Assembly: GCA_033439255.1 (NCBI GenBank)
Contig: CM065884.1
Coordinates: 2,604,001-2,668,000, forward strand
DNA length: 64,000 bases
Source of the DNA: Hericium rajendrae
Lineage: Eukaryota > Basidiomycota > Agaricomycetes > Russulales > Hericiaceae
Reading direction: 5' to 3'
Below are positions 1 to 64,000 of the stretch, piece after piece. Position 1 is the stretch's first letter. Every line of letters begins with the position of its first letter. The notes below the pieces were generated by a model. That model saw only the letters and a list, made by a program, of their open reading frames with translations. It did no database searches and had not been told where the DNA came from. Position numbers and translations under genes: made by a program.

Positions 1-2960
1 GTCAGCGGCCTTGATCAGGGCTTGGCGTACGTCAAAGTGTGCACGCTCAGCGATGCCGTTGGCTCTCGAGTTATAGCCCGAGATGCGGATATGCCGGACG
101 TGGTACTTCTTTTCCAGCTGCGTCAAGGCTTTAACGAACGGGCCGCCGTTGTCGGACACGATTTCGGTGAGCATACCCCAGCGGCACAAGATGTCTTGGT
201 AAATCCAATCAGCAATGTGCTCGCTGCGTTCTTTGCACAGCATGCGCCATTCGGGAAAGTGGGACACAGAGCAGCGCCCTTGGACCAGGTATTGCATAAT
301 GTTGGATTTCGGCAGGTGCATGGTATCCATGTACATTTTCGCAAATAAAGGCGCGGGCACCGCAACCATTGGCGGGATAAGAACTTTGCGGATCTGGAAT
401 GCTTGGCAAATATGGCACGAACGGACGAACCAAGCGACATCCGAGCCCATAAAAGGCCACCAGAAACGGACCGCGAGCAGGAGGGCGGTTGCGGCGACGC
501 CACGGTGTCCCGCGGACTCGTGAGTCTCAACGAGAGCAGCCCAGCGGCCGGTCGGCGGGAGCACTAGTTTGTGCGCATTTGTCTTGTCGCGCTTCCAGAG
601 GCGGCCACCTTTCATGAAGAAGTCGCGGCAATAACGCAGGAAGCGAGCGTACTCCCGGTCCGTCAATCCGTCAGGGCGGACCGGATGGAGCAGGAAGTCG
701 GTGACGGCGCGCAGTCGGGCATCCGTGAGGAGGGATTTTTCGGACCTTGGAACGTCTGCGTAGGATGCCAAGTGGTCTTGCAGAGGAGGCGCGACAAAAT
801 CGCCGGCGGCGACATTGGTCGAGATGAGCTGTTGGGCCAGCTGAGGGCGGTCGTGGCCGATCCGAGGCACATTTATTATGTGTACAAAGCCATAAGCACG
901 GTCGACCCAGTCATCGAAGTCGTCGTCGGGTTCGGGCGCATCATCGTCCTGGGGGCGGCACCGGGAGAGGCCATCCGGCCCATGCTTCTCGCCAGGGACG
1001 TGAACCAGGGTAAATTGAAACATGAGGATGCCGACAATCCACCGGTTCATGGACGCACTAGGGGCGAGATCGGGATTATTCAGCATGCTGGATATATAAC
1101 AGGCGTCGACTTCGATAATCAGGTTGCGAACGCCAATGAGCCAGAGTTTGAGTGCGCGAAGGCTCCGGTATAGGCCATATAATTCCAGCTTTGGTTGGGA
1201 GAAGCGCGCCTCACGGTCATTCAGGGCGATAGAGCCGAAGCGGGCATACCGGCGAACTTTGGGGTCGTCCACATCTTGTTGACAGAGTAGGTAACCGATG
1301 GCAATATAGGAGGTGTCGACGCCCAGGATCACTGAGGCGGGAGACTCGTAATCTATCGCGCGCAGGGCGGGTGATGCGAGTAGCGCTTGCTTAAGGTCTT
1401 CCTGCGCAGCCAACTGGTCTGGGCCGAACTCGAATGGGGTGTCCTTGTGCGTAAGCCGTACCAGATGATGAGCACGCTTTGCAAAGTTCTTGATGAAGAT
1501 GCGGGCCACGCCAATGGTCCCGAGAAAAGCGCGAACGTCCGAGAGGTCGGTACAAGGTTGCCAGTTGCTGACCTTGGTGAGGTTGCTGAGTTCTGGCAAA
1601 CGGCCCGCCGGCGTGCATCTATGGCCGACGACGATGATCTCCGGCACGCAAAGGACAGTCTTTTTCCCTGAGAAGGTACCACCGCAATATTTCATGCGTT
1701 GGACGACACGGTTCGCGCCCTGGAAGTGTTCCCAGACAAAGCGACGAATACCTGGGTTCCAGGGGATAGTTTCAAAATTTCCACCGGGCAACTCGTAACG
1801 GGTAGCTGGGCCTTTAATGGAGACATCATCGATATAGGGCATGGTGACAGCTGGGATTTCTGGCCGGAGGATTTCGGTAACGTCGTCGTGGAAGATAGGC
1901 ACGGAGTTCGTCCACCCCATGGGCAGCGTAACGAGCCGTTTGGGCCCGAACGGGGTTTGGAACGTGGTCATGTCGCGGGACTCCTCTGCCAAGAGTCGCT
2001 TGTCGTAACCAATGTAGAGATCGAGTATGCCGCCACAAGCACGCCCAGTGAACTGCTCGGCGAGCTGGTCGGTAAAAGGCGGGACGCCCGAGTGAGCGAT
2101 GGTGACCTTGTTGAGCGGTTCGAGACTGTGCACAATGCGAAGGCTTGTACCATCTTTTTTGGTGACGCAGAACCAGCGTGAGCGATATGACGACGACGAA
2201 GGCTCATATACGCCGGCGGCGATCTTGGTACGGATAATCTCGCAGACCTTGTCATGGATGCCTGGCGGGATTGGACGGTTCTTCAAGACCCAGGGGGTGT
2301 GCGGTATGACCGGCATAACCACTGAGGGGAAGAAGTCTTCGCGGAAATGTCCCCGCTCTGAATCGTCCCAGGCGAAGGCGGTATCGTGGAGGCACATGAA
2401 ATGGTGGAGTAGGTCGCGCTCGGCGGGCCAGAGGAAACCTTCTGGATGGGCGCGATCGATAACCGCTTTTCTTTCTTCGGTATAGCGGGCGGTGGGAGCG
2501 AACGGGGGCAGATTGGGAGACAACTCCGGTAGGTCTTGGAGAGGGTCGCCCTTGATGTTACGGAGAACCCGAAAATGCTCGGGGAGGTCCGTAAATACTG
2601 GGCGGACTTTTTGGGCAACTGGCTTGTATTTCTTTGTGGCATAAGAGGCGACAGGAGGACCGGTATCCGTCGCGCCAGGAGGCGGTGGACTCGGGCGACC
2701 TTGCTTGGAAGTGGAAGCGGACTTGCAGGCTGTAGCGGAGAGAAAGGCAGACAACAAATTAGATTTATTGGGGGCGTCCGAAAGCGAAGGACCCCCCGGA
2801 CTAGAGTCGAGAAGCGAGGCATCACAGGCATAGAGATAAAGAGATTGAAGATGGTCTTGGCATTTTTCTGGGTTGTCAGAACATTCTGGGGGTATAGCGG
2901 CATAAGCCGTGATTTGCAGCGTCTCCGAGTCGAAATCAACGATGAAGGCGACCTCTCCTT
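1..2960 (-). CDS. Pol region (RT, RNase H, integrase) of the Ty3/gypsy element
   Basis: Minus-strand coding sequence downstream of gag. Reverse transcriptase has a YIDD active-site box near 1828-1843. RNase H begins with an ILGVDTS-like motif near 1305-1330. Integrase shows an HHCC-type zinc-binding stretch around 400-540 and a SDNGGPF catalytic motif near 140-165. The domain order defines Ty3/gypsy. The C-terminal end of integrase is cut off by the window edge. Described as a fossil element only. Confidence 0.75.
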
Positions 2961-2969
2961 GATCTTCGA

Positions 2970-5900
2970 TCAAATCATCGAAGTGCAAAAATCCTCCTTT
3001 GCTGCGAGCGTATACTGAATGTCAGTGTGCGGGTGGGTGGGGATCGTGGCTGCTTCGCCGGTGTTTGGGTCGAAGATGGTGATGGTCTGTGTTTCATTGC
3101 GGTAGCTGTGCACGACGGACTCGGTAAGCACATCGAAGGGGCGTCCGAGTAGGATATCGTAGGCGGGCGACCGGAGGACATGTATTTGGAGGTAGAGAAC
3201 AATGTTGCCGAAGACTGCAGGCACGTTTCGGCACAGGCCCAGCGAGTCATCAAGTTCGCCGTTGGCGGATTGCATAGTGAGGATAATCGTGGGGTCATAC
3301 GACAGGCCTAAGGTGTAGCAAATGCTCTCTGACATGGAGATGACCTGAGAACCTGGGTCCAAGATGCACTCGACCGGTTCTTGATGATCTATGAGTGCTG
3401 CAATAGAGCGCAGCGCCGCAGACTCGCGCGAGACGATCAGGGGTTTAGGCTTTTCGTCCGGGCAGAGTTGCTTGAGGTACTGCTCGTAGGGATCCGGGAG
3501 GACGACAGCACCTTCCGGTGGCTCGGCGCACTGGTGCGAAAGGATAGATACCCGTGGATGAGGGGGCGAGGCCGGGTGCTGCACACGGTCGCCTTCGGCG
3601 GGCTCGCTCGCGAACTGGATACCTGCAGCGAGCTCTACTTGACGCGCTGGCGAGGCCAGCTCCTCGACTGCATCTTCACCTGGCAGCTTGGAGAGCAGGT
3701 CAGTCTCGTTAAGGACTTCCAACAGGTTCTGTCCCGCCACCGGACGCGTGTGACGCCGTGAGACTGCCTCCTTGTATTTCGCGCGTAGTGCAGGCGCCAG
3801 GGACCAGAGCTCGCCCTGGGTGACCTCGATAGGGAGGGACATGGCGCGCGTGAATACGCGGTCCAGCATGTCTTGCCCGACTGAGTCTTGCGCACGGCGG
3901 GTTGGGCCCGTCTCTTCAACTACTTCGATCACTGGGACTTGCGCGGGCCTTGCACCGTCGCGGACTCTGGCAAATGGGTGGACGGGACCATCAGGGTCGC
4001 GGAGGTCGTCGCGTACTGCAGGTTGAGATAGAAGGTGGGGGGGGACGTCTCGTTCCGGGCCTGGGGCCGGTGAAGCTTGCGGAGGGGGCAGGGACGCCCG
4101 CGGCGGCTCTGGTTCGTCCTCGATGGTCGGGCACGGTGGCGCACGGGGCAATCGTGGAGGGGCTGGTTGGCGGGCAGGCTCTTCCATCCTGCGAGCTCGT
4201 TCCAATGCCCGGTTAGCTCTATCACGGCTGGCCGCGGCATTGGGTGGGGGCACAACCGAGGCATCCTTCAACTGGTATAACCGCCATAGCTCGCCCTCCA
4301 GGCTCTCGATCCGCGCATCTGTGGTGAGCTGGTACAACCCTGCCTGGACCTGGGTATAGGGGGACGCGGTGGTCTGAGTGTATGCCGGCACGACGTGATA
4401 GCCGTAGGGAGGGAGCCCCGCCCGCGGCGAACTTGCCTGGTGGGTACCGGCTACACCCATCATAAGCTGACCCGTGGCTCGCTGATTGGGGTTCATACGG
4501 TGGTATTCGTCGATCCGTTCGGCCATAGTCGCGCCTGGGGGTCCTTGCGGGAGCCAAGCCCCAGAGGGTAAGACCATCTTGCCTTGGACGTCCTTCTTGC
4601 ACTTGCCGGAGGCCATGTATTCCCGGGCTGTCATGCATTCGCGCACGAAATGCCCCACGTTCCCACAGAAGTTGCACTGATCCGACCCCATTCGCCTGCG
4701 CATTGGCGCGCCTTGATTACCTCCGGAGACCATCGGTTGATGCGACGGCTGCTGCGCGCTCCTCAAGAGGATATCGGCCAGTGACGCTAACTGCTCACTC
4801 TTAATCTGGATAGTCGTTCCTGAGCCTGCATCGGCGGTTGATGACGACGCGGTGGCTTGAGTTGACGACGGTCCACGCAGGTACGGGTCGGGGGTGATGG
4901 CAGTGCCATACATGCACCACTCTGCGGCCCTATAGACGTCGTTGATCGGGTGCGGATCGTCGGGATGGTGATCAGGCTTGGTAAGAGCAAGGCAGTCCTC
5001 TACCCGCAGGCGAAGACGTTCGGGGAGCGCCGCCAAAAACCAGCGTTGTTCCTCAATATCGGAGATGCGGTTCTTGCCTTTCAGGTAGCGTGTGATGACC
5101 GTGAACTCGCGCGAGAACGCACCAAGTTCGCCGACGGAACTGAGGGTGGACTCGGCAGTTTGGTGCACGAGTGACTCCAAATCTTGACACGAAAAGGTAT
5201 TCTCCTTAGCCGAGCCCGGGTAGAGTTCGTGGATAGCTTTCTTGAATTCGTCCCAAGTGCCGGCGGCGTACTTGGCCTCGGACCGCCACAGCTCTTGTGC
5301 GTCAACGTCTGAGAGGAGACGGACCGCATGACTCTTTTTCTCCACGTCATCTGCCATGGAGGAATGCTGAAAACAAAATTCGAGATCGAGGAAGTAACGG
5401 CCCAGCTCGCGGGGGGAGTTGGTGTCAAACTTGGGAGCACCGCTCTCGCCGCGCATAGGCATGGAGGGGGGCGGCATGACTGGTTGGATACTTGGTGGCC
5501 TGGGGAAGGGGAAACGTGCAGGGGCTAGCGGGCTGTGTTGTTGAGTAGGAGAAGGGGGACGGGGGGTAGCAGGCAAAGTCGCCTGGTGCGGCGTTGTCCT
5601 AGGACCCGCGGTAGCAGAGGGGCCGGCAAGGGGTCGCGGCGCTGGGGTTGGCGATACGGGTGGAGTAGGAACGGTGAAGGAACGCTCGAGCTCAGGAATT
5701 TCGAACTCTTCGTCGATGGGAGTAAGGGGACTAGTGGGAGTTGGAACCGGTGGGAAAGGTGACGGTAGGTCGGGGGAAACTTGCTGAGGGTCCTGAGTCG
5801 CAACACGGACTTCTTGTTCGAGGGTACGATCTGGATTCGACCGTGCGCTACTCCTAGTACGACGCGGCTCTATTTTGAGTATGGAACCCTCGCGGTGGGC

Positions 5901-5993
5901 TCCAAAATGATGTGTGGACCCTGGGAATGGAGGTGGCAGCCAAAACCAAAACCAACAGAGTACCGGGGGGTGCGAGGGGACCAAGTATCTCAA
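2970..5993 (-). CDS. Gag-protease region of the Ty3/gypsy element
   Basis: An open frame of 1007 codons. The N-terminal part is proline-rich and low in complexity. A retrotransposon gag capsid-like domain follows around residues 180-370 (RELGRYFLDLEFCFQH onward). A CCHC zinc knuckle (CNFCGNVGHFVREC, near residue 440) follows that. An aspartic-protease-like segment with DPGSQ where most families have DTGA/S lies near residue 900. The frame would package element RNA and process the polyprotein. The downstream pol region lies in another frame, as is usual for families that use frameshifting. Fossil element; no function in the host is implied. Confidence 0.8.
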   Translation of the reverse strand: MRYLVPSHPPVLCWFWFWLPPPFPGSTHHFGAHREGSILKIEPRRTRSSARSNPDRTLEQEVRVATQDPQQVSPDLPSPFPPVPTPTSPLTPIDEEFEIPELERSFTVPTPPVSPTPAPRPLAGPSATAGPRTTPHQATLPATPRPPSPTQQHSPLAPARFPFPRPPSIQPVMPPPSMPMRGESGAPKFDTNSPRELGRYFLDLEFCFQHSSMADDVEKKSHAVRLLSDVDAQELWRSEAKYAAGTWDEFKKAIHELYPGSAKENTFSCQDLESLVHQTAESTLSSVGELGAFSREFTVITRYLKGKNRISDIEEQRWFLAALPERLRLRVEDCLALTKPDHHPDDPHPINDVYRAAEWCMYGTAITPDPYLRGPSSTQATASSSTADAGSGTTIQIKSEQLASLADILLRSAQQPSHQPMVSGGNQGAPMRRRMGSDQCNFCGNVGHFVRECMTAREYMASGKCKKDVQGKMVLPSGAWLPQGPPGATMAERIDEYHRMNPNQRATGQLMMGVAGTHQASSPRAGLPPYGYHVVPAYTQTTASPYTQVQAGLYQLTTDARIESLEGELWRLYQLKDASVVPPPNAAASRDRANRALERARRMEEPARQPAPPRLPRAPPCPTIEDEPEPPRASLPPPQASPAPGPERDVPPHLLSQPAVRDDLRDPDGPVHPFARVRDGARPAQVPVIEVVEETGPTRRAQDSVGQDMLDRVFTRAMSLPIEVTQGELWSLAPALRAKYKEAVSRRHTRPVAGQNLLEVLNETDLLSKLPGEDAVEELASPARQVELAAGIQFASEPAEGDRVQHPASPPHPRVSILSHQCAEPPEGAVVLPDPYEQYLKQLCPDEKPKPLIVSRESAALRSIAALIDHQEPVECILDPGSQVISMSESICYTLGLSYDPTIILTMQSANGELDDSLGLCRNVPAVFGNIVLYLQIHVLRSPAYDILLGRPFDVLTESVVHSYRNETQTITIFDPNTGEAATIPTHPHTDIQYTLAAKEDFCTSMI

Positions 5994-5994
5994 G

Positions 5995-6948
5995 AGGGGA
6001 GCGCCGAGACGTGTAGCTGACGGGTGATCGTACTACGGGTAGGGGAGCAAGGCCGCGGAGGGCGAGCTTGCTGCGCGCGGGCGACTTCCGACGCGGCTCT
6101 GCTAGGGACGATGACGGTACGACAAGACTCACGGGTCTTAGGTGATACGGCTTGTAGATAACGGCGCGGCGATGAGTACGACGAATACGATGAGCGACAC
6201 GAGAAAGTGAGAAGAGCTACGTCTGAGACGTGCTTAGAGGCTGGGGTGAGAACGTCAAACGGCGGGCTTTGTGAGATCTGAGCTCTGAGGGGAAAAAGGC
6301 AGATTCCGTTCTGATTCTCTAAGTCAGTAGCTACAGTACAAATGGGCAAGGCCGCCTCAGGCGGCCCGGCGCGACTTCCTACGACAACCTCCCGCCGACC
6401 GACCCAATCTCCAATTCCTTCCTGATCCTGCCTGCTCTGGGTCCCTTGGCGAGTGGAGTTGTTGCGGCTCGGCCCGTGCAGGGCAGAGGGCGTGCGCATG
6501 GTACGAACGAATCAAAGGCGCCGCCTTACAACGTCGCCCGGGGCGTGCGTCGGGAACGGCGGGCGCGTCAAGCTGGAATAGCTGGGATGATGTCAGTAGC
6601 GCACTGTCGCAGGCGCCGCTCTTGATCCGGGGGCATATGGGCATTCGAGGGCGCGTTGATTGAGCCGGCTGGTTCTCCGGGCGTGCTTCTGTTCCTGTGC
6701 CGCTGACTCGTCCGGCCGGTTGATCTCCGGCCCGTTCGGTGCATCGGACCACGGGACACCGGCTTTAGTCAGACCCGGTCGGTCCCGAACCCGTGGGGGC
6801 GCTTGTCCTGTGCGGGGAGCAACGTTGCGGTAAGCGGACTTGGTGTGGCTGAGGTGAAGTGAAGCGGGACGGGCAAGGAAGCGGGGAGTGGGCAATGCCG
6901 TTACAAGGTGCGCTAAAGGGCGCATCAACGGTAATGAAATACCTGACA
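5995..6948 (-). repeat. Probable LTR plus untranslated leader of the Ty3/gypsy element
   Basis: This is the non-coding stretch between the start of the gag frame and AT-rich repeat DNA. The right end reads TGTCAGGTATTTC on the minus strand, a normal 5' LTR start. The inner LTR end and the primer-binding site could not be fixed because the partner LTR is outside the window. No target duplication can be read. Confidence 0.5.
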
Positions 6949-7017
6949 GCTTATGCTATATTATAGGTCAAAAGTAAAATAAAATAAAGTCACCACTACA
7001 TAAACAACTGCACTGGC

Positions 7018-7650
7018 TCAAGGATCTCTGCCTCTGTGTTGAGCTTCGTGTTCTGCAAGTACTTGCTGAACTTGCGCCCATTGTACATCACATACTCTGT
7101 CTGCAGGAAGCAGAGCACAAGGTCCACATCCCATCGTGCCTTGCTGGACAGCTTCTGGATGAGCGTGATGATCTTCTTGTGCTGCCCTCACTCTGTCTTG
7201 ACACTCGAGATGTTTCCCCTCCACTTTGGTCCAAACTGCTCCTCAAGTTCATGCACAGGCAGGAAGCCATTGAGGTCCAATGTGTACTCTGTCCAAATGT
7301 CCTCAATGGCAGTGGCCAGCTGCATGACGTAGGTGAGCACATAGATGCTGGACATGAGCTGTCATGGGTGCTGTGTGACACATCTGTTGCCAAACTGCTG
7401 TCGCAGCTCTTCCTGCTTCTTCCAGCATGCATCGGGTGTCACTGATGAGAGCAAGTTGGATGGCAGCCATGGCTCTGGTTGCGCAGATGCAACATGGCAG
7501 CAGCACAATGCTGAATGCTGGTGCAGCCAGGTGTGTGGTAGGGAATGCAGCACCCAAGAGAGCAGGCTGCTCAGCATGCATCAGGGAAAAAGCAGGGGCA
7601 GAGGCACCAGGAATGACAGCCGCCATCGAGGTAGAAGCCGCAGCTGCAGT
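7018..7650 (-). pseudogene. GCR1_C-like DNA-binding domain remnant (possible Crypton piece)
   Basis: The minus strand around 7018-7330 encodes a coherent segment (IWTEYTLDLNGFLPVHELEE, then FGPKWRG, then KKIITLIQKLSSKARW). It fits the fungal GCR1_C domain pattern of a W/Y-rich start, ELEExxGxKWR, then a basic helix. Two TGA codons interrupt the frame, one just before QLMSSIYVLTYVM and one after SSVKTE; the reading ends at a stop near 7015. Upstream (7380-7600) only scraps such as DACWKKQEELRQQFG can be followed. GCR1_C domains occur in fungal transcription factors and in Crypton transposons. No tyrosine recombinase is visible, so the link to Cryptons is inference. It is a decayed gene either way. 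Confidence 0.5.
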
Positions 7651-7657
7651 TGATAAT

Positions 7658-7865
7658 GTTGGACATGACCAAATTTTTAATTAGACTTATAAACATCTGC
7701 CAGTGTACTGTACCATTTTGGTCGTAGGCTCACATCAATGATCACAGGTCACAGAGGCCCACGAGCCTAAGGTTTTCCAATGCCAATAATTTTCTTTTGA
7801 TTTATTGGATTTTAAAAATTTGGTCATGGCCAACATTGACAGCCTACGACTGAAATGATACAGTA
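7658..7865. repeat. Interleaved inverted repeats
   Basis: Two inverted pairs overlap. Pair one is 7658-7680 with 7812-7834 (23 bp arms, core GACCAAATTTTTAA, one mismatch seen). Pair two is 7705-7729 with 7841-7865 (25 bp arms, core GTCGTAGGCT, about three mismatches). The order is A-B-A'-B', so the pairs cannot both form simple hairpins. They may be ends of two nested foldback elements. A weaker relative of the second arm is at about 40845-40870. Confidence 0.6.
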
Positions 7866-8053
7866 ATCTATGATGCAGGTCTACAACTAAAGTGTACAAT
7901 ATAACAACACTAATATTCTACCTGGTCTGCATAGCCTTTATCTAGTAACAATGATATATTGAATTTCTATCCTCTGTTCAAACTTACATTCATTTTCACT
8001 TGCAAGTTTATTCAATGCACATTAGTGCACTGTCTTATATTCATGTCTATCCA
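7866..8053. other. AT-rich stretch, nothing recognised
   Basis: AT-rich DNA between the inverted repeats and the TCTGAC-rich repeat. No coding or structural signal seen. Confidence 0.5.
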
Positions 8054-8620
8054 TCTACACTTGTTAATTTTTAATTATTCTGCTTGATTTGATATTGAGC
8101 TAAAATCTAAATGTAAATTGATATCTGACTATGTCTAAGAGATTACACCTGCCTGGCTAAACTGACAAGAAAACAAATCTGATAAACATTTAAAATCTGG
8201 AGAACATCAAAAATCTGACTGTGTCTGAGAGACTACACCCTGCCTGATCTGTCTGACAGCAAAAAATTTGAAAGACACCTAAAATCTGATTGTGTCTGGG
8301 AGACTACACCCTGCCTAGCTGACCTGACAAGAAAAAAAAATCTGATCAACATCTAAAGTCTGAAGAATATCTGAAATCTGAACAACATTCAAAATCTGAC
8401 TGTGTCTGGGAGACTATACCCTGCCTGAGCTGTCTGACAGCAGAAGATATTTCAAATCTGACTAGGTCTGGGTGTAAATGCATATCTGATAAAATCTGAC
8501 TCTGCCTGACTTGCCTGATTTTGTTTTTAGCCAGAAATGACCAATCTGTCAGGTAGATAAGGTGATCAGACAAGATCAGACAGAATAAGATCTAGCAGAA
8601 AGTTTGTAAGAGTACTAATG
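8054..8620. repeat. TCTGAC-rich interspersed repeat, copy 1
   Basis: Homologous to 41126-41692. Both start near CACTTGTTAATTTTT, run through several diverged tandem units of about 60-70 bp containing GACTGTGTCTGAGAGACTAC, and end at AGAAAGTTTGTAAGAGTACTRATG. The same end occurs inverted at 32732-32760, where it starts CATCAGTACTCTTACAAAC. That end resembles the 401 bp MITE terminus (CATCAGGAACCTTC), so this is probably a related non-autonomous DNA element. Confidence 0.65.
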
Positions 8621-9440
8621 CACTGGCATCAGAACATGTTGCCACTACTGCAGCTTCTGCACAAGGTTCATCTTGAACATATTGTTGCAAAGTGGCTGAA
8701 TCATCAATCAGTAACATTCCCTTGGCTTCTCACCAATTATCATGCTCAACATTTCTTGCAAGCCTTACAGAACTTTTTTGCAGGATACTGCAAGCTCTCA
8801 GCTCATCAATGACAGTGGGAGCCTATCACCATTCTCTTCAATAATGTTTCAGTGTGGGATCATGTCAAATTTTAACACCAGCACTTGCAGGTCGATAATG
8901 CACCTACTATTATGGACACTGTGGTTGCAATTTCATCACAAGGAACAAAGTCTGCTCAATTTGATACTGTTCTAGTCATAGTTGATGACAATGATGCAGA
9001 AGATACTAGCATTGATGGTATAATTTTAATTCTTTGTGTGCTTTTTTAAATAGCTAAATTTGTTGCAAGTCTTCAAGTTGATTATTTGCATATAATTTTT
9101 CAGATTTTGAGTGCATTTAACAATACAATATTTGGATCTCAAAATGTCTCACCTCCTGGTCATCTAGCTTACATTGAGTGGTATAGTCCTTTTGCAGCAA
9201 AGGAAGCTAATCAAGCTAATCATTGCATGTATCCTGTCACTACCTTGAAGGGCCACATTGCTGATGTGTCAGTTGTGGAGATAACTGATATCAGAAGGAG
9301 TTGCCAGCTGATTCCAGAGTTTGGTGAAAGGACAAATAAAGCATGAACATGAGAAAATGTACTTGACCATTGCAAATCCTTTTTTGTAAATAATTTTGCA
9401 GACAAGTACACATATCAAACTATCTACTGAATTATGACTA
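8621..9440 (+). pseudogene. Plavaka-like transposase, C-terminal remnant
   Basis: Plus-strand scraps read as the C-terminal end of the large transposase-associated proteins common in Agaricomycetes. A segment ending FDTVLVIVDDNDAEDTSIDG is followed by a plausible intron (GT near 9018, TTTTTCAG near 9104). Then come HLAYIEWYSPFAAKEANQ and VVEITDIRRSCQLIPEFG, and after two in-frame stops ENVLDHCKSFFVNNFADKYT to a final stop near 9436. I recognise the pattern (LAYVEWF, RRSxHLIPxFG, NVLxxCxxFFVNxFxD) from memory of Plavaka-type proteins; a related family is possible. The upstream part (8621-8860) has only fragments such as YHAQHFLQALQNFFA. The TAGCTAT array and A-type TIR follow directly, which suggests this was the coding part of an autonomous A-related element. 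Confidence 0.55.
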
Positions 9441-9770
9441 TGATATACTATCTTATAGCTTTGAGAGCTGATAGTTAGTATGAGTTCTATGACTGCTAAT
9501 TAGATCAATATAGCTTCTTATAGATACAATATGAAGCTATACAGCCTACATATTGCACATAAACTATATAAAAGCTATGTGCAATTATATAGCATCCATA
9601 GATGTGATACCATGCTATATAGCCTATATAGTTAGTACTACAGTTATAAAAGCTATAATAGAGTGCATAGAGCTATATAGCACTATATGTTATCTATATA
9701 GCTCTATAAACATTATTAAAGCATGCAAATGTGTAGGTATTAGCTATCTAGAAAACACATTTTTCAGATG
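9441..9770 (+). repeat. TAGCTAT subterminal array and A-type TIR (right end)
   Basis: Dense, irregular TATAGCTAT/AGCTATAT words fill 9460-9750. They end at ATTTTTCAGATG (last base 9770), the same outward terminus as in the complete A-elements. No partner left end was identified; the copy is probably decayed or truncated on the left. Confidence 0.6.
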
Positions 9771-10743
9771 CATTTGTAAAACTGTTTGTTATATTGTAGC
9801 TCTTATTTGTATTATAAATAAGATAATTGTCAAATAGATATACTTAGGTAGTGTCTAAAATTTAGATTTAGACTCTAAATATAAAAAGCAAAATAAAAAG
9901 TATTCAATACAAAAAGCAAATACAAGTAAATAATTTTAAAAAATCATACATAAAAAACTTAATATTAGAAAACCTTTTACAACTCATTTTTATTATATGA
10001 TATGTTTGGATTCAGAGTCTACTGATTTGCATAACTTGATTAGTTAAAAATGTCATTCTGAACACTAGCAAAGCATTTAAATTTATCTTTAAAATATCTA
10101 ATATGATACATGCAATCCTGAAAGAAGTTATCCATTTTTTCAGATGTATTAAGAATAGTTCAAAGCAGTTATAATATTCAGTAGCTGAAGTGTCAAGCAA
10201 GAAGGGCTCAAATTTATTTTGCAAACTGCTTTAAATTGCTATAAAAAATGTACAATCATAGTACAAGGAATTCTACAGATTACCAATGTGCACCACATAA
10301 GACACCATTGCAGTTTTGACAGGCAAAGGGTAACAGCTGACAATGATAATCAGAATCTTCATTCATCATATATTTTCTTCTGGTTGGGCTTTCTAAACTT
10401 AAAAAGGCTGCAAGCAGCCTTATGCACATGTGGAGCTGCACGCAAACATCCAAATCGGACAATGAAATGTTTTCACTGTTTGTGGTGCGTAGACTTTTCG
10501 AACAATGAAGTTTTTGATCCGGTGCACGGCTTTGCGAATCCTCACCAAAAGCATGTGTACTCATGCTCTACAAGAACCCACTACCAGGTAGCGGGAAATT
10601 TTTCTACCCGCCTGCGGCGAGGCCCCTTGCCATGACCAATTTCGCGATCTCGTTGCAGTGATGTTCTGCCCACAACACTAAATGAAGTATCAACTCACAA
10701 AATCAAATATGTATTTCAAACAGAACTATGAAGACTATAAAGA
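9771..10743. other. AT-rich spacer and 3' flank of EDE1
   Basis: AT-rich up to about 10260, then more mixed. No gene recognised. The 138-codon open frame at 10219-10635 has no coding character I can support. A short inverted repeat GCGGG...CCCGC sits near 10579-10606. The last 100 bases are probably EDE1 3' untranslated sequence. Confidence 0.4.
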
Positions 10744-13700
10744 CTATGAAGACTCCAGCAATCGGTTGAGAGCCCGCTGAAAATCATAGCCATTGACCTC
10801 AAGGGCTGCAACAGCCTGAGATCGAGTAAAGCCCATCCCACACAGTTGCTTAACAGGTTCTACATCATCTTCGGCAGGCTGAGCACCCGATCGGACTGCT
10901 GGAGCGACTGGTTCATCGATGACGGAGGGATGCTGGTCGGGCAAATGGACCACACTGTCCTGAGTTTTCTTTTTCTTACCGAATGGCAATCGAATCTAGT
11001 CAAAACGTAGATGTTAGCAGGAATAGAGAACGTCAACATTGAAGAAAACGTCATACACTGAGCTTTGAGTGTCGAGGCGGCTCCCTGGTTTTTTCACTGC
11101 TCTCCCTGCTTGATCCTGTCGACAATCTCAATTTGGGCGAGGATAAGGGAGTGGAAGGTGACTTGTTTCGAGGGGGTGTTGAAGAGGGGTCAGGCAAAAA
11201 GGGTGGACTTTGTGGTCGTGAAGATGAAAGGCCACTAGAGGGCACAGGCTGGGGTTTGACAATATCACTATCCGTCCCTTCCAATGCAGCTGGGTTACGG
11301 GGGGCTGCAACCTGGCGGTTATCTACAGGATTTGAAATGAGAAGACGAGTATGAAAGAGAGAGTGACCGTGCTGACCATTAGGAAGAACCAGGGTGAGTG
11401 TGGATGATGGAAGAGCAACGGATGGACTAGGGGCGTGCACACCAACATTGTCACCGAAGGTCGTACGTTTGCCATCATTTGAAGTCTCGCTGAGTGTCAT
11501 GGCTAATGGAGAAGAAGCAAAATGAATCGACTCGTCCATTCCATTGGGTGCAGCAGGACCGTCTGCTTCGCCAAAATTTCCAAAGTCAAAATTATCTTCG
11601 AAGACAGAGTCAAAGGTCGCACTGGCGAGAGCGGTCGCAGGTTCATCAGGTATTTTTCCTAATGCTTCATCGAAGTCGACGAGACCTTTAGATGGGGATA
11701 TCGCAGGAGGCTGAACAGTAGAAAGTGTAACAGGAATGGCATCGGACAGATGCAAATTCGGGACCGCATGTGAAGAGGTCGATGGGAAAGGTCCCTCTGG
11801 TGAGACGGAAATGGAGAAAGAATCATCAAAGGGAAAACTGGAAGGAGGACTTTGCTGTGTCACCGAGATGCCGAACGCTGACGATGATTCTGGCTTTTTT
11901 GACGAGTTATTTGCCTCTAAGAATGGTTCTCCATCGCTGCTATCAGATGCATCAATGTCAAGCCTTTTGAGATGCCACTGAAAGTCGCTGTCCGCCGCAG
12001 GGTCAGGTTGCCCAGGTGGAACAATAGGAAGCTGAGGAATGGCTGGACGTATGACTCGTTGAATAGGCAAATTTTCTGACGGCCTGTGAGCTTCATCCGC
12101 TTCCAACTCAACACCACTACTGCTTTGAATGTATGTAAGGTCAGGCACAGACAGAGGCGGCGGTGTGGACGAAATTTGGGTAACGTTTTCGCTGTTTGGC
12201 AATATCTCACCGGGATGTCCTATTCGTCCTAGCTCCCAGGTGATACGGCTAGGATCGTCAAGATCTGATTCTGCACTGACGGCCTGAGCAATCCCTGCAT
12301 GACCATCAGAAATCGAATCCAGTAGTTGGGAAGATGTTAATGGCGACTGTGATTGCAACGTCGTCTGGCCGCGTGATGCTGCTAACATAGTGAAAGGATT
12401 CGTGCGCTGGCTCGTCATGCTGCCACCGGTGGGTGATGAAGATATTGTGGGTGTGGCTGGGAGAGGCTGGGAGGCGGCAAATGCGATACTGTCTGGGGAA
12501 GATGACGGTCCCTGATGCGCAGTGGAGACGCTAACATCGACTGGCACTGCAGATGGTTCCAATTTGGGCTTGGCTTGTGAATCCGCTGCTGGCATCAGAA
12601 TTGTTGCGTTTGCTTCCACCAATTCAACGTCTTCCACTGCGCGAGAGATTTGAGGACCGATATCCTGCAGCTCCTTCTCCACCCTTGTCTTCTCCCCGTC
12701 TCGAGCCAAGAGTTGTTTCTTTGCGATTGCAACCAAACCTTTCTGCTGCTGCGCCGACCTCCTCGCTTTCTCAATTTCCGTTTTGAGCTGTTCAATCATC
12801 GACCCAGTCTCCGTCAATCTTCTCTGCAGGGTACGAACTTCCTCTTTATCGCGCAACAGGGCATGTTCGATCTCCGCTTTTTCCACGCGGACCGCACTGA
12901 GATCACTCTCGGCGCGAATTAATTCCTGCCTCGCTCTCTTGATGTCCTCCATCTGCCTGGCATGCCTGTCTTTCAGAGAAGTCAGAAGCAACCCTTCAGT
13001 CTCCAGTGAAGTCTTTGCGGAGTCTAGCTGAGCCTGCAGGGCAACAAGCTGAGTATCGTTAGCAGCGATAGACTCTTCCACGCTACGTTGTTCGGCTTTC
13101 GCATTCTGAATGATCCGATTTGTGGAAGTAAGATCCTTCTGTGCCTGCTGCGAATCTATAGAAACGCGGAATCCCGGAAGTGATGCGTTCATAGAACCCT
13201 CGTCATCGCCCAAAAGGTCAGGATGTGAGGCTGGAAACAGTCGATAAGATTATGCCGGTAGGAGAGCAAAAAGAACCAATTACCCGAAGACAAATGCGGA
13301 TCCGGAGCTGCAGATTGGGTAGGCCAAATGGTTGCGTCGTGAATTTCTGATCGTAAAGGTGGTACTGCCTGTTCAGATTGTCTGATCTGAGACTGCGAGT
13401 GGAGCGGTGAGGCATTGTGCAGGGAGTCATCCCATAGCAGGTCTTGCTGCGCATCCTGTAGAGGTCCTTGAAATGGCGGAGACGCAAACATTCTCTGATG
13501 CAGGGCACCAGGATTGAGTGCCTGCGGCAAGACAGATGGGATCTCATGTCCGCCTAGCCTAGTTTGGATCAGCCACATAGCTACAGCAAAACCATCGCGA
13601 GTCAGTCGTCCATCATTATTAAGATCCGCCAAATCCCTGTGGAAACGTCATAGAGGATTGAATCAGTTTATTGACTGCACAAAACCGCACCTGCTTACCA

Positions 13701-14883
13701 AATCCGAGCCAGCTCCTCCTCAGGCAATTTAGACTGCAACATGAATGGCACAGCGACGTCGCCTTCCACATAAGATCTCTTCTGCGTATCGAGTGATTCA
13801 AATAACGAATCGAAGCGAGCCTTCTCACTGGGCGTGATTTCGGGATTCTGACTTGGCCCATTCGCTTTTGCCTGAAAAGGGGACTGTACAAGAGACCCAC
13901 AGGTCACCGCTGGAACATGGATGGAAATGGACGGCTCTGCTGTATGGCTAGTCACCTGTGGCCTTACGAAGTCATTTGTATGTGGCAAGCGTGGACCGCT
14001 AATTTGAGAAGAAGAACCGCCGGCGCCAGTCACGTTTGCATCAGCTTCCTCCATCCTGTCACTTGCCATGTCATACAGGCCAGGAGGAAGCGTCGTGGGA
14101 ACGAAAGGTAGTCTGCCAGATATGTACGCTTGGATCAAATACATGGCAATCCGAAAGTCTGTGAGGTCAAGTGACCCTCGACTCTGAGTGTCAGACAATG
14201 CCCTAGCGTCCAGATACAAGATATGATTCAAAAGCAAATGATCAAGAAAATGCAATGCGCGCACCATATCTGCGATAAAGTGTCCACGGGAAGTTTCGAT
14301 TTTACGAAAACATCTCTAGCTTTGTCGCCTTCAGACTATATATCAGATATCCATTAGATAAACAAAAGCCATTCTCCGCACCACTGAGTAAGCCATTTAC
14401 GGGGCCACATCCCTGAAACAGCCTATTGAACTTTGCTCTATCTTCCGTCGTAAGTGGAGGAAGTCCAGATGCCGAGAATTTCGGTGATGAGACAACAGCG
14501 TCCGGAAGCTTGGAATGAGGATAGCCATTAAGAACCGCGAGGGGCCCAGCTATGAAGATAGGAAACGATTAGCTTCGCTCTTCCGAGTCCTTGAGAGCGA
14601 ACTAACGCTTATGTATGAGCTCTTTCGATACATGCTCGCCATTTTGTGCCCATCCCACAAGGCGAACAGCGATAGCGACACCCTTCCGTGTCAGAAAGCC
14701 GTTGTTTTCGTCATCCGCAAGACTCCAGATCTCACCCAAAACAGTTGAGGACAATTCCGCCCCTGCGAAAACACCGACAGCGATGTCACCAGTAATGATG
14801 TTGAATTTCTGAGGATCATTCTTGTCGAAAATTGAATTTACGAGAGAGATCTCTGCAGGAGTAGGAGCGAAGGAGGCCATCAT
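10744..14883 (-). CDS. EDE1: EDE1/Eps15-like endocytic scaffold (three EH domains, coiled coil, UBA)
   Basis: An early endocytic scaffold that gathers NPF-containing adaptors and ubiquitinated cargo at clathrin sites under the plasma membrane. Seven exons: 14607-14883, 14401-14549, 14265-14335, 13699-14202, 13284-13636, 11057-13230, 10744-10995, giving about 1259 residues. All phases join cleanly. EH domains lie near residues 8-95, 124-215 and 275-385; the third has an EF-hand-like DLNNDGRLTRDGF loop. A long coiled coil (about 465-680, QQAQKDLTSTNRII onward) follows, then a disordered S/T/P-rich region with an NPF (TNPFTML). A KLSIRLPFGKKKK junction is created by the last splice. A C-terminal UBA (DVEPVKQLCGMGFTRSQA) ends the protein. 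Two ATGs start the frame (MMASF); the first was chosen. It diverges from SPT16. The length is normal for the family. Confidence 0.95.
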
Positions 14884-15282
14884 GTAGGCTGCTGACTGAC
14901 GTTCGACCACCGATGAAAGTTGGCGTCCAGATGTGTCAGGCGGTCACCGTGTAGTCCCGGATCACTTCCAAACCAGCACTTACATAATACTGCGTGGCAG
15001 TCAGGATAGTCTCGGATCCAGCCGTTTCGGAGTGCCAAAATCCCCTCCACGAAAGTCTCCGCACGCACGCGTGCAGGGGATTTTGGCACTCCGAAACGGC
15101 TGGATCCCAGACTATAGTAGAGCGGAGGCGGAGAGCGCTTGTGCGAGGACCATCTTTGCTGTTGTTGACAAGTCGCATCGAAAAGTCGGGCACTAAAAAC
15201 TCGCACGAGCCCCTACGTCGCCGCATATCATTCAAGGGTTCTTCAACTCATTTCTTATATCTTGGCTACGTCAGTTGGAAGA
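14884..15282. promoter_or_regulatory. Shared divergent promoter, EDE1 and SPT16
   Basis: 399 bp separate the two start codons, so both promoters must lie here. The foldback at 15007-15114 occupies its centre. No clear TATA box was found on either side. Confidence 0.7.
15007..15114. repeat. Foldback inverted repeat in the EDE1/SPT16 divergent promoter
   Basis: Arms 15007-15046 and 15075-15114 are 40 bp each with one mismatch seen; part of one arm is GCCGTTTCGGAGTGCCAAAA. The 28 bp spacer contains the palindrome GCACGCGTGC (15065-15074). A partial relative of the outer arm (TAGTCCCGGATC) is at 14952-14963. It could be a small foldback element or a promoter cruciform. It lies 124 bp from the EDE1 start and 168 bp from the SPT16 start. 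Confidence 0.85.
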
Positions 15283-18200
15283 ATGCATGTGGAGTTGAAC
15301 AAGGACCTTTTCAATGCGCGATTGAAATCCATACTTGACTCGTGGTCGGTAAGCCGTCTACTATGCTCATCGGGTGCTCATTCGTCTAACTCTTCATCAG
15401 AAAGCGAACAAGAACGATGACTTGAGCACGATAGCTGACGTTGATGCCCTTTTCTTGGCGGCTGGGGATCCTTCTGCAGAGGATGAGCCTATCCGGAAAG
15501 GCGTCGCTTTCCAGGTCCGTTTTTTTTATACGTTGTTATATTTTTTCCAGTATTGACACCCGTACCCATATACGCTCTTAGACGTGGTTGCTGGGGTACG
15601 AGTTTCCGTCCACTCTGCTGCTTCTTCAGAAGGACAAATTATCTGTGCTTTGCTCCGCCAACAAAGGTATGCCGAGAACTCAACTTGCATGTTATCTCTC
15701 TTCTAATAAAGAACGTTCGCGTTTATTAGCCAAGATTCTGCAACAACTCCAAACACATGGCACTATTGTGCCTGTGGATATCTTGATCTACTCAAAGGCG
15801 AAGGATTCGGTTACAGAAGGTTTATCAGACATCATGAAGACTTTTCTGTCGCAGCATCGTGTCGGATTATTGACCAAAGAGAGCTTCTCTGGGAAATTAG
15901 CTGAAGAAGAGTGGACTAGGGCTCTATTGTCAGCTGAATCGAAGCCAGAGCTTGTCGACATCGGTCCAGCTATCTCGTTTTTCATGGCAGTTAAAAACGA
16001 CGACGAACTGGTAGGTCCTTTCGATACATCAAAGCGTTATCTCATATTTTCCCAGATAGCAATAAGGACGGCTGCCAATCTGACCACGACATTACTCACC
16101 CATCACATCGCCCCCAGACTTGAGACTATTCTGGACAGGGAGACGAAGATTTCGCACGAGCAGTTTGCTGCTCAAATCGAGGCACGTCTCGGTTCCGGCG
16201 ATGACGCGAATGCAAGAGGTCCGGATATGAGGATTTTCAACAAGGGTAGGGGGCTATCTGATGTGAGTACATTGATTGGCTACAGTTTGTCGACCTGAAT
16301 ACCAGATTTTTCAGATTGATTGGCTGTCGACGGAGTTCTGTTATCCGCCTATCATACAGTCCCGGTCTTCTAGCACTGGTTATGATCTCAAGTATACAGC
16401 CGAGTCAACATCGGATCATATGTCGCATAAAGGTGTTCTGCTGGTGTCCGTGGGCATGCGATACAAAGGATATTGTGCCAACGTTGGAAGAACATTCATT
16501 GTTGACCCAGACAAGGTGGCGTTCCTCCAGATCATTTGATTCTGTCCTTTTTACGACCTTTCTTTAGGAGCAGGAAGCAATTTATAATTTCCTATTACTT
16601 CTACAGACAGAGGTTCTCAACAGGATGAAGGACGGTGCACTTATCAAAGACATCTATCAGCATGCTCTGACGCAGATAAGGAAACACAAGCCGGAGCTTG
16701 AGAAGAATTTTGTCAAGAATATTGGATTCGGGGTTGGTGGCTTATCGCCTCTTGATACTTAATCTCATTTTTTTTTCAGATGGGCTTAGAGTTCCGCGAT
16801 GCGGTGTATTTATTGTCTCCGAAGAACGGACGACAGCTCAAGACCAACATGGTCTTCAATCTTTCTCTTGGCTTCCAGGATCTTGAAGATCAAGATGACA
16901 AAAGTATGCTTCTTACTTCGTGCTCATTCATAGGCCTCATCTTCTGCAGATATGCTCTGCAGGTTGTGGACACCGTGAAAATTGGGTATGACAAGGCTGT
17001 CTCTATCACGGAAGGCGTAAAATCTGCGAAGGACGTAATGTTTTATCTGAACTCTCCCGAAACTAAGGTTCTCAGGGCTGCCGAAAAGCCTCTCAAGAGG
17101 GCTGCAGCTAATGGTATTGGCTCTCCTATGAAAAGCAAGATAGCCGGCGGCAAGGTGCTGCGCAACAAAACTCGTAGCGCAGCACAGGAAGAGGTGGCGC
17201 AATCTACCGCTGCTAGGATAGCTGAACACCAGCAAGAACTTCACGATCAACTCCAAGCTGAAGGCCTTGCAAGGTATGCAGAGGAGAATGGAGGCACCGG
17301 TGGTAAAGAGGGCAAGTCATGGAAGAGGTTTCAAAGCTATAAGGGTGAGGCAGGTCTGCCAAGGGAGGCGGAGAGCCTCCGGGTTCGTACTTCTCCCATC
17401 TATGCTGTGTCTTGAGATTTAAAACTGCCTCAGATATATGTTGATCGGAAAGCACACACGGTGGTTCTTCCGATTTATGGGTTCGCTGTCCCATTTCATA
17501 TCAACACGATCAAGAATGTCAGCAAGAACGATGAAGGCGACTTTACGTATATTCGTGTCAATTTTCAGACTCCAGGTCAGCTGGCCGGTAAAAAGGAGGA
17601 TACTGTATGCTCCTCGCTGTCATTTTTGCTCGTTTTCCCACTGACAAGGTCAATATAGCCTTTCGAGGACCCAGATGCGACGTTTGTGCGGTCCATCTCT
17701 TATCGCTCTGCCGATGGTCATCGCTTCGATGCAATCAGCAAACAAATAACAGATCTCAAGAAAGAGGTCAACAAAAGGGAACAACAAAAGAAAGAGCTTG
17801 CTGACGTGATCGAGCAAGATATTCTCGTGGAAGTCAAGGGCCGCAGACCACACAAATTGCCGGAAGTTTTTGTACGACCTGCGCTTGACGGAAAGCGTCT
17901 CCCCGGTGAAGTTGAGATCCATCAGAATGGCTTGCGATATCAATCTCCCATGGGGACACAAAAGATTGGTAAGAGTTTCCCAAAACTCATATTTTTTCGG
18001 GCTTTCAACTTATACAACACGGTAGATGTCCTTTTCAGCAACGTCAAACATCTCTTTTTTCAACCATGTGATCATGAGCTGCTCGTGATTATTCACATTC
18101 ATCTGAAAGCTCCGATTATGATCGGGAAGAAGAAAGCTCATGTCTGCCTTTTTGTCTTCGCTGCTTTGCGTGAAGCTGATCCTATTGTTAGGACATCCAA

Positions 18201-19378
18201 TTTTTCCGGGAGGCATCTGATGTGCAGTTTGATGAAACTGGGAACCGAAAAAGGAAGTATCGATACGGAGACGAAGATGAGATCGAAATGGAACAGCAAG
18301 AGCGCAAACGACGACAGATGCTGAATAAGGAATTCAAAGCTTTCTCCGAAAAAATAGCGGAAGCCGCTACAGTATCGGTAAGGACATAGACTGATTTTCA
18401 GAGTGTCCGGTTCCTGATTGTCATGAAGACTGGCGATACACTCGAACCAGATATCCCGTTCAGAGAATTGTCTTTTGAAGGCGTTCCGTTCCGTACCAAC
18501 GTACGCCTGCAGCCGACCACCGACTGTCTTGTCCATCTATCAGACCCACCATTCCTTGTCGTGAGCTTGGCTGATATCGAGATTGCATCACTGGAGCGTG
18601 TCAGATTCGGTCTCAAGCAGTTTGATCTCATTTTCGTGTTCAGAGATTTTTCGAAGGCACCGTTGCATATCAATTCCATCCCGAGTTCACAATTGGATGA
18701 TGTCAAAAATTGGCTAGAGTAAGTGTTTGATAATATAAACTTAGCAAATGGATATTGATTCATTGTTACTAGTTCTGTCGATATCCCTCTCGCGGAGGGC
18801 CCGGTCAATCTAAACTGGGGGCCTATCATGAAGACCATAAATGACAGTCCGTATGATTTCTTTCAAACAGGAGGTTGGCACTTTTTGGGTGGTATCGCTG
18901 GAGATCAGGTATGGTCCTATGTCAACGATGATGTCAGTACTGATATATGTCAATTAGAGCGAGCAGGATGAAGAATCTGAATCTGAATCTGAGTTTGAAG
19001 CTGAATCATTTCACTCAGAAAGCAATGAGAGCTCAGATGATGGTAGTGATTTTGATGAATCTGATGCGAGCCGAGATGAAGACAGTGATACCAACTTCGA
19101 CGATGATGAGAGTGAAGGTTGATGCACTGTTCTATATCGGGAAAATGATTTTCACTTTTTGTAGGACAGGATTGGGATGAGTTAGAAAAGAAGGCAGCAA
19201 AATGTGAGATTAATATTCATTCTGTCAATTGTATAATTTGTTTATACACAGTTTAGCTGATAAGAAAGCGCAAGCTAATCGCAAGGGTGGAAATGAGTCT
19301 GAGGAGACTGATCGGTCAAAAAAAGCATCTAAAGCAAAGGCAAAAACAAAAGTGAGAACAGATGGAAAAGTCAAGTAA
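15283..19378 (+). CDS. SPT16: FACT complex subunit SPT16
   Basis: The large subunit of FACT, the nuclear histone chaperone that loosens and restores nucleosomes ahead of and behind polymerases. I read 17 exons: 15283-15348, 15401-15514, 15582-15666, 15730-16010, 16056-16262, 16315-16515, 16568-16732, 16780-17382, 17434-17604, 17659-17968, 18026-18141, 18192-18377, 18429-18718, 18773-18908, 18958-19117, 19165-19203, 19257-19378, about 1083 residues. The N-terminal aminopeptidase-like fold is clear ([24 protein letters not shown]). The middle and PH-like domains follow ([40 protein letters not shown]). An acidic tail ([16 protein letters not shown]) and a basic end ([12 protein letters not shown]) close it. 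ATG 15283 gives the usual short lead into [10 protein letters not shown]. Two donors are unusual (GTTGGT, GTTCGT). A 30-nt stretch in exon 8 is ambiguous. Confidence 0.96.
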
Positions 19379-19574
19379 AAATTTCTTGCTTGTGCATCTT
19401 GTACAGTTATGTGTCTCTTGTAAAGGATGCTTATATGATATTTCTTCTTTTATAACATAGCAAAAGATATGCTATATCTGTCTCAATTTTTAAATCAATC
19501 AGAGTATGATATACAGATAAAAGTATGAAGGAAGATTTGTACATTTAAAATTTTGCTTGCAATTGAAGAAAATA
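19379..19574. other. SPT16 3' flank
   Basis: AT-rich DNA after the stop codon, likely 3' untranslated sequence and terminator region. No defined signal beyond AATAAA-poor AT tracts. Confidence 0.4.
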
Positions 19575-21277
19575 CATCTGAAAATTTGTTATTCTATATA
19601 GCACAGTGTTCATTCATATGTCTTATATAGTGCTATGAGGTCTATGACCATCTATGCAGCTATTCCTCTCAACTATATAGGACTACAAGGCCTATCATAG
19701 CTTCCATAGTAGTAGTTAGACACTATACAGTGCTACATGTTTCTGAGGAGCAGCTATAGTTGCTATGTAAACTCATTGCTTCTTATGCTTCCTATGGTTC
19801 CTATGACTCCTACTATTAGTACTGTCTCAAGTCAACCAGGTTTGAAACATATAAAAAAAATTAAATTTATTTAATACAACTACTGATACAATCAAATAAA
19901 CTACATGTTTAAAGGTGGGACATAAAAGATATGTATGCACATAAGACACTAAGTCTGTGTGTAAAGCATGGCAGGTGTAGCAGGCATGCAGAAGGCGCAG
20001 TGACCATATGTGCTGATATTGAACCACAGCAAATCTATATACAAGGTGTGGTGTAGCACGGTGGGTGTGCACAAAGCACTAGAGGTGACAGCACATAAGG
20101 TGCAGCAGAGCATGATGGGTGTGCACAAGGCACTGAGCTCATGCATGAGGTGCAGCAGGCACAACAGGCAGGTGTGAGATGTGATGGGCAGTATGAAGTG
20201 TGGCAAAGAGGGTGTGGCCACATGAGATGTGACCAGATAGGCACATTGGCCATGCATGAGATGCAGCAGGGCCCGATGAGCATGCACTGGGTGCTGGCTT
20301 GTGCACAAGATGACATAACATGACCGCAGGCGTGCTTGAGTTAATGAGCTCTCATTGACCTGCCCATGCATGAGATGCAGCAGGCATGAGAGAGGCATCA
20401 GCATCTGAGACCCATGTGCAAGGACACTGGCAGAGATGTGGGCTGGCAGACACAGGCTGATGGGGGCTTGCTCAAGCATGTGCACATATGTAGGTTATAC
20501 GTAGACCTACAAAAGATAAGATTTGGACAGGAGACATTCATGTGGCCATTGCTAAGGACCAACGTCCTATAGTGACTGAGTAGGAACTCAGGCTACACAC
20601 AAACAACAAAGGCTGACCTGCTCAAGAGGTGATCAACGATTAGAGAGAGTCGAGAGCTATCGAGAGAGAGAAGCGCAAAGCAGAGAGACTTAGAGGGCAC
20701 TGGCGACTGCCAGGAGGTAAATCCTATAGAGTTGCAAAGTGGTTAAGCTAAGGTCTAAGGGACTCAGCTCAATCAGTTAAATACAGGAGGATGCACAGCT
20801 GTGAGTTGTATCTAAAGTAATGGTAGTAACTGTGCATCGCACAGCATTGTACTACACATGATGGAGATGAAACATGATAGGGAAGTAGATAGGAGAGCAC
20901 TGCAATGATCATGATGAAAATGAATAGTAAATTGAGACAGTGCAATAGAGTCCATGTAGATATGTAGATGTGGTTAAATAAATAGAGTAGAGCAACAAGA
21001 CATTGACCATGGTGTGGATGTCAAAGAGAGTGATGTCAAGTTAAGAAATGCAATGTACAGTTCTTAACAATATATACCTCTGACAGATTTATCAGATGTG
21101 GCTTGTGTATAAGGCATGGTGGGGTGGGGCAGATGTGTTTGAGACATAGCAAGGTGAGCATACTCAAGTCATGATGGCTGCACATGAGAGGTATGAGGCA
21201 TAAGGCCCATGTGCAAGGTGTCAGGCTACGGCATGCTTGTGCATGGCCACACATGATATGCATGTATGTACATATCT
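19575..21277 (+). mobile_element. Decayed A-element copy A9, left part
   Basis: Begins with the A-type TIR CATCTGAAAATTTG at 19575, preceded by TA. A TAGCTAT-like array follows (19600-19800), then a CA/TG-rich arm (19960-20500 and 21090-21260) with the same word structure as the GC-rich arms of younger copies (GTGCACAAGGCACTGAG versus GTGCACGAGGC). CpG is nearly gone here, as expected for an old, formerly methylated copy. A solo LTR (20550-21069) interrupts it. The promoter half is missing. Confidence 0.55.
20550..21069 (-). mobile_element. Solo LTR, 520 bp family, copy 1
   Basis: Minus-strand LTR starting TGTTAAGAACTG (at 21069) and ending CCTTAGCA (at 20550). It is homologous along its length to 24568-25490 and is the same 520 bp once the MITE there is removed. 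No internal region is attached and the flanking five bases do not match. It carries no protein. Old fossil. Confidence 0.75.
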
Positions 21278-21395
21278 CATCAGAGAAAACTTAAATCTGT
21301 ATAGCTACCACTTAGAAGTACATAAGGTATATGGTCTATATATGTGTCTTACCTTACAATATAGCACTATATAGTCTATATCTCTACTATAAGTA
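21278..21395 (+). repeat. A-type TIR and TAGCTAT array, copy A8 (left end)
   Basis: CATCAGAGAAAAC at 21278 followed by TATAGCTACC, ATATAGCACTATATAG and similar words to about 21390. It resembles the left ends at 37153 and 63051. No matching right end was found. The sequence beyond 21395 does not follow the A-element plan. Confidence 0.45.
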
Positions 21396-23335
21396 GACAC
21401 GGTTGTCTCGAGACAAATGTCAGAGACAAATGTAAGTGAGATCTATGAGATAATGAGACAATCTGATTGGTTGACCAGTTAGCCGAGTGACGAGCTCAGA
21501 AATGTCTAGAATGTTCTCCACACTGCACGATACATGTCAATGAAAATAGCTCTGTAGTATATTGTATTATGATGTGCTCACACCTGTTTACACAACAGAG
21601 TCACCTCCAATTACTGCTGGTGCTGTAAAAACTGAGTTTTCAACTGATTGGCAGCATATAACGAAACAAGGTATGTCGTGATATTTGTCACAGAGATGTC
21701 ATTTCAGCTGTGCTACAGACAAGTCACAGGTCAGCTGCAGGGAGACAGGCTTCACAGGTGTGTGCTCGAACTGGACCGGTTTGAGCTCCGTGTAGATGAG
21801 CAGTAAGGAGTACTCGCTGGATGGAGGTTATGACTTGGACTGATTTCAATTGGACAGAGCACAACATGTTATGGCTATGATTCAAGCTTGAAATGGTCTA
21901 CCCAGTCGAGCATGACGAGAGATACGTGGACCTGCTGCTGACATCACGTACTCGAACGGACGACCAATTTAAACATGATATGAGCACACATGGGTACCTG
22001 CAACTGAACTTTCACCAGAAAGGCAGCATGCTTCTTGAAAAGGTACATCACTAGGTTTTTATCTCAGACTTGGCACAGTGTACTCCTGCTGTAAGTGTAC
22101 TAAGAATACTTGGTATATAGAGAGCTTAGATTGTATCCTTATAAGTTCTTGGCAGCCTGGTATGTAGTAATCCACATTTCAGCAAAGGGCTGATTCAAAT
22201 GGCTACTCACCAGACCTTTAGAAACCCTCATTTTGTTGTCAGATTTTTCAAGGTCCAGTGGCCCGCGCTGAGCAGCCTGCATGCTCATAGGACAAGGTTT
22301 CGGAGTCAGTGGCAACAAAGGCTTGTCGACACAAATGATGCATGCGTGGGCACCTGGCACGGCCTGGGGCACGTCCTCACATTGCTGATCCCTTTTGCCT
22401 CAGAATCTGAAAGCTTGTAACGAGTGACAGGCACTTTTGAAGGATGGCAGTTTGTTGTCAAACAAGTTGCTGACGTCAATGGCTCCAATATGAGCACTGG
22501 GCACAGTGCAGTGTGTGTGCTTCATGGTATATGGATAGGTGAGTTGTGGTCATTTTGACATGGGAAGTACACTCACCTCATTTTACTGCCTGACCATGTA
22601 TTTTCAACATTCATTTCACCCTATGATTTGATCATTATGCCATCATGGGTGTCATTGTCAAGTATGTAGTGGTGAACTGAGGATGGGGGGGTCATTGTCA
22701 ATTATCATGGTGACACATCTTGCTGTCAGGTTCTGTAGCACTCAGAACGGCATCATCATCTGTCTATCGACAAGTGCGTGTGGAGACCTCGAGGTCACGA
22801 TATCATGGCATTAGTATTTGCTCATGATTGCAGCCTGGATCTGTGCACCATGCTTGGATGCTGCTTCTGTCTTGCCTGTGATGATGCCGGGCATCATTGT
22901 TAAGTTTGATGCCTTCTGCGAGTCGAGTCACAAGTTTGTCAAGGTAAATAATTATCACAGGCATATGCCACTCAGTACCTATGGTTTGCATGCAGGTACC
23001 TGGAGCTTGGGAGAGTAGGATGACCAAATGCATGCTGATGCTGTGCTTATGGAGCCTCAGCAAGACAGGCATCAAGGGTGACTTGAGCTCAAAGCCATTG
23101 TCTGCAGTCTACCTGAGCATGAGTGCATACTCAACTTAGCACTGAAGCTTAGCAACAATGGCATTTTTGGACTTTTTGTGAGACCCATGGTATACTGTGG
23201 TGGTAAAGCAGGACAATGTAATGTCACTCGACATCAACGTAAACACTTGGACTGTTATGACTACATACAGTGAACAAGATTTTTCCAAGTGATCTTAAAC
23301 TAGAGTCACCATGCATCACATGAGTAACAGCTAGT
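21396..23335. other. Repeat-derived region without recognised gene
   Basis: Starts with a perfect 14-bp palindrome TTGTCTCGAGACAA (about 21410-21423). The minus strand at 22139-22510 gives short coherent peptides (HTHCTVPSAHIGAIDVSNLF; CHSLQAF) broken by stops, so it is probably an old transposon gene. No family could be assigned. The rest (22520-23335) shows only short open stretches. Confidence 0.4.
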
Positions 23336-24195
23336 AGGCTATATAGCATCAGGTATCAGATATATAGTGCTATATAACTAGCTTAAATGACTATACAAGC
23401 TATATAATTCTAGTGGCTCTTTATGTAGGCTATATTAGCTATATAAACTATACAAATTATATATGAGTCATATATCTTTGAACTTTTGATCTTTCTAAGC
23501 CTTCTATCTCTACTACAGTAGCAACATTTTCTCCTATGCTAACAGATAGCTCTTCAACTTTATATGTCAAATTTTGTATATTCATAGGATTATCTACAAA
23601 AATTTCTACTACATTGTCAAAACAAAGTAATAAAAGAGGCTTGTGTGCAACACAGGAAGCCCACACAGAGACAGTGCAGGGCATTGAGCACACAGACAAA
23701 GCACAGCATGTTCAGCACATTCAGTGCATTGGTGCATTATTGGCAGGCATGTTTAGTGCATTGGCAGCACTGTCACAGTGCGTTGGCAGTGACAACACAT
23801 TGTGCATGGCATCATTGACAGTAGTGACACAGAAGGACACAGCACTTGGTGGTAGTGATGCAGCATATGGGACATAGCAATGCAGTATGTGGGGCATGAC
23901 AACTTAGTGCAGTAATGTGCAGCACATGTGCTGATGCTGCTTGCATGTTGCATTGGCAGTGCAGTGCATGGTGCGTCATTAGTATCACTGGTGGCACAGC
24001 AGTGCTGGTGTGGCATGACATGGGCAGTGCTGAAGCATGTAGTGTGTGGCACATTGGTGGCAGTGATGTGGCATGTGAGGCACGACATGTGGTGCATCTT
24101 GGCAGCACTGGCACAGTGCGCTGGGGCGTGCGGCATGCATGGTGCATTGGCAGTGGTGATGCAGTCTGTAGAGCATAGTGATGTGGTGCAGTGAC
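23336..24195. repeat. TAGCTAT array plus TG/CA-rich minisatellite arm (A-element fragment)
   Basis: 23340-23470 is a TATAGCTATAT array. 23640-24195 is a CA/TG-rich, GC-poor arm made of irregular repeats such as GTGGCATGTGAGGCACGACATG, shortened here to its theme GGCATGTGAGGC. It matches the decayed A9 arm in style. 23470-23640 lies between and has one short minus-strand frame (VEIFVDNPMNIQNLTYKVEE) of unknown origin. Confidence 0.4.
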
Positions 24196-24567
24196 AACTC
24201 TAGTGACTACCTTAGTTTACTAAACTACAGCAACTCCTGCAAAACTCTAGTGCATATCTTTGCAGCAACTCATAGGGGTTTATAATTACTAAATTCTTCT
24301 AGTAAAACCCTACTAGTGCTGCTAGCACCAAAGCTTTTAGTGTTTACTAAGTCAGGCTTGTCTTTACTAGACTCTAGTAACTTTAGAAGTGAAATGTCTA
24401 GTAATAACTAAGCCTTATACCCAGTGGCCCACCTTGCCCAGCCACCATTGCTTGTGCCACTCAAGGAATGCTACCACATGATACATCTTGAGACTAAGAA
24501 GGGTAACTTCTTCCTCCCATCTGTCAGCACAAGCCTGTGCCTTTACCCGGTCAATCTGTATAGCTGA
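24196..24567. repeat. CTAGTAA-rich stretch, unidentified element end
   Basis: 24196-24415 repeats the words CTAGTAA, TTTACTAA and ACTCTAGT, like the subterminal array of a different DNA transposon. 24420-24567 has no clear content. Confidence 0.35.
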
Positions 24568-25490
24568 TGTTAAGAACTGTACATTTCATTTCTCAACTTG
24601 ACATCACTGCCTTCGACATTCCCACCATGGTCGATGTCCTGTTGCTTCATTCCCTTTATTTAACCATATCTACATGCATGCATGGATGCTATCACACTGC
24701 CTTGATCCACTATCCATTTCCATCATGATCGTTGCAGTGCTACCCTATCTACTCCTCCATTATGTTTCATTCCCATCATGCACAGTACGATGCTGTGCAA
24801 TGCACAGTTACTACTATCATCTTAGATATGACTTGTAGCTGTGCACCCTCCTGTATTTAACCAGTTGAGCTGAGTCCCTTAGACCTCAGCTTAACCACTT
24901 TGCAACTCTATAGGATTTACCTCCTGTCAGTCGCCAGTGCCCTTTAAAGTCCCTCCACTTTGCACTTCCCTCTCTCAATTGCTCTCAACTCTCTCCATCG
25001 TTGATCACCTCTTTTGCAGGTCAGCCTTTGTTGTTTGTGTGTAGCCTGAGCCCCTACATCAGGAACCTTCAAAACTTTCTGTTTGACCTGCGAGGCATCT
25101 GACAGTGTCTGCATGACCTGCACCAGTTGCATCAGACACATCAGATACTCTCAGACAACATCAGCTACTCTCAGCTAGCTGCAGAATATTTGACCTTAAG
25201 ATTCAAAAAAGTATCAATGCAGAATGCTCACAGACTGATCAGAACTGCTCAGATTTATGTAAATTTTAGATATTGAAAACTTTGTTGCATCTAATGATTA
25301 GAGTTGGATGACCACTATATCTACCAATAGTTATTGACTTCAAAATATAAAATCTCTGATCAAAAATTGACCTCTAATTAGAGCCTGCAGCTGGATCAGG
25401 TCTTGCAGTTGATCAGACTCTGCAGGATCCATCAGAAAGTTTTGAAGGTTCCTGATGTACTCGGTCACTACAGGATGTCAATCCTTAGCA
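24568..25490 (+). mobile_element. Solo LTR, 520 bp family, copy 2, interrupted by a MITE
   Basis: LTR from TGTTAAGAACTG (24568) to CCTTAGCA (25490). It is flanked on both sides by the 5-bp duplication GCTGA (24563-24567 and 25491-25495), which fixes the ends exactly. Removing the 401 bp MITE and its duplicated TA leaves 520 bp, the same as copy 1. It is a fossil left by LTR-LTR recombination. The family (gypsy or copia) cannot be told from the LTR alone. Confidence 0.85.
25057..25457. mobile_element. 401 bp MITE, copy 1, inside a solo LTR
   Basis: Perfect 25 bp TIRs beginning CATCAGGAACCTTCAAAACT. TA is duplicated on both sides (25055-25056 and 25458-25459). The uninterrupted LTR copy at 20550-21069 supplies the empty site. 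It is nearly identical to 34300-34700 (about four differences noticed), so it moved recently. There is no coding sequence. TA targets suggest Tc1/mariner or a related mover. Confidence 0.9.
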
Positions 25491-26659
25491 GCTGAGAAAG
25501 AGATGCATTAGCAGAGTTAAGCTGAAGGCAATGTTACTTACCATTGTGAACATCTTCTTGAGTCGAAGACTCATCTTCATGTGCAGATTGTGAACATCTG
25601 GCCTGAGCACCCTCCATATCTAGCTAACCTCAAAGCGGCTCTCACCTGCTTCTTGATTGTCTTCCTTTCTCAGTGGATGGATGTCTTCTGCTCACAGTGA
25701 CTGGAGCATGTCCTTTCACTCACCGTCTGGGTCTAGGTCTAGGATGACAAGTGCCACGTAGGTGGCTCTATATCTTGCCACATGGCATCTCAACTTGTCA
25801 CCCAGGCATGAGAGGATGTTGCATGCACACATGTTCAGCCCTTGACCTGGTCCATGAACATGGATCTGTGCATAGTGACCCAGGCCAAGCTGCATCCATA
25901 GGAACTGTCAAACTTGATAAAGAGCATCCTTGGCTTGCGCACAATGCAATTGTGCCTCTTTTCAGATGAGACCCAAGGTGCATCCATTTTCCCAAAGTTG
26001 ACAGTCAATGGAGAAGGGCAGATATAACAGGATTGACTTCGGTGGTAGAGTGAGATCGTGGTCAACATCATCAGTCTTGGCAGTGTTTGGGTCCACAGTA
26101 TTTAGAAGTGAGTTGACACACAGCATATAAAGAACCTGGATCTTGTGACAGTTATAGATATGCTGCTGGAGTGCATTCTGCTTGTTCAAGAAGGAGGATG
26201 ACCCCCTATTCATATTTATCTTTAGCATGTACCTGTTTCTGATCATGAGATAAAGTTAGAACAAGTAGAGAAAATGGGCATGTACTGCTGTTCCTCAAGC
26301 TCAAACCTACACTAAGGAAGGTACTTGCAGTCATTTCGTGCAAGCTTGTTGGCTTCCTGTTTCTTCAGCTCCTTCTGGACATCTGGGAGAGTAGTCACTG
26401 GGCAGATATATCAGCACAGACTTGCAAAAAAAAATTAATCTTATGATTACTCACATGGAGCAGGCTCTTCGTATGGGTTAAGTTTCTTGTGATCCTTGTC
26501 TTAGTCATCCATCATCTTCTTCGAGCATGCACAAAAGTTGGGTGACAGCATGACAGTCCAGTCATTGATGATCTTGACCTTCTTGTCTCTCTCAGGTACA
26601 GCCTTGCAGAGTCCCTTAGTGAGTGCGAGACCTATATCAAGTCAGCACCTGAGAATAGA
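25491..26659 (-). pseudogene. KDZ-like transposase remnant
   Basis: The minus strand at 25800-26250 reads FLNKQNALQQHIYNCHKIQV, then DLTLPPKSILLYLPFSIDC, then (past a stop) KEAQLHCAQAKDAL. This resembles the C-terminal helical part of KDZ-type proteins of basidiomycetes, where an LPS-type motif is followed by EExLRxxQAxDAL. Stops and probable frame changes break it. 25500-25790 and 26260-26659 give only scraps. The assignment rests on memory of the family pattern. Confidence 0.4.
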
Positions 26660-26721
26660 CATCTGAAAAATTGGAATTTTACATAGCCAGAAGGCAGACT
26701 ATGAGAGCTCTATGCATGCTA

Positions 26722-28319
26722 CAGTGGCATGCGAAAAGAATGCACACTCTGCCACTTCAACATAAAAATGTAAATTCAAGTAGATCGAGCGAGTATTATA
26801 GAAACTCCAGTAAATAGATCTTGTAGCTAGACCTCTAAAGATTAAGTAGCAAAAAAATGGAGGAAAAGCGCCAAGAAACGGCCGAGATATCGATGAATAT
26901 GTGCTGCACGACCACGTGATGCCATGCTCGACGCATCACTGTGTCGCGGTTTGAGGGTATTAAACAATTTCAGAAAAAGTCCAAAAAAATCAGTAACGTG
27001 TGTAACCACCCCTAGCTGCCTTTAGTGCCTTCACCCGATCTGGAAGTGACCTATAAAGTTTCTGAATGACCCCAATATCCAAATTCTCCCATTCCTCCTT
27101 CAAAGCAAGCCACAACTCCTCTATGTTGCATGGACGGACTGGTCGGTGGCAGACAGCATGATCTACAAGGTCCCATGCATGCTCTATAATATTCATGTCT
27201 GGAGAAGAGGATGCCCAGGGGAGTAAATTGATATGATTCTTGGTGAACCACTGTGCAGCTTGGTGGGATGTGTGCTTGGGATCAAGGTCCTGCTGGAAAA
27301 TGATGGCTGAGGGATCAAGCTGGTGATCGGAGAGGGAGCTCTTGAGGGATTCTTCCAGAATGGCACAAAACTGGGCTGCATTCATTCGTCCTTCCACCCG
27401 GTGAAGCCGACCAGTCCCCTATGCTGTCAAGCAGCCCCAGACCTGCAAAGATCCTCCTCCATACTTGACTGTCTTCTCTACATTCCTGTCCAGAAATTGC
27501 TCTCCAGGCCTCCTCCAACAGTACCGTCTCCCATCTGAACCCCAGAGATTAAATTTGGACTCATCGGAGAACACAACCTGCTGCCAATCCTCCATGGTCC
27601 AATCGGCATGAGCTTCAGCCCAGATGCGATGCTTGTAGTGGTGAATTTTGGAGAGAAATGGCTTGCTCCAGCATACACGGCCATAGAGCCCCCTGCGAAT
27701 GAACATTCTGCGAATTGCCGTGGGATGAAGGTGAGGGAAAAGCTGGTGCTGAGCATCTGTTGCATCAACCACCTGGCCGGTGGCAATAGCTCGGGCTGCA
27801 CAACGTTCTGAATGGGGGCTCACAGCATGGGGACGGCCTGGGATTGGAACCCGATAGTATGGATCAGGATTTTGCAGCAACTGCCGATAGTTGCGTTCCG
27901 CTGTAGTGCGGTCAATTCCGAGTCGATCACCAATTTCGGACCAGGTGAAACCTTGAGCCTGATAATCAACAATCCGTGCACGTTTAGTGGGTGTGCAGAC
28001 CACCATGAGTAAGAGAAGATCAGAATGAGTGTGTATGCAAAAAAGATCAGGGGGGTATAATATGGAAATGAGTGTGATGTGCTGGCAAAAACTGCCGCGT
28101 CGTGTCATGTCAAACACGGCATCATGTGGTCGTGCAGGACATGCTCATCGATATCTCGACCGTTTCTCGGTGCTTTTCCTCCATTTTTTTGCTACTTCAT
28201 CTTTACATGTCTAGCTACGAGATCTGTTTACTGAAGTTTCTATAATACTCGCTTGATCTACTTGAATTTACGGTTTTTTGTCAAAGTGGTGGAGTGTGCA
28301 TTCTTTTTGCACGCCACTG
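26722..28319 (-). mobile_element. Tc1-family DNA transposon, 1598 bp
   Basis: Flanked by TA on both sides (26720-26721 and 28320-28321). TIRs are about 211 bp (26722-26932 and 28109-28319), beginning CAGTGGCRTGC and differing at only a few positions. It encodes a DD34E transposase on the minus strand. The long, well-kept TIRs and near-intact gene indicate a recent insertion. It sits in the left subterminal array of A1. Confidence 0.95.
26990..28006 (-). pseudogene. Tc1 transposase, DD34E, one in-frame stop
   Basis: A cut-and-paste transposase acting on the TIRs of its own element. The reading from ATG 28006 (MVVCTPTKRARIV) to the stop at 26990 is 338 codons, the usual Tc1 size. The N-terminal helix-turn-helix (residues about 8-45) is followed by a GRP-like linker (PIPGRPH, 54-60). 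Catalytic residues are D148 (FSDESKFNLW), the D in QQDLDPKHTS, and E in NIIEHAWDLV 35 residues after it (34 between). A single TAG at 27419-27421 interrupts the frame after WGCLTA; the rest is open. The usual family motif has QDND where this has QDLD. Probably inactive unless the stop is read through. Confidence 0.92.
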
Positions 28320-28461
28320 TATGTGGCTGCCTTATTTAGCTATATAGAGCTATAGAGACTATGATAGATATAAGAATCCTTATCAGACATTCTAAAATCA
28401 TCAGACAAATTATGTAGGTCTCTATCTCTCAGACAAAATCAGACTTTTCAGACTTTGACAT

Positions 28462-28745
28462 GTCTAGTATACCTGATACATCTGATAGTTTTCTGAATCT
28501 CTGACAGTCTGATTATTTTTTATATCTGAGATGTTTAGTATACCTGATACATCTGATAGTTTTCTGAATCTCTGACAGTCTGGTTATTTTTTATATCTGA
28601 GATGTCTAGTATACCTGATACATCTGATAGTTTTCTGAATCTCTGACAGTCTGATTATTTTTTATATCTGAGATGTCTAGTATACCTGATACATCTGATA
28701 GTTTTCTAAATCTCTGACAGTCTGGTTATTTTTAGTATCTGAGAT
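28462..28745. repeat. 71-bp tandem repeat, four copies
   Basis: Four consecutive 71 bp units (starts 28462, 28533, 28604, 28675), each containing ACATCTGATAGTTTTCTRAA and ending TATCTGAGAT. They differ by only a few bases. The repeat lies in a TCTGA/TCAGA-rich insertion in A1, so it is probably an expanded subterminal repeat of another element. Confidence 0.9.
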
Positions 28746-28859
28746 GCCTGATATATCTGATACATCTGATTATTGTCTGAAAATAAAAATTTCAGACATT
28801 GTAAAATTTCAGACAATTTAGGCAGATCAGAAAGCTTCAGGCCAGTCAGAGATTTTGGG

Positions 28860-29395
28860 TTTTGCTGATGTGCACGAAGCGTCGGGGGCAGTGGGCCTGA
28901 GCACGAGGTGTGCATGAGGCGCCGGGCTGCCACGGGTCCATGTGCGAGGCGCTGGGTTCTTGCGGGCTCGTGCACGATGCGTCAGGCCTGCGTGCAGGTG
29001 ATGCGACAGCGGGCCCATGCGCGGAGTGTTAGGCGGCGGGCGGCGGGTCCATGCATGAGGGACAGGGGACGTGCATGAGCGCCAGGCTGTCGCGGGCCCG
29101 TGCGCGAGTCCCTAGATTACCGCGAGCTCAAACGCGCAGGCCTGCGTGCAAGGCACGACTGCCATGGGCGGTCACGTGGGCGGACTGGGTGGTTGCACAG
29201 GCGGACAGAGCCACGCGTGATGCAAGATGCGCATGCACTGGCATGCTTGTCTCGGGTCGCAGTGGTCGTCGTGGTTGTTGGAGGCAGCGCGCCGGGTGCT
29301 AGTGACGTGGTGGCAAGGCAGCGAGGTCGAAGGAGGGTGGGGTGATGCAGGAGGGATGGCAGTAGGACGCGAGGGGGAGTGGAGGTGCGGGAGGA
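28860..29395. repeat. GC-rich minisatellite arm of A1
   Basis: CpG-rich DNA made of irregular repeats of themes such as GTGCACGAGGCG and GCGGGCCCGTGCGCGAG. Several open frames cross it on both strands with R/A/H/P-rich products and no conserved start, which is typical of low-complexity sequence. It is equivalent to 38650-39800, 43840-44960, 46560-47640 and 59620-60870. Confidence 0.7.
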
Positions 29396-29403
29396 CAAAA
29401 GAA

Positions 29404-29439
29404 GTCGAGAGTATTGCTCGAACGAGCGATACTCTTGAC
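29404..29439. repeat. Conserved hairpin of A1
   Basis: Arms GTCGAGAGTATTGCTCG and CGAGCGATACTCTTGAC around an AA loop, with two mismatches that can pair as G-U in RNA. It lies 30-40 nt beyond the donor-like GGTGAGTAA on the leftward strand, directly after a TGCTAAC-like branch-point match. Confidence 0.85.
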
Positions 29440-29872
29440 GTTAGCACGAAGAAATGAAATAAAAGTTTTTTTTACTCACCATCGCGGCCCTCTGCATCCT
29501 ACCGAGTCCCTCCGGCATGTGGTTCAATGAGTCAGAGAAAAAGAAGGAGGGTGGAGAGTGGAGGGAGGACAGTGAAGGTGGCAGGGACAGCGAGAAAAAC
29601 AAACTTCGATGCACGTTTCGGTGCTTCAGCTACCGAACGAGCGAATGTACGTTCCTCGAGCCACAACAAATCAAGGAAAATCACATAAATTCAGAGAAAA
29701 ACAGTATATCTATTAATTGTACATACGATTCGAATGAATGAGCAGTATAAGTGTCTACTGTACGTGAAGCTCATAGGGAGCCAAGTCCATCTAGTGGAGT
29801 CTGGCGCCCAGTCTCGACGCGATGCTCGGCAAGCGCTCGGCAGCTGCGAATCCCGGCTTCACCTGGGATTCC

Positions 29873-30127
29873 TATATAAAGCTCGCACGACGCACGTTGC
29901 CTCTTGCTCTTTAACCCCCACTGTCTCTTGCCACGTCGATGCCTTCGTCGATGTTCTTTGCTCGCTCGTCGCTGTTCGTTGCTCGCTCATTGTTATTTCT
30001 TGCTCATTTGTTATCTCTTGCTCGTTTGTTATCTCTAAGGTAATCTTTGAATTGTTGATCTCTTATTGCTTATACTAATACTAATGTCTTTAAGTTAGTT
30101 TTTTAGATTTCGCTTTTTGTTACTTTG
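29873..30127 (+). promoter_or_regulatory. TATA box, leader and micro-exon of A1
   Basis: TATATAAA 29873-29880 is followed about 25 nt later by GCACGTTGCCTCTTGCTCTT. The leader has repeated GTTGCTCGYT words and ends TCTCTAAG|GTAATC (30039/30040). The next stretch has TACTAATACTAAT as a branch point, an acceptor TTTTAG at 30106, a 21-nt exon-like segment (30107-30127) and a donor GTAAGTTC. It is the same arrangement as 48151-48408. Confidence 0.6.
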
Positions 30128-30544
30128 GTAAGTTCTTATGTGTTATCTTTATCTTCTAAGACTCATGTTTTCTTTTCTTCTCTTACTTAGTTTCTTATAT
30201 TCTTTTACTTATCTTATCTTCTTATCATATCTTATCTTCTTACATTATCTTATCTTATCTTTTTATTTTCTTACTTATATTTTCACTTTTTAGTTAGTAG
30301 TAGTGTTTGTGATATATCAATATGATCTTGATGCATTGAAATACTTTATATTTGTGTGATCAAATGTTATTAATTTTGATATGATTGTAGAATAGATTTA
30401 AAGTTCTAATAAATTTTATTGCTTTAATATATATATCAGGTCTACATATTAAATATAAGATATATAAGACACATATTGAATGTGGGATATGTGAGACATA
30501 TATTATATATAAGTTATGTGAGACACATATTGAGTATAGGATAT

Positions 30545-30780
30545 GTAAGACATATAAGCCTTATAGCTTTTATAGATACTGATAGCTTTCATAGCTAGTC
30601 ATACTATCATAGCTACATAGTCAGCTCTCATAGCTATGATAGCACTCTGTAGCACTCCATAGCATCACTTTTGAGCCTCATAGCACTACATAGCATCACC
30701 CTTTGGCTATGTGGGCTATACAATAAAGGGCGATACTATGAAGCTAGGAGATCTATGTAGACTTTATAGAGCTATGTACC
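30545..30780. repeat. TAGCTAT subterminal array of A1 (right)
   Basis: Words such as CATAGCTAGTCATACTATCA and TCATAGCTATGATAGCACTC, nearly identical to 48905-49125 in A4. Confidence 0.75.
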
Positions 30781-30800
30781 ACTGGCAAATTTTTCAGATG

Positions 30801-31774
30801 TTGCTGCCTTGCTCCAACTTAGTGGACCTTCACAGATGAGTATCAAATTACCACTTCTCTTCTACACCCCATCTCACCTTCTGTCTTTCTCTTGTGCACC
30901 CACTTCAATATAACAAGCTTATCACCATGTAGATTGTCATGTGTCACATCTCAGTATGATTTCTGCATGCTCAAGTGCTCATAGTATATATATTGACCAT
31001 CAACAAGACATTCTTGTTATATAAAGAGATCAGAAGAGTGTTCTAGAACTTGGTGGGTCAAAATGCATAAAAAAAACATTTATTTTGTATCAACTCATGC
31101 TAACAAAGCTCAAAACCCTTTCAATGTCATTGTTCTATTGTCTTGTCTCTATCATCACTTCTCATATCTTGCTGCACTTACCAAACTCCTACCACCTTTG
31201 TTAGTCACCTACTCATGTATTTCAATGTTGCATGTTAGATAACAACACCCCACACATAGGTACATTTGTTGATTATTCTATTGTCTGACTATATATCTTT
31301 AGGTCTCAAACACTTGTGTTGTGTGTCCTACAGATGCACATCTCATGTGTCTATGTTTACTGTATAGAGCTTTCTGTTTGTATCTTTTAGACTAAGTAAT
31401 CTGGTCTCTTAATTTGAGTGACTGAATCTGATATAAATGATGATCTGACTTGTGTCCAACCCCTGAGTGTGAAAATGAGCAAAAATGGTTTGTCTGCCTC
31501 TAAAAGGTGTCTGAAATTGAAGAGTTTATCTGACTATCAAATGTGCTTTGATCTCAAAAATTGCCTGATGTCAGACCTCTGATCTAAAAGCCAGCCTCTG
31601 ATCTATTATCAAAGACAAAGTCTGACTTCAGATACAAATAAAAGAAATATCAGATAAACTCTGACTTCAGATAATATGTAACATCCAGATGTCTATCTGA
31701 TATCTATACAAGATCTGACACCTAAACAACTGTCTGACATCCAGATGGCTGTCTGACTTTCAGATGACTATCTG
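30801..31774. other. AT-rich spacer, TCTGA words towards the right
   Basis: 30801-31400 shows no gene or repeat I recognise. 31400-31774 is crowded with TCTGAC/CAGAT words like the subterminal parts of the MITE-related repeats. Confidence 0.4.
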
Positions 31775-32138
31775 CATCAGGAACCTTGACAATTTTTTGA
31801 TGAGTCTAACAGTTTTTAACCCTATCTGCAGTTGCTGCAGAGTCTGATCTATCTGAAGCTACTTTTTAAATGATTATATCTGATTAAGCTTATATATTTG
31901 AGAGTCAACACCTATTGTTAGATATAATAGTCATTCATTGTTAATTGTATATCATAATAGAATTTTTAATATCTGAAATTTTTACAAATCTGAGAGTATT
32001 TTAATTTATCTCTGACAGCAACTTAAGGTCCAATACTAACTAATAGCTCTTTGAGACTGTCTGATGCATCTGATTTGACTCGTACCAGATTCTGTCAGAC
32101 ACTGCAGGTCAATCAGAAAGTTGTCAAGGTTTTTGATG
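31775..32138. mobile_element. Diverged relative of the 401 bp MITE, inverted
   Basis: Starts CATCAGGAACCTTGACAA and ends AAAGTTGTCAAGGTTTTTGATG. Internal landmarks of the young copies appear in reverse order (CTGCAGAGTCTGATC, AACACCTATTGTTAGATATA, AACTTAAGGTC). It is far more diverged than the 25057 and 34300 copies, so it is an older insertion. The TA duplication is no longer visible. Confidence 0.7.
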
Positions 32139-32289
32139 TGACTCTCAGATGCTTGTCTAAAATCAGACACTTTTATCTTAAAGACACTGGACAATAGGGA
32201 CCTATCTGACTCATCTGACTGTCTGATTGTCTAAATTAGATCAAATTAAATACAATCAAATATCAATCAGAAACTTTCAGGTTTACTGA

Positions 32290-32640
32290 TATAGAAACAT
32301 ATCTCAAAAATGTGCATGAATCAACTACTGAAGATAAAATTATTGATGACATTGATCAAAGAATTGCTGCTATTCTATTGTTTCCTAAACTGCATTAATT
32401 TTTTAATAATCATACATTTTTACAATGGACAGAAGATAATTCTAAAGCTCTAATAATAGTTTTTCTTTCTACTATTGTTGATCATATTTTACCATAAATA
32501 GTGTGAGCTGTTTGTGCAGTTATAAATTTTGCTTACATGATGTGAAAGCTTATTATTGATAAAAAGACATTAAATGCTATAGATACTACACTCAATACAT
32601 TTTAGGACGAACAACAAGTATTTATAAATAGTGATGTTTG
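32290..32640 (+). pseudogene. Plavaka-like transposase internal fragment
   Basis: Plus-strand peptides KIIDDIDQRIAAILLFPKLH, then FLQWTEDNSKALIIVFLSTI, then AVINFAYMM and KTLNAIDTTLNTF, separated by stops. They match a pattern I know well from Plavaka-type proteins (FPGLRxFxxGRxFxQWTGDDSKALMKVYLPAI, then a helical stretch, shown here shortened to QWTGDDSKALMKVYLP). Several stops show it is long dead. Confidence 0.6.
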
Positions 32641-33119
32641 AACAAAGAGAACATCAGCAAACTTTTTCATTTACTTACTGATCTGGTTTGTCTTTTTTTG
32701 ATCTGATTGATCTGGTTTTGATTTGGTTGTTCATCAGTACTCTTACAAACTTTCTGGTCATGTCTAATTGCACCTGAGAGCAACATTCAGACACATCAGG
32801 CAATCATGCAGGGTATAGTATCACAGATACAATTAGATTTATATCTGGTCTCAGATTTATGCCTGGCTCCAGATTTATGCCTGGCTCCAGATTTTATGTC
32901 TGACTCCAGATTTTATGTCTGGCTCCAGATTTCATGTCTGGCTCCAGATTTCATATCTGCTCCAGATTTCATGTCTGGCCTCAGATTTCATATCTGGCCT
33001 CAGATTTAAAACTGATAGCAGCTTTGAACCTGATAGTAATTTTAAATCTGATATCATACATTGAATTTATGCTTTTCAATCAAGCAATATATCTATAGAC
33101 TATACAAATATCATATCAA
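32641..33119. repeat. TCTGA/CAGATTT repeat segment
   Basis: Includes an inverted copy of the repeat end CATCAGTACTCTTACAAAC (32732) and a short tandem run of GGCTCCAGATTTYATGTCT units of about 21-22 bp (32850-33005). Confidence 0.65.
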
Positions 33120-33415
33120 CTACATAAGTAATCATCCTGACCTCAACTACAAAAAAAAGTAAGAAGGCTACAAATATAACAACATCAGGCTGAAAAACAT
33201 AACAAAGATTATAAGACTTATCTTAGAACTACCAAAAAAGTAAAACAGACTACAAAAATAACAACATTACAAAGATAAGAAAAAGCAAAAATTGATTAAA
33301 AAGATAACAACACTTGCCTTATAATGACTACAAAAAAGCAAAAATAAATCTGAAAGACTACAACTTTATTAGTCTTAACAAGATAACAAAGATAACAAAA
33401 CTTATCTTTACGATT
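33120..33415 (-). repeat. Decayed micro-exon array (A-element leader relatives)
   Basis: On the minus strand this reads as repeated pyrimidine-rich TTTTTGTAG and AAGATAAGT/AAGGCAAG blocks with TTGTTATCTTTGTTATC between them. It is a diverged version of the array at 36105-36745. Confidence 0.5.
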
Positions 33416-33905
33416 CCTTAGAATTGTTTACTCTATACCACCTTTTCATAGTAAAAATGACATGCAAATGATGACCATCCCTATTAGGCAGTTGGCTTAT
33501 ATAATCACACATCTTCAATCTGACGAGTTTGCAGGTTCAACTTCAGCTCTGACCAGACTTTGTTGATTTAATGTAACTTGATCAATTCTCAATCAATTCA
33601 CCTGCTTACAAATACATCTAGATCTACTCACTTATTGCTTTCTGGTAGTATTTCTTGCATCCTGATTACAATTCTTTAGAATTGTTTACTCTATACTGCC
33701 TTTTCATAGTGAAAATGACATCAAAATGATGACTATGCCCATTAGGCAGTTGGCTTATATAATCACATATCTTCAATCTGATGAGTTTGCAGGTTCAATT
33801 CTAGCTCTGGCTGAACTTTTTCTTTTACACTTTGTTTACTGTAACTTGGTCAGTTCTTGACCAATTCACTCATTCTTAAATGCATCAGAATCTAATCATT
33901 TATCA
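33416..33905. repeat. 249-bp direct repeat, two copies, with tRNA-like cores
   Basis: Two copies start at GATTCCTTAGAATTGTTTAC (about 33412) and at the matching CTTTAGAATTGTTTACTC (about 33670). Each contains a segment resembling the D-to-T-arm part of a tRNA: TTAGGCAGTTGGCTTATA, then ATCTTCAATCTGA, then GCAGGTTCAAYT (a B-box match). It may be a tRNA-derived SINE unit duplicated in tandem. Confidence 0.5.
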
Positions 33906-34299
33906 CTTTTTAGTCATATTTTATGCATCTTGATCCATGCAGAACTTGCAGAATGTAAAGCATTCCTGTATTTTTTCCCTAGTATGCTTGATCTCCAGCT
34001 AGCTCAGTCAGTTCTTGACCGATTCACTTGTTCTCAAGTGCATCAGAATTTACTCATTCGTCACTTTTTAGCTGTATTTTATGTGTGTTTATCCATGCAG
34101 AATTTGTAGAATGTGAAGCACTTCTGTATTTCTCCTCCTAGTATGCTTGATCCTTAGTTATCTCAGTTCATTCTTCACTGATTTACTTGTTGTCATGTGG
34201 ATCAGATGCTACTCATCCATAGCTTTTGAATCATATTTTGTGCATTTTGATCCATGCAGAACTTGTAGAACACGAAGCACTTCTGTATTTTTCCTGCTA
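33906..34299. repeat. Tandem satellite, about 155 bp units (left part)
   Basis: Units marked by TAGTATGCTTGATCC start near 33983 and 34140, with an earlier diverged unit before them. Each contains CACTGATTCACTTGTTGTCA-like and GATCCATGCAGAACTTG-like blocks. The array continues at 34701 after the MITE. Confidence 0.65.
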
Positions 34300-34700
34300 C
34301 ATCAGGAACCTTCAAAACTTTCTGTTTGACCTGCAAGGCATCTGACAGTGTCTGCATGACCTGCAGCAGTTGCATCAGACACATCAGATACTCTCAGACA
34401 ACATCAGCTACTCTCAGCTAGCTGCAGAATATTTGACCTTAAGATTCAAAAAAGTATCAATGCAGAATGCTCACAGACTGATCAGAACTGCTCAGATTTA
34501 TGTAAATTTTAGATATTGAAAACTTTGTTGCATCTAATGATTAGAGTTGGATGACTACTATATCTGCCAATAGTTATTGACTTCAAAATATAAAATCTCT
34601 GATCAAAAATTGACCTCTAATTAGAGCCTGCAGCTGGATCAGGTCTTGCAGTTGATCAGACTCTGCAGGATCCATCAGAAAGTTTTGAAGGTTCCTGATG
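34300..34700. mobile_element. 401 bp MITE, copy 2, inside a satellite array
   Basis: Same length and orientation as 25057-25457, with perfect 25 bp TIRs and TA on both sides (34298-34299, 34701-34702). It interrupts the tandem satellite at TTCCTGC-TA-GTATGCTTG. Near identity with copy 1 shows recent movement of one source element. Confidence 0.9.
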
Positions 34701-34850
34701 TAGTATGCTTGATCCTTAGCTATCTCAGTCAATTTTTCACTGATTCACTTGTTGTCAAGTGGATCAGATGTTACTCATTCATCACTTTCTAGCCATATTT
34801 TATGTGTTATGATCCATGCAGAACTCACACAAAAACTCGATTTTGTGATC
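34701..34850. repeat. Tandem satellite, right part
   Basis: Continuation of the units of about 155 bp after the MITE, from TAGTATGCTTGATCCTTAG to GATCCATGCAGAACTCAC. Confidence 0.6.
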
Positions 34851-34994
34851 TATGTTGCTCAATCATTTTTAGTATATATTGAGCATACTCAATAAGTATA
34901 TATACTATATAGCAATATACTATGTGATCAAATCATTTAATGACTGTTGAAAGATTCAGTCTTAGTATGAGCTCCAATGTAGCAGTGCTTCACT

Positions 34995-35059
34995 ATGGTA
35001 TGGCCATACCATGATGAAGGTGGTCACGTGTCATTCACCATGGTACGGCCGTACCATGG
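34995..35059. repeat. Pair of related perfect palindromes
   Basis: ATGGTATGGCCATACCAT (34995-35012) and a 22 bp palindrome with half-site CCATGGTACGG (35038-35059). Their centres are 45 bp apart, and CACGTG hexamers lie between and after them (about 35025 and 35068). Their function is unknown. Their likeness suggests duplication of one site. Confidence 0.85.
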
Positions 35060-35635
35060 TTGTGATCACGTGATGATTACATAATCAAAACTCGGTGGTT
35101 CTCTTGAGTTTGCAAGTTCAATTCCAGTTCATGCCAGACTTTTTTGATATTTTTTAATACTGAAAACGATATAATCAATGAGCAATTAGCATTAGTACAA
35201 TGTCTACTCTTATAGTATATTATAAGTACAGAAATGCCTATAAATCTATGGTTTTGAAGACTGATTATATAATCAAAATTTCAGTTTTGAAGCACCAGCA
35301 GTAAAGTCTTGCTTCTTTATGAGCTTTACATCCTGCATGCTTGTCATGTTGGCTGCAAGGCTCGACAGGTATCTCCAAGTCATCTGCTGAGTGGTTGACA
35401 GTTTGGAACCAGGAGGTACTCGACCCGGTGACTCATCTTAGTCGTCTTGTATGTATCTCACTTGCTGAGCTGGCAGACTAATTTCTTTATAGGTCTCTGA
35501 ATCTTGCACAAACTAGTATGTATTAGAGCTTATCAAAACCACATTGACAGCTGCTTCCAGTTCATGTCTTCTGAGCTGTGATAGGCTATCTGCCTGGTGA
35601 GCAATCAACCAATCATTATCATCTGAATGATCTTG
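35060..35635. other. Spacer with one tRNA B-box match
   Basis: TTGCAAGTTCAATTCC at about 35110-35125 resembles the B-box seen in the 249-bp repeats. No gene recognised in the rest. Confidence 0.35.
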
Positions 35636-35957
35636 AGGTAAGTCCCTCAGTTCTTCACCGATTCACTCGTTCTAAATTGAGCTGAAATGTACTGATTAAT
35701 CACTTTTCAGACATGTTACATAGACCCCAATCTGCTCAGAACTTGAAAATCAAAACTCGAAACTGAGATTTCTCCCCTAAGATCTTGACCTTGAGGTAAG
35801 TCTAGCAGTTCTCCACCGATTTAATTGTTCTAAAATGCACTGAAATGTACTGATTACCAGCATTTCAGACATGCTACATAGGCCCCAGTCCATCCAGAAC
35901 TCAAAAATCAAAACTCAAAATTGAGATCTTCCTTTCAAGATCTTGACCTTGAGGTAG
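35636..35957. repeat. Direct repeat, two units of about 165 bp
   Basis: Two units, each ending GATCTTGACCTTGAGGTA and each containing TCTCCACCGATT/TCTTCACCGATTCAC and CAGACATGYTACATAG. They share the CACCGATTCACT theme with the satellite at 33906-34850, so they may be distant members of it. Confidence 0.6.
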
Positions 35958-36104
35958 CTAGAGAATTTATAGAGAATTATAATCAATCTGATCAGTAAGA
36001 CTTGACATCATTTATGCACTATTTCTAAATATAACTAACAATGAAAAAGGAATCGTATTGCCGTGCAAAGCATCGGCCCTCTTCCACCAAGTAGAAGTGT
36101 AGTC

Positions 36105-36745
36105 AAGACTACAAAAAGTGAAAATATACTAGAAAGATAACAATATAGATGTAAGGAACATAAGAAAGATAACAAAGCTTACCTTAAAAGTATATCAAAG
36201 TGTACAAAAAGCGAAAATGTAAGAAAACATAACAAAACATAACTAACAATGATAAGAAAGACTACAAAAAAGCGAAATATAGTGAAAAGGTTACAACATT
36301 AGTGTAAGCAACATAAGAAAGATAACAAATCATACCTAAGAAGTATAACAAAGACTACAAAAAAGCAAAAATGAACTAGAAAGATAACAACATCAGTTGT
36401 AATAAGACAACAAAGATAACAAAACTTACCTTAACAATGTAACAAACACTACAAAAAGTGAAAAGATAACAACTTAAAAGGTAACAAACCTTACCTTACA
36501 GTTGTAGCAATGACTACAAAAAAGCGAAAAGTGTACAAAAAGATAACAACATTAGTTGTAATAAGATAACAAAGATAACAAATGCTTACCTTAGAAGTGT
36601 AGCAACACTACAAAAAAGCGAAAATAGATCAGAAAGATAACAAAGTCAACAATACTTATCTTAGGAGTAGTAGTCACATAACTACCAAAAAGCGAAAATG
36701 AAGTCAAAGGTAATAAAGATAACAAACTTACCTTCAAGAGCAAAG
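36105..36745 (-). repeat. Tandem array of splice-cassette units (A-element leader, expanded)
   Basis: Seven or so units on the minus strand, each about 65-150 bp. A typical unit runs CAACTAATG (branch-point-like), TTTTCGCTTTTTTGTAG (pyrimidine tract and acceptor), 18 nt (TGTTGCTACACTTCTAAG) and GTAAG (donor). Donor-like sites on the plus strand read CTTACCTT near 36182, 36427, 36496, 36593 and 36729, with variants near 36333 and 36657. The same cassette occurs once to three times in complete A-elements. Right of it (36746-36790) is leader-like sequence GCAGAGAGAGAGG as in A2. Confidence 0.6.
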
Positions 36746-36859
36746 ATGGTGGTGGTTGCAGAGAGAGAGGTATTTCGGAGCAAACTTGTCAGATATGTCT
36801 TTTAATCAGAGTTTAAATTAGCCACATAGCTACAATTAAACAAAAACATATGATCTGGC

Positions 36860-37152
36860 ACTTGTAGCTTGCTCGATTTGCGTCGGATTTCAATGCTCTT
36901 AGATGCATTGGAAAGGTCTTTTCAACCGCTTTCCAACAAGCCTTTATATACCCTGTTATGTGTCAAACTCATGGAATGTGATGCATTTTTGTTTTGAAAG
37001 AAGATTGAATGATATCTTAGTCAATTCTAAGCACTTTTTCTCGATCTTGGATGCATTGGAAAGGGATGAATAATCTCTTTCCAACAAGCCCTCATAGACT
37101 GTGTCATGTGAAAAAATTATAAGATGCAATCCATTTTTGTTTTCGATCTTCT
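36860..37152. repeat. Satellite of about 150 bp units (left of A3)
   Basis: Units marked by CTTRGATGCATTGGAAAGG at about 36897 and 37046 (149 bp apart), each followed by CTTTCCAACAAGCC and GTTATGTG/GTCATGTG. The array is cut by A3 at 37152 and resumes at 40146. Confidence 0.75.
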
Positions 37153-37859
37153 CATCTGAGAAATTTACCATTGATATATAAGGCTATGTAAGCTATATAG
37201 CTTTCCTAGGTCCATAGCTGTCCTCTTTTATACATAGCAGTCTCATAGCAGTCAAGTAAGCTATCATAGCTTGCCATAGCTACCATAGCATAGGACATAA
37301 GCTACATAGCTGATATAGCATAGCATATGATATATCATAGCTATCATAGCTATTATAGCATAAAATAGCTATAGAAGCTATGCCAGCTATATGCTATATC
37401 TTTGTTGTTATATTATATCTAGCTAATAAGATTCCTACCTACTCTATCTCACTTCTGTCAAATATAATGTGCCAGCAAATAAAATAAAATATTATTTGCT
37501 CAATAGCTATATACAGCTTAATCACAATATCAGAAGTTTAAAACATAATATATTATTCTTACAACTTTATTACAAAACATAATTAAAACTACACATACTA
37601 CTATATAAAAGATAACAAACTTATAATACTACAAAAAGTGAAAATATAAGTAAGAAAAAGAAGACATTAGTATTAAAAGATAACTAAAATGACATATGAA
37701 CACTTACCAAACCAACAAAAAAGCGAAAATCTATAAGACAACTTGAAAGACATCAGTGTAAGACATAAGAAAAAGCTTACCTATGTAGGACTACAATAGT
37801 ACTGTAATAAGTATAAAAGCATTAGCATTAGGGATGACAGACAAAGAATAAAAACGTAC

Positions 37860-38161
37860 CTTAACAAAGACAGCAACGATGACAAGGGAGTGACCGAGCG
37901 ACGACGATGAGGGAGAGAGCAATAACGATGACGATGAGGGACAACAAGTGAGCAAGCGACGGCAATGAAAGAGTGACAATGATGGCGATGAGAGAGCAAC
38001 AACTATAATGATGAGAGAGCGACAACGACGACGATGAGCAAGCAAGTGACGACGACGATGAGCAAGCAAGTGACGACGACGATGAGCAAGCAAGCGACGA
38101 CAACGAGGCGAGTGGAGGTTTAAGATGCGAGAGGCAATGTGCATCGCGCGAGCCTTATATA
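37860..38161 (-). promoter_or_regulatory. TATA box and expanded leader of A3
   Basis: Reverse-strand TATATAAG at 38154-38161, then a leader containing three tandem 24-bp units (38030-38100, plus-strand theme GAGCAAGCAAGTGACGACGA). The open frames here (R/S/L-rich) are by-products of the repeat. The leader ends at AAG|GTACGT (about 37860). Confidence 0.6.
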
Positions 38162-38622
38162 CGAATCCTGGGCGAAGCCGAGAATTGTGGTTGCTGAGCG
38201 TTGCTGAATGCCGCGTCAGAGGCTAAATGGCAGACGTGATAACTTTGACTCTGCTGTCCGGTCTTGTATGCTACATTATGTAGATAGTCAGCTCATTTAA
38301 TCCGTGTGTATTACTATTCTACAACACTGTGTTTTGTTTTGTACTTATAGGCATTTTATTCAATTTGTTACATCGTGAGAAACTTTGACTCACTCGTTCG
38401 GTGGCTGAAGCACCGAACTCACGTCGAGGCTTCTCACTTGCTGATTCTTCCTTCCTCCTCCCTCAATTTCTCTGTCCCCTCCCCCTCCCCCTTCCCTCCC
38501 TCGCCTCGCTTCACTCTTCTCCTCTGTCGACAATCAAGACGGACCAGGCAGAGATTCAGTAAGCTGGGGGCTGTAGGTAAGCTGAAAAAGTTGTTCTTTC
38601 ATGTTCGTTCGTACTAACACAG

Positions 38623-38648
38623 AGTGTCGCTCGGTTTCGAGCAACACT
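38623..38648. repeat. Conserved hairpin of A3
   Basis: Arms AGTGTCGCTCG and CGAGCAACACT (10 of 11 pairs) around GTTT. It begins four nucleotides after a perfect TACTAAC branch-point sequence on the plus strand. The next AG after the stem is CACTCAG near 38807-38813, about 160 nt on. Confidence 0.8.
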
Positions 38649-38960
38649 TGTTCTTATGACGGCTCCCCACGTCCCGCACGTCGACCTCCCACCCCTCCCA
38701 TCGCCTGCCACCTGTTCCCGTTGCCCGTTGCCTGTCCCTATTGCCTGTCCCTGTTGCCCGTTGCCCATTCCCGCACCCTTCTCCCCCCTCTCATCACCAT
38801 CTGTGCACTCAGACGACGTTTGCCTGTTGAACACTATGCGCACGGCTTCGGACAATATCAACGCGGCCCATTGCTGCCTCCGCACACCCAGAGCATCCGT
38901 GCGCCCGCCTTGCCTGCCTTCACCGTGCCACGTCACGTGCGAAACACGTCGTAGAGTCCC

Positions 38961-38974
38961 GTTGCCATGGCAAT
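38961..38974. promoter_or_regulatory. RFX/Crt1 X-box-like palindrome in A3
   Basis: GTTGCCATGGCAAT, one base from the palindromic X-box GTTGCCATGGCAAC bound by RFX-family factors. Equivalent sites occur in A2, A5 and A6. Confidence 0.6.
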
Positions 38975-40145
38975 GGGATTCCAAAGTCATCCCGCTGGTG
39001 CCTCAAGCACCCGCAGCATACCTCCTTACACCTCACGGCCCACGCCTCGCCTCCTCGCCCAATGTTGCATGTGCGTGCTGCCCCCGCATGCTCTTCTGAT
39101 GTCCCGCATGCGTGCATAATGCCCTGCACATGCACACACTCCGACCCTGCTTGCAACGCCCCGGGCATGCATATAATGCCCCGCTCTCGCCTTCCACGCA
39201 CCGTTCTCGCCCGCTGGGCCCCATGCTCAAATGACTCCACCCGGGCTACATCGTCGTGTGGGGCCTTCATGCCCATGCACCAGAGCAACACCCTGTGGCC
39301 CACGCAACATCCCGTCAGTGTGGGGATGCCAGCGCACAGCCCCGATAATGTGTGCAGGGCTGTTTACAGTCCATCAATGCCCTGCTCGTGCACCCCACAC
39401 CTCCGTCATGCAGACCTGCTGCATCGCGCATGGGCCTGCTGTGTTGCGCATGGCCTCCGCGCCCTGTCCCGGCCTCCTGCACCTCGCGCACGTGCTCACT
39501 GCACCCCAATCCCTGGTGTATAGACCTTGTGCCTGCACGCCCGCCATGCCTCTCAACGCATCATGCACAGGCCCAGTGCCTGGTGCCACCTCCCGCACTC
39601 TGCCTGCACCTCAAGCACACCCACCGTGCCCCCCGCACACCTCCCGCACACCTCCCACCCATCCCTCGCACCTCACACTCCCGCCATGTGCTGCCCTTTG
39701 CGCAGATCCCCGCACCTCGTGCACGCCCTCCGCGCCTTGCGCACAAATGCCGCGTCGTGCGCGCATGCTGCGCCTTGGGCACGTATGTCTTCTCGTGCCT
39801 CACTGGCACCATTCATAGCTGTAGTACAGTGAACTGTAGTAGCAGTTGTGTCAATAAATATAATTGATTTTGACTCAAACCTTTTGTACTTGTGTTGATT
39901 TGACAGTAAACATAGCATTAATAGCAGTCATAGCTCACCCTGCTGAGTATGATAGTGTTACATAGTTCATACTACTGTCTATGGAAGCTATGGTAACACA
40001 ACATAGCTAGTACTACTGCCTATGGAAGCTATGGAGATTCTCATAGCTCTACATAGCTGGATAAGCAAACTTCATAGCTCTGATAGCTCAATGATAGCAC
40101 TTATAATTTAACCTGCAGCTATATATAAAACAGATTTCTCAGATG

Positions 40146-40720
40146 CTGAGAAGAAGATAGAGGGGTACCTCACTCAATTTGTATCTGATTTTGACGTTCT
40201 TAAATGTATCAGAAAGGTCCTTTTAGCTGCTTTCCAATGAGCCTTTATACATTGTGTTATGTTTCAAACTCATGGAACACAATGCATTTTTGTTTTGAAG
40301 GAAGATTTAATGATATCTTAGTCAATTTTGGGCACTTTTTCTCGATCTTGGATGCATTGAGAAGGTGTGAAAAATAGCTTTCCAACAAGATTTCATAGAC
40401 TATGTCATGTTCAAAAGTCATAGGATGCAATCCATTTTTGTTTTTGATCTTTTAAGAAAAAGATAGAGGGGTACCTCATTTAATTCATATCTGATTTCAA
40501 TGTTCTTAGATGTTTTCAAAAGATATTTTCAACTACTTTCCAACAAGTTTTTATATGCCATGTTATGTGCAAAACTCATGAAATGTGATGTAGTTTTATT
40601 TTGAAAGAAGATTGAATAATATCTTAGTCAATTCTAAGTGCTTTGTCTCAATCTTAGATGTATTGGAAAGGTCTGATTTACTGCATCTCAATAAGATATT
40701 GTACAGTCTGATATCTGCAA
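40146..40720. repeat. Satellite of about 150 bp units (right of A3)
   Basis: Four further units with markers near 40198, 40347, 40506 and 40654. They continue the array interrupted at 37152. Confidence 0.75.
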
Positions 40721-41016
40721 AATTCATTTGTGCAGGACCATTTCTGCTTTTGATCTTGATTTATCTTAATTAGTTTTTTGTCGAAAGCCCTATGTAATTG
40801 CTTCTCAATAAGCTCTTATGCATTATATTGTACTATTTTGACCATAGTTTCACTAGATGTAATCTGTGACCTTAGTCTACTAATCTAGAGGAAGTTTACA
40901 GCTAAAGGTGATCCACTTGAATCTTGAGTTTGTAATAACTTTGTCAACCACTTTCTATATCAGCAAATGTCTAGTACATGGATTGGAGCAATTTTTAGTT
41001 TACTTTGATTTATCAA
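40721..41016. other. AT-rich spacer
   Basis: Diverged satellite edge, then a weak match to the 7705-7760 repeat arm near 40841-40895. Nothing else recognised. Confidence 0.35.
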
Positions 41017-41692
41017 AAATCTTCAAAACTTTTTATTTGACCTGCAAGACATCTGACAGTATCTAATTGTATTTGCATGACCTATAGCAGTTGCATCAGA
41101 TACTAACATGCCTTGCAAGTTGGCACCTACACTTGTTAATTTTTGATTATTCTGCTTGATTTGATATTGAGCTAAAATTTAAATGTAAGTTGATATCTGA
41201 CTATGTCTGAGAGATTACACCTGTCTGGCTAAACTGACAAAAAAAATAATCTGATCAACATTCAGAATCTGAAGAATATTCAAAATCTGACTATGTCTGG
41301 AAGACTATACCCTGCCTGATCTATCTGACAGCAAAAAATCTGAAAGATATCCAAAATCTGACTGTGTCTGAGAGACTACACCCTGCCTAGCTGACCTGAC
41401 AAGAAAAAAAAATCTGATTAACATCCAAAATCTGGAGAACATCCAAAATCTGAACAACATTCAAAATCTGACTGTGTTTGAGAGACTACTCCCTGCCTGA
41501 TCTGTCTGGCAACAGAAGATATTTCAAATCTGATTAGGTCTGGATGTAAATACATATCTGATAAAATCTGACTCTACTTGACTTGCTTGATTTTGTTTGT
41601 GGCCAGGAATGAACAATCTGTCAGGTATATAAGATGATCAGACAAGATCAGACAGAATAAGTTCCAGCAGAAAGTTTGTAAGAGTACTGATG
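41017..41692. mobile_element. TCTGAC-rich repeat with MITE-like left end, copy 2
   Basis: Left end ATCAAAAATCTTCAAAACTT and the following 95 bp match the start of the 401 bp MITE (GACCTGCAAGACATCTGACA). From 41126 it matches 8054-8620, and it ends AAGAGTACTGATG at 41692. It joins the two repeat types into one element of 676 bp, or is a chimera of them. Confidence 0.6.
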
Positions 41693-42495
41693 AAATGATG
41701 TCCGAGTTCCATTGCCATAGCAATGGGACTCAACAGTGCAGGTACACGTGGACGTCAAGGGCATGGGCTGTAATGAGGCCCTCACACATGTTGTTGATAA
41801 TATGCAGATGGTGCAGTGCAGTGGATGGGTGTAGTCTATGGCTGGGTGCACAAAGCTGGGGACTGAGGTGCCAGTATCATTGCACATCAGACATGGGGTG
41901 TTGACATTGCATGCAGCATTGGCGGTGTAGTTGGAAAGACGATGAGGATGATGTAAAGGTGATGGAAACAGTGCAAAGGCAGCAGGGATGACAAGGATGT
42001 ATGGTGAGTGGTGAGAATTGTGCAGGTGTCAATGGAAGGTGTGAAGGTGTCGAATGAATGAGTGAAGGTGTCAAACAAATGAGTGTCACTTGAAATCAAG
42101 TGACACTCTTGATTAGCATGAGAAGATAATGATTAGGCCTTTTTTTTTTACTCACCTACAGCCCTTTCTACCTGTTATAACTCTACCTTGGCCATGTTGA
42201 TAGTTGATAGAGAACAAAAGAAAGCAAGAGAAGGAGGAAATAGGAAGAAGGAGAAGGGAGAGTGAGAGAAAGTGGGTAAGAAGGAGCAAGGCTCAATGTG
42301 TTCACTTAGAGCTTCAGTCACCAAATGTATAAAGAGACATAACAAATTGAATAAAATAGCTAAAAATACAAAAAAGGACTACAAGCTATGGATTGTGTAT
42401 TTACATAGAATGCATGAGCCAACTCTGTAATAAGTGTACAGTATATTGCCAGGCAGCAGCATTAGAATAATGAAATCTGATCCCTAGTCTCTGAC
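41693..42495 (+). mobile_element. A-element fragment A6
   Basis: Internal part of an A-element with C-to-T decay. X-box-like ATTGCCATAGCAAT 41711-41724, arm 41730-42060, perfect hairpin 42081-42108 (GAGTGTCACTTGA arms, AA loop), donor-like TTACTCACC at 42150-42158, purine-rich leader region to about 42300, GAGCTTCAGTCACC remnant near 42318-42332. TIRs and TATA are missing. It is truncated on both sides by other repeats. Confidence 0.65.
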
Positions 42496-42587
42496 ATGAA
42501 TAGTAAATTGAGATAGTGTAGCAGAGTCCATACATGCATGTAGATATGATTAAATAAAGAGAATGAGACAGTGAAGCATCAACTATA
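42496..42587 (-). mobile_element. LTR piece, 520 bp family, copy 3 (left part)
   Basis: ATGAATAGTAAATTGAGATA onward matches the middle of the solo LTR at 20550-21069. It is cut at 42587 by A2 and continues at 45420. Fossil. Confidence 0.75.
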
Positions 42588-43800
42588 CATCTGAAAAATT
42601 TGCCAGTGGTACATAGCTCTATAAAGTCTACATAGATCTCCTAGCTTTATAGTATCGTCCTTTATTGTATAGCCCACATAGCCAAAGAGAGATGCTATGT
42701 AGTGCTATGAAGCTCAAGGGTGATGCTATGGAGTGCTATCATAGTTATGATAGCTGACTATGCAGCTACTATAGTATGTAGAGCTATAAGAGCTATAAGT
42801 GTCTATTAAAGCTATGAGACTTATGTCACTTATATATTCTATATTTAATATATAGATCTGACATATTTATTAAAGCAATAAAGCCTATTGAAACTATAAA
42901 TTCTGATTGAATTCACATAGCAAGACTCCAAATAAAATGATCACACCAATATAGGCTTTGTTTAATGCATCAAGATTATATTTATATTATTATGCTATTA
43001 TAAACAAAGACACTACTACTGATCACAAAAAGATATAAACATTACACTTACTACTAAAAGATAAACACAAGATAAGTATACTAGACTTACAAAATTTACA
43101 AAAAGCGAAAATAGTCTACAAAATAAAAGGTTGGTTAGTAACAAACCAACAGTGACAAAAGATTTAAGACATACCAGAAGTGATAAAAAGCGAAAATGAA
43201 TAATCCTAAGATATGAATGACATCAGCATAGGACAGCAAACCTAACAAAGAAAGACTTACCAAAGGTAGAGAAGAAAGGCCCAAAAGTCAGAGCGAAAGG
43301 GGAATGTAGTGGTTGAAGAGAGAGAGAGAGAATGCACATCATGCAAGGGTTATATAGGTGAGTGCGGGTTTGCCCGGTGGAGCCCCAAATGTGGCTGCCA
43401 GGTGCTGCCGGGAGTCGTGGCTGGGGCTAAGTGGTAGACTTCAATAAGTGGCTGTTGCTGCCCAGTAGTATACGATATGATACATACCTACTAAGCTCAT
43501 TCGATTCACTGTACTAAATAATTTCTCCTCTGTCGTTTTTATTCAAATTTAATAGCATTTTATTTGATTTACTATGCATGGGACAGTTTAAACTTGCGCG
43601 TTCAGTTGCTGATGCACCGAAGTCACGTCGTTCGACTCAGACTCCACTAGCACTCAGTACAATCCCTTTGTTTGCTCTTCAACTTACTCCTCTCTCCCCT
43701 CATCGCTCCTCAAGTCGAAGGTCGGAAGGGCTTGGTGGGAACTGGAAAGGCCATCAGGTAAGTAAATAGAGTCTCTTATCTTTGTATCTGTGCTAATCTC

Positions 43801-43832
43801 GAGAGTACCACTCATTATTGAGTGGTACTCTC
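43801..43832. repeat. Conserved hairpin of A2
   Basis: Perfect 14-bp stem GAGAGTACCACTCA with TTAT loop. It follows TGTGCTAATCTC (branch-like) and precedes an AG-poor C/T-rich tract. The stem sequence differs from A1, A3, A5 and A6 but pairing is kept. Confidence 0.9.
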
Positions 43833-44425
43833 ATTTCTTTTCGGTTCTCTACTCCTCGCGACACCCCACCATCTTTGACATCCCGTTGCTCCCCCACGCA
43901 CCTCTGCACCTCTTCCCACTGCCACCTCCATTGCCTATGATGCCCATGCATCACCCCCCGGGTGCTGACCACCCACTGCCTGATGCCCTTGCCTGCCCAT
44001 GTCCATGGACACCATGGGCGGGCCAGCGCATGCACACACACGCAGGGCCCCACCAGCTCATGGTGGCCCCATCAACTCCGCCGGCACGTACGTGGCCCCG
44101 CCAATGCGCACTCACGTCCTCTAATGACAGCACCAGCAGATGGTGCCACGTGTTTGCATCAGCCCACGCAGACCAACCATGGCGTGCGCACCCCGGTGCC
44201 TTCTTCTATGCCTGTCACACGTCCTATGTTCCCTCCCCGCATCGTGCACCCCGCTGTCTGTTCCTGCCCTCCACGCACTGCCGCATCACCTGCAACCCAT
44301 GCGCGGCTCGAACACAGTATGGTACGCACCCCCACCATCCAATGCCAGCTCACCGCACGGGCACCAGTATGTGCCGTCCACTTCAGCAGCATGTGCTGAC
44401 ATGTCCGTGACCCATTGTCATGCTT

Positions 44426-44439
44426 GTTGCCATGGCAAT
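44426..44439. promoter_or_regulatory. RFX/Crt1 X-box-like palindrome in A2
   Basis: GTTGCCATGGCAAT, the same sequence as in A3, in the same arm of the element. Confidence 0.6.
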
Positions 44440-45419
44440 GGGCACGACTTTGCGTGCCAGCCCTCAACACCACCCCGTTCACGTATGCCCGCGTATGGTG
44501 CCACTGGCTCCCACTTTCCTGGATGCATGTGCACATGCACCCTCACATATGGCCATGCACACGCAGCAGCGAGTAGCATGAGTGTATGGCCCTAGCTGTG
44601 TGCGCACGGTCCCATAGAACACCGCCAATGCATGGCCACGAGACTGTGCACACATGCGCGTGTTGTGCAGTGTCCCAGTTGGCCTCATGCAGACCCAACG
44701 ACCTGCACATGGTCATAGCCCTCACACGAGGCAAGGAGCCTGCATGCGACCCTCACGCCTCGCGCACGGCCCCAGCAGCACACGGCCAGTGCATGGTTGC
44801 AACCCCCGCAGACTGCATGTGTACGGTGACACATGTCATTGCCATGCCTGTCCTGCACCATGCACTCTCACCGTCTCCTACAGCTCACGCCCCATGCCAG
44901 CACATACAAGGCAGATACATGTAACGTGTCCGTCGCCGTTTCGGCTTGTGCATGTGGGGCTTTCAGTCCAGTGCACAGTTTGCGCGCATCAGCGACAACA
45001 CGTGCGAATCTGCTGATCTCATGTGTGCTCGTGCTAGATTATTTTGTATGCTACATTTTATAGTAGTTGAGTCTGATATTATACTTTGTACTTATAATGT
45101 GTCATAATGCTCGAAATATAGATTCTTATAGCAACTATAGACTGTTTAACAGCCTGAAATTTCATAGCAGCCTATGGGGCTTGATATTGGACATAGTATC
45201 TATAGTACATATAGAGAGAGACCAAAAGCATATAGGTTACATAGCAAACATAGTAGTAAGCTATTACTATGTAGTATTACATAGCTATCACTCATGGCTA
45301 TAATAGCTATGATAGCTCTCATAGTCCTATATAGGTATGCAGCCCAACTACATAGCAGCCATAGCACTATAAAAGTAGGCATAGCATTGGCTGGCAGCTA
45401 TGTAGATTTTTTTCAGATG

Positions 45420-45479
45420 TAGTGTAAATGTTGAAGAAAGGAATATCAAGTTAAGAAATGAAATGTACAGTTCTTAACA
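45420..45479 (-). mobile_element. LTR piece, 520 bp family, copy 3 (right part)
   Basis: Continues the LTR begun at 42496, ending at TTCTTAACA, the reverse of the LTR start TGTTAAGAA. Removing A2 and one TA rejoins the two pieces in register with 20550-21069. Confidence 0.8.
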
Positions 45480-46179
45480 GTAAGTTGGATAGGTATGAGA
45501 TATTTGGAGAAATATGTAATGTATATGCCTACCTACATTTGCATATGCACAGAGCAAAATGCTATTAGAATAGTCAATTGCAATCATAATATATATACTG
45601 AGAATTGCAATCAATGAGCAATAAAAGAAAGCTAATAGACAGTTAATAAATTATGCAATTGTGCAAAGTATAGGTCAGAGCTATACTATAGTTATATATC
45701 TATATAAGGCTTGTATATAGCTCATAAATCTTATATAATTATAATTGTTAGCTATATAAATTTCAACTTTCCTCAGTGTAAAGCTGAACTATACTATTGT
45801 CTTACTCTATTTTGCCTTAACTAGTCATCGCAAAACTTCTCATCTTGCTACACTTGACTTAAGTTTTTGTAGCAATTATTTAACTTATAAATTATGTTTT
45901 AAATCCTTCTAATATAATCATTATCACTACAGGCGTGACCCACTCCTTGGAGCACTTAGTAGTGATAGCACTCCTCAGCTGCGCAAAAATGCCCGTTGCC
46001 TCCAATACTTCATATACCAAGAGTTCTCATATGAATGTACTTGTATGCAAATTTTCATCATAAAACTTGACAATGGTGAGGAGGTATGGAGAGCATGATT
46101 CTGCTGCCCAAGCAGTGGCATTCTCACTCCTCGAACCAAGTCGAAAAGAGGGGCTTCCTGTATCTTTCTTGTCCCATAT
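45480..46179. other. AT-rich spacer
   Basis: A few TATAGCTAT words at 45660-45760. 45930-46179 is more mixed in composition but has no frame I can support on either strand. Confidence 0.4.
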
Positions 46180-46990
46180 CATCTGAAAAATCTGAAATCT
46201 ACATAGCTGCCAGCCAATGCTATGTCTGGTATCATAGTGCTATGGCTGCTATGTAGTTGGGCCACACAGCTATACAGGACTATGGCAGCTATCATAGCTA
46301 TCATAGTCATGGGTGATGGGTACATAGTATTACATAGTAATAGGACATTACTATGCCTGCTATGTAACTCATGTATTTCTAGTCTCCCTTTATGTATCCT
46401 ATAGATACTATGTTCCATACAGAGCTTTAGTCTGCTATAATATCTACAGTTAATGTAGAGTCTATGATATTGATACTATACTCAAAACAGGTCAAATTAA
46501 ATTATATTTAACTACTACGACAATCAAGTACACTAAGTTACATGTATGCCTGCGAGGTGTGACAAGGCATGCACGCGCAAGGGCATGACTGGTATGCACA
46601 ACACTGCACGTGAGGTGCAATGGTGCACACGAAGCCCGGGACCCGTGCCTGAGAGTCGCATGCTGTGAGGCCCGTGCACGATAGGATGGGCCTGCGTTAT
46701 GCAGCAAGCCTGCGCGTGGGAGATGTGGAACGCGGGGACCGTTCGCAAGGCGTGTGGAATGTGTGCATGGCATGGGGACTGTTCCCGAGGCGCGGGGACT
46801 GTTCGCGTGGTGCGGAGGACGTTCGCGTGGTGCAGACAACGTGCGCATGGTGCAGATGACGTGCGCATGGTGCAGATGACGTGCGCGTGGGCAGATGATG
46901 TGCACGAGGGCAACGGCAATGTGCGTGAGGACGAGGGCGAGGGCGATGTGCACGAGGTCGATGGCGACATGCGCGAGGCGAGGGTGACAT

Positions 46991-47060
46991 GCACGAGGCG
47001 AGGGCGACCCGCACGAGGCGAGGGCGACCCGCACGAGGCGAGGGCGACCCGCACGAGGCG
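46991..47060. repeat. 20-bp tandem repeat in the A4 arm
   Basis: Three and a half copies of GCACGAGGCGAGGGCGACCC. A second 20-bp series (GTGCGCATGGTGCAGATGAC) lies at 46849-46890. The 326-codon minus-strand frame across them is a product of this repetition. Confidence 0.9.
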
Positions 47061-47682
47061 CGAGGGACCCGCATGAGGTGTGGGCGGTGGCGGGCCCGTG
47101 CGCAATGCTGCAACCTGCACGCGGGAGACGCGAGGCACGCGGGGAGGCATGTGCGAAGCGTCGGGGGCAGCGGGCCTGGGACGAGGTGTGCACGAGGCGC
47201 CGGGCTGCTGCGGGTCCATGCACGAGGTGCTGGGTGATCACGGGCTCGTGGGCGACGCATCAGGCCTGCGTGCGTGAGACATGGTGGCGGGCCCATGCAT
47301 GAGGCACTGGACGACATGCACGGGGCATTGGGTAGCGTGTGCGAGGCACGGCGGGCGGCTGGTCCACATGCGAGGGACGAGAGACATGACCGAGATGCAG
47401 GGCTGTTGCGGGCCCGTGCGCAGTGCGGCAGGCATGCGTGGGAGGCGCAATGGCGTAGATGGTTGCGCGGATGGAGAGGGCCACATGCGACATGTGTGTG
47501 CTGGCATGCCCGTCCCGGGTCGTGGAGGATCGGGCGCACTCTGCTGATCGTGACCATTGGAGGCGGCGTGCCGGGCGCTAGTGACGTGACGGCAAGGTGG
47601 CAAGGTCGGTGGAGGGCAAAGTGATGCGGGAGGGGTGGCAGTTGGAGGTGAGGGGGAGTGAGGGCACGGGAGGACAAAAGAA

Positions 47683-47718
47683 GTCGAGAGTATCGCTCGA
47701 ACGAGCGATACTCTCGAC
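47683..47718. repeat. Conserved hairpin of A4
   Basis: Perfect 17-bp arms GTCGAGAGTATCGCTCG around AA. On the minus strand it follows GTGCTAAT, and the next AG after the stem is CACTAG, about 105 nt on. Confidence 0.92.
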
Positions 47719-48150
47719 ATTAGCACGAATAAATGAAATAAAAGTATTTTTTACTCACCGTCGAGACCCTCTGCATCCGCCTGAGTCCCTCCTGCATGTG
47801 GTTTGATGAGTTAGAGGGAGAGTAGGAGGGTGGAGGGAGGAGAGTGGAGAGTGGATGTGGTGGAGACAGCGAGAGACGAACTTCGACGTGTGTTTCGGTG
47901 CTTCAGCCACTGAACGAGCGAAGCTACATTTCTCGAACCACCACAAATCAAGAAAAATTACACAAATTTAGAAAAAAAACAGTAGAGCCATAAGTTGTAA
48001 ATGTGATTCGAATGAATGAGCATTGTAAGTATCTACTATACATCAAGCTCACAGAGAGCCAAGGCCATTTAGTGGAGTCTGGCCCCAGTCTCTGACGCGA
48101 TGCTCGGCAAGCGCCCAGCAGCCACGAATCCCGGCTCCACCCGGGATTTG

Positions 48151-48408
48151 TATATAAGGCTCGCGCGATGCACGCTGCCTCTTGCTCTTTAACTCCCACT
48201 ATCTCTTGTCATGTCGATGCCTTCGTCAACGTCGTTTGCTTGCTTGTCATTGTTTTTTTGCTTGCTCGTTGTTGTTTTCTGCTTGCTCGTTGTTTCTTGC
48301 TCGTTGTTGCTGTCTTTAAGGTAATGTTTTAATTGTTGGTCTCTTATTGCTTATACTAATACTAATGTCTTTAAGTTAGTTTCTTAGATTTTGCTTTTTG
48401 TTACTTTG
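48151..48408 (+). promoter_or_regulatory. TATA box, leader and micro-exon of A4
   Basis: TATATAAG 48151-48158, then CGCGCGATGCACGCTGCCTC. Leader ends TCTTTAAG|GTAATG at 48320. TACTAATACTAAT precedes the acceptor TTTCTTAG (48387). The 21-nt segment 48388-48408 ends in TTTG|GTAAGTTC. If spliced onward, the next strong acceptor is at the element end, TTTTTCAG|ATG. Confidence 0.6.
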
Positions 48409-49144
48409 GTAAGTTCTTATATGTTATCTTTATCTTCTAAGACTCATGTTTTCTTATCTTTTCTTACTTAGTTTCTTATATTCTCTTATCTTATGACCTT
48501 TTACTTATCTTATCTTATCTTCTTATCTTCTTATCTTCTTGTATTATCTTATCTTATCTTATCTTTTTATTATCTCATCTTATCTTTTTATTATCTTATC
48601 TTATCTTATTATTTTCTTACTTATATTTTCACTTTTTGGTTAGTAGTAGTGTTTGTATTATCAATATAATCTTGATGCTTTGAAATATTTTAAATCTGTG
48701 TGATCATATGTTATTAATTTTGATATGATTGTAGAAAAGATTTAAAGTTCTAATAAATTTTATTGCTTTAATATGTATATCAGATCTATATATTAAATAT
48801 AAGATATATGAGACACATATTGAATGTAGGATATGTCTCACATATATTATACATAGGTTATGTGAGACACATATTGAATATAGGATATATAAGACACATA
48901 AGCCTTATAGCTTTGATAGATACTGATAGCTTTGATAGCTAGTCATACTATCATAGCTACATAGTCAGCTCTCATAGCTATGATAGCACTCCATAGCACT
49001 CCATAGCATCACCTTTGAGCCTCATAGCACTCCATAGCATCACCCTTTGGCTATATGGGCTATACAATAAAAGGCGATACTATGAAGCTAGGAGATCTAT
49101 GTAGACTTTATAGAGCTATGTATCACTGGCAAATTTTTCAGATG

Positions 49145-49466
49145 TACTATTGCGGAATCACTTACTTTCTGTGACTGATTGAATATACAATATACAGGCA
49201 TACAGGATGGGATACAGCTGGCTATACTGTAACAATTACATGTTTGCATCACAATTTTCGAGGCTTCTGCTTATATTCCGGTTTGTCTTTCTGTTTGTGA
49301 CACTGTTTGTCACATCACAACCCTCGTTTTAATTGTGGATATCAATTCTTAATTAATTGACAGATATATTCAGTGAATATACCATAATAGTACTGAATAC
49401 AAAAGAAAAAACTAATACACTTGATGCAGTTGTGTAAAAAAAATCAACAATCAAAGGATACTAATA
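49145..49466. other. Spacer between A4 and the Zn2Cys6 gene
   Basis: AT-rich, probably the 3' flank of the minus-strand regulator gene. No other content seen. Confidence 0.4.
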
Positions 49467-50455
49467 TCAAATGCTTTTATCTATAAAAGAAGGCTCATTT
49501 TCTTCCTGAACTAGTTGACCATTTTTCCTGCCCTCAACTTGTGCCATACTATCCACTGTATCTGAACTATAGTGTGCTCCAGATGCCTTCGAATAGATTG
49601 GAGGATATGATCCATATGATGAGTTTTGTACAGATAGCTGAGGATCTGATCGATGAGCTGGTGGCATCATATATGTGGTATGATAAGGCTGAGCATAGGG
49701 TGCAAGGAATGTTGGAGGATAATAATGAGGCTGTGGTTGGCCATAGGATACAGAATCACCCTCATGTGTAGGGGTTTGATGATGTGAAGGTGGAACAGGG
49801 GCCAAATAAAACTGTGGATAATAGGCAGGTGCCTCGCCAGGCTTGGAGATTGAAGCAGCATACTGGCTGTAGTATGCAGTTGGATAGGCCATCTGCCCCA
49901 TGAATGGGATAGGGGGTACACCAACTGGTGGTATACTCGGGGGGACACCAATGCCTGTGGGCACTGTATTGTCAAGCGACTGCTCAACATTACTGTCTGC
50001 ACGATCAGCAGAAAGGAAAAGGCTGTCAATGTACGTGTGGGAGGGTCACAAAAAGGTAGAAGACATGATAATTCTCATAAGAAAGGAGGTGACTTACTTT
50101 TTCCATCGCGCTTCTTGTAAGGCCCTCTTTTGATCCCCTTCTTTCTTTCTTTACGCTGGGAATCAATACACTCCTCCCCTATGCCGTATTTAACACAGCG
50201 CAGGCACGGACGGGCATCATCGCACTTCTTGCATGCCTTCTGGCAATTGGTGCAAGCGTTCTTGACTTGCCTTCGCTTAGAACGGATCTGAGGGGCAGTG
50301 GACATTAGACCCGGGGCGAAAGGGTACATGTGCATGGGCATGTTAGAATATGACACGGAGTGAATAGGCATCTGTGGTTGGGCAGAGTCGGCTGGCGAGT
50401 CGTCTCGTTGAGGTTCGTCCTCGGCCTCGCCCGGTTGGTCGTGGTCGGAGGCCAT
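49467..50455 (-). CDS. Zn2Cys6 transcription factor
   Basis: A small nuclear DNA-binding regulator of about 295 residues. Two exons, 50098-50455 and 49467-49996, are joined across GTAAGT...GTGCAG with a clean phase-1 splice. Residues about 68-97 carry the binuclear zinc cluster ACTNCQKACKKCDDARPC then LRCVKYGIGEEC, with the six-cysteine spacing C-x2-C-x6-C-x5-C-x2-C-x8-C. A basic segment (RKERKKGIKRGPYKKRDGK) follows. The C-terminal half is P/Y/Q-rich without a fungal-TF middle homology domain. The start at 50455 (MASDHDQPGE) is the first ATG after the promoter. It diverges from the DYRK gene. I do not recognise a specific named orthologue. Confidence 0.88.
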
Positions 50456-51159
50456 CTCGGCCCAGGGTGAGTGGAGAAGTGGCACGAGAGGAACCGAGAG
50501 GAGACCGAGATGAGGGTAGGCGGGTATAAGGGACACGTGTTATACTGATAAACGTTGAACGTGGCAAGCACCGCCAGGGCAAGTGAGTCGGATGGTACAC
50601 AGTAGAATGATTGGCGAAGCCATTTAAGAAGGGATCCGAGAGCGCACGAACAGGTGAGAGGGTGACTAGAAAGTAGTCGGGATTGACTTACCGATTAATC
50701 CCAAAATGTCGCACGTGAAGAAACGAAGAAGCAGGGAAGGGAGCGTAAAGATCGTGCAAGGAACTGTAACTAATCCTACTGTTACAATCAATGCGGGGAT
50801 GAATATTGGATATCGGTGCCACAGACGGCGGGGCTAAGGGATTCGGGAAGCCAGTGAGCACGCGGTGTTTGGCGGAGCTGAGTCAACAAGCAGGCTGGCA
50901 GCGTCAGAGCCTACGGCAAAACGCAACCAAACAAGGAAACGAGCATGGCAAAGGCAATCGCAATAAACCTCAACAAGGGAGAACTGGATTCATTGGATCC
51001 AGGAGCCTCCCCACCGTCGTCGTTCATCCTCGCCTTTGGCATACCTTGCCGAGTGCACTCCGTGCATTTCCCTAACTTCTACCCTCCAACCGCCTCCGTT
51101 ACTTTATCTCCGTATCCTTAGGACTCGTGTCTCGTGTCTCGTCGCGACGGCTACTGGCT
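50456..51159. promoter_or_regulatory. Shared divergent promoter, Zn2Cys6 regulator and DYRK kinase
   Basis: 704 bp between the two start codons. It holds two perfect CACGTG E-boxes (50534-50539 and 50712-50717), sites for bHLH factors, and a short inverted repeat GGGATT...AATCCC at 50680-50703. It probably includes the untranslated leader of the kinase mRNA. Confidence 0.55.
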
Positions 51160-54100
51160 ATGTCCCTTTCCCTTTCTCCCTCACGTTCGCCTCAAAGCCA
51201 AGTACTTCCCGAAGCAAAGGAACGACCCACCAACCTTGCTGTTGATTCCCCAGACACTATTGCATATGTCGACGACCCTCTTGCCATCAATCTGCCTCCC
51301 CAATCTGTACAGCAGCCAGCGGTTCGAGCGCATCCTCGATTCGTGCCCATGTAATCTAATTCCAGTTTATTTTAGCTGGCGGCTGTCTCTCCGTCCCGGG
51401 AATCTAGCACGATCGAATGTGGGCTTTCACCGTCCCGCTCTGCTTCCGCCACGTCGTCACTAGATCCCTATTATTTCGGCACCCACTCTCCTCCATATCA
51501 CTCTCACCATCTTCCCCTTCCAGAGGTCGCGACCCAGCTGCCTACATCTGGCGCACGCTCTACGGATGCATCGACAACTCCAGTTCGAGATGCCGCATCT
51601 ATTGATCGAACGGGTCTCTATGGTCTCGGCGAGCTTGCCACGCCGCGGTGGACACGTCTCGAACGAAACATCGGCGCGGATTCCACAATTCATGACACCT
51701 TCTATGGGCCAGAGAATGAGATTGAGACGGTTTATCAGAGAGACATAGATGAGCCCGATAGTCCATGGACCATCGAAGCTATTGATGGCGATTCGGACGA
51801 GCAGCATGAGGTATAGTCCCCGCCTTGTTACATGAAGGAAACTTGCTTATTCGAGTGTCCTGTAGCACCAACATATCAAGCCGATTGAGAGATCACTAAG
51901 CTCCAATCAGTCTGGACCCGAGGAGAGTGGGGGCGAGGAAATTGTCTATCCCAGGCAAGCAGGAGTCGAGTCATCGCCGATTGCTTTTGTCGCCAATACG
52001 CATAGGGTGAAAAGGCATACCTCTGATGAACTCACATTTGATCAAAGTCGTGGGTTTCAATCGAGGCAACAACCTAGGCCTTTTGAGAAAGTCAAGGAGG
52101 AGCAAAGGTCTGCTCGAAAGCATCGTAGTCTTGGAGTTGGCCTACCCACGTCTACACCTTCTCATCGCTCACCGGAGCACCGTGAAGGCCGTGGTTCCGC
52201 CGGCCTCACGTCGTTTCAGCTGGATCAAGATACCCATCCTATGTATATGGCATCGGCGAGTCGTGGTGAGAAACACTCGTCTCATCACGCTCTTCACGCC
52301 GGTTTCTCTCATCTTCCTTCGTCACCTTCCACCTCATCTATCCGTCAGCTTTTACGTCATAGTGAAAGCCCGAGCGATGTTCCAATAGCAGCCCCCCAGT
52401 CATCACCGAGAGAACATCAGTCATCCAATGTTGCCCATTCTTTGCTTCGTGGGACTCAAGAAGGGTGGTCAGGTATGGATGATCAAGTGACAGCCGAAGC
52501 GCTGCGTAAATTAGACGGGCTGTCAAGCAGATCAGGTGCCCGCATCCGATCAAGTGCGGGTAGCTTGCGTCCGAGTAGCTCAAGTAGGCCGGAGACACCC
52601 GCACGAAATGGAAATGCGGTCCATTGGGAGGGGTTTACGTCTGAGAGTGAGATCAAGACCTTCAGGAATGATCCTTATAGTCAAGATGAAGTTAACCCCG
52701 AGGAGGAAAGACTAGCCCCTCCCCACAGTCCGGTCATTGGCCAAGTTTCCATCAAAACTGACTCAACGCATTTCCAAGTTGCTGGAAAACATGAGGACAG
52801 GCAGACGACAGTTGCGGCTCAAGACGGCTCATCTTCGAGGAAGTCACTTACAGCTAATACTCGAGCTAGTCACGTACCCAAGAGTGGCTCCACTTCTTCA
52901 GCAACGAATCCAAGTACGCCGATTATATCTTCAATGGATTCGGCGTCTTTATCGGCGTCTACTGGCATTACATCCCTGTCCGCATCTACAGGATCCGCAG
53001 GGCAAAGCGGAAGTAATATAGGCGGCAAATCGAGGCGAAGTAGTGGCAGCAGCGATACGTCTGTTTCTCACTCCGGGGACGCAATCTTAATGAAGGATCG
53101 TGCGACGATTTTCGTTCCCAGTGAATTGTCGGAGAGCACGCACTCGGTACCACCTGTCCCACCATTGCCAAAGGATCTGTCTAGCTACATATCTTTAACA
53201 GGTGCCGCTACAGCCACGGGCTCTTCCTTGATAGAGGGCAGGGAAAAATACCAATTTAGCAATGATTCAGGTCGCGCAGCACTACAAGTTACGTCGTCTC
53301 GTCGTCCTACTTTGCGGCAGGCTTCCACGACATCCGACAATTCCCAAGGATGCATTCCTCCTCCATCTGCTCCCACGATCCTAAAAACTCCTGTCAAGAA
53401 ATGGAGTTTCACAAATGCGTTGAGCATGAAGCTATCGGGATCTGGTTTACCTGCATCTCCGACCGTTCGAGAGTCCTCTCCTCAGGCATCTTCATCTGAT
53501 GGTGGTGCACAAGGTACCTCTCGACGCCAGTTGCCTGAAAGCAGTGAGCACTTCAATCATAATAATGGCTGGTCTCCCCATCATCCTGAGGGTATGGACT
53601 CTGCAGCGTCTTTGACATCTTTGTCCTCTCTTTCATCTGTTCAAGCTCTGTCGCCTACATCTTCCTTACCACCATCCACCGGACTGCCTCACACGCCTGA
53701 TCATACATTTCCAAGTAGGCCCGGAACGGCTTTCAGTGGTTCAAATCTCTGCGCACCAGTCCCACAAATGCCTCTTAGTCCGTCCAATTCGGTGCGCAGA
53801 GGTTCGTCCGCCAAGCGTCTGACACCTTCCTCTATTCCCTTTTTCCGTCGCTCTTCTTCTCAGTCTGTCCATCAAAACGTGTCGCAGACTGGAGTGTCAT
53901 CCACTTCTCCGAGTTCGGCCACACAGTCGTCTTTCCCCAGCTCTATCCCGAGCACATCACCTGTCGACGTCAGCTTATCGACACCCGCAGCCACCCATTC
54001 TGCACAGAAAAAAGGATCTATGCTCAGCCTGGGCTCTCTCTTAAAGGGTTCAAGCTCTAGGAAGAATTTACAGGCTGACGAATTGCCGAGAGGCAAGGGC

Positions 54101-57006
54101 TCGGCTCGGACACGCGATTCGGACAGTCAAAAACAAGAGCAAAGTCAATCGAAGACGAAAAACGAAAAGGAACGTAGCGAGAGTAGGATTTCCGTGTTGA
54201 TGGGTCGGAGACGCGGTAAGGTATGTATGTTTCCTTGACTTTGCGCAGCTGCACCTCAGTATTTTTGCTTAGACCCTTTCTTCCGCGGATCAGAAGAAGG
54301 CACAACTCGTGAGTATGCCGCCTATGCAAATGACCGCATTGCCGCCTGCCACCGCTCAACGAGTAGCTAATCTCAAGGTGTCTACAACTACACTTACTGC
54401 CTCGCGGAATCCTGTTCCAAGCCGCGCTACCTCGCAGACGATAAGCTCTCTGCAAAGACAATCTGATGCGTCATTGAGAAATCGACACCAGCTGCCAACG
54501 ATCGCCGGGTCCCCATCGGTCGGCATCACTGGTAACAATTCCACCATGATACCTCCCATATCCAATGCCACGGGGATCGGTGTGAAGGAAACGCCCACCA
54601 GAATCCCCCGTATCCACAGTCGTACTTCTACTCTTAGCTCTCCGGCGCTCAAAGGACCCTCGTCATTTGAGATCGCTAATCATCGAACCAGTGTTATTGC
54701 GAGCGGTTCCGGAACTCATACATCCCCGACCCTGGACGGATCGTCCACTAATGAATTTGGAGTAATGAAGAATAGCGGTCCCTCAAAGACATTTCTTGGT
54801 TCGACGTCACAGCGGCAGTCTGTTCGAGTGTCACCCTCCAGTTCTTCTCGGATTTCCCGTGCATCCGTTCCCAATTCCGCTATCCCTAGAAAAGGCAACC
54901 GTGATTCAGCAACATTCGGAGGTGTCCGCAAGTCCTCAACAGGCTCTGTAGCATCAGTATCCTCGGCTGGCCCAAGTGAGATGGCACACCACCGCTTCTC
55001 TGCTCTTTCGCCCTCCAAAAGTCTGAAACTTCTAAGCCCCAAAGTATCGCTTCCTCATGCACTCAATTCGACCAGCCCATCAATTCACCAAGCCACTTCA
55101 CCATCCACCAGTCGACAGTCTTTGTCAACACCATCTCCCGTGCCTGTGGATGAAGAAGAGTTGCTTGGCGATGAGGAAATGCTTCATTACATCAAGCGGC
55201 AACAACAGAAGAAGTTGGCCCGTGGGGCTACTCAAGAGGAGCTTGAAAATCTTCTGAGATTTCCTGAAGCCTTACCCCCCGTGCGGCCATTGAGTCCGAC
55301 AGGTATGTCATTACTGTTAAATTTTTACTCCACTCGCTATTTACCCTTTTTTCAGCTGTCTTGAATAGTGACCAGCGGCAGTACTTATCTGAGTACGAAT
55401 GCAAGGAAATCATCGATTATCCCGCTGTCTACTGTCTTGGCGCAGGTAGTGAAAAAAAACCCGCCGTTTCTGACCGGCCGATGAACAATTTTGGATACGA
55501 TGATGAACGCGGTGATTACTTGATTGTGAACCATGATCATCTAGCATATCGTTATGAAGTGATGGACACGTTAGGAAAAGGATCTTTCGGTCAGGTGCTC
55601 AACTGCAGGGATCACTGTACAGGGGAATCGGTTGCGATCAAGATCATCCGAAACAAAAAACGGTTTCATCACCAGGCTCTCGTCGAAATCAAGATCTTGG
55701 ACAATCTACGCAAATGGGCATGTACTCCTTTGTATCTGATATACCCTGCTAACGACTGACAATAGGATGCGGACGAAAAGCATCATGTGATCAAGATGAC
55801 TGAACATTTTTACTTTCGCAACCACCTTTGCATTGCGATGGAACTTTTAAGTATCAATCTCTACGAGCTCATCAAGGCCAATGGTTTTGTCGGCTTCACA
55901 ACTGCACTCATCCGGCGCTTCACTAGTCAAATGCTGTTGTCTCTGTCTCTCATGCGTCACCATCGCATTGTGCACTGTGATTTGAAGCCTGAAGTATGAT
56001 TCATTCTTCGGGCTTCTGTACGATAAATTGACATTTCTGTTAGAATGTCCTGCTCCGCCATCCTGCGAAGAGTGCAATCAAGGTGATCGATTTTGGCAGC
56101 AGTTGCTTGGAACATGAGAAAAGTACGTTTACGAATTACGTACCTTGTTTTCAACTCACGCCGGCCTGTATCGACAGTTTACACGTACATCCAAAGCCGG
56201 TTCTACCGATCGCCGGAAGTGATTTTGGGCATGAACTATCACATGGCTATTGACATGTGGAGCTTGGGATGCATATTGGCTGAACTATATACAGGCTTTC
56301 CAATCTTTCCCGGTGAGAATGAGCAAGAACAACTGTCATGCATCATGGAAGTATTAGGTGTTCCAGATAAGGACTTCATAAATCGAAGTTCTCGAAAGCG
56401 ATTGTTCTTTGGTGAGTTTCGCCCCTTTTGCGTTTTGACACAGTTTCTGAAAAGAATATAGATTCCACCGGTGCACCTCGTCCAGTCGTCAACTCGAAGG
56501 GTCGCAGGAGAAGGCCCGGCACTAAAACGTTGGCCCAAGTTCTGCGATGCGATGACGAACTCTTCGTCGACTTTATTGCCAAGTGTTTAATGTGGGATCC
56601 AGAACGTCGTATCAAGCCCCAAAATGCATTACGCCATCCCTTCATCACTGCCGGTAGACGTGGAAAGGTTACCGCACCACCGGCGCCTGGAACGATGAAA
56701 GTCCCGTCGCCTTCGGCTTCTAGCTCGTTTGGCCGTAACAAACCTAATGAGGCTCCAAGGAAGTCACAAATCAGTGCCCCTACCCCACTTACAGCTCGCT
56801 TGAATCGAGTTCATAACGCCCTATCATCCTCGACTCCAAGCAATACTAGGCATTCATTATTACAGGGGCATTCCAACCAGCCTCCACACTCCCAAGCAAC
56901 ATCATATTCTGCTCGTACTCTGTCGAGTTTCACAGTAGGATATGCTTTACTCTTCACTGGTGCAAGCACTGAATTGCTGTATTATAAGGTGAACTCATCC
57001 AAGTGA
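51160..57006 (+). CDS. DYRK-family protein kinase (class II, Pom1/DYRK2-like)
   Basis: A dual-specificity CMGC kinase that autophosphorylates its activation-loop tyrosine and then phosphorylates Ser/Thr. Fungal relatives act in cell polarity and size control. Nine exons: 51160-51306, 51376-51810, 51866-54220, 54273-55302, 55356-55717, 55766-55993, 56044-56122, 56178-56411, 56462-57006, about 1804 residues. Residues 1-1310 are a long S/T/P-rich disordered tail. The DYRK-specific box ([20 protein letters not shown]) precedes the kinase domain: [53 protein letters not shown]. The fifth intron uses a GC donor. A last 53-nt intron near 56938-56990 is possible but does not change the end. Start ATG 51160 is the first in frame. 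Confidence 0.93.
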
Positions 57007-57559
57007 CTTGTTTGGTCTTCTGTGCATATGCAATGAGCTTTTGTCATGCAATGTCACTAATCTAGAGTGTTTTTCCGCTATGTGCTGAGATCTTAGCCTG
57101 CTATTTTGTGATTCTTACCTCATCTATATATCTTGAAATTTTTTCTACACAAGCCCTGTGATGAATTATATGTTGCTTCATTGTACAATGCATTATTATT
57201 GTGTCACATTTTCAAGCACCCTTAGCTCTTTTTTGTATGATAGAAATTAGTGAGTGTGAATGTCCTCTTTACAAAACTTAGAGCTATGACGAGATGTATG
57301 TCTTATAGTAGTGCTATCATAATATATAATATGTAAATTATAAAGTGAGAGATAGACATATATAGAGATAATGTCTCATTAGTACATCAAAAATCTTAAC
57401 AATTTTTTTCTTTATCTAAGAATATTTAATACTATCTAACTCTATCTGATTTATCTGATTCATCTAAAAGTAATTTTTGATTTAGCATTACCTGATGACA
57501 TGGTATTTTGCATCAACTGCACTATGACCAATGCTCAAGAACTTGTTGCTGCCTCTAGC
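57007..57559. other. Kinase 3' flank and AT-rich repeat
   Basis: AT-rich. A weak MITE-like start (CATCAAAAATCTTAACAATT) near 57384 followed by TCTGATTTATCTGATTCATC words. No gene. Confidence 0.4.
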
Positions 57560-57850
57560 AAGCAAAAGACCTGAACTTTAGACCAAATGATCTTGCAAAA
57601 ATACTGAGAATTTTGTAATATCTTCAAGGAAAAGACATCAGAATGACTACCTATCAAAAGACCATGAGACTATGTCATTGACCTCAAACTAGATGTAGAG
57701 CTACACTCTACCAAGGCCTATTCAATGACCCCACACAAGCTCAAGGAACTTGATAAATTTCTTGAAAAAAATCTTTGCAAGAGATATATCTGCAAATCTA
57801 AATCTTTATGGGCAGCTCCATGTATAATTTTGCTATAAAGATACAAACTT
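57560..57850 (+). mobile_element. Ty3/gypsy reverse-transcriptase fragment
   Basis: Plus-strand peptides such as LHSTKAYSMTPHKLKELDKF-like and CKSKSLWAAPC-like resemble the N-terminal part of Ty3/gypsy reverse transcriptase. It is short, AT-rich and heavily decayed, hence an old fossil. It is not close to the element at 1-6948. Confidence 0.55.
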
Positions 57851-58617
57851 ATCAAATGAAGACATTGCAAAAGTAAAAACTCTTAGACATCCTAAATCTC
57901 TATTGCCTATTCTTCTTTGTCTATCACTCTCTCCAATTGTGCTATTCTTGAAATGATCATTGTATACAGGTGCTTTGAGTTGTGCTGTATATCTACAAGT
58001 ATATTTGATATATTTATATCATTTTATCTGTTAACAATTTTATATGTATATGTTCTAGGTCTTCATTCTTTTAGACAATGTTCAGCAATCATCAAATCTG
58101 ATCAAGTTTGAATGGATGACATAGATTACTCTCTTTGCTATTGCACAGAGTGCACCTGCTAGCATGTATATACCTCAACTTCTTTTATTTTGAAAAATCC
58201 ATTTTTCTTAAAAGGCAGAGGTGGCTGATGAGAGTAGCTGGCTCCAAAAGCCTGAATATGGTAGAAATTTTAAACATCACTTGTAAACTGATTTTGACTG
58301 ACATGTTTTTAGGACAAGCAGAAAAGCAATCTGATAATGCTGCATTTGACAATCAAGATCAAGATCAATTGAAAATAAATGTTGTTCACAATGCAAAAAC
58401 TCAACAATTAGTTCAGAATTTGTTAGAAGATCACCAGCAGACTGTAGCAGCAATTGTAGCTGGACTTAACTCTAGCAAGATAAATCCAAATATAGTTGTG
58501 TAAGATCTTGTAGAAAGTTGGCAAAGCAAATCAAGTAAGATAAACAACATGCAAATCCACCACCCTCCTGATCATTACATGATGTGGTGTAAGAACCACC
58601 AAATTTGAGAGGACTGA
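57851..58617. other. AT-rich region with a short open frame
   Basis: The frame 58260-58503 (DQDQLKINVVHNAKTQQLVQ, then NLLEDHQQTVAAIVAGLNSS) has reasonable composition for protein but no family I recognise. It probably belongs to the neighbouring retroelement debris. Confidence 0.35.
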
Positions 58618-58740
58618 CATCAAGAACCTTGATAATTTTCTGATTCATCTGCAGTGTCTGATAGAACTCATGCAACTTAAATCAGGTGCATATCAGACAG
58701 TGTCAAACAACCATCAGTTAATATTAGACAGTATTATATC
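58618..58740. repeat. MITE-related fragment
   Basis: CATCAAGAACCTTGATAATT at 58618, then CATCTGCAGTGTCTGATAGA, like the left end of the 401 bp MITE family. Truncated. Confidence 0.5.
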
Positions 58741-59243
58741 ACAAATTGCTCCATTTCTCTCTGCCTTCTTCTCTGCCATCAAGGCATTGTGTCGGTCATG
58801 TGCTCCAGCAGCCCCATCACATGTTCACTTCCTCATATGACCTAGGGCTATCCTTCACCCATGCCCTTGTTCCCCTTTGGGACATCTTATTGTTCTCCCT
58901 TCCATTGTTCTTCATTTGGCCACCATTGCTCTCACTCTATTGTTCGATCCATTATGGTGTTCATTGTTCTTTTCCCATTGTCGCTCCAGTACTTATAGGC
59001 TCCCTGTCACTTGCCTATTTTCCTAGATTGTCCATTTCGTCTGTACCATACTGTACCTCCAATACAGGTCACTGCACTGCAAGTCGCTCTTTGCTCTCTC
59101 GCTCCCATCATCACTGGTGACTTGGGTGGTTCTCTGCTGTCTACGACTGTGTCTTGATACCTGGACAATCTCTCATACACCTGCCTCACCTCCCTACTAT
59201 CGCCCATCATACCTCTCTTCTTTGAACCCTTCACTGCTGACAT
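58741..59243. other. Unassigned pyrimidine-rich sequence, left of A5
   Basis: C/T-rich with broken frames on both strands. It was continuous with 62190 onward before A5 inserted (TGACAT | ATCTTCACCG). Confidence 0.4.
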
Positions 59244-60606
59244 CATCTGAGAAAAGAGATTTTTATATAGCAGCAAGTCCTTTTATGAGCCCTATTAGTG
59301 AGCTATGGAGGCTATGAAGTTGAACTATTCAGCTATATGGAGCTATGGGGCCTGTGATAGCCTTCATAGCATGAAGTGTTGAATTATTGAATACATAGGA
59401 TGTCATAGCCTCTATAGCTAGGGGTGTCATATACATAGGACTATGATACTTACCAAGGGAAACTATGACTACTATGGCTACTATAGTCCTCATGATAAGC
59501 CACCTAGATAATTAAGACATTTAAGTCAAATTTTTATTATGTCTAAGGCTAGACTACAATAGACAAGGAAACTACAAAACATAACACTATCTAACGAGTA
59601 CATATAGGTCCAGGGAGACCTTTGCTTGTGCACATGGACAGGCCCGGTCATGTTGTACATGGGCAACATGGCATGGCGGCATGCACAGCTGCACAGCCGT
59701 GCGTAGGATCATGTGGCCATGCACGGTGTGAGGCAGTTATTGAGGGCCGTGGCACCGTGCGCGACATGATGCAATCACACCGAGCCATATGCAGGATGGA
59801 GCATAGCATTTGGGACATCCGCAAGGCAAGGCGGGCATGCGGATCGTGCGTGGTCGTACGCCAGGTGAAATGGAGGTATGAGCCTGTGCATGGCACCGTG
59901 CGTGAGCTGACGCGGTCACATGTGCGCGGGGCGAGGCAATCTTGTGTGGGATGGGGTGGGGTGCACGAGTCGTGCATGGCCGCGTGTAAGCTGGTGGGGT
60001 TGTGCGCGGGGTGAGGCAGTCGTGTGGGAGTGGGCTGCGGAACCGTTAGCTGGCCTGGCCGTACACTGTCGCGCTTGGCCCCACACAGGGCAGGGCGGGG
60101 TGCACAGATCATGCTTGGCCATGCGTGAGCTGGCGTGGCCATGCCGTGCTCGCAGACCTGAGTGGTCGTGCACTAGCATGTGAGAGCTGGCATGGGCATG
60201 CCCCCGCCATTCGGGCATGCGAGGGTGTGCTTGTGCAGTCGGAGCCTCGGCCCTCCTGCGCACCATTGCGAGGGCAGGTGCACGCTCGCAGAGTCAGGCG
60301 TGGTCATGCATGCAGGTGCATGCACAGGCCGAAGGGACCGTCTGCGATGTGCGTGCGCAGCTGACACTTTGCACGGGCTTGCGACCGTGCATGGCCATGC
60401 ATGCACTGGCGAGGCCATCCACAGGTATGCGTGGCCGTGTGCACACAGCCACACATCATGTTCGCGAGCGAGTTGTCGACGGCGAGGAGATGATGGTGAG
60501 TGAGGCTGGTGACGTGGTGGACCCACACGGACCTGTTGAGGTCGTGCAGAGGTCGTTGAGGGGATGCGAGGGTGCAAGAGGCCAGGCGAATTACGTGTCG
60601 TGGCTT

Positions 60607-60620
60607 GTTGCCACGGCAAC
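60607..60620. promoter_or_regulatory. RFX/Crt1 X-box-like palindrome in A5
   Basis: GTTGCC-AC-GGCAAC, perfect X-box half sites. It is nested in a longer imperfect inverted repeat (60594-60632). Confidence 0.65.
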
Positions 60621-60880
60621 GAGACACGACGATGCAGATGCAGATGCCGTCGGCAGCGGATGGCATGACCGGAGGCTCACGGGCATGAGCGAGGGCATGG
60701 GGGGTCGAAGGGCGAGTGGTCGAGGTTGCGGGCACGTGGCTGGGCTCGTGCAGCTGTTCATGACGCGCAGAGTGGGGGCTGGGGGTGGCGTGTTCGAGAA
60801 GAGCACGAGGCACTGGCGACATGGCAGAGAGATGGCGATGCTGGAGAAGAGGTCAGGTGTGTTGCGGGCATAGAAGAACA

Positions 60881-60910
60881 AGAGTATTGCTCATTCTCGA
60901 GCAATACTCT
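60881..60910. repeat. Conserved hairpin of A5
   Basis: Perfect 12-bp stem AGAGTATTGCTC with a six-base loop. On the minus strand it follows GTACTAATAAAG. Confidence 0.9.
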
Positions 60911-61347
60911 CTTTATTAGTACGAACAAGAAGGATACAGACTGGTTTTACTTACCTTGTATCCCTCTACACCCTTCGAGACCCTCCTGCATGTGATCCAA
61001 CAGGTTGAAGAGAAGAGAAGCGACGGAGGAACGAGGAGAGGGGAGAGTGGTGGTAAGGATAGTATGAGAAGTTGAACTTCGACATGCCTTCAGTGCTGCA
61101 GCTACCGAACACGTGCGAGTTCGAGCCTAGTAAATCAAATAAAACACTTTAAATTCTGAAAAAAAGATGACAGCCATAAATCATCTTTTACATCGAATCA
61201 TATGAGGTGAGTATCTAAATAAGCTACTATAAGCTACTGGGCAACGAACAGAACTTAGAGAAATCTGGCACTTAGCCTCTGACGCTAGTGCTTGGCACCG
61301 TGCGGCCTGGTCTCGGCAGCCACATTTGACGCTCCGCTCGCCACGTC

Positions 61348-61624
61348 TATATAAGGCATGCGTGACTCGCTTTCTCTCTCTCTTCCCTACCACTACCATC
61401 TCCCGTCTTTTGACCTTCTCTCTTTACTTTCATCTTCTTATGTTTGGTAAGTTGCTATGTTGTTTTCTTATCTACTAACCCTAGTGTTCTTTGTAGACTT
61501 TATATTTTCGCTTTTTCTTTTCTTAGATATATCTTATGTTCTCTTATATATGTCTCTCTCTTTTGTCTTGTACTAATCTGTTATTTATGTATAGATCATA
61601 TTTTCGCTTTTTCTTATCTTTGAG
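61348..61624 (+). promoter_or_regulatory. TATA box, leader and micro-exon of A5
   Basis: TATATAAG 61348-61355. The leader reaches a donor near 61447 (GTAAGTTGC), a branch point CTAACC near 61476 and an acceptor TTTGTAG near 61496. A second acceptor TGTATAG (61594) is followed by a 30-nt segment containing ATTTTCGCTTTTT and the donor GTAAGTC (61625). Confidence 0.6.
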
Positions 61625-62187
61625 GTAAGTCTTATCTTATCTTATGTTTTATCTTATCTTATGTTTTATCTTATCTTATCTAATGTTTTATCTTATCTAG
61701 TATAAGTTGGTATTTATTGTAGTATATTTTAGTTTTGTAGTAATGTGTTGCAATAAAAGATTGTTTATAATATAATACTTTTATATTTTTGATGTTTTGA
61801 GTGTTTCAAATATAATAAGACAGAACTATAATATATCTATACTTTTTGATATATTTATAGTATTTCTAAGTGACATATTTGACAGAGATGATATAGGATA
61901 GATAGAAGTTTGAATAACTGGATATGATATGATAATGAGAATATATCACATAACTAACATAGCTCTTATAGCTATCTTATACTATGATAGCTATAGTAGC
62001 TATGATAACTTACACTCTATGCTATGATAGCTATGATAGCTACTGCCTTATACTATGGTAGCTATGTAGCCCTATGTAGAATAACTTGCTGCTATAGAAT
62101 GGCTATGAAGAAAAGGGGACTGCTATGGCCCTATTAGAACTATGTAGACTACATAGTGCAATATACCTCTGGTGTTTTTCTCAGATG

Positions 62188-63050
62188 ATCTTCACCGAAT
62201 CTCGACATCCATTTCATCAACCTCATCTCCCCTTTCCCATCGCCAACACCATTGAGGGCAGTGCACTCATCCTCCTTCTCCACTATTGTGCTGTGAAGCA
62301 TTGAGAAGCCGAAGGAGTTTGGTTTCGATTGAGGTCGTGGAAACTATGTGCAGGTGCTATCTCCATTGCTTTATATGTTCAAATTTGAGTCGCCTTTGAC
62401 GTCGACTTGTAAGAATTTACATTCAGTGCCTCGAACATCACCTACCACTGTCATCAACCCAACCGAGGATCCCCTGCAAGCATCCTGCCATCGACCTCAT
62501 TCCCCTTTTGCACACTAGGTTTTTTCACCCCAGAACCCTCGCCTGAGCCTGTGTGGGCCAGAGAACACCTCAGCCACTGATTCTTCAGAACCCTGTACTC
62601 CACCACCTTGTACCCTCGTGCCCTTGGATGTCGTTCAGTTGCAGCAGACTTCCTGTAGGTTGTCACTATTGATTCCACTGACCCCCACTTTCAGACCACT
62701 GCACCCTTCTCACTTGGAATCTTCAAGTCCCTTGGGGACTACCACGTTTACACCCTTGCTGGCATCACCCAGATCCACTTTTCTCACCAAGATGCTACCA
62801 CCTGCCAGTGGTACTTCACTGAGCATGAAGACTTCCCCTACCTCGAACTTGTTGACTTCGATGTTGCCAGAGAGAAACACCACCGCCTACACCCAGTCAC
62901 TCCACCGCTCCCCACTGTTGCTCCTCCTAGTGTTGACTCCCCTCCCACATGCACTGAACCCCTCTTTGTACCAACAGGTATCATCTTCAACACTGTTACC
63001 AGGAAGTACTATGCATACCGTTCCAACTCTCGACGCCTAGTCGTTGGCTG
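62188..63050 (+). pseudogene. Coding remnant of unknown family
   Basis: From about 62584 the plus strand reads FFRTLYSTTLYPRALGCRSV, then AADFL, then after one TAG VVTIDSTDPHFQTTAPFSLG, then DYHVYTLAGITQIHFSHQDA, WYFTEHEDFPYLELVDFDVA, and GIIFNTVTRKYYAYRSNSRR to a stop near 63072. Composition is protein-like and there is only the one stop in about 160 codons. I know no family for it. A7 begins at 63051, so the 3' end is cut or altered by that insertion. It may be a host gene fragment or transposon cargo. Confidence 0.45.
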
Positions 63051-63640
63051 CATCAGAGAAATATGTTACTGATATATAACACTATGTAAGCTATATAGCT
63101 TTCCTAGGTCCATAGCTGTCCTCTTTTATACATAGCAGTCTCATAGCAGTCAAGTAATCTATGCAAAGCTATCATAGCTTACCATAGCTGCCATAGCATA
63201 GGGCATAAGCTATCATAGCTATCATAGTATAAATTATAAGCTATCATAGCTATTATAGTATAAGATAGCTATAGAAGCTATGTCAACTATGTACTATATC
63301 TCTATGATGATATTACATCTAGCTAGTAAGATTCATATCTACTCTATATCAACTCTCTCAGATATATTGTTCTAGCATGTAATAGAAAACAATTATATAT
63401 CTAATAATTTTATATCTTAAAGTTTCAACATCAAAAATTCAAAAGACATTATATTTTTGATACAATTTCATTATACAATATTACTACAGCTACACAAGAT
63501 AACAAACCTACAATAACTACAAAAAGCTAAGACATAAACAAAAAAAAAGACAGTAATATAAGAAAACAACCAAAATAACACATAGAAGCTTACTAAACTA
63601 ACAAACAAGCCAAAGGCTACAAGATAATTAGAGACATCAG
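63051..63640 (-). mobile_element. A-element fragment A7 (left end of a reverse-oriented copy)
   Basis: TIR CATCAGAGAAA at 63051, then a TAGCTAT array (63070-63300) very like that of A3 (TTTCCTAGGTCCATAGCTGT), then reverse-strand leader words (CTACAAAAAGCTAAGAC, 63517). Homology to A3 stops at AGACATCAG (about 63640). The rest of the element is absent. Confidence 0.8.
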
Positions 63641-64000
63641 GGCACTTATACTATAGTTGGGGCTGTTGGCACGGAAAAGAACTAAATTAATTGAAATTAA
63701 TTAAATTAATTCAGAGGGGGGAGGAGGGGAAGAGAGAGGGAGGCTGCAGAGGGTCAAAGTCGGAGGCTCGCTGCTCTCGGCTTGCGGGCGCTTCGATAAC
63801 GTACGGACCAGTGATGCAGTTCGAACCGAACAAGGTCCATCAAAATGTAATTAAGCGTGGGTACGATAGCAACAAGACACCATTCATAGGTCAAGAACGT
63901 GACATCGTGCATCATTAGAGATAGCCGCACGGTCCTCCGCGGTCTCAGCTCCTATCCCTCCATCTCTTCTCGTTCAGGCCTGATCAGCACTGCTGTTTCC
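63641..64000. other. Window edge, unassigned
   Basis: An AATTAATT run (63683-63709), then more GC-balanced sequence that could be the edge of a host gene. No frame can be supported within the window. Confidence 0.35.

Follow-up and report, generated by a model that had tools for sequence, protein, structure and literature searches.

Non-autonomous DNA transposons usually retain little besides their ends. In the 64-kb window analysed here (the whole 64,000-nucleotide stretch of the Hericium rajendrae genome), five complete copies of a gene-less, TIR-bounded element harbor a conserved centre with promoter and intron signals, raising the question of whether this centre is maintained for a purpose of its own or is left over from a lost gene. 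On the basis of sequence comparisons, the probable answer is that the copies are a CMCT/Plavaka-like element that has lost its transposase gene and retained the promoter and 5′-intron region. The coordinates given for the five copies in the preliminary description hold to within a few bases:

26660–30800, plus strand: A1, complete copy; its left part contains a TCTGA-repeat block and a nested Tc1/mariner-like element
37153–40145, minus strand: A3, complete copy within a 306-bp tandem repeat, with CT as the target duplication and a gap-free empty site
42588–45419, minus strand: A2, complete copy within an LTR-like fragment, with TA as the target duplication
46180–49144, plus strand: A4, complete copy used as reference anatomy (TIRs, arrays, core)
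59244–62187, plus strand: A5, complete copy; target duplication AT

When turned so that the TATA box reads rightward, all five copies share the module order that had been claimed for them: TIR, array, GC arm, hairpin, branch point/donor, TTCGGTG motif, and TATA box, followed by the leader, two cassettes, array, and TIR. They are 2.8–3.0 kb long, except for A1, which reaches 4.1 kb owing to insertions. The left side of A1 is interrupted by the TCTGA-repeat block and by the nested element, which we take to be Tc1/mariner and which carries a minus-strand ORF (27419–28144) with an HTH match below the cut-off. Alignment identity between copies is 46–58%, with the exception of A1 and A4 (80% over 2032 bp). 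The modules of A4 are as follows:

46180–46450, plus strand: L-type end with a TAGCTAT-rich array and the TIR CATCTGAAAAAT; 150.6 bits with the L model versus 28.2 with the R model (leave-one-out)
46560–47680, minus strand: GC-rich arm (left-going strand C-rich), a degenerate repeat with a 20-bp period
47683–47718, no strand assigned: covarying hairpin/palindrome; 8/17 pairs changed on both sides among six sequences; RNA fold z −6.26
47719–47759, minus strand: signals of a left-going intron (branch point GTGCTAAT, donor GGTGAGT), from alignments of six sequences
47894–47915, plus strand: TTCGGTG motif, TTCGGTGCTTCAGCNACYGAAC; 17/22 columns invariant in four lineages
48151–48157, plus strand: TATATAA box of the right-going unit; 7/7 invariant in four lineages, top 0.2% of windows
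48158–48640, plus strand: leader, with cassettes at 48388 and 48626
48890–49144, plus strand: R-type end, array and TIR; 172.6 bits with the R model versus 25.0 with the L model (leave-one-out)

The TIRs are short (CATCTGARAA), and all ten ends of A1–A5 read CATCTGA inward. The window contains 132 occurrences of the hexamer AGCTAT/ATAGCT, compared with a mean of 31 and a maximum of 46 in 100 block shuffles; 75 of the 132 fall in A1–A5, and every one in A2–A5 lies within 450 bp of an end. The two end types, L and R, are separable by leave-one-out scoring in 4/4 copies, and the left end of A1 scores 45.9 bits with the L model and 6.0 bits with the R model. Matching 2-bp target duplications flank three of the five copies (CT in A3, TA in A2, AT in A5) and are absent from the flanks of A1 (GA/TT) and A4 (AT/TA). 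Gap-free empty sites exist for A3 and A2, the latter in the other copy of the LTR-like fragment at 20920–21072. The single ends of a partial copy, A6 (63051), and of region G (21278) read CATCAGAG.

The alignment of four lineages (A2–A5) contains 644 invariant among 2383 gapless columns, whereas five shuffled controls gave 252–281 invariant of 2153–2402. In this comparison of modules with background, which the preliminary description had called for and which was run on the window copies, the two ends and the centre alone rise above the shuffle level, while the GC arm and most of the leader stay near background. In 5/5 copies the TATA box lies on one strand and the donor, branch point, and covarying hairpin on the other. 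The donor GGTRAGTAA itself is present in four of the five copies; A3 has GGTAAGCTG instead. The TTCGGTGCTTCAGCNACYGAAC motif has five matches in the window at up to three mismatches, versus 0.01 expected by chance. The GTTCGGTG sequence, formerly called a hairpin, is an inverted repeat devoid of covariation (0/7 pairs changed on both sides) and is better termed a motif; a structural hairpin at TTCGGTG was thereby ruled out. A CGG-N11-CCG zinc-cluster site, spotted by eye in the same motif, was also rejected, its half-sites being variable and its middle nearly constant. The motif has no match in viral contigs, and its three matches in genome contigs, all bacterial, were judged to be due to chance.

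The 13-base cassette ATTTTCGCTTTTT occurs exactly eight times in the window, always within the A copies or a leader fragment, C; at up to two mismatches there are 25 occurrences, six of them elsewhere. The TTTTCGCTTTTT cassettes resemble splice acceptors accompanied by very short exons. An acceptor accompanies 18/20 cassettes (0.26 over every position in these regions), a donor 11/20 (0.17), and a branch point 13/20 (0.22). The five leaders contain 10 donors in sense and none in antisense, compared with approximately 0.75 in all in shuffles; splice signals are enriched on the expected strand. Strict intron patterns in A1 and A4 do not exceed shuffles (P 0.18 and 0.20). In C, they are enriched in the cassette block (3 versus 0) and not enriched over the whole stretch at 33130–36760 (four in sense and five in antisense; shuffles average 2.4).

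The arm of A4 shows an autocorrelation of 0.414 at 20 bp against a base of 0.301. The family is non-coding, as had been proposed: left-going ORF lengths in 5/5 arms do not exceed dinucleotide shuffles, Pfam is empty for seven arm ORFs at E 0.001, and in the alignment of A1 with A4 from arm to core, one gap in eight has a length divisible by three. These three results led to rejection of a coding arm. Among ten ORF tests, the sole P below 0.05 belongs to an antisense ORF in A5 (P 0.04).

Decayed or partial relatives lie in the same window:

8618–9346, plus strand: D, decayed transposase-like C-terminal coding remnant with two stops and one probable intron
9585–9770, minus strand: L-type end of D, TAGCTAT array and TIR; 42.9 bits with the L model from the TIR inward
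19575–21098, plus strand: F, decayed copy; 71.1 bits with the L model, 13.6 bits with the R model
36060–36760, minus strand: C, leader fragment with eight tandem cassettes
42077–42496, plus strand: B, decayed core (hairpin, donor, motif remnant); core HMM E 4.1e-33
63051–63640, minus strand: A6, R-type end and partial leader; 153.7 bits with the R model, alignment to A3

F consists of an L-type end, a C-rich arm, an LTR-like fragment where the core would be, and an R TIR. Pfam searches of region G (21278–23481, six frames) and of 62380–63051 (three frames) returned nothing at E 0.1. The idea that the TCTGA arrays are another kind of subterminal array within the same superfamily was considered and dismissed, the blocks being separate repeats that D and B share (90% over 569 bp) and that are akin to a repeat bounded by CATCAGG..CCTGATG ends of its own.

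In D, the coding remnant reads toward the L-type end, which lies approximately 240 bp past its stop and scores 13.3 bits under the R model, not at the TIR. Among the two Pfam families listed for the remnant at E up to 10, the best match is PF20722 (DUF6830; E 0.0026, 17.7 bits, below the gathering cut-off of 24.3). DUF6830 is presumably the C-terminal domain of Plavaka transposases, and the remnant is probably the C-terminus of such an enzyme. Its last 98 residues by themselves have no match, and the 98-residue ORF gave five pattern matches in viral contigs, none confirmed. DUF6830 has no match in 14 control genomes, which are thus uninformative as a control. A core profile search of the window found no core in D; its promoter is not visible because an unrelated repeat occupies 8052–8620. 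Since an L-type end stands beside the 3′ terminus of a transposase-like gene, the GC arm of the A copies would sit at the former position of that gene. The outward-facing device of the preliminary description is not supported as worded, and the apparent bidirectional promoter is most simply explained as what a CMCT/Plavaka-like element has kept of its promoter and 5′-intron region.

It is hypothesized that a transposase supplied in trans, whose identity and array binding we infer, binds the TAGCTAT arrays, cuts the CATCTGA termini, and leaves 2-bp target duplications. Every copy would still have the autonomous element's ends and, in the middle, its divergent promoter region. The left-going unit consists of the TTCGGTG motif, a first exon, the GGTRAGT donor, the CTAAY branch point, and the hairpin; it would formerly have driven the transposase gene, the place of which would now be held by the decaying GC-rich repeat with its 20-bp period. 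The right-going unit consists of TATATAA, a CT-rich leader, and the T-tract/acceptor/tiny-exon/donor cassettes; it may formerly have been a spliced leader, either for a second gene or for a non-coding transcript. We also infer transcription, splicing, and the presence of the same core in the lineage of D. The contrast between a conserved core and an arm near the shuffle level supports this remnant reading, as do the 2-bp duplications with their two empty sites, the CATC..GATG termini, the separable end types, the remnant in D, the non-coding arms with their 20-bp period, and the sense-strand donors of the leaders. Against it stand the lack of matching duplications at A1 and A4, the absence of CATCA termini from all ten ends, the sub-threshold DUF6830 match, the missing core in D, and the conservation of the hairpin–intron block of A1 and A4 after gene loss; no autonomous copy was found within the 64-kb window.

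The A1/A4 pair bears on selection. Their common arm implies an ancestor without the gene, and their hairpin–intron block carries 6 changes in 87 positions versus 67/336 in the remaining core (Fisher 0.002), which hints at constraint past plain inheritance. The TATA box and TTCGGTG motif are not better conserved than the core background (Fisher 0.37 and 0.38), giving no sign of selection on these two signals. Divergence between the two copies drops near 30040 from approximately 20% to 2–12%; this suggests recombination, which would blur the selection tests.

A mobile bidirectional promoter under selection, in which outward transcription splices leader exons onto host neighbours and such copies spread better, would account for the opposed strands of the two units, their orientation toward the element ends, the lack of a conserved ORF, and the conserved A1/A4 block. 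It is nevertheless unlikely, as plain inheritance from an autonomous promoter (D) explains the same anatomy, the TATA box and TTCGGTG motif of A1 and A4 show no excess conservation, the putative recombination confounds these tests, and the leader is largely near the shuffle level. That a gene-less family persists via a transcribed, spliced non-coding core, selected on the non-autonomous copies themselves and able to donate first exons to host genes, is rather unlikely; such a core would combine divergent promoter activity with a tandem array of exons shorter than 20 nt and a covarying hairpin fixed at an intron branch point. A functional non-coding RNA, with a right-going chain of tiny exons and the hairpin as a splicing switch or structured RNA, appears quite unlikely. 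The cassette signals and the hairpin argue for it, the latter having 90.6% of cells paired, as high in 0/500 shuffles, along with its double-changed pairs. However, the hairpin favors neither strand (4 GT versus 3 AC cells), so a protein-bound DNA palindrome or replication self-correction of a palindrome fits equally; further pair types, one of five covariation measures, are not above shuffles (381/500), no Rfam family reaches its gathering score, strict introns are not enriched in A1 and A4, and the cassette number varies from two in each A copy to eight in C.

Two further alternatives concern the source of the centre or of the ends. Capture of a host bidirectional promoter and two first exons between transposon ends, giving a Pack-type element, is very unlikely: the centre does resemble two gene starts, and its intron signals are similar to those of the host SPT16 gene (nine hand-marked introns of 45–67 nt), but it is common to four lineages at approximately 50% overall identity, such that any capture would be old, and no host copy of the core was found in the 64-kb window. 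Like Pack-TYPE elements, the copies are non-autonomous TIR elements with a gene-like interior; unlike them, they hold an old interior common to all five, and no captured host gene fragment was recognised within the 64-kb window. They share with MITEs a non-coding, TIR-bounded, multi-copy nature but are approximately 3 kb long and internally structured. Defective CACTA elements such as maize dSpm have similarly short TIRs, subterminal arrays of short motifs, and internal loss of transposase coding. The deletions of dSpm usually leave parts of coding exons, whereas here a repeat arm has taken the place of the coding region, the promoter centre is retained, and CAC termini and 3-bp duplications are lacking. 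The two empty sites indicate 2-bp duplications rather than the 7–8 bp of KDZ (Kyakuja, Dileera, Zisupton) and hAT elements.

According to the portion of PMC12730594 considered, termini in the CMCT clade are mostly CA..TG and duplications are 2 to 5 bp long; the A copies have CA..TG at 10/10 ends and such duplications in three of five (A2, A3, and A5, not A1 or A4). No intact CMCT transposase with C(2)C and H(3–4)H motifs was recognised among the ORFs tested. In the same portion (PMC12730594), PlavakaB, a Plavaka lineage of the CMCT clade in Agaricomycotina, has CATCA..TGATG termini and 2- or 3-bp duplications, and EnSpm/CACTA sensu stricto has CAC..GTG termini and 3-bp duplications, neither of which is seen here. 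The A copies resemble PlavakaB so described in their CATC..GATG termini, 2-bp duplications (3/5 copies), and fungal host; a possible further link to Plavaka is the DUF6830-like remnant (below cut-off) of D, inside an end type that D shares with them. They differ in reading CATCTGA and not CATCA at 10/10 ends and in lacking a transposase, and their divergent promoter core and 20-bp-repeat arm do not figure in that portion's account of PlavakaB (PMC12730594). The earlier remark that no described family with this plan was known holds only insofar as the open-access literature searched gave no match; the terminal plan itself fits the described CMCT clade. A parent from another superfamily with 2-bp duplications (ISL2EU/PHIS, ESTA, or Mirage), with the DUF6830-like remnant incidental, is highly improbable. 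The inexact PlavakaB termini, the sub-threshold match, and the ability of Harbinger relatives to yield 2-bp duplications (PMC12730594, same portion) speak for it; PHISTA and ESTA, as covered there, have TA duplications, as opposed to CT, AT, and TA here, and the remnant lies directly inside an L-type end.

For the family, a divergent promoter-and-intron centre kept while coding was lost would provide a natural test of whether transcription of an element aids its mobility or survival. The predicted branch-point hairpin and tandem tiny exons would be unusual splice-site arrangements that are directly testable. The transposase-like remnant next to an L-type end offers a concrete handle for locating the parent element.

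The preliminary description's five full copies of one TIR transposon family hold, with both orientations represented, and further pieces accompany them:

Full copies and pieces of the family in the window
26660-30800: A1, full copy
37153-40145, minus strand: A3, full copy
42588-45419, minus strand: A2, full copy
46180-49144: A4, full copy
59244-62187: A5, full copy
8618-9770: D, piece of a decayed relative
19575-21098: F, piece of the family
36060-36760 and 33130-33440: C, piece of the family
42077-42496: B, piece of the family
63051-63640: A6, piece of the family

Each full copy runs from a left (L) end through a GC arm, a hairpin, a branch point and donor, a TTCGGTG motif, and a TATA box into a cassette-bearing leader and a right (R) end. 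The window is fungal and probably basidiomycete, the genes recognised in it being SPT16, an EH-domain gene, a kinase, and a Zn2Cys6 gene; the nine hand-marked SPT16 introns measure 45-67 nt, their putative junctions being placed by homology and by breaks in the ORFs. Nested in A1 (26720-28321) is an element, probably of the Tc1/mariner type, whose long inverted repeats measure 213 bp (88%) and which also has a remnant of a transposase-like ORF. LTR-like sequence, two copies of which are 85% identical, lies at 20576-21069, 24568-25062, and 42496-42587 with 45420-45482, the last being one fragment split by A2. A 1020-aa ORF at 2970-6032 (minus strand), with a weak gag-type aspartyl protease match below the cut-off, is perhaps part of a GC-rich retroelement.

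All 10 ends of A1-A5 start with CATCTGARAA. A3 lies inside a 306-bp tandem repeat and A2 inside an LTR-like fragment; when their flanks are joined minus one CT (A3) or TA (A2), they line up with uninterrupted homologues and leave no gap at the junction. AT flanks A5 left and right, while a matching flank duplication is absent in A1 (GA/TT) and A4 (AT/TA); thus, three of the five copies carry a 2-bp duplication. AGCTAT/ATAGCT occurs 132 times in the window versus 31 in block shuffles (maximum 46 among 100), an approximately four-fold enrichment, and is confined to the outer 450 bp in A2-A5. Two models, one for the left end on the GC-arm side and one for the right end on the leader side, each trained with the scored copy excluded, tell apart the two ends of A2, A3, A4, and A5, which score 79-196 bits on their own model versus 13-34 bits or no match on the other. 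With the nested element omitted, the left end of A1 scores 45.9 bits with the L model versus 6.0 bits with the R model. From 21278 onward (G) stands a lone end, CATCAGAGAAAA, with TATAGC sequence behind it; its L-type score is weak (4.4 bits), and no coding match was found in six frames.

The two end types bear on the family's origin through D, which terminates at 9770 in an end of the L type (its L score of 42.9 bits runs inward from the TIR; the R model yields 13.3 bits, off the TIR). A coding remnant that reads toward this TIR stops about 240 bp inside the end and has DUF6830 as its top Pfam match (E 0.0026, 17.7 bits, below the 24.3-bit cut-off), a domain we take to be C-terminal in Plavaka transposases. 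Judged from sequence, the family most likely belongs to the CMCT clade, near Plavaka, as a gene-less lineage that retains from its parent both the ends and the divergent promoter region. CMCT elements are described with duplications of 2-5 bp and, in most cases, CA..TG termini, and PlavakaB with CATCA..TGATG termini and 2 or 3 bp duplications (PMC12730594). The five full copies differ in lacking that exact terminus and are therefore not assigned to PlavakaB. A 406-bp non-coding repeat (25054-25459 and 34297-34702, 99% identical) shows, read by eye, the inverted ends CATCAGGAACCTTCAAAACTTTCTG flanked left and right by TA, termini of the published PlavakaB form; related TCTGA-repeat blocks occur in B, D, C, and A1. 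No family with this plan was recognised among the open-access matches listed.

The GC arm is C-rich (38-44% C) on the left-going strand, which reads toward the L end, in all five copies, and its ORF lengths on that strand match those of dinucleotide shuffles (P 0.44-1.0). Autocorrelation is highest at 20 bp in A3, A4, and A5; in A2 this period ranks third, and it is absent from the partial arm of A1. We read the arm as a fast-turning 20-bp repeat in the former place of the transposase gene.

The preliminary description proposed instead a mobile bidirectional promoter, an outward-facing transcription and splicing device. An alignment of four lineages (A2-A5, with A1 excluded because it is so close to A4) has 644 invariant columns among 2383 gapless ones, whereas five block-shuffled controls give 252-281 of 2153-2402. 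Both ends and the centre account for the excess; per 100 columns, 9-16 are invariant in the GC arm and 5-18 over most of the leader, near the controls, whose highest bins reach 15-21. Within the centre, TATATAA (7/7 invariant) and TTCGGTGCTTCAGCNACYGAAC (17/22) are the most conserved, in the top 0.2% of windows, but the donor (6/10) and branch point (7/11), although above most windows, are unexceptional (10% and 7%). The hairpin arms rank lower by sequence (21% and 12%).

The hairpin nonetheless covaries across A1-A5 and B, with 90.6% of cells paired and 8 of 17 pairs changed on both sides; none of 500 shuffles is as high, and shifting the partner abolishes the signal. The count of further pair types, taken alone, is not above shuffles. 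Wobble cells (4 GT versus 3 AC) favour neither strand, so the block may be an RNA hairpin, a DNA palindrome, or a product of palindrome self-correction. On the left-going strand, five of six sequences fold more stably than their shuffles (z -2.6 to -6.3), and A3 does not clearly do so (z -1.5). A putative second palindrome around TTGCCATGGCAA, read by eye, lies in the GC arms of A3 (38955-38980), A2 (44411-44450), and A5 (60593-60632), and in B (41701-41730).

In the five leaders, donor-like sites number 10 sense versus 0 antisense (shuffles about 0.75 in all). Strict donor-branch-acceptor introns exceed shuffles in A2, A3, and A5 (P 0.013-0.023) and do not in A1 and A4 (P 0.18-0.20; one per strand in A4). 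Of the 20 TTTTCGCTTTTT-type cassettes in the leader regions, 18 adjoin an acceptor immediately upstream or downstream (26% over all positions of these regions), 11 have a donor 8-38 nt downstream (17%), and 13 have an upstream branch point (22%). C carries a tandem block of eight such cassettes (36060-36760, minus strand), four of which are followed, by pattern match, by YAG, a 14-19-nt exon-like segment, and a GT[AG][AT]G donor; the block is a candidate tandem micro-exon array. Its donor-like sites number 11 versus 0 antisense, and those of the whole C stretch 12 versus 4 (shuffles 2.2).

The promoter-device alternative is favoured by the A1/A4 pair, whose common arm points to an ancestor already without the gene: the hairpin-intron block has 6/87 changes versus 67/336 over the remaining core (Fisher 0.002), or 2/69 versus 55/292 without CpG sites. 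However, neither TATA nor TTCGGTG stands out in this way, and the blocks were picked post hoc on data already seen. Moreover, divergence between A1 and A4 drops near 30040 of A1, and at the equivalent position of A4, from about 20% to 2-12% (per 60 bp), which suggests recombination or gene conversion.
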